IMG/VR virus record: IMGVR_UViG_3300048879_000251
Location: 1 to 24,427 of that record
Direction: 5' to 3' (one strand)
Origin: a virus
Length of the DNA: 24,427 nt
Part shown: positions 1 to 24,427 of the stretch, piece after piece
Layout: the number at the start of each line of letters is the position of its first letter
Position numbering within the stretch: the first letter of the stretch is position 1
The notes under the pieces: model-generated
Databases searched by the model: none
Seen by the model: only the letters and a program-made list of their open reading frames with translations
What the model was told of the DNA's origin: nothing
Made by a program: the position numbers and the translations under genes

Positions 1-1
1 A

Positions 2-2593
2 AATGTCCCGACAGGGGATCAGATGTATGATTTGCAGCTTGATACCACAAAAGATACGAATTTTGGAGCAGGTCGTCCAGGAATAAAAGATGTTACAATA
101 ACATATGAAAGTTACGGTGGAGCAACAAGAAAAGCTGAGATTAACTGGACGTGTTGGTCACTTGAACAATTAGAAAAATACCAGAAAGGGTCATTTCTTT
201 CAATAGGACGTAATGTTATACTTGACTGGGGATGGGTGAGGTCTGATAAAAGAGCATCAATTAATCTGATTCCGAGAATAGTCTCTAAGAATGGAAACAC
301 TTTAGTTATAAACGAAAAGTTATTTGCACAAGTTGACAAAGAAGAAGAGGCTGGAACTCAGTCTGTATGGGAAAAGTACTCGAGAGATTACTATGGTGAT
401 TGGGCTGGCTTAGTTGGAACTGTAGTAAGTTTTACGTGGACTCAACGAGATGATGGAGGTTACGATTGTAAGACTGATGTATTAGGCAAGGGATCAAATA
501 TTTTTGCCGAAGAGTTAGATCAACCGAAAGATGTTAGTAGCGATATTCTTCCTGTTGATACGTACGATTTTAATGATATGATAAAAGATGTAGAAAAAGA
601 GTTGGATGTAGAAGGAATGAAAGCCGCGATTCAGAGTGGCGCTAAACAAAGCTTAGCTGAAAGAATGAAGTGGTTAGATCTAGAGATATTGACAAAATAT
701 TTTGCTGATGACTTATATGGAGGGATGACTGGAACAGAAGTCTTGGCCTCAAAGGATCAGTGCATATTTGCAATAGTCACGCCAAATGAAGGAGATGAAA
801 GTATAGAGTTGTGGGAAGGGGGAGAAGAAGAAGAAATTGAGCCTGCTGAAGGTGAGGCTAAACCATGGTTTACAAAGATGAAAGATATGTTTACTGATGC
901 AGGATACGAATCACCCGCACGAGCACTTGGCCGTTCAAAAGATTTTACTAATGATATTTGGGTGACATTAGGTTGGCTAGAAGACAATATCATATCATAC
1001 TATGTTCCTTTTGTCGAAGAGAAAGATTCAAAAGTGAGGATAGCTGAATTTAGGTCACTTGTAAGAGAAGATGGTAAATTAAAATCCGTTACGATGAAAA
1101 ATCACAAGCAGCTAGTCACATATGATCCATCTATATTTATACTGCCAGGCCAGTATAATGTAGATTGGTTTGCACCCTTAAAGGATGCAGAATCAGGCAT
1201 GACTCCAAGCCCATATCAACAATTAGCAGAAAAAATTAAGGGTTCTACAAAAATACAATTCCAAGTGGGCGAAGAATGGGATGATAATGACGAGGGCAGA
1301 GGGTATGTTAGAAACATACTTTTTAATTTATCTGAGGTGAAACATGCATTTTCTTTGCCTGGCACATCAATTCAAAGTGCTGTGCTTAGTCTTGTAAATA
1401 GGATAAATTCTGCATTTTTGATAGAGAGTTTTGAAGTTGGTCTGCTGTCTGGGGAGAATAAATCACCAAAAAGGTATGGTATAAGGATTGTGAATGAGGA
1501 CAAAAATAAAGACACCGATCAGAAAAAAGATCCAAAAAATTCTTTTATTTTTGAAAATTATGGATTCAATTCATTAATACATCAAGGGTCACTACAATTA
1601 AGTGCTGCTGTTCCAAATAAAATGGCTATTGTTGCAGGATATTCTAGTACTAGATTTGGTAATACTGACAATGATGATATAATACAAGAATATGTCTTTG
1701 GAGGAATGGCAGATGAGGAAAAGATAAAGGCTAAAGCTGTAGCAGAGTTCTTTGCAAGCGCTGAAAATAGGTCTACAATAGCAGATGCGTATGATAATAA
1801 GAAGAACTCAAAAGGAACTTTTTTAGAAACTTTTGGTGTATTAAACCCATGTGAACAAGGGGAAATAAAAGAGATAGAAGATAAAGGTTTGAGTGGAGAA
1901 TGGAACCATGTAATTCTTGAAAATATTGACAAGGTGGCTGCAAAACCGAGTGAGAAGGCTTTAGAGGCATTTAGTAAAAAGTATGAAGAAGTAGTAACGA
2001 GGTCACATCGTTTAGAAGAGTCTAACAATATAGATGAAGCTGCGGCAGCATTAAATATACTTTCGTATACTAATTTAGGAGGCAAAGGTACTGAAGACAT
2101 CTATAGGTATCCTTATGATGCATCTGGCAAGTTAAGAAAACACTACGTAAGAACACTTCAATTCTGGTTACAGGACAATTATCTATCAAGGATGGTAGGT
2201 GGCTTGGCCTCTGATATGGCATTGCCAATCACGCTTTCGATGACAATTGATGGATGTGGTGGCATCACACCGGGCAATATGTTTAGATTAGCGCATCTTC
2301 CGGAAGTGTATGGACAGCTAAATATCAAAGAGGGTGCAGGACCAAAGACATACTTTCATATGAATAGTGTATCACATGTTATTGATGAAAGTGGCTGGAA
2401 GACAAACATTGAGGGCCAATTAAGTAAGAATGGAGAGGTTTCAGCAGCTGAATTAGAACAAATTTTGAAAGAAAAGTATGGTGATGAATTCACTTTGTCT
2501 GATTTAAGGAAAAAAATAATAGCAGCTATGAATGTTACTACACAGAAGATGTTGGTTCTTGGGCCCGGTCGAGAAGAGGTTGGATCCACATAA
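2..2593 (+). CDS. putative baseplate/tail structural protein (5' end outside window)
   Basis: The reading frame is open to the window edge. Codons for N-V-P-T-G-D-Q precede the first ATG at 23 without a stop, so the gene very probably begins upstream and this is its 3' part of about 860 residues. The N-terminal part holds a WTCWSLEQLEKY...FLSIG...LDWGW segment. The C-terminal part holds PITLSMTIDGCGGITPGN followed by an H-V-I-D-x-S-G-W...IEG segment. I associate both with large baseplate or tail-hub-like proteins of T4-type marine phages, and the C-terminal segment loosely recalls the late-control D/hub fold. There is no signal peptide or membrane segment. An acidic, low-complexity stretch (EEEEIEPAEGEAK) lies near residues 270-285. 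The stop overlaps the next start by one base (TAATG), which suggests translational coupling. The virion role is inferred from resemblance and may be wrong in detail. Confidence 0.5.
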   Translation, partial: NVPTGDQMYDLQLDTTKDTNFGAGRPGIKDVTITYESYGGATRKAEINWTCWSLEQLEKYQKGSFLSIGRNVILDWGWVRSDKRASINLIPRIVSKNGNTLVINEKLFAQVDKEEEAGTQSVWEKYSRDYYGDWAGLVGTVVSFTWTQRDDGGYDCKTDVLGKGSNIFAEELDQPKDVSSDILPVDTYDFNDMIKDVEKELDVEGMKAAIQSGAKQSLAERMKWLDLEILTKYFADDLYGGMTGTEVLASKDQCIFAIVTPNEGDESIELWEGGEEEEIEPAEGEAKPWFTKMKDMFTDAGYESPARALGRSKDFTNDIWVTLGWLEDNIISYYVPFVEEKDSKVRIAEFRSLVREDGKLKSVTMKNHKQLVTYDPSIFILPGQYNVDWFAPLKDAESGMTPSPYQQLAEKIKGSTKIQFQVGEEWDDNDEGRGYVRNILFNLSEVKHAFSLPGTSIQSAVLSLVNRINSAFLIESFEVGLLSGENKSPKRYGIRIVNEDKNKDTDQKKDPKNSFIFENYGFNSLIHQGSLQLSAAVPNKMAIVAGYSSTRFGNTDNDDIIQEYVFGGMADEEKIKAKAVAEFFASAENRSTIADAYDNKKNSKGTFLETFGVLNPCEQGEIKEIEDKGLSGEWNHVILENIDKVAAKPSEKALEAFSKKYEEVVTRSHRLEESNNIDEAAAALNILSYTNLGGKGTEDIYRYPYDASGKLRKHYVRTLQFWLQDNYLSRMVGGLASDMALPITLSMTIDGCGGITPGNMFRLAHLPEVYGQLNIKEGAGPKTYFHMNSVSHVIDESGWKTNIEGQLSKNGEVSAAELEQILKEKYGDEFTLSDLRKKIIAAMNVTTQKMLVLGPGREEVGST

Positions 2594-3183
2594 TGCCATT
2601 AAAAATTGAATTTAAAGAGGGACCATTCATCACAAAAAAGGGTGAGTTTAAATATTCAGACACTAGTATCGGTGTGCGAAGAGATCAAGAATATTTTATA
2701 CTTCGCTTAGAAAGCAAAACCACAGAGTACAGATTAAAATCCAATAATGAACTTATTGTTAGAAAATTTAAGAGTGTGATCGAACAGTATAAACATGCTA
2801 AACCTGGTATCTCTAGAGACATCTATCCAAAAGAAATATTTCCTACAAGTAAGAATTTAAATTTTAAAAAGAAATTTATCAAAAGAATTTTTGCAAAAAA
2901 TGTCATAAGAGAGCGACCTTCTATAGTAGAAGTTGAGTCCATAACAAAAACAAAGTCATATATTTTTGTTACAATTGAGTGGCAAATAGGAGGTACTATT
3001 AAGAGCGCAAAATTATTTAATCAGAAATCTTTATTAAAAGTGAAACGTGTAATGCCGGAGTTATTAATAGAAATACCTCTACTACAGTTACATGAATCAA
3101 AATTTAGTGATGAATTAAAGAATAGGAGACTATTAAGAGCAGATGTTATGAGTCCACAAAGTAATGCTGAGTCTGGTGGGTAA
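2593..3183 (+). CDS. hypothetical protein, 196 aa
   Basis: I do not recognise this protein. It starts in a TAATG overlap with the large structural gene and is probably co-translated with it. It is basic and lysine-rich, with alternating beta-type segments (for example YFILRLES and YIFVTIEWQIGG) and no cysteines, signal peptide or membrane helix. The last residues (about 183-196, DVMSPQSNAESGG) look like a flexible tail. A short AT-rich gap of 42 bases separates it from the polymerase gene that follows. Its place directly after a tail/baseplate-type gene suggests a small virion or assembly protein, but this is only context. Sequence-profile or structure comparison with phage baseplate wedge proteins would be the test. 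Confidence 0.6.
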   Translation: MPLKIEFKEGPFITKKGEFKYSDTSIGVRRDQEYFILRLESKTTEYRLKSNNELIVRKFKSVIEQYKHAKPGISRDIYPKEIFPTSKNLNFKKKFIKRIFAKNVIRERPSIVEVESITKTKSYIFVTIEWQIGGTIKSAKLFNQKSLLKVKRVMPELLIEIPLLQLHESKFSDELKNRRLLRADVMSPQSNAESGG

Positions 3184-3194
3184 ATAATTTTAAA

Positions 3195-3223
3195 TTTTCA
3201 AGTTATAAAATGATATATATAAT
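3195..3223 (+). promoter_or_regulatory. possible promoter before the family A polymerase gene
   Basis: A perfect TATAAT lies at 3218-3223, with a weak TTTTCA at 3195-3200 and a 17-base spacer. The predicted start would fall at or just after the ATG at 3226. This promoter would therefore give a leaderless or 5'-truncated message, unless a phage-specific promoter starts a little earlier. The AT-rich context makes chance matches likely. A near copy of bases 3213-3234 occurs at 15332-15353. Confidence 0.3.
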
Positions 3224-3225
3224 AA

Positions 3226-4533
3226 ATGGTTATAGAAAGTCAAAAAGAGTATCGCTCTTTTATAAAAAATATTACAAAGAAAGATGTCAGTATTGTTTTT
3301 GTTAGAGATGATTTTAGAAATCATCCTGCTGAGAGCGAAGTGTTATTTGCAAGTGTTGCATTTCAAGACAAGAATTATCACATGATGTTCAATCACTCAG
3401 AAGCTATAGAAAAATTAGATTATAGGCTTTTAAGTAGGGCTAAGAGGATATGGACTGATGATTCAAAGCAGGCCTATCATTTGACAAAATTTAAAAATTT
3501 GTATGATGTGAGAGTAATGGCACATGTGCAGGGGATTGTATTAGAGCAAATTACAGAGCCGGGTGTGTGCTTTGGATCAATGTATGAGAGGATAACCTCA
3601 AGTAGAAATGCAAATTTCTTCATCCCAGTTGTGAAACTTATAGAATATGCAGAGGTGAGACTCAAAAAGATACAGGAGGTTTATGACAGATTAGATATAA
3701 GAAAGTATCATTTAAAATATAATAATGCACTAATGGCTTTTGCAAAGGTAGAAGAGGATGGGATTAAAATTAAGAGTAGATCATTTAATGGTGTATTTAA
3801 AGATGACTTTGCGTATTCAAATTATAACATCATCACAGCCACATGCCGTCCTTCAAATACTTTTCGTGGTATTAATCTTGGTGCTTTAAACAAGAAAGAT
3901 GGAACAAGGAAAAATATTAGGTCTAGGTTTGATAAAGGAATCTTAGTTGAGTTTGATTATGATGCGTATCATCTTAGATTGTTGGCAAATATTTTAAAGT
4001 ATAATGTCCCGAGTGATATATCATTGCATCAACACCTCGCAGACACAGTTTACAATACATCATATGAGGAGTCAAAGAGAATATCGTGGCAAATACTGTA
4101 CGGAAATTTACCTTTTGACAAAAAAAAGAATCCATTTTTTGCGGAAATTGAGAAGTTTGCAAATCTTTTGCAAAACTATTATCGTGTAAATAAATGCTTT
4201 AAATCACCTATTTATAAAAAATTGTTTAATATGGAGAGTGTGACTAATGTTAATAAAAATAAATTGCTTAATTATTTTGTTCAATCGTATGAGACAGAAA
4301 GAAATATTGAGACAATCAAGAAAATTTCAAGGTTTATAAAAGGTCGTAGTGCACACATGGTATTATATATGTACGATAGCTTTCTATTCGATCTAGATAG
4401 GACAGAGGGATCCAAAACCATATTGGGTGTAAAAGAAATTTTACAGGATGGTATATACCCAGTAAAGATACATGCAGGTCTAAATTATGACTCCATGCAA
4501 GATATAACGGAGAGGATAAATGAGATTAAGTAA
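3226..4533 (+). CDS. divergent family A (Pol I-like) DNA polymerase with degenerate exonuclease domain
   Basis: This is a 435-residue Pol I-type polymerase. Residues 1-165 resemble a 3'-5' exonuclease fold that has lost its catalytic carboxylates: FVRDD near 25-29 stands where FDTET is expected, and DVRVMAH near 94-100 stands where DTMLES is expected. The polymerase part keeps R208 (Klenow R668), motif A DYDAYHLR with D244 (D705), motif B K284 and Y292 (K758, Y766), N349/Q353 (N845/Q849) and motif C D384 (D882). It departs from the family at H249 (normally Glu710, the steric gate), W288 (Phe762), Y280 (Arg754) and motif C YDS instead of HDE. Both metal-binding aspartates are present, so activity is plausible. 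No 5'-nuclease domain is attached; a separate one lies at 10857-11873. No Shine-Dalgarno precedes the ATG. The gene overlaps the next by 14 bases and sits among virion-type genes, away from the replication block. Confidence 0.85.
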   Translation: MVIESQKEYRSFIKNITKKDVSIVFVRDDFRNHPAESEVLFASVAFQDKNYHMMFNHSEAIEKLDYRLLSRAKRIWTDDSKQAYHLTKFKNLYDVRVMAHVQGIVLEQITEPGVCFGSMYERITSSRNANFFIPVVKLIEYAEVRLKKIQEVYDRLDIRKYHLKYNNALMAFAKVEEDGIKIKSRSFNGVFKDDFAYSNYNIITATCRPSNTFRGINLGALNKKDGTRKNIRSRFDKGILVEFDYDAYHLRLLANILKYNVPSDISLHQHLADTVYNTSYEESKRISWQILYGNLPFDKKKNPFFAEIEKFANLLQNYYRVNKCFKSPIYKKLFNMESVTNVNKNKLLNYFVQSYETERNIETIKKISRFIKGRSAHMVLYMYDSFLFDLDRTEGSKTILGVKEILQDGIYPVKIHAGLNYDSMQDITERINEIK

Positions 4534-6694
4534 GATCATAAGTGATGCAGTAGATGATGCATCATATAAGACTGCGAATGGCATGATTGACTTAAGCGAC
4601 CCTTACCATCACTATCTTGTTGCAGAATCATTAAAAGAGTTTTTAGATCCTGATGTGATTGAAGCTGCTCTATTTGGTGAAAAAGAAGATGATCAGGATA
4701 AAAGTTTTCCAGCAGTAAAGGTGGAAACTGGAAACGTTTCATCGTTTGATACAGAAGATGCTAGGAAGAAAGCTATCGATAACGGAACTCACGCGGAGGT
4801 TGGAAGTGCTAAGGCAAAGAAAGCTCAAGCAAATGCTGGTGGAAAAAAACAAGATGCAGAAACTCCAGAGGCAGAGCCTGATACAGCTATAGATTTGTCT
4901 CAAGATGAAACAGATGCACTGGTTGCAGAGGTAGATAATGAGATTAGTGTTGCTCAGAAAATTGATAGAACAAAACAGGCAAATCTTAAAAAGGAATTGC
5001 ATCCTGTACTTAAAAGTATTTCTAAGAAAATTGAAAAATTAATAGACGCGGGTAAAAAAGATGAGGCTAAAGCGTTAGCTCAAAAACTAGTGGATGATTT
5101 AGGTTTACAGCAAGCATTATATCTACAAAAATTTTCTGATGGTAAGCGCTGGGGTGAAAAGGAAGGAAAGATTTATGTAGGGCCGAATGGTTTAAAACTT
5201 ACTGGTGCAAAAACAGGCCGGTCTGTAGGGCAGGCAGACATTATAAACATATTAGCTAAAGCAGATGTAAAAATACCTGTGAAGCCTAAAGGCATAAGTA
5301 GAACTGCAATGTCGATACAACATACGACAAGAGACAGAATAGAAGGCACGGTTACGTCACGCACGACAGATAAGGATAAATTAATTAAAGAAATAAAAAT
5401 TGGTGGTCGAACAATAACATTTATTGCTGACCCGGAGAGCGACACTTATGAATTAGATTTATTAAAATTAAATAACATTGAAGATGGTGAAATTTCTTTT
5501 GTAGATATTGGAGATACATCAACAGTAGCAGGAAGAGAGGTGGCAATAACTACAATAGCGGATGGCATAAACGATATGTTTGTCGAGATGGAAGATTACC
5601 TTGATGACAGCCCAGGTAGTATAGGTATTGCTGACAGGTGCGAAATCATTTTAGATAAAATAAAGGATCCAGCGCTCTCTAAAGAAGAGCATCAAAAATT
5701 AATGTTAGAAATGTTAGCATTAACAAAAGAAGCACTGCCAGATTCAGAGGTAAATGAATTTAGAGACATGTCAGCTTATATTGCAGAATCACTTGAGGCT
5801 ATGAGGCATTTAAAGAATGGACGTGAAACACTCGTGCCTGCATCAGGAAATTTTAAAACTGCAGACGTGATTCCTCTTATTGATGGTAATCCACAGCCAA
5901 CGTTAGTGACAATAAATGGTGTACAAAGTGAATTAAAAGGTGTAAAAGGAATAGCTGGTACATCAGTTAAACTTTCAGGAGGTGCACCATCATCATTACC
6001 TGCAAAGCATAAAAATACTATTTATGGTAAATTAGATAAACCCATAACTGTGAAGGGGAAAATAACAAGTGACACAAAGGAAGTAGTATCACAGGTGCTT
6101 TCATATTATCCTGATTTGTTTGGTGTGAAAGGAAATAAAAAGAAGTCAATTGCCGCTGTTCCTAAAGTATCAATGGACCCTATTCCGCCAGGAGACTATT
6201 ATGAATCATCAAGTGCTGATCTTTGGGATACATTCTTTGAATACTATCCAGAATTAAGTGGTTCCGGAGTACAAGATGATATGATGGCGTATATCACTGG
6301 TAAGGTAGAAACTCAGTTAGCTAGGATTGAAAAATCTGATCCGGATCGTATGGAAAAGGCTGAATCTAAAGATGCAAGAGAACAAAGAATGAAGTTGTAT
6401 CACATAAGTCAATATATCGCAGGAATGATATCAAATCATCCAGAGCATGGCATGCGACAGCAAGCATTTGCAAATTCAGATTATAGAGCAGGAAAAAAAG
6501 ATGGAAAAACGGTATTCACAATAAAAGAAGCAGACGGAATTGAAACATTATCTTATGTTGGTTTTGCACCTGATCAGGGATATACAATATCAGCAGATGG
6601 ACATATCTCTCCAACAAATACGTATTCATCTCATTTAAAACATGTGAATCCTGCATTAAAGGTGTTGGCTAAGTATGAGAAAAAAAGTGATTAA
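4520..6694 (+). CDS. hypothetical protein, 724 aa, possibly virion-associated
   Basis: I do not recognise this large protein. Visible regions are an N-terminal acidic segment (1-75), an Ala/Lys/Glu-rich low-complexity and probably coiled region (about 80-200, with KKIEKLIDAGKKDEAKALAQKL), a central mixed alpha/beta part with a helix-rich stretch near 340-430, and a beta-rich part near 440-530 containing TLVTINGVQSELKG and SVKLSGGAPSS. A C-terminal helical region follows. It has no signal peptide, membrane segment or cysteine pair motif. The gene overlaps the upstream polymerase by 14 bases and the next small gene by 8-20 bases, so it belongs to the same transcript. The ITINGV...SVKLSGG segment could be a degenerate nuclease-type beta sheet (D/E-x-K-like), but I cannot assign catalytic residues. 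Size and position suggest an internal or structural virion protein; this is inference. Confidence 0.55.
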   Translation: MRLSKIISDAVDDASYKTANGMIDLSDPYHHYLVAESLKEFLDPDVIEAALFGEKEDDQDKSFPAVKVETGNVSSFDTEDARKKAIDNGTHAEVGSAKAKKAQANAGGKKQDAETPEAEPDTAIDLSQDETDALVAEVDNEISVAQKIDRTKQANLKKELHPVLKSISKKIEKLIDAGKKDEAKALAQKLVDDLGLQQALYLQKFSDGKRWGEKEGKIYVGPNGLKLTGAKTGRSVGQADIINILAKADVKIPVKPKGISRTAMSIQHTTRDRIEGTVTSRTTDKDKLIKEIKIGGRTITFIADPESDTYELDLLKLNNIEDGEISFVDIGDTSTVAGREVAITTIADGINDMFVEMEDYLDDSPGSIGIADRCEIILDKIKDPALSKEEHQKLMLEMLALTKEALPDSEVNEFRDMSAYIAESLEAMRHLKNGRETLVPASGNFKTADVIPLIDGNPQPTLVTINGVQSELKGVKGIAGTSVKLSGGAPSSLPAKHKNTIYGKLDKPITVKGKITSDTKEVVSQVLSYYPDLFGVKGNKKKSIAAVPKVSMDPIPPGDYYESSSADLWDTFFEYYPELSGSGVQDDMMAYITGKVETQLARIEKSDPDRMEKAESKDAREQRMKLYHISQYIAGMISNHPEHGMRQQAFANSDYRAGKKDGKTVFTIKEADGIETLSYVGFAPDQGYTISADGHISPTNTYSSHLKHVNPALKVLAKYEKKSD

Positions 6695-6938
6695 ATTAAA
6701 AGATATATTAATGGAGGCTAAGTGGGACAATATAGCCGGCAGAGTTTGGGATCATATCATATCCAATGAGGTACATGTGACGCAGGAGAAGCTGAAGGAA
6801 ATATCAGATATAGTAGCTAGGAAAGGTAAGATAAGTAAGGATGGTTTGTATTCTGCAGTCATGAGAGTTGGTGAGGAAAAGAACTGGTTTACTAAATTTA
6901 TTATGTACCCTGATGAAGGAGGGGCGGGAGTTTTCTAA
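6675..6938 (+). CDS. small hypothetical protein with capsid-targeting-like leader
   Basis: This 75-87 residue protein overlaps the end of the upstream gene. Two starts are possible: ATG at 6675 (MRKKVIKLKDILMEA) or GTG at 6687, which gives (M)IKLKDILMEA. The second matches the N-terminus of the next gene (MIKLKDLLREE) almost exactly, so I favour 6687, although neither has a strong Shine-Dalgarno. In T4, internal proteins carry an N-terminal peptide of about 10 residues (MKTYQEFIAE) that is cut by the prohead protease gp21 after (I/L)-x-E. Here L-M-E followed by A has that form. The remaining body (KWDNIAGRVWDHI onwards) is unrecognised. Its stop overlaps the next ATG (TAATG). Delivery into the capsid is inference. 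Confidence 0.6.
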   Translation: MRKKVIKLKDILMEAKWDNIAGRVWDHIISNEVHVTQEKLKEISDIVARKGKISKDGLYSAVMRVGEEKNWFTKFIMYPDEGGAGVF

Positions 6939-7327
6939 TGATTAAATTAAAAGATTTATTAAGAGAAGAATTAACTGATAATGATATAAAGGTCGGTGAT
7001 GCTTATAAAAATTCAACAGCTCGAGGATTTGAGGTTACTTTTGTATACGAAAAAGAATCAAGAGGCGGAGCTACTACTATAGATTATCAATTTAAGCCAC
7101 AACACGGCCTGCACGGATTCGTGGGTGTTGGAGTTGGACCTGCTAAAGGTGTTGATGGTTGGGGCAAAGACAAAAAGATTAAGGTCACCTCTAAGATGAA
7201 AAAGGAAATGATTAAGACTTTACAAGCTGCTATGAAAAGCAAATATAAGAATTCAGAAGAGGTAGATATATTAATAAGGAATGGCTTACGATTATCTAAC
7301 GTATTAAGCTGGGTTAAGAGATTGTAA
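6938..7327 (+). CDS. small hypothetical protein with capsid-targeting-like leader
   Basis: This 129-residue protein starts in a TAATG overlap with the previous gene. Its first residues, MIKLKDLLREELTDN, repeat the leader of the preceding protein. The coding DNA repeats too: TGATTAAATTAAAAGAT occurs at 6688-6704 and 6939-6955. L-R-E followed by E fits the (I/L)-x-E cleavage rule of T4 gp21. The rest is a mixed alpha/beta domain with no motif I recognise; it includes FEVTFVYEKESRGGATTI, a Gly-rich LHGFVGVGVGPAKG stretch near 60-75 and a basic C-terminal half. The gene ends in another TAATG, which opens an eight-codon mini-ORF starting with the same leader. A packaged internal protein injected with the DNA is a reasonable guess, unproven. 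Confidence 0.65.
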   Translation: MIKLKDLLREELTDNDIKVGDAYKNSTARGFEVTFVYEKESRGGATTIDYQFKPQHGLHGFVGVGVGPAKGVDGWGKDKKIKVTSKMKKEMIKTLQAAMKSKYKNSEEVDILIRNGLRLSNVLSWVKRL

Positions 7328-7353
7328 TGATTAAGTTTAAAGGATTAATATAA
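7327..7353 (+). CDS. eight-codon leader-remnant mini-ORF (MIKFKGLI)
   Basis: ATG at 7327 overlaps the previous stop (TAATG). It reads M-I-K-F-K-G-L-I and then TAA, which itself overlaps the next ATG at 7353 (TAATG). The peptide and DNA are a decayed copy of the MIKLKDLL leader that opens the two genes before it. It could be a vestige of a lost third gene, or a coupling peptide that carries ribosomes from one gene to the next. Translation is not shown. Confidence 0.3.
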   Translation: MIKFKGLI

Positions 7354-7742
7354 TGAAAACACAATTATTATGTACATTTTGTACAATAGACACTTTTGAT
7401 GATACAATTTCTATTATTAAGTTAGCGTCAACTATTGTATTTAATAAGATTTACGTTTTTGAGAATGTAGAAGAACCGCAGTCATTGATATGTACATACA
7501 ATGTGGAGAAGACAGAAGATTTTCATCAAAATATAAAGACAATGGCAATCCATAGAAAGAAGGAGACTAATACACTATACACAATTAATGCTTTGAATGA
7601 AGCAATAAGAAAAGATAATGATGGTGAATTAGATAAGACATTCTCGTTAGAATGGTCGCAATATCAGAATAGTTTGCTTCTGACGAATGATCAGGGGCTT
7701 AATGTGGTAAAAACAAAATTATACAAAATAGTTGATGTATAA
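7353..7742 (+). CDS. hypothetical protein, 129 aa
   Basis: No known domain is recognised. The protein begins MKTQLLCTFCTID with two nearby cysteines, continues with a hydrophobic beta segment (IVFNKIYVFENV) and a conserved-looking core, HRKKETNTLYTINALNEAI (about residues 68-86), and ends with a beta-type SLLLTNDQGLNVVKTKLYKIV. The overall impression is a compact single-domain soluble protein. I have a sense that this core is common in T4-type marine phages as a protein of unknown role, but I cannot confirm that here. It starts in a TAATG overlap with the mini-ORF and is the last tightly coupled gene of the virion-side cluster. A 32-base gap with a TATAATATTTATAG-type AT tract precedes the next gene. 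Confidence 0.65.
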   Translation: MKTQLLCTFCTIDTFDDTISIIKLASTIVFNKIYVFENVEEPQSLICTYNVEKTEDFHQNIKTMAIHRKKETNTLYTINALNEAIRKDNDGELDKTFSLEWSQYQNSLLLTNDQGLNVVKTKLYKIVDV

Positions 7743-7774
7743 TATTTATAGATGTAACATAATGGAGTATAGAA

Positions 7775-8296
7775 ATGTTTATCAACAAAAATAAAAAATC
7801 AAATTGGATGCCGGCAAAGGGATCTTTTAGAACCATCCAGGAAAATTTTGTCAATAATGCTGGAAATGATGTATTGAAATCAATCTTGCATGAAGACTCA
7901 GATGATGATCATGAAGCGAAGATGTTTGCATTGAATCCGGGAAAGGATAAGGGAAAAGTAAGACCTGAATTAATAAAGATGGGCAAAGATATCGTAATGA
8001 TAAGCAAGAAAGCAAAAGGTGATGTAGATAAAGCACAGAAGGATATTGGCTCATATCTTAAGAGAAAAGGATTCAAAGGTGACGGACAAAATGCTATATG
8101 GCCAATGAAAGGCGCACAGTGGTTTCAAGATGACGAATACCAAGGAGAACTGGAGTCAGGCCAGCTAGCTGATATGACAGTTACTAAGTCTATATTCATC
8201 GATATTTCTACAGGAAAAGTAACAGATAACTGGTCACCTGGAGCTTACGGAATATATAGGCCGTCCAAATCAGAAAAGTCAGGTTGGGAAATGTAA
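7775..8296 (+). CDS. hypothetical protein, 173 aa
   Basis: This protein is not recognised. It starts at ATG after a weak purine-rich site (ATGGAGTATAGAA). The first 45 residues are polar and lack predicted structure, and include LKSILHED, an (I/L)-x-E-type site that a T4-like prohead protease could cut. The middle is lysine-rich and helical (about 62-95, ending KDIGSYLKRKGFKGDG). The C-terminal third has beta strands and aromatics (AIWPMKGAQWFQDDEYQG, SIFIDISTGKVTDNW, GAYGIYRP). It has no cysteines, signal peptide or membrane segment. It is the last gene before a 680-base non-coding region. Its place after the leader-bearing small proteins suggests a virion-associated or injected protein, but nothing in the sequence proves this. 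Confidence 0.6.
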   Translation: MFINKNKKSNWMPAKGSFRTIQENFVNNAGNDVLKSILHEDSDDDHEAKMFALNPGKDKGKVRPELIKMGKDIVMISKKAKGDVDKAQKDIGSYLKRKGFKGDGQNAIWPMKGAQWFQDDEYQGELESGQLADMTVTKSIFIDISTGKVTDNWSPGAYGIYRPSKSEKSGWEM

Positions 8297-8313
8297 AACA
8301 ATTAAAAAATGTT

Positions 8314-8332
8314 ATATAAAAATCACACTTTG
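8314..8332 (+). repeat. promoter-like repeat, copy 1
   Basis: ATATAAAAATCACACTTTG at 8314-8332 recurs at 8894-8913 as ATATAAAAAAACACACTTTG, differing only in the A-run/T junction (one indel and one substitution). In both copies a TATATT begins 17 bases after the final G (8349 and 8930). The two copies flank the putative non-coding RNA. Confidence 0.55.
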
Positions 8333-8354
8333 GGAATTTAATTATATATATATT
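8324..8354 (+). promoter_or_regulatory. putative promoter for the structured RNA
   Basis: CACACTTTGG supplies a -35-like box (ACTTTG at 8327-8332). TATATT at 8349-8354 follows after a 16-base spacer. Transcription from here would begin at about 8360, at the base of the first stable hairpin of the RNA (8359-8376). The identical geometry before the SSB gene supports a real promoter, either sigma70-like or phage-specific. The tract between is almost all A/T, so the exact -10 is uncertain. Confidence 0.4.
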
Positions 8355-8358
8355 TTAT

Positions 8359-8810
8359 TACGCGAGAAATTGCGTAGTTTATTGAAAATTGAGATTTTGA
8401 AAAGTACCCGGGATTGATCGTCCTGGTACGGGATTGGTCGAATAATGGTTTTCTGAAGAAGACTATAAGACAATCTAACGTAATGTCGTGGTGACTGACC
8501 ACTTGCCGAATGTGGTGAGTAGGTGAAGGTCTTGTAGACATACGATACGTAATGTACTTCTAGAAAAACTAAAAGAACGCGATTCTTTGACTCTGTTATG
8601 GGTAAGGGTAACACCGAAATCCCATCTTGTGGCCGAATTAATCTAAACTCAGAGAGATAAGGCAATGACAAACAGGTTGTGCTGGCTTTAACGATAGTTA
8701 ACCGCTATTTAGAAGAACTAAGGTAACTCTTAGGTGTTAGGTACAGGGTTCGACAAATCTGAGCTAGAAGTTGTAGGTGATCGCAAGTCCTGCATCCCCA
8801 AAAATTTCCA
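8359..8810 (+). ncRNA. candidate large structured non-coding RNA, class unknown
   Basis: This part of the 680-base gap has no plausible gene. By hand count, 8401-8800 has about 170 G/C in 400 bases (about 42%), more than its AT-rich flanks. Many local hairpins are visible: TACGC/GCGTA (8359-8376), GTACC-CGG/CC-T-GGTAC (8405-8430), GTGGT/ACCAC with loop GACTG (8488-8502), CTCTG/CAGAG (8591-8595 with 8650-8654) enclosing ATGGG/CCCAT (8598-8602 with 8621-8625) and a small GGT/ACC hairpin, TTAAC/GTTAA with loop GATA (8688-8701), CTAAG/CTTAG (8718-8733) and TGTAGG/CCTGCA (8772-8794). It begins where a promoter would start and ends before a strong terminator. I could not match it to tmRNA, RNase P, a tRNA, or group I or II introns. 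Large phage RNAs such as GOLLD or ROOL are possible relatives, untested. Confidence 0.6.
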
Positions 8811-8815
8811 ATTTT

Positions 8816-8884
8816 AAAAAGGCCCCGGAATTTTTATTGTATACACTGTATGAATATCTTATAATCCCCCTCCGGGGTCTTTTA
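8816..8884 (+). terminator. intrinsic terminator with long loop
   Basis: GGCCCCGGA (8821-8829) pairs with TCCGGGGTC (8871-8879) over 9 bp with one G-U. It is flanked by AAAAA (8816-8820) and TTTT (8880-8883), so it could act in either direction. The 41-base loop is unusually long and contains a promoter-like sequence. An alternative small hairpin, CCCC/GGGG, exists at 8866-8877. This element probably ends the upstream transcript and the structured RNA. Confidence 0.7.
8837..8865 (+). promoter_or_regulatory. sigma70-like promoter inside the terminator loop
   Basis: TTGTAT (8837-8842), a 17-base spacer and a perfect TATAAT (8860-8865) form the best sigma70-type promoter in the window. It lies wholly within the loop of the terminator hairpin. 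Its start point would be near 8872, within the 3' arm, and it would read into the SSB gene at 8980. The transcript would keep only one arm, so it would escape that terminator. Confidence 0.5.
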
Positions 8885-8893
8885 TTAAAAAAT

Positions 8894-8935
8894 ATATAAA
8901 AAAACACACTTTGACATTAATGAGAAATATATATT
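8894..8935 (+). promoter_or_regulatory. second promoter-like repeat before the SSB gene
   Basis: This is copy 2 of the element at 8314-8332 (8894-8913). Here it creates a perfect TTGACA at 8911-8916. TATATT (8930-8935) is at the same distance as in copy 1, and TATTAT (8932-8937) is an alternative -10. A leader of about 40 bases follows, with an AAAGAGGA ribosome site before the ATG at 8980. It is probably an early promoter for the replication genes. Confidence 0.45.
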
Positions 8936-8979
8936 ATTGTAATTAATTAACAATTGAACATTAAAGAGGAAAATAAATA

Positions 8980-9738
8980 ATGGATCTTAACGTAATTAAA
9001 TCAAGGTTATCGCAACTTCAACAATCAAATACAAGAACGTCTAGCTTATGGAAGCCTAGTCCGGGAAGAACACAAATTCGAATTGTGCCTTATAAATTTA
9101 ATAAGGACAATCCGTTTATTGAGTTGTATTTTCATTATGATATGGGTGAGAGGAATTATCTTTCTCCAATTTCATTCGGCCGACCTGATCCGATTGAAGA
9201 GTTTGCAACAAAACTAAAAACATCAGGGAATAAAGAAGATTATAAACTTGGAAGAAAAATCGAATCTAAGATGCGTACATATGCGCCAATCATAGTAAGA
9301 GGAGAAGAATCTGAAGGAGTAAAATTCTGGGGATTTGGAAAGATGGTCTATCAAGAACTTCTTAGTGTAATAGCAGATCCAGACTATGGAGATATTACAG
9401 ACCCTGTAAGTGGAAGAGATATTGTTGTAGATTTTAAGACTAGTGAAGAGACTGGAAGAGCATTTCCAAGTACGACTATTCGTGTAAAGCCAAATCAGAC
9501 ACCTGTAACAGAAAATACAGATGTTATGCGTACTGTTAAAGAAACACAAAAGGAAATTACTGAAATCTATCAGGAGCTTCCTTACGATGAATTAAAGAGC
9601 GCACTTGAATCTTGGCTTGATCAAGATAATGAAGTAGGAAAAGATGATCTTAATCTAGCTTCGGTTAAAAATGATTCGTCTCCTAGAGAAAAAAAAGAAG
9701 ACGTTTCGGCAGCATTTGACGAGCTATTTAATAACTAA
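8980..9738 (+). CDS. gp32-like single-stranded DNA-binding protein
   Basis: This protein binds ssDNA at the phage fork and during recombination. Evidence is an N-terminal region followed by a core beginning SLWKPSPGRTQIRIVPYKFN (about residues 22-41), typical of gp32-type SSBs of T4-like marine phages. A basic/aromatic core follows (YFHYDMG, VKFWGFGKMVYQEL), and then an acidic C-terminal tail ending DVSAAFDELFNN, the kind of tail that recruits helicase, polymerase and recombinase. At 252 residues it is a little shorter than T4 gp32 (301), and it has no cysteine at all, so the zinc site of T4 gp32 is missing. The start is firm: AAAGAGGA lies 9-16 bases upstream. Two promoter-like elements precede it, in keeping with high expression. 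It is followed by uvsX, the usual partner, after a 22-base gap. Confidence 0.8.
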   Translation: MDLNVIKSRLSQLQQSNTRTSSLWKPSPGRTQIRIVPYKFNKDNPFIELYFHYDMGERNYLSPISFGRPDPIEEFATKLKTSGNKEDYKLGRKIESKMRTYAPIIVRGEESEGVKFWGFGKMVYQELLSVIADPDYGDITDPVSGRDIVVDFKTSEETGRAFPSTTIRVKPNQTPVTENTDVMRTVKETQKEITEIYQELPYDELKSALESWLDQDNEVGKDDLNLASVKNDSSPREKKEDVSAAFDELFNN

Positions 9739-9760
9739 CTAACTGTTACAGGAGCATGCT

Positions 9761-10864
9761 ATGAGTAAGAGACGAGATGTTCTTGCTAGTGAGTTAGCAG
9801 AGAGTCTAAACTCTAAGTTAAAAGGACAAAAAGTAGCCTTCTTTTTAGATGGGACGGATGATACACCAACAGATATTAACGACTTTATTTCTACAGGATC
9901 ATCTTTACTTGACTTAGCAATATCAAATAAACCAAACGCTGGTATAGCAGTGGGAAGAATAACGGAGATCAACGGTCTTCAAGCTTCCGGAAAATCACTG
10001 CTTGGTGCACATATCCTTGCTGAGACACAAAAAAAGGGTGGTATCGCAGTTTACATTGACACAGAAACTTCAGTTAGTAAAGAGTTTTTAGATGCAATTG
10101 GAGCTGATACTAAAAATATCTTGTATCTTCACATGGAAACTGTCGAAGATATATTTCAAGCTATCGAAGATATCGTAATTAAAGTAAGAGAATCTGATAA
10201 AGATAAATATATTACGATATTGGTTGATAGTTTGGCTGGAGCATCTACTAAAGTTGAAATGGCAGCCGATTATGAAAAGGATGGTTGGGCTACTAGCAAG
10301 GCTATCATAATATCGAAGGCTATGAGAAAGATTACTCAAATGATTGGAAGGCATAATATCACATTGGTGTTCACTAATCAGCTACGCCAAAAATTGGGTG
10401 TAATGTTTGGTGATCCATACACTACGAGTGGAGGTTTGGCTTTACCATTTCATGCTTCCACTCGTATTCGGTTATCGAATATGGGTATGATTAAAGACAA
10501 AGAACAAAATGTAATTGGTCATAAGTGTAGAGCTAAAATTATTAAGAATAGAATTGGGCCTCCACTAAGACAATCAGATTATGAGATGTATTTTGATCGT
10601 GGTATTGATGACGCAGGAGGTTGGTTGCAAACTCTTAAGAATATTAAGGTTGCACAAGTTGCTGGATCTTGGTATACTGTTGACTATAATGGTACACCTG
10701 TAAAATTCTTATCAAAGGACTTCAAAGATAAGTTAGCAGACATAGATGGACTTAAAGAGTATCTTTATGAAAAAATCTGTGATGCTAATATTCTCAAGTA
10801 TGATGATAAGAGAGGCATTGATGATGTCGAGTTTACAGATGAAGTAGTCAACCAAAATGCGTAA
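9761..10864 (+). CDS. uvsX: UvsX/RecA-like recombinase
   Basis: An ATP-dependent strand-exchange protein that forms filaments on ssDNA for recombination-dependent replication and repair. The Walker A motif GLQASGKS lies at residues 72-79. The catalytic-glutamate region is IDTETSV (E102, the place of RecA Glu96) and Walker B is ITILVDSLAG (D157). A QLRQK segment near residue 208 and a TSGG segment match the L2/DNA-binding part of RecA. Length (367) is close to T4 UvsX (391) and RecA (353). The start has ACAGGAGCATGCT upstream, a good ribosome site. The gene overlaps the exonuclease gene by 8 bases, showing coupled expression with the 5'-3' nuclease. The N-terminal acidic/lysine region (1-45) is UvsX-like rather than RecA-like. 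Confidence 0.93.
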   Translation: MSKRRDVLASELAESLNSKLKGQKVAFFLDGTDDTPTDINDFISTGSSLLDLAISNKPNAGIAVGRITEINGLQASGKSLLGAHILAETQKKGGIAVYIDTETSVSKEFLDAIGADTKNILYLHMETVEDIFQAIEDIVIKVRESDKDKYITILVDSLAGASTKVEMAADYEKDGWATSKAIIISKAMRKITQMIGRHNITLVFTNQLRQKLGVMFGDPYTTSGGLALPFHASTRIRLSNMGMIKDKEQNVIGHKCRAKIIKNRIGPPLRQSDYEMYFDRGIDDAGGWLQTLKNIKVAQVAGSWYTVDYNGTPVKFLSKDFKDKLADIDGLKEYLYEKICDANILKYDDKRGIDDVEFTDEVVNQNA

Positions 10865-11873
10865 AAGATATAAGGAAATTCTAACTCAGATTGGTGATCA
10901 TGTTAATGGGGAACTTAATGTAAATGACCATGTCTTAATAATTGACGGTTTAAATAACTTTATCAGAACATGGTCATCGTCACCTGCAACGAATGCTGAT
11001 GGTCAACATATCGGTGGAATAGTAGGTTTTCTTCAGACAATTGCACTTGCAATAAGAACTTTAAATCCTACAAGATGTATTATTGCATTTGATGGTAAAG
11101 GTGGATCTGTTAGAAGAAAGAAACTCTATCCAGAATACAAAGCTGGAAGAAAGCCACTTAAGAGACCTAATAGACTTATCGCTCTTAAAGAAGAGAGCGA
11201 ACAAGAAAATATGAGACGACAACTTACTAGATTGTCTAAATATTTAAACAACCTTCCAGTGACAATTTTGTCTATTGAAAATATAGAAGCAGATGATACA
11301 ATTGGTTACATTTCGTCTGAAGTTTTAAAGGATTCAAGAGTGACAATCATGTCAACAGATAAAGATTTTTATCAGCTAGTAGATAAAAGGGTTGAAGTTT
11401 GGTCACCAACAAAAAAAGTCCTTGTTACAAAGAAAAAAATATTTGATGAATTCGAGATACTAAGTGAAAATTTTATTTATTATAGAATAATTGATGGTGA
11501 TAAGTCTGATAACATACCAGGTGTAAAAGGGTGGGCTCTTAAAACAATACGAAAAAAATTCCCATTTTTAAAAGATAAAGTTATACATAATTTAGAAGAG
11601 TTCTTAAAAGTTTCAGATTCATTAGACGAGTACAAAGATTTACTTGAAAGAAATTATAGATTAATGCAACTTAAGAAAGTTGATATACACGGAGGAGCTA
11701 AATTAGACATCGTTGCTGGTGTTAGAGAAGGCACAAATAGACTAGTAAAATATAAGTTACACACAATGTTTTTAGAAGACGGGGTTGATCATGCAATTAG
11801 AAATCCTGACGTATGGTTACAAACAAGTTTTAATAAACTGGAGATGATATTACAAAATGACACCGCCAATTAA
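10857..11873 (+). CDS. 5'-3' exonuclease (T4 RNase H / FEN-like)
   Basis: A flap/5' nuclease that would remove RNA primers and 5' flaps from lagging-strand fragments. Metal-binding residues of the PIN/FEN fold are visible: D30 in VLIIDGLNN, IAFDGKGG followed by the basic helical-arch-type RRKKLYPEYKAGRK, IEADDTIGY, and STDKDFYQL. A helix-three-turn-helix DNA-binding segment, IIDGDKSDNIPGVKGWALKTI, follows. Length (338) agrees with T4 RNase H (305) and with stand-alone Pol I 5'-nuclease domains. It is a separate protein, in keeping with the lack of this domain on the family A polymerase at 3226. It overlaps uvsX by 8 bases and the helicase gene by 17 bases, so SSB-UvsX-nuclease-helicase form one expression unit. 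Confidence 0.9.
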   Translation: MRKRYKEILTQIGDHVNGELNVNDHVLIIDGLNNFIRTWSSSPATNADGQHIGGIVGFLQTIALAIRTLNPTRCIIAFDGKGGSVRRKKLYPEYKAGRKPLKRPNRLIALKEESEQENMRRQLTRLSKYLNNLPVTILSIENIEADDTIGYISSEVLKDSRVTIMSTDKDFYQLVDKRVEVWSPTKKVLVTKKKIFDEFEILSENFIYYRIIDGDKSDNIPGVKGWALKTIRKKFPFLKDKVIHNLEEFLKVSDSLDEYKDLLERNYRLMQLKKVDIHGGAKLDIVAGVREGTNRLVKYKLHTMFLEDGVDHAIRNPDVWLQTSFNKLEMILQNDTAN

Positions 11874-13230
11874 CGATTCATTAACAAAATACGGAGCTGT
11901 ATTTCAAACAAAGATAATAACATGCTTATTAGTAGATCAAGAATTTGCAGTTAAAATATACGATTTGATATTTCCAGAATTATTTGATTCTGAATCTAAA
12001 CAGTGGCTTACTAAAAGTATTAAAGATTATTACTATGAATATAAAGTTACACCTACACTTGCTGCTTTAAAAGTAAAGATAAATGAAATAACACAGCCGC
12101 TATTGAATGGTGCTGTTGTTGATGAGTTGCGAGAAGTCACAAAACATCTTGAGGCAACTGATTTAGAATTTGTAAAAGCAGAGACAATAACGTTTTGTAA
12201 AAATCAACAATTAAAATCTGCTATTATAAAGTCAGTTGATCTTCTTCAGATTGGTAAGTATGATGAAATAAAAAGAGTGATTGACAATGCAATGCGTGCT
12301 GGGTCATCAAGAGATATTGGTTTAAATTATGTTAAAGAGTTCGATACAATATTAGATGAAATAAACAGAGCATCAGTGAGTACAGGTTGGGATGCTATAG
12401 ACACTGTTATGGATGGAGGACTAGCGGGAGGTGAACTTGGCATTGTAGTTGCACCTGCAGGAATTGGTAAGAGTTGGTTTTTGCAGGCGTTAGGTGTGAA
12501 TGCATTAATAGCAGGTAAGAATGTGATGCATTATACTTTAGAATTAAATCAGGCTTATGTTGGAATGAGATATGCGACGGTATTTACAGAAGTTCCTGTT
12601 CCTAATATTAAGGAGAATAAAGTTAAAGTAAAGTCTATTATTCAAAGAGATTGTATAGGCGAACTTCTTATTAAATATTTTCCATCAAGAGCAGCAGGTG
12701 TTCAGACGCTCTATACACATCTAAAGACGGTAGAGCTTTTAGGTCATTCACCAGATATTATAATAGTTGATTATGCAGATCTGCTTAGTGATACTTCAAA
12801 AGCGCAGTCGGGAGAGTTAAGACATCAGTTGGGAAATATTTATGAAGATCTAAGAGGAATGAGCGGAGAGTTTCAAATTCCTATATGGACAGCATCACAA
12901 TCTAATAGATCATCATTAGAAGATGATATAATTGGTGCAGAAAAGATTGCAGAATCATATTCAAAGATTATGACAGCTGATTTTGTGATGTCATTATCTA
13001 GAAAAATTGAAGATAAATTAGCAAATACTGCGCGCGTTCATGTAATTAAAAATCGATTTGGAATGGATGGAATGACATTTCCGACGATGATGAATACTAG
13101 TATTGGAAAGATTGATATTTTTGATTCGTCTTCTGATCTTGGTAAAGCTGTTCAAAAGAAAGTAAATGGTGGTGCTGAGTATACGAGAAAATTATTAGCA
13201 AAAAAGTATGAAGATTTCGAAACAAACTAA
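11857..13230 (+). CDS. replicative DNA helicase (gp41/DnaB-like)
   Basis: A hexameric 5'-3' helicase that unwinds DNA at the fork. Residues 1-150 form a helical N-terminal domain of DnaB/gp41 type. The RecA-like motor domain begins near 172 with STGWDAIDTVMDGGLAGGEL. Walker A is APAGIGKS (199-206), the catalytic Glu lies in MHYTLEL (E230), and Walker B is PDIIIVDYADLL (D305). A motif resembling the DnaB sensor/DNA-binding loop (WTASQSNRSS, near 345-354) follows, then VHVIKNRFGMDG as the arginine-finger region. Length 457 compares with 475 for T4 gp41. The start overlaps the nuclease gene by 17 bases. No primase gene is visible in the window and none is fused to it, so primase must lie elsewhere or be supplied by the host. 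Confidence 0.88.
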   Translation: MTPPINDSLTKYGAVFQTKIITCLLVDQEFAVKIYDLIFPELFDSESKQWLTKSIKDYYYEYKVTPTLAALKVKINEITQPLLNGAVVDELREVTKHLEATDLEFVKAETITFCKNQQLKSAIIKSVDLLQIGKYDEIKRVIDNAMRAGSSRDIGLNYVKEFDTILDEINRASVSTGWDAIDTVMDGGLAGGELGIVVAPAGIGKSWFLQALGVNALIAGKNVMHYTLELNQAYVGMRYATVFTEVPVPNIKENKVKVKSIIQRDCIGELLIKYFPSRAAGVQTLYTHLKTVELLGHSPDIIIVDYADLLSDTSKAQSGELRHQLGNIYEDLRGMSGEFQIPIWTASQSNRSSLEDDIIGAEKIAESYSKIMTADFVMSLSRKIEDKLANTARVHVIKNRFGMDGMTFPTMMNTSIGKIDIFDSSSDLGKAVQKKVNGGAEYTRKLLAKKYEDFETN

Positions 13231-13281
13231 TATATCTCTTTATTTATTCATAGAACTGTTACTAAAAGGAGAAAGGTTCTA

Positions 13282-15261
13282 ATGACACAAAAATTTAAGT
13301 TATCGTTAATATTTATGGACAAGTATAAAAGGAAAAAGCCACCTTTTGGTTTTAATGGTTTAGGTGAATTAGTTTATATGAGAACCTATTCTAGAATTAA
13401 AGATAACGGGAAGAATGAGAAATGGTGGGAGACTGTTCAAAGGGTTGTAGAGGGAACATACACAATGCAAAAGGATTGGATTGATTCACATCAATTAGGT
13501 TGGAATGCATGGCAAGCACAAAAATCAGCTCAAGAAATGTATGACCGTATATTCAATATGAAATTTTTACCACCTGGACGAGGCTTATGGGCAATGGGAA
13601 GTGTCATAACTGAAGAAAAGAAACTCTACGCAGCGCTTAATAATTGTGCCTTTGTTTCAACAGCAACAATTAAAGATGATGCCTCAAAACCTTTTTGTTT
13701 TTTAATGGATGCCAGCATGCTAGGTGTGGGTGTAGGTTTTGATACTAAGGGTGCAGAAAAGATATTAGTAAAAGGTCCAACATCAAAAAGATCTCCAGAA
13801 ATATTTGTGATACCTGATACTCGTGAGGGTTGGGTTGAATCACTTGGTGCGCTGATAGATTCTTATTTTCACGGCACACCTGCAATTAATTTTGATTACT
13901 CTAAAATTCGTGCTGCTGGTGAATTAATCAAAGGATTTGGTGGTCTCACTAGTGGATGGAAACCATTGAAAGATGTACATGAGGAAATAAGATCTGTACT
14001 TACAAAAAATGTGGGAGCTCCGTTAACAGTTACTACAATTGTAGATATTATGAATCTAATTGGTAAATGTGTTGTTGCTGGCAATGTTCGTAGAACAGCA
14101 GAAATTGTATTTGGCGATCCTGATGATGATGAATATCTTGATTTAAAAAACTACAAAGTCAATCCGCACAGAGAAAAATATGGTTGGACTTCTAATAATT
14201 CAATTTTTGCAGAATTGGGAATGAACTATGAGGATGTATGCAAAAGAATCGTAGATAATGGTGAACCCGGGTTTGCTTGGTTAGAAAATATGCAAGGTTA
14301 CTCTAGAATGAAAAATGGTAGAGATAATAAAGATCATAGAGCAGCTGGTGGAAATCCTTGCTTGGAACAAACTCTAGAGTCTTACGAATTGTGTTGTTTA
14401 GTTGAAACATTTCCTAATAACCATGATTCGTTAGAAGACTATTTAAAGACATTAAAATATGCTTATCTGTATGCGAAGACTGTTACTCTTGGAAAAACTC
14501 ATTGGCCAGAAACAAATAGGGTTATGTTGAGGAATCGTAGAATCGGCTGCAGTGTCAGTGGTATCGCACAGTTTTTAGCATTTAGAGGAATTGAAGAATT
14601 AAGAGAATGGCTTGAGACAGGTTACGATGCAATTCAAGAGTGGGACAAACAATATAGTGATTGGTTTGCGGTACCAAAATCAATAAAAACTACTTCAGTA
14701 AAACCAAGTGGGACTGTATCTTTACTTGTTGGCGCTACACCTGGTTTGCATTATCCAGAGTCAAGATTTTATATTCGTAGAATAAGATTATCAAAACATT
14801 CAGAACTAATAGCGCCATTAAAAAAAGCAAATTATAATATAGAACCAGCATTTGGTTCGGAAGATTCTACAGTTGTAGCTGAGGTGCCTGTTGACATGGG
14901 TGAGGGCGTAAGAACAGCAGCTGAATTATCTATCTGGGAACAATTCAGTTTAGCCGCATTCTTACAACGACATTGGGCAGATAATCAAGTTAGTTGTACT
15001 GCAACATTTGATCCCGAGACAGAAGCAAGCGAACTACCACACGTTTTGAATTATTTTCAATATAGGCTAAAGGGTATATCATTATTACCAAGAAAAAATG
15101 GTGGGGCATATAAACAAATGCCTTATGAAGCGATTGATGAAAAAGAATATAATAAACAAATTAAGAAACTTGGAAAATTAACATTTGGTGTTATTAAAAA
15201 TGAAGAGGCAGACGTAGATAGGTTTTGTAATAATGATGTTTGTGAAATTCCTGAAGCATAG
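13282..15261 (+). CDS. nrdJ: adenosylcobalamin-dependent (class II) ribonucleotide reductase
   Basis: This enzyme reduces ribonucleotides to deoxyribonucleotides, using coenzyme B12 instead of oxygen or a separate radical subunit. It resembles the monomeric Lactobacillus RTPR type. The thiyl-radical site N-P-C-L-E is at N358/C360/E362 (RTPR N406/C408/E410). The reducing pair is C122 in NNCAFVST and C371 in YELCCLVE, with the same 11-residue spacing from the radical cysteine as in RTPR. A C-terminal relay pair CNNDVC (C649/C654) has the RTPR CxxxxC form. No ATP cone is present, and at 659 residues it is shorter than RTPR (739). A strong AAAAGGAG lies 10 bases before the ATG. No class I or class III partner gene is present in the window. 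Activity depends on cobalamin made or taken up by the host. Confidence 0.95.
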   Translation: MTQKFKLSLIFMDKYKRKKPPFGFNGLGELVYMRTYSRIKDNGKNEKWWETVQRVVEGTYTMQKDWIDSHQLGWNAWQAQKSAQEMYDRIFNMKFLPPGRGLWAMGSVITEEKKLYAALNNCAFVSTATIKDDASKPFCFLMDASMLGVGVGFDTKGAEKILVKGPTSKRSPEIFVIPDTREGWVESLGALIDSYFHGTPAINFDYSKIRAAGELIKGFGGLTSGWKPLKDVHEEIRSVLTKNVGAPLTVTTIVDIMNLIGKCVVAGNVRRTAEIVFGDPDDDEYLDLKNYKVNPHREKYGWTSNNSIFAELGMNYEDVCKRIVDNGEPGFAWLENMQGYSRMKNGRDNKDHRAAGGNPCLEQTLESYELCCLVETFPNNHDSLEDYLKTLKYAYLYAKTVTLGKTHWPETNRVMLRNRRIGCSVSGIAQFLAFRGIEELREWLETGYDAIQEWDKQYSDWFAVPKSIKTTSVKPSGTVSLLVGATPGLHYPESRFYIRRIRLSKHSELIAPLKKANYNIEPAFGSEDSTVVAEVPVDMGEGVRTAAELSIWEQFSLAAFLQRHWADNQVSCTATFDPETEASELPHVLNYFQYRLKGISLLPRKNGGAYKQMPYEAIDEKEYNKQIKKLGKLTFGVIKNEEADVDRFCNNDVCEIPEA

Positions 15262-15275
15262 AAATACAAGGAACA

Positions 15276-15323
15276 TAGTTCAGTTGGTACCACAAAAATT
15301 AAATAAATATATATTTTGAACTA
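15276..15323 (+). repeat. 7-bp inverted repeat overlapping a promoter
   Basis: TAGTTCA (15276-15282) and TGAACTA (15317-15323) are exact inverted repeats 34 bases apart. The right arm covers the -35 box of the promoter at 15316-15344. Both arms are followed within 10 bases by GTACCA. It may be a regulator site, but the arms are short and the region is AT-rich. Confidence 0.25.
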
Positions 15324-15344
15324 TTAGTACCATATATATATAAA
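15316..15344 (+). promoter_or_regulatory. sigma70-like promoter for the deoxyribosyltransferase-HD-thyX operon
   Basis: TTGAAC (15316-15321), a 17-base spacer and TATAAA (15339-15344) lie in the 108-base gap after nrdJ. They are followed by AAAAGGAG as ribosome site and the ATG at 15370. This is one of the few gaps in the nucleotide-metabolism block, so a promoter here is sensible. Confidence 0.5.
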
Positions 15345-15369
15345 ATGGTTATAATAAAAGGAGTTATAA

Positions 15370-15804
15370 ATGCACGATTGTTATATTGCTAGTGGTTGGT
15401 TCAATGAGAATCAAGCTAGAGATTTAGAAAATATTAAAAAAGCACTTGATGATGTAGGATGTAGATATTTTTCACCAAAAGATGAAATCATTGCTAAACC
15501 TGACGCTTCAAAGGAAGAACAGGAAATGGTTTTTAAGGGAAATGTCGATGCTATCACAGATGGTGATTTTGTTGTATGTAATACAAGAGACAAAGATCTT
15601 GGTACAATATTTGAAGCTGGCTTTGCTTACGCATCAGGGGTACCAATAATCTATTATGCTGAAGGCTTGAAGGGGAATTTTAATCTTATGCTTTCACGTA
15701 GTGGTAGAGCTGTTGCAACAAATGTTGAAGAATTAAAAGATCAGGTCGCACAAATAATGGAAAATCCAGATTATGAAAAAGAATATGTCGGTCTCATTGA
15801 GTGA
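15370..15804 (+). CDS. nucleoside 2-deoxyribosyltransferase-like enzyme
   Basis: This family moves the deoxyribose of a deoxynucleoside (or deoxynucleotide, in the RCL branch) between bases or to water. The N-terminus DCYIASGWFNENQ has the usual first strand, and SPKDEI with a following acidic loop is family-like. The signature segment DKDLGTIFEAGFAYASG places the catalytic glutamate at E82 and the conserved Asp at D76. The C-terminal part, LMLSRSGRAVATNVEEL, also fits. The length of 144 is normal. A clear AAAAGGAG ribosome site and a promoter precede it. It overlaps the HD-phosphatase gene by 20-32 bases. The pairing suggests a route dNMP to deoxynucleoside to free base or exchanged base: nucleotide salvage, or removal of an unwanted nucleotide. 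The substrate cannot be told from the sequence. Confidence 0.8.
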   Translation: MHDCYIASGWFNENQARDLENIKKALDDVGCRYFSPKDEIIAKPDASKEEQEMVFKGNVDAITDGDFVVCNTRDKDLGTIFEAGFAYASGVPIIYYAEGLKGNFNLMLSRSGRAVATNVEELKDQVAQIMENPDYEKEYVGLIE

Positions 15805-16309
15805 TTTTGTAGATAATATCTACACTTTAAAAGCGCTTACAAGATACAATAATAAATTTAAAATAATAAATGAATCAGTAGCTGAACACTCCTTTTTTGT
15901 TGCAGTGTTAGTACTCAAAATGTATGACGATTATAAATTTGATCTAGGGAAAGCATTAAAAATGGCACTAGTACACGACATTCCAGAATTACATTTATCA
16001 GATGTAACACATGATGTTAAGCGTAATTTTCCAAATTTAGCTAAAGAAGTATTGAAAGCAGAATATTCCATTATGAGACATAAGTATCCTAATTGGCTAA
16101 GTGCTTTTATGGAATTTGAATCAGAGGAAACACCTGAGTCACTCGTTGTAAAGATGGCTGATAATCTTAGCTGTGTGCAATATGCGACAGCAGAAATAGC
16201 ACTTGGTAATCGAGGATATATGAAGGAAGTTGTAAAGGATGCAGGAAAACGTGTTATGAAGTCTGAAATAAAATTAAAAAAATGGAGAAGAAAAGATGCC
16301 AAAAAATAA
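15773..16309 (+). CDS. HD-domain 5'-deoxynucleotidase (YfbR-like)
   Basis: A metal-dependent phosphohydrolase expected to convert dNMPs to deoxynucleosides. Counting from the first ATG, metal ligands are H39 (SVAEHS), H68-D69 (ALVHDIPEL) and D130 (KMADNLS). E72 and R24 match E. coli YfbR E72 and R18, and the R-to-H spacing is 15 in both. It is all-helical, 178 residues against 199 in YfbR. The start is uncertain: ATG at 15773 or ATG at 15785 (MSVSLSDF). Both lie inside the upstream gene and neither has a convincing Shine-Dalgarno, so it is probably translationally coupled. The C-terminus is strongly basic (KLKKWRRKDAKK). It overlaps thyX by 14 bases. Phage HD enzymes are also known that remove dATP or other specific dNTPs (DatZ type), so the substrate is open. 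Confidence 0.83.
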   Translation: MKKNMSVSLSDFVDNIYTLKALTRYNNKFKIINESVAEHSFFVAVLVLKMYDDYKFDLGKALKMALVHDIPELHLSDVTHDVKRNFPNLAKEVLKAEYSIMRHKYPNWLSAFMEFESEETPESLVVKMADNLSCVQYATAEIALGNRGYMKEVVKDAGKRVMKSEIKLKKWRRKDAKK

Positions 16310-17255
16310 TGACTTAGATGCTGTACAACTACCAACAAGCTTGTGTTTTAATGAAGATCTAAGGACTAATTTTGTTGATCATTTAGATGCCATAAAAGTT
16401 AAGTTAGTAAGTTGTCCACCAATAGAAGAATTAAGAAACTACATACCAGATTTTTGTACAGCCACATGGGCGCAAGATCCTTTTCATTCTGATGATTTGA
16501 GTGATTATGAAAAGGATAAGATGATATGGATGCTTTTTGATGGAAAATTATTACCTACTGCTTTTGAGACAATTAATTGTACTTTTACAATTAATGGTAT
16601 TGATACACAATTTGTTACACACTTAATAAGACATAGAACATTTAGTTTTTCAGCTCAATGTACTGGGGATCGTTCACAGCGTAATGATACAGCTCTTGTT
16701 CCTTCTGCAATTATAAATTCTGAGGAATATTTTGATCGTTATACGAAAATTGTTGATGAGGCAAAACAACTTTACGCTGATATGGTTGATACAAAAAAGA
16801 TTTCTATTATGGATGCTCGGCATATACTCCCAAAGTGTTTAAGCACATTTTATTGGGCACGTGGCAATGTTCGTGATGTAATGGGATTTATCAAGACAAG
16901 AATTGATAAGCAGATTCAGCCTGCTGAGGATAATGTTGTTGCATATTATATGTGGCTAGAACTAGTTAGACAATATCCAATGATAGTTGATTGTATCGAC
17001 ATCCACACACCAGCAAGATATTATATTTCAACAGCACGTACAGGAACTGGAACAAATCTCTATTTTCCTGATGAGGATTCTGATCAATTTGAGTATAATG
17101 AATTGGATTTTCTGTATCAGGCAAGGCGTGATGAATTAAATGGTACTGAAGGCGGACGAAATACTTTTGTGGAAATAATTAAGTCTATAGATGAAGAAAT
17201 TGAAGACTTACGACGTCAAGCTTACGAACGATATGATTTTTTGGGGATAAAATAA
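16296..17255 (+). CDS. thyX: FAD-dependent thymidylate synthase ThyX
   Basis: Makes dTMP from dUMP using methylene-THF, FAD and NADPH. The motif lies at residues 112-129 as RHRTFSFSAQCTGDRSQR: the RHR is intact, but the position seven residues later, normally Ser, is Cys122, and a short insertion (TGD) precedes the following Arg. Later family features are an F-x-W-x-x-N-V-R-D-V-like helix (TFYWARGNVRDVMGFIKTRID) and a Q-P-A-E-D-type nucleotide-binding segment. At 319 residues it is longer than typical ThyX (about 220-260), with an extra charged helical tail from about 255. The start follows a GGAGAAGAAAAG ribosome site, and the stop overlaps the epimerase ATG (TAATG). It fits with the dCMP deaminase and dUTPase-like genes downstream, which would supply dUMP. 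Confidence 0.9.
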   Translation: MPKNNDLDAVQLPTSLCFNEDLRTNFVDHLDAIKVKLVSCPPIEELRNYIPDFCTATWAQDPFHSDDLSDYEKDKMIWMLFDGKLLPTAFETINCTFTINGIDTQFVTHLIRHRTFSFSAQCTGDRSQRNDTALVPSAIINSEEYFDRYTKIVDEAKQLYADMVDTKKISIMDARHILPKCLSTFYWARGNVRDVMGFIKTRIDKQIQPAEDNVVAYYMWLELVRQYPMIVDCIDIHTPARYYISTARTGTGTNLYFPDEDSDQFEYNELDFLYQARRDELNGTEGGRNTFVEIIKSIDEEIEDLRRQAYERYDFLGIK

Positions 17256-18253
17256 TGAGAGTTTTAGTTACAGGTGAAAAGGGCTTTATAGCATCTAATT
17301 TGTCTAAGTCTTTACTTAAGCACGATATTGAATTTATAAAATTAAATAATTACACATGGTCTAGAATGACATATCCTGCTAAGGTTAATAGTAATGATGA
17401 AATGTGTGTACATAGAAATAATATCAAAGAATGGGCGGCCGCATTTGAATTACTTAAAATTGATATGGTTATACACAATGCTGCTGTTGTCGGTACAGAC
17501 GTAGTTGCCTTAGATCCAAATGAAGCAACGCTATCTAATCTAACAGGAACATATAATATTGTTCAAGCTGCAAACCAGGTTGATATTCCTGTTGTTTATC
17601 TTGGCACAACTGTGATTTATGACACAAAAGTATATCAAGACGGGTTAATCTATGAAAATTCGCTTACAGGACCAACAACATTTTATGGTAATTTAAAATT
17701 ATGGGCAGAACAATATGTTATCGAGAATGCAAAAAACTGGATAGTTCTTAGGCCCTTATTTGCATATGGTGGCGTAGGTGACATGAATTCATTGATGGCA
17801 AAAACTTTTTATGCTAGTATGATTCCAAAGAAGATTGATATGTTTTTAGATCCTACCAAATACAAAGACTACTTACATGTAGAGGATTTTTGTGATGCTG
17901 TTGCGTTAGCTTGTAAAATGAAACTATTCGGTAAAGATTATAATATTGCTGCAGAAACGCCTGTAATTACAAGCGAGATTGTAGATTTAATGTCAAAAAT
18001 CTCAGATGAGGATTTAAAATTACTTATTGACTGGAAGCCAGAAACAGATTACTTAGGTAACCATAGGCTTTCAACTGCAAAGTTCAGGGGTGACACAGCA
18101 TGGATGCCAAAAATTACTCTAGAAGATGGTTTACGTAGATCATATGACAGTATCATAAAAAACTTTAAAAATCCAGAAAAAATAGCATACAATCCCTTAG
18201 TGTACTTAGATGAGGCAAAAGATAAGGGTGTTGACCTTACAAAATTTTATTAA
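17255..18253 (+). CDS. NAD(P)-dependent sugar-nucleotide epimerase/dehydratase (extended SDR)
   Basis: A Rossmann-fold enzyme of the extended short-chain dehydrogenase family. The nucleotide-binding motif at the N-terminus is VTGEKGFIASNL, that is G7-x-x-G10-x-x-A13, with Ala replacing the last Gly. HNAAVVGTD near 74-82 is the usual NNAG/HxAA segment. The catalytic triad region is LGTTVIYD (117-123) with Y144-x-x-x-K148 (YGNLK), and VLRPLFAYG is the substrate-side strand. The sugar is not identifiable; relatives act on UDP-, GDP- or dTDP-sugars. It starts in a TAATG overlap with thyX, so it is made with the nucleotide enzymes rather than with virion genes. Possible uses are remodelling host surface sugars or supplying a sugar for DNA modification; both are guesses. 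The 60 bases after it contain a weak CTTTAC/GTAAAG hairpin. Confidence 0.85.
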   Translation: MRVLVTGEKGFIASNLSKSLLKHDIEFIKLNNYTWSRMTYPAKVNSNDEMCVHRNNIKEWAAAFELLKIDMVIHNAAVVGTDVVALDPNEATLSNLTGTYNIVQAANQVDIPVVYLGTTVIYDTKVYQDGLIYENSLTGPTTFYGNLKLWAEQYVIENAKNWIVLRPLFAYGGVGDMNSLMAKTFYASMIPKKIDMFLDPTKYKDYLHVEDFCDAVALACKMKLFGKDYNIAAETPVITSEIVDLMSKISDEDLKLLIDWKPETDYLGNHRLSTAKFRGDTAWMPKITLEDGLRRSYDSIIKNFKNPEKIAYNPLVYLDEAKDKGVDLTKFY

Positions 18254-18313
18254 AAAAAACCTTTACTTGTATAGGTAAAGTGTATTAAATTCTAATATCA
18301 ACTCAGGATTTAA

Positions 18314-21300
18314 ATGTCATTAAAGAGTATCATACCACCAACACAATTTACAGGGCTACACGCGCATACATCATTTAGCACATTTGATGGCTTAGGTTAC
18401 CCAAAAGATCATATTGATTTTATCACAAGTGAAGAACAGGGGATGGATTCATGGGCGTTAACTGATCACGGTCAAGGATCCGGATTAGCACACGCACGCC
18501 AGTATTCAGAAGTATTAAAAAAGAAAGGTCTTAATTATAGACAACTTCATGGTGTTGAATTTTATTTTGTCCCTTCACTAAAAACTTGGAAGGATCAATA
18601 TAATACACATCGTGAAGCAGTGCAAGCTGAAAAGAATGCTAAAAAACAAGAAAAGCTAGCAAAGACGTCTGTTTTTATAGATGCTGAAAAGGAAGTAGAA
18701 TCAGGTGGCCTTGTATTAGAGAACGAACTTGAAACAAAAGGATCCTTAAAAGGAAAACCAGCTTGGAAGAGATATTATCATTTAGTTGTTGTTGCAAAAA
18801 ACAAGCAAGGATTAGCTAATCTATTCACACTTGTTAAAAAATCTTATAAGGATGGATTTTATAGATTTCCTCGTATTGATTTTGAAATGCTTAAAGAGCA
18901 TGGTGACGGTCTAGTTGTATCAACAGCATGTGTTGGAGGCTTAGCATCAGGTATAATTTACAATGAGTTTCAGGATTTAACTTTTAATCAATTCCATCCT
19001 GATTTACTAAATGATTCCGTCAAATATAATACAATTATGAATCGTTTAGAAAATATGACAGATTATTTTGTTGATTGTGTAGGACAGGAGAACTTCTTTT
19101 TAGAGTTACAATTTAACCAATTGACAGCGCAACAAATGACTAATCGTATGTTACTTGATTTATCACGAAAAACTGGAGTAAAACTTATATCAACTGCTGA
19201 TTCTCATTTCCCATCACCAGATAAATGGGAAGCACGTGAGTTATATAAGAAAATAGGCTGGTTTAGCAATGATCCAGCAAAGATGATATTACCAAAGAAA
19301 GAAGAATTAAAATGTCTACTTTATCCTAAGAATGCACAACAAATGTGGGATGGATTTGTAGATAATTATAATGAGTATGATTTCTATAAGGGTTACGAAA
19401 ATGATGTAAAAGATTCAATTAATAGGACACATGATATTGCATGGGATATGTGCGAAGATGTGTGGATAGATACACAGGCTAAATTACCTGTATTTGGGTC
19501 AACTGACAAGCCTGCATTTAATATGCTTGTTGAGCTAGTCAAAGAGAAATTACTTCTAGAAAAACCGCAAAAGCAACAACAGTATATTGAAAGAGCAAAG
19601 GAAGAACTATCAGATATAAAGTTCCTTGGACATGAATCATATTTCATAGCAATGTATAAGATATTTGAGAAGGCACGCGAAAAAACCCTTTTTGGCCCAG
19701 GAAGAGGATCCGGATCTGGGAGCATAGTAAATTACTTACTTGGTATTACACAAATTGATCCTCTTCCTTATGGTCTTTTATGGTCACGATTTTTAGGCAG
19801 GCATCGTGTTTCATGGCCAGATATAGATACAGACGCAGGTGACAGAGATGTATTAATTGATGCAGCACGTGAGTTATTTGGTAATGATGCAGTTATACCG
19901 GTTTCGAATTTTAATACTCTCAAACTTAAGTCACTCATAAAAGACATATCAAAATTTTATGGTGTGCCATTTCATGAGGTAAATAAATTATCTAATGGAT
20001 TACAAGAAGAAGTTATGCCTCATGCAAGAGATGAAGATGAAGAAAAATCAGTATTTGTTTTAAAACACGCAGACTGCATGAAATATTCAAAAAAGTATAA
20101 CGATTTTATGACTCAGTATCCTGATGTTGAACGTCATGTTGAAACCTTATTCATGGAGAATAGGAGTATTGGTCGTCATGCTGGAGGTGTTATAGTAGCA
20201 ACTGAACAGGATATTCAAACTTGTATGCCACTTATTAGTGTAAGAGGAGAGCTTCAGACACCGTGGACTGAAGGAATGAATTTTCGTCACCTTGAAGACA
20301 ACGGATTTTTAAAGTTTGATTTCTTGGGATTGACGCTTCTTAAGGATGTTGAGAATTGTATTAAAAGAATTTTGATCAAAGAAGGAAATACTGCTCCTAG
20401 TTTTTTAGAGATAAGAGATTACTTTGATAAGCATTTAAATTGTCGTTATAATAAGCAAGATGATAAAAAAGTTTGGAAACATACTTATGAAGACGGGCGT
20501 TTAACAGCAGTATTCCAATTTACAGCTGATGGTGCACGTAGGTTTTGCTTAGATGCAAAGCCAAAGGATATCGAGACACTTGGTGCCTTAACAGCAATAT
20601 ACAGACCTGGGCCTCTTAAGGCTAATGTTCACAGGAAATTTGTTAATGCAAAAAAGAATGCTCATAAGATAAAATATGATCATCCAGTTATCAAAGAAGT
20701 ATTAGGACCGACTTTTAATTTTGTTATCTTTCAAGAACAATTTATGTTATTAGCACAAAAACTTGCTGGATTCTCACCGGGTGAGTCTGATAAGTTGAGA
20801 AAAACTCTGGTTAAGAAGTCTCTAGATACCTTAGATGGTAAGGCTTCTGAACGTGAGATAGCAAAAGAAAAATTTATAAGTGGTGCTAAAAAATTACATG
20901 GCATTAATGAAAAAATCACGACAGAATTATGGGAAACCATCGAGGCATTTTCAGTTTATGGATTTAATAAATCACATGCAATTGCATATGCAATAGATTC
21001 TTATTACTCAGCATGGCTGCACACTTATCATGAAAAGGAATGGTTAGCAACAGTTCTGCAATCTGAAAATAATAATCCAAAAGGATTATCAAAGACAATA
21101 GGTGAAGTCAAATCTTACGGTTATCATTTTGTTGATGTAGATATAAATTATTCAGGTAAAGAGTGGGAGTATTCTGAAGAAGTTAACGCATTTGTTCCAC
21201 CTCTTTCATCGATAAAAGGTGTAGGCAAGATAGCTATGGATGAATTAACAGCACTCAGGCCTTTTGATAACTTAAAAGGATTTCTTTACGATGATGAGGG

Positions 21301-21946
21301 TGCGTGGAAATGGAAAAAACTTAATAAGACAGCAATCAAATCGCTATGTATGGTTGAAGGTTTCAATTCCTTTCAAGAGCTAATGGATGGAACAATAGCG
21401 AATCATAAACATCTGATGGAAGCTTTAACAGGTGAGGGAAATTATGAGAGACTTAGAAAGGGTATTTTTGGATTAACAAAAACACAGCATAAGAAGGCAC
21501 TTAAAGAAAGCATGTCGCTTAATCCTTTAATTGACGAGCTTATTGAAATTGGGCGAGGAGTTGATGATTGGTCAAGGATGGAAAAAATAGAAAACTATGC
21601 AAGTATGACGTCTACTGTTAGAAATGATCTTGTCTTCCCTGAAGAAGTAATGGCCCAAATAAAGGTTTACAACGTGTCAAGTGTTTTTGACATCAAAGAA
21701 GGCACAAGAAAACAGGCATGGTTCACAATACTTGATAAGACAAAAAAGCTTACAAAAAATAATAGAATTTTTTGGACATTAAAAGTTGGTGATGATGAAA
21801 ATAATATTGGTTGGCTTAGAGTATGGGGAGATTTTAAGGAAGACAAGGAACCCGACAAATATTCATTGTGTATTGCTGACGTGCATAATGATTCACAGTG
21901 GGGAAGGTCAACAGGATCGTATAAATTTAAAATAATACCGATATAA
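18314..21946 (+). CDS. dnaE: DNA polymerase III alpha subunit (DnaE-type, C family)
   Basis: A complete C-family replicative polymerase of 1210 residues (E. coli DnaE 1160). The N-terminal PHP domain keeps its metal ligands: HAHTSFS (H16, H18), TDHGQGSG (D51, H52), HGVEFYF, STACVGG and TADSHF. Enzymes with an intact PHP site can proofread, unlike E. coli DnaE. The palm shows GPGRGSGSGSIVNYLL (near 459-474), the catalytic pair in WPDIDTD (about D503, D505) and the third Asp in KFDFLGLTLL (about 668). IYRPGPL, FQEQFM, FSPGESDKLRK and FNKSHAIAYA follow the finger/beta-binding order of DnaE. A helix-hairpin-helix (SSIKGVGKIAMDEL) and a C-terminal OB-like domain complete it. The start at 18314 has AGGA 8 bases upstream; the stop touches the next ATG. 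Use of a bacterial-type C-family polymerase by a T4-type phage is unusual. Confidence 0.95.
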   Translation: MSLKSIIPPTQFTGLHAHTSFSTFDGLGYPKDHIDFITSEEQGMDSWALTDHGQGSGLAHARQYSEVLKKKGLNYRQLHGVEFYFVPSLKTWKDQYNTHREAVQAEKNAKKQEKLAKTSVFIDAEKEVESGGLVLENELETKGSLKGKPAWKRYYHLVVVAKNKQGLANLFTLVKKSYKDGFYRFPRIDFEMLKEHGDGLVVSTACVGGLASGIIYNEFQDLTFNQFHPDLLNDSVKYNTIMNRLENMTDYFVDCVGQENFFLELQFNQLTAQQMTNRMLLDLSRKTGVKLISTADSHFPSPDKWEARELYKKIGWFSNDPAKMILPKKEELKCLLYPKNAQQMWDGFVDNYNEYDFYKGYENDVKDSINRTHDIAWDMCEDVWIDTQAKLPVFGSTDKPAFNMLVELVKEKLLLEKPQKQQQYIERAKEELSDIKFLGHESYFIAMYKIFEKAREKTLFGPGRGSGSGSIVNYLLGITQIDPLPYGLLWSRFLGRHRVSWPDIDTDAGDRDVLIDAARELFGNDAVIPVSNFNTLKLKSLIKDISKFYGVPFHEVNKLSNGLQEEVMPHARDEDEEKSVFVLKHADCMKYSKKYNDFMTQYPDVERHVETLFMENRSIGRHAGGVIVATEQDIQTCMPLISVRGELQTPWTEGMNFRHLEDNGFLKFDFLGLTLLKDVENCIKRILIKEGNTAPSFLEIRDYFDKHLNCRYNKQDDKKVWKHTYEDGRLTAVFQFTADGARRFCLDAKPKDIETLGALTAIYRPGPLKANVHRKFVNAKKNAHKIKYDHPVIKEVLGPTFNFVIFQEQFMLLAQKLAGFSPGESDKLRKTLVKKSLDTLDGKASEREIAKEKFISGAKKLHGINEKITTELWETIEAFSVYGFNKSHAIAYAIDSYYSAWLHTYHEKEWLATVLQSENNNPKGLSKTIGEVKSYGYHFVDVDINYSGKEWEYSEEVNAFVPPLSSIKGVGKIAMDELTALRPFDNLKGFLYDDEGAWKWKKLNKTAIKSLCMVEGFNSFQELMDGTIANHKHLMEALTGEGNYERLRKGIFGLTKTQHKKALKESMSLNPLIDELIEIGRGVDDWSRMEKIENYASMTSTVRNDLVFPEEVMAQIKVYNVSSVFDIKEGTRKQAWFTILDKTKKLTKNNRIFWTLKVGDDENNIGWLRVWGDFKEDKEPDKYSLCIADVHNDSQWGRSTGSYKFKIIPI

Positions 21947-22906
21947 ATGCTACACATACATAACATAACATTAGAAGGACCTGATCTTTCTGGGAAAACT
22001 ACTTTATTTGATAATCTACATGAATTAACAAATTACAAATATAATATTCAGGATAGATCAGAATTGAGTATGCTATGCTATGCTAAAATGTATAAAAGAG
22101 ATACTTCTGTGTGGCACCAGAGATTAAGACGTAAATTAAATGATTTGAATCATATAATGATAGTTTTATTGCCAACATTTTCTGAACTTGTAGAGAGGTT
22201 TGATGAAAGGGGCGACACACACCAGACAAGAGATTCATTACAAGAACTTTATAATATATTTTATGATTATGTTTCAATGTATCGAAATTATAGTACAATT
22301 GTCTGTATTTCAGATGTATTGAATAGACATGCATTAGCTTCTATGGTGCTATCACACATCAAAAAAAGAGAAACAGCAGATACTGATTTGATTAGTTCAT
22401 TTGTTAGTAAAAATACTTATGCATCACAAGATAACTTAGCAGGTTTTGAAGCACACCCTGTGAAGCTATCGTTAGATTTAAAACCTCAATTTGAGAAAGG
22501 TGATCTGTGGTCTGTATTGGATAATGAAAAAGAGTCAGAGTATTATTTAAAAATATTGCGTAGTGTATTGAAAAATATTGAGGATGAGATGGCAGGTATA
22601 AATGAGTACAATGTCAAGCAAGATATGACAAAGACGAGAAGATTTATTTATACAGATTCTACTTGCATTTCATTATTTCATACAATGTATAGACCAGGTG
22701 CTTTGCATGGAGGCAGATTGAATTTTTATGCTGTGTGTAGATCAACAGATGTGTATAATATCCTACCTTTTGATTTAAAGTTTTTAGTACTTTTGTGTAA
22801 GGCGGTAAGAAATTGCATCAAAATACCTGATCAGAAAGAGATGACGCTTGAATTAACAATGCATTCAGCACATGTACCAGCACTTCCTAATATTGTAAAG
22901 GAGTAA
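21947..22906 (+). CDS. P-loop deoxynucleotide kinase fused to a thymidylate synthase/dCMP hydroxymethylase-like domain
   Basis: Residues 1-140 are a P-loop nucleotide kinase: Walker A GPDLSGKT (11-18), a DRS motif (36-38) as in dTMP kinases, and a LID-like ERFDERGDTHQTRDS (83-97). Residues about 225-319 read like the substrate-binding half of thymidylate synthase. C240 in TDSTCISLFH matches the nucleophile (E. coli C146), R265-S266-x-D268 matches R166-S167-x-D169, and LPFDL puts D276 exactly eight residues on, where TS has Asn177. T4 dCMP hydroxymethylase also has Asp at that place and uses it to accept cytosine. The first half of the TS fold is missing or unrecognisable (140-220). The gene abuts dnaE (TAAATG). 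Possible products are 5-hydroxymethyl-dCMP and its phosphates. A degraded, non-catalytic TS domain is the alternative. The kinase is secure; the second domain is a motif-level match. Confidence 0.7.
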   Translation: MLHIHNITLEGPDLSGKTTLFDNLHELTNYKYNIQDRSELSMLCYAKMYKRDTSVWHQRLRRKLNDLNHIMIVLLPTFSELVERFDERGDTHQTRDSLQELYNIFYDYVSMYRNYSTIVCISDVLNRHALASMVLSHIKKRETADTDLISSFVSKNTYASQDNLAGFEAHPVKLSLDLKPQFEKGDLWSVLDNEKESEYYLKILRSVLKNIEDEMAGINEYNVKQDMTKTRRFIYTDSTCISLFHTMYRPGALHGGRLNFYAVCRSTDVYNILPFDLKFLVLLCKAVRNCIKIPDQKEMTLELTMHSAHVPALPNIVKE

Positions 22907-22912
22907 GTTATT

Positions 22913-23074
22913 ATGAAATCACGAATAGAAGTTATTAAAGAGCTTGTTAAGAAGTATCCTGATAACCGCCAATTAGGTAATATAGTAAGACAGTATATGA
23001 TGGAAGATTATTGGAAACCGCTTGATAAAACGAATCCAGAAAGTAAGTGGTTAAAGAGGTTGAATGAGATATGA
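22913..23074 (+). CDS. small hypothetical protein, 53 aa
   Basis: ATG at 22913 has an excellent AAGGAG nine bases upstream. It encodes MKSRIEVIKELVKKYPDNRQ and continues to a TGA that overlaps the next ATG (ATGA at 23071). The protein is charged and helical, with an aromatic segment YMMEDYWKPLD near 28-38. It has no known domain. The ribosome site, the snug fit between genes and the overlapping stop/start make it very likely a real gene. Its function is unknown; small regulators or host-takeover proteins are common at such positions. Confidence 0.7.
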   Translation: MKSRIEVIKELVKKYPDNRQLGNIVRQYMMEDYWKPLDKTNPESKWLKRLNEI

Positions 23075-23313
23075 ATTACAAAGAGTATATGAAATTAATG
23101 AAGACGCCTTTTGATAAATTGACAGAAGAGGATCAACAGAAAAGAACAAAAGAGTTTGATAGAAGAATGAATGTATGTAAAATGTTTTTAGTTGGTATGA
23201 TGCAGGGGTATATTAACGACGATATAGAAAATTTAATTCCGCAAGATGACCCTATGAGAGAAATGATAGAGATTCTTAGAATAAGAGTAAATGAAATTGA
23301 GGGTGAGGCATGA
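23071..23313 (+). CDS. small hypothetical protein, 80 aa
   Basis: This helical, charged protein starts in an ATGA overlap with the previous small gene and overlaps the dUTPase-like gene by 4 bases. It has a hydrophobic patch, VCKMFLVGMMQGYI (about 35-48), too short and too mixed for a membrane segment, then an acidic DDIENLIPQDD and a C-terminal helix. No domain is recognised. A translationally coupled position between a kinase-fusion and a pyrophosphatase suggests a minor role in the same nucleotide pathway, or a small host-directed factor, without direct support. Confidence 0.65.
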   Translation: MNYKEYMKLMKTPFDKLTEEDQQKRTKEFDRRMNVCKMFLVGMMQGYINDDIENLIPQDDPMREMIEILRIRVNEIEGEA

Positions 23314-23684
23314 GTGATAGGCTAAAAGAGATTTATGAAATTCAAAAGCAATTTACTAAAAAGTTCTTTAAGAGTAAGGGTCTAAGTATGGATAGTATTG
23401 CTCATAATAAAGAAGAATTAGTAAAGTGGAACAAGGAGTACATTTTGGCATTAATCGTAGAGGCAACTGAGGTCTTGAATGAGGTTGATTGGAAGATGCA
23501 TAAAAAAATGGATTTACCTACTGATGCGCGTGACAGGCTTTTGGAAGAGAGCGTTGATGTTTTGAAATTCCTTTTAGGATTAATGATTGTTAATGGCTTC
23601 ACATGCAATGACATTTATCAAAAGTTTATATCAAAATCCTTAGCAGTTGTTAAAAAGTTTGAGAATGAGAATGCCGAATTATAA
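23310..23684 (+). CDS. all-alpha dUTPase/dCTPase-like pyrophosphatase (dimeric dUTPase family)
   Basis: Members hydrolyse dUTP (and dCTP in T4 gp56) to the monophosphate and PPi. The magnesium-binding signature of all-alpha NTP pyrophosphatases, E-x-x-E then E-x-x-D, is present as E51-A-T-E54 and E80-S-V-D83. The segment ATEVLNEVDWK and the KFLLGLMIVNG helix are typical of the dimeric dUTPase family rather than MazG. At 124 residues it is short but includes both helices of the active site. It overlaps the upstream small gene by 4 bases and the dCMP deaminase start by up to 38. Together with the deaminase it would produce dUMP for ThyX. If it also acts on dCTP, it would supply dCMP to the kinase/TS-like fusion, as in T4. 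Substrate preference cannot be read. Confidence 0.75.
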   Translation: MSDRLKEIYEIQKQFTKKFFKSKGLSMDSIAHNKEELVKWNKEYILALIVEATEVLNEVDWKMHKKMDLPTDARDRLLEESVDVLKFLLGLMIVNGFTCNDIYQKFISKSLAVVKKFENENAEL

Positions 23685-24114
23685 GAAATTTTTTAAAAAA
23701 ATACTCAAAGAGACAGAGAAAATGGCTACATGTGCAAGGGTACAAGTTGGTTGCGTAATTGTAAGAGATGGAAGAATAATATCAACAGGGTGGAATGGTG
23801 TGCCAGCAGGATCGCAGCACTGTGATGATAAGTACATATTCGGTGCAATGCCTGAGCCTGACATGGAGTCACATCATGAGTGGTCAACAAAGCATGAGGT
23901 TCATGCTGAAACAAATGCAATAGGTTATGCTGCACAAAATGGTGTGCCTACAAAAGAAGCTGCAATCTATACATCAATTTCACCCTGTATTGATTGTGCA
24001 AAATTAATCATAGCTGCCGGAATTCAACATGTTTATTACATCGAACAATACGACAGAAGCGATGATGGTCAAAAATTTTTACACAAAAATAATATTCACA
24101 TGGAACAGATATGA
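23665..24114 (+). CDS. dCMP deaminase
   Basis: A zinc enzyme converting dCMP to dUMP. Counting from ATG 23665, the zinc/catalytic motif is H80-A-E82 (VHAETNAI) with SPC-x-x-C (C108, C111; SPCIDCAK). The usual N-terminal ATCARVQVGCVIV and STGWNGVPAGS substrate segment are present, as is the inserted loop with HCDD...HHEWS that in T4-type enzymes holds a second zinc. Length is about 149. The start is uncertain: ATG at 23665 or 23671, or TTG at 23647. The ATGs fit the family N-terminus (MPNYKKFFKKIL) better. The end overlaps the next ATG by 4 bases. In T4-type phages dCTP and dTTP usually regulate this enzyme; the Gly-rich NGVPAGS region is consistent but not proof. Confidence 0.92.
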   Translation: MRMPNYKKFFKKILKETEKMATCARVQVGCVIVRDGRIISTGWNGVPAGSQHCDDKYIFGAMPEPDMESHHEWSTKHEVHAETNAIGYAAQNGVPTKEAAIYTSISPCIDCAKLIIAAGIQHVYYIEQYDRSDDGQKFLHKNNIHMEQI

Positions 24115-24427
24115 TTAAAGTAAATAGATATCTCTACAAAGTAGAGGATGAGGACAAGAAAGTTGCAGAACTTAGAAATTGGAATAATTCTGGGTACACT
24201 TACATAGGTAATCTTGCAGAAATTGCTGCTTGCAAGTACTTGGGAATTGAATGGACGACAGCATCAAAAGCACCTGCAGATTTAATTGATGATGATGGTA
24301 TGAGATACCAAGTCAAGTCTTGCAAAGAAGGTTTTGAAAAGAGTAGATACTGGTTAGAACAGACTAGTAATCGTTTATTTGATCGCTATATTTTTGCTGT
24401 TATTGATGAGGAAGAGAGATTTGTTAG
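24111..24427 (+). CDS. putative PD-(D/E)XK-type nuclease, N-terminal part (3' end outside window)
   Basis: ATG at 24111 overlaps the deaminase stop (ATGA) and the frame stays open to the window end, giving 105 residues. The pattern GNLAEIAACKYLG (E37), ADLIDDDG (D57) and RYQVKSCKEG (Q67-x-K69) follows the E...D...(D/E/Q)-x-K order of restriction-endonuclease-fold nucleases, including Holliday junction resolvases and some phage endonucleases. Q replaces the usual D/E before K, a variant known in this fold. The spacing D57 to K69 is right for two adjacent strands. The protein may process replication intermediates or attack foreign DNA. Without the C-terminal part the subfamily cannot be named. 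Confidence 0.5.
   Translation, partial: MIKVNRYLYKVEDEDKKVAELRNWNNSGYTYIGNLAEIAACKYLGIEWTTASKAPADLIDDDGMRYQVKSCKEGFEKSRYWLEQTSNRLFDRYIFAVIDEEERFV

Follow-up and report, generated by a model that had tools for sequence, protein, structure and literature searches.

We found that positions 8357-8884 of the analysed window, a 24,427-nt stretch from a 24.4-kb IMG/VR virus record, are non-coding and structured on the plus strand, and that the RNA specified there is a relative of manA, an Rfam family without known function, in nested and roughly doubled form. It is a variant rather than a plain member of the family, because the simple P7 hairpin of manA is replaced by a helix, H, enclosing a whole second core. 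In our preferred reading, to which we assign a probability of roughly 0.7, the locus encodes a phage RNA of about 0.45-0.53 kb that is free-standing and probably acts in trans; this "manA-in-manA" carries two recognition cores of the manA type. The features of the locus are as follows.

8324-8356, plus strand: promoter-like site of the RNA, CACACTTTGGG ... TATATATATAT, resembling the site before the SSB gene (sequence pattern)
8359-8376, plus strand: P0, 5' hairpin TACGCGAGAAATTGCGTA, variable in sequence among relatives (predicted fold, relatives)
8385-8398, plus strand: outermost A/U-rich helix, 5' strand, pairing with 8800-8815 (predicted fold; complementary flanks in relatives, outside the covariation count)
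8404-8429, plus strand: outer P1 hairpin (compensatory changes in 4/8 pairs)
8430-8433, plus strand: 5' strand of the closing stem, GGGA, pairing with 8795-8798 (matched changes)
8435-8472, plus strand: outer P2, GAAUAA/UAAGA core motif around a hairpin (covariation helices 3-4; cross-hits of models R1 and R2)
8478-8550, plus strand: outer P3 with the GUGGUG hairpin at 8484-8496 (13/14 pairs compensatory)
8556-8563, plus strand: 5' strand of helix H, which encloses the inner core and pairs with 8764-8771 (8 bp, 6/8 compensatory, 97.9% of cells paired)
8581-8759, plus strand: inner manA core (covariation helices 9-18; model R2)
8581-8584/8756-8759 and 8590-8596/8743-8749, plus strand: closing helices of the inner core
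8598-8625, 8632-8663 and 8666-8739, plus strand: inner P1', P2' and P3'
8673-8684, 8686-8715 and 8718-8733, plus strand: P4', P5' and P6', within P3'
8597-8798, plus strand: Rfam manA match, spanning the inner core, outer P9 and the 3' strand of the closing stem (Rfam scan, 49.2 bits)
8764-8771, plus strand: 3' strand of helix H (unguided fold, covariation)
8772-8794, plus strand: P9 hairpin (covariation helix 19)
8795-8798, plus strand: 3' strand of the closing stem, UCCC (matched changes)
8817-8884, plus strand: intrinsic terminator, 13-bp stem AAAAGGCCCCGGA/TCCGGGGTCTTTT (8817-8829 with 8871-8883) and T-run (sequence)
8905-8940, plus strand: promoter-like site of the SSB gene itself, CACACTTTGACA ... 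TATATATTATTG (TTGACA-18-TATTGT, 10/12)
8980-9738, plus strand: gp32-like single-stranded DNA-binding protein (SSB), downstream neighbour, outside the RNA (PF08804, E 2e-12)

The RNA lies in a 683-nt gap with no credible gene, between an ORF ending at 8296 and the SSB gene starting at 8980, and the GC content of the RNA block within this gap reaches 0.44, compared with 0.24-0.30 on both flanks. Folding of 8359-8890 gave -142.2 kcal/mol for the plus strand against a shuffle mean of -127.5 (z -2.49, better than 99 of 100 shuffles), and no excess over shuffles for the minus strand (z -0.15). The only sizeable ORFs inside the block are antisense (109 and 67 aa). Neither had a match in a PHROG search, an equally long open frame at this position was absent from all of the relatives compared, and the length differences among relatives are not multiples of three; coding on either strand was rejected on these grounds. 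An earlier note, made from the sequence alone, had described a gene-free, higher-GC structured segment upstream of the SSB gene and had named a protein homologue of an internal ORF as refuting it; the segment was confirmed, and the PHROG search gave no such homologue. The extent given there, 8359-8810, stood as to the promoter-like start and the terminator behind it, and is corrected to about 8357-8884 for the transcript-like unit.

The Rfam scan proposed in the earlier note found no family in the window at the curated cut-offs. A permissive scan, however, matched manA (RF01745) over the full model to the plus strand (E 1.5e-11), with a score that falls short of the gathering cut-off of 55.2 bits and is middling because the match combines the inner core with outer elements, P9 and the 3' strand. 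Several relatives of the window RNA pass this cut-off (73.4, 73.0, 67.9, 67.7, 67.6, 62.2 and 56.7 bits), and the 3' half of the RNA therefore belongs with manA. The 5' half, 8400-8572, lies outside the match, and the outer half of the window alone gave a weak manA match (10.7 bits, E 1.3), so that the case for homology of the outer lobe is built on the relatives and the covariance models R1 and R2 described below; in two relatives, L058 and L281, Rfam manA weakly matches the outer domain (19.4 and 28.4 bits). GOLLD, ROOL and other large RNAs had no Rfam match in 8290-8990 at E up to 10, RNase P and group I and II introns had none in the block, and neither ARAGORN nor Rfam found a tRNA or tmRNA there; all of these identities were rejected. 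The "unknown class" of the earlier note thus stood with regard to tRNA, tmRNA, RNase P and introns, and gave way where the 3' half matches manA, below the cut-off. Its suggestion of a GOLLD- or ROOL-like RNA failed, and nothing was found in support of a host-RNA mimic or a packaged RNA.

Relatives were gathered from SSB relatives first, and then by scanning viral contigs with two short patterns, one per half. Profile searches over all loci gave more than 150 relatives in viral contigs, with 157 cases of both halves at constant spacing; a half was found alone only where a contig ends or in the two divergent sequences L015 and L081. All of the nested sequences are from metagenomic contigs; a nucleotide search found no annotated or isolated phage with the nested RNA, and none of the 93 pattern hits in bacterial and archaeal genomes was confirmed by the profile search. 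Many SSB relatives have no such RNA at the position upstream of the SSB gene. We aligned 41 non-redundant sequences, folded the alignment unguided, completed the fold by hand and then counted the pairs. Across 99 proposed pairs, 97.8% of 4051 cells are paired, and 65 of the pairs show two-sided compensatory changes; these counts are sensitive to how the sequences are aligned, and the structure was itself derived from them, points that the controls (0 of 500 shuffles reached any measure, and slid structures gave at most 28 pairs with two-sided changes) remedy in part.

By this comparison, the sequences are shown to share a single predicted nested fold, in which an outer manA-like RNA, with P1, the GGGA/UCCC closing stem, P2, the GUGGUG hairpin and P9 in that order, carries a second, fuller manA core where the canonical P7 hairpin sits. 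The nesting rests on helix H, in which six of the eight pairs covary, and on the closing stem, where a matched GC to AU change is seen in 4/4 sequences: GGAA on the 5' side occurs with UUCC on the 3' side in exactly the same four sequences, although these may reflect fewer independent events. By eye, L081 has GGGG with CCCC, a further AU to GC change. In manA, a closing stem of the GGGAG/CUCCC type surrounds P2, P3, P7 and P9; its counterpart in the window is the GGGA/UCCC pairing, which brings the 3' end together with the 5' half of the outer fold, and the inner core has no such strand. A pseudoknot between the halves was first suspected, and the whole-alignment fold placed this pairing as nested. 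Covariation across homologues, the test proposed beforehand for the candidate, was thus very strong, and the multibranch element placed at 8591-8654 gave way to two multibranch folds, one within the other, of which the outer is closed by 8430-8433/8795-8798 and the inner by 8581-8596/8743-8759. A box, GTTTTTTGACAATTTGGAA, follows the variable P0 in the relatives and at 8377-8400 of the window; it is conserved and single-stranded-looking, and possibly pairs with AAATTTCCAAA 3' of the RNA.

We compared the two lobes by covariance models, R1 for the outer module and R2 for the inner P2'-P4' module (8630-8685 and relatives, 55 positions). R2 recovered 20 of 20 canonical manA loci as top hits, at E 4e-7 to 6e-4 with nothing else below 0.6, where E-values from these home-made models are rough. 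The best non-self hits of R1 include in-register matches to the inner module of the window (8630-8687, E 0.0065), of L004 and of L198, with weaker matches in L066 and L180, and R2 matched the outer module in register in several relatives. The direct comparison of outer and inner modules gave weak E-values of about 0.006 to 0.7, and R1 had no significant match to canonical manA. The GAAUAA/UAAGG core around a hairpin, followed by a GUGGUG-type hairpin, was thus recovered both in the R2 hits and in the cross-hits between the modules. As judged from these sequence matches, the inner core is manA, while the outer lobe can less firmly be taken as a diverged manA paralogue, with P1, closing stem, P2, GUGGUG hairpin and P9 in the manA order.

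The window RNA is preceded by a TTTG...TATATATA promoter-like site, and the pattern TTTTG-N-TATATATA was found before 35 of 40 relatives, as compared with 12% in shuffled sequence. An intrinsic terminator follows in 72 deduplicated loci, usually 12-20 nt past the RNA, and none was detected in L101, L254, L190 and L098. The earlier expectation of a promoter before and a strong terminator after the RNA is accordingly borne out at the level of sequence. The sequence of the terminator stem is freely variable, and most relatives conserve the stem-loop TTTTTAGTTTCCAC...AAACTTAAAAA inside it; the interior differs in the window, L002 and L003. A TTGTAT-17-TATAAT stretch in the terminator loop of the window was set aside, since it is not conserved in most relatives. 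In two loci, L101 and L254, the nested manA lies ahead of an Hsp20 gene, and canonical manA also occurs by Hsp20-like genes.

Canonical manA was re-examined in loci picked by an exact 16-base pattern, and the fractions describe that subset. A terminator was found within 75 nt after 29 of 91 loci, against 0.3% in shuffles, and a sigma-70-type promoter lies close upstream of about half. Canonical manA also occurs in tRNA clusters and beside metabolic genes: in S-SSM7 the match runs to 151563 and a tRNA starts at 151564, and in S-CREM1 the annotated manA sits between two tRNA genes, with hardly any space to either. The promoter-like site and the terminator of the nested RNA together suggest that these phage RNAs may be free-standing rather than gene switches. 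A recurrent hairpin, AGACCTAAGATGCAACTC...GAGTCGGGCAGATGGTCT, with a T-run lies just 3' of canonical manA in L404, L390, L428, L432, L451, L474 and others; it is a terminator with a strongly conserved interior, and when L404 and L474 were scanned at gathering cut-offs it matched no Rfam family.

These data bear on whether the RNA might instead be a cis-regulatory leader or riboswitch of the SSB gene, which would sense a ligand or SSB and thereby decide formation of the terminator at 8817-8884. The Rfam type of manA is cis-regulatory, and the 2010 description (PMC2864571) places manA in 5' UTRs. Furthermore, the SSB start lies within 450 nt in 59 of 76 nested loci, as expected of a leader, and in 17 of 86 canonical loci a gp32-type SSB gene (PF08804) starts shortly, mostly 31-46 nt, past manA (e.g. 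L385, L400, L408 and L433). The frequent position of canonical manA 30-50 nt before an ORF without a terminator also speaks against a free-standing RNA, as do the four nested loci without a detected terminator and the consideration that a conditional terminator could work without a competing antiterminator helix. However, the complementarity of the RNA body to the terminator arm was 0.794 for its own arm, 0.783 for swapped arms and 0.808 for shuffled RNA, and an attenuator was rejected, since the own arm did no better than either control. The SSB gene has its own promoter-like site, and RNA-less SSB relatives keep a similar leader with such a site directly upstream. Moreover, SSB lies 0.5-1.0 kb away in 10 of the 76 loci, with a methyltransferase gene between in four and other ORFs in some, and was not seen within 1.5 kb in seven. 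We thus regard the leader as unlikely, and favour a free-standing unit because of the terminators, the promoter-like sites, the negative antiterminator test, the SSB leader kept without the RNA, and the inserted genes or absent SSB.

A replication or packaging RNA, such as a primer transcript or a packaged RNA near replication genes, would fit the location before the SSB, RecA, exonuclease, helicase and DNA polymerase III alpha genes; this is nonetheless very improbable, given the canonical manA copies in tRNA clusters and by metabolic genes and the many SSB relatives lacking the RNA at this position. The least probable reading is a tandem pair of independent manA aptamers instead of one nested fold. 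The two halves do carry related modules about 160-173 nt apart, but through helix H the end of the first half is paired with a strand past the inner core, the closing strand of the first half has its partner at the 3' end of the entire RNA, and the halves occur together in the 157 paired hits, with few lone hits. Under the free-standing reading, transcription would start at the promoter just upstream of the RNA and stop at its own terminator, as the flanking sequence signals support. From its anatomy, the RNA may act in trans as a bivalent molecule during infection, and its two GAAUAA/UAAGG cores might bind the same kind of partner, either a protein or a small molecule. The usual neighbour of the RNA is a gp32-type SSB gene, as is the case for canonical manA in many cyanophages, and DNA replication or early-gene translation, or a process close to them, would therefore be the first role to consider. 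More tentatively, it is conceivable that marine-phage manA RNAs in general are widespread free-standing infection RNAs with a single conserved core, not riboswitches, and that a core-in-core insertion here made a bivalent RNA binding two copies of a partner, possibly SSB or a translation component.

Canonical manA, as in P-SSM2 and P-SSM4, shares with the nested RNA P1, the closing stem, P2 with GAAUAA/UAAGG, the GUGGUG-type hairpin, P5/P6, P9 and the 3' closing strand, as well as a promoter-like site directly upstream and a frequent location near gp32/SSB, talC, thyX or hsp20-type genes. In contrast, the nested RNA is about 400 nt long rather than about 190, has a second core at the P7 position inside helix H, closes that core by a different helix, scores below the Rfam cut-off in the window, and has a terminator close behind it in most relatives. 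The phage T4 gene 32 autogenous translational operator, a small pseudoknot in the mRNA leader, is likewise a structured RNA ahead of a gp32-type gene, whereas the window RNA exceeds it many-fold in size and has a terminator and a promoter-like site between itself and SSB. GOLLD and ROOL are also large phage-associated structured RNAs. The wcaG RNA (RF01761), which the 2010 description (PMC2864571) reports together with manA, is another orphan cyanophage RNA, and has no match in the window.

Since 2010, manA has counted as an orphan riboswitch candidate; literature searches turned up no functional study. The nested form provides an independent and very rich covariation data set for manA, points to the part present twice as its essential core, and, in two different phage groups, ties the family to gp32-type SSB genes. 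The terminators, the promoter-like sites of the RNAs and the tRNA neighbours also raise the question "free-standing RNA or leader" for manA itself.

Finally, we surveyed the other genes of the window. Eight ORFs lie upstream of the RNA at 23-8296, and those tested against Pfam and PHROG (856, 196, 435, 724, 129, 129 and 173 aa) had no match. The replication and nucleotide-metabolism genes include, besides the gp32-type SSB, a RecA-like recombinase, a 5'-3' exonuclease, a DnaB-type helicase, a class II ribonucleotide reductase and DNA polymerase III alpha. Among the window genes examined, none was recognised as being of purZ type. A dense nucleotide-metabolism block at 15370-24114 encodes a nucleoside deoxyribosyltransferase, a ThyX-like protein, a dUTPase-like protein, a dCMP deaminase, an HD-domain deoxynucleotidase (best PHROG match, dATP triphosphohydrolase) and an NAD-dependent epimerase family protein, which could hint at a modified base in the phage DNA.
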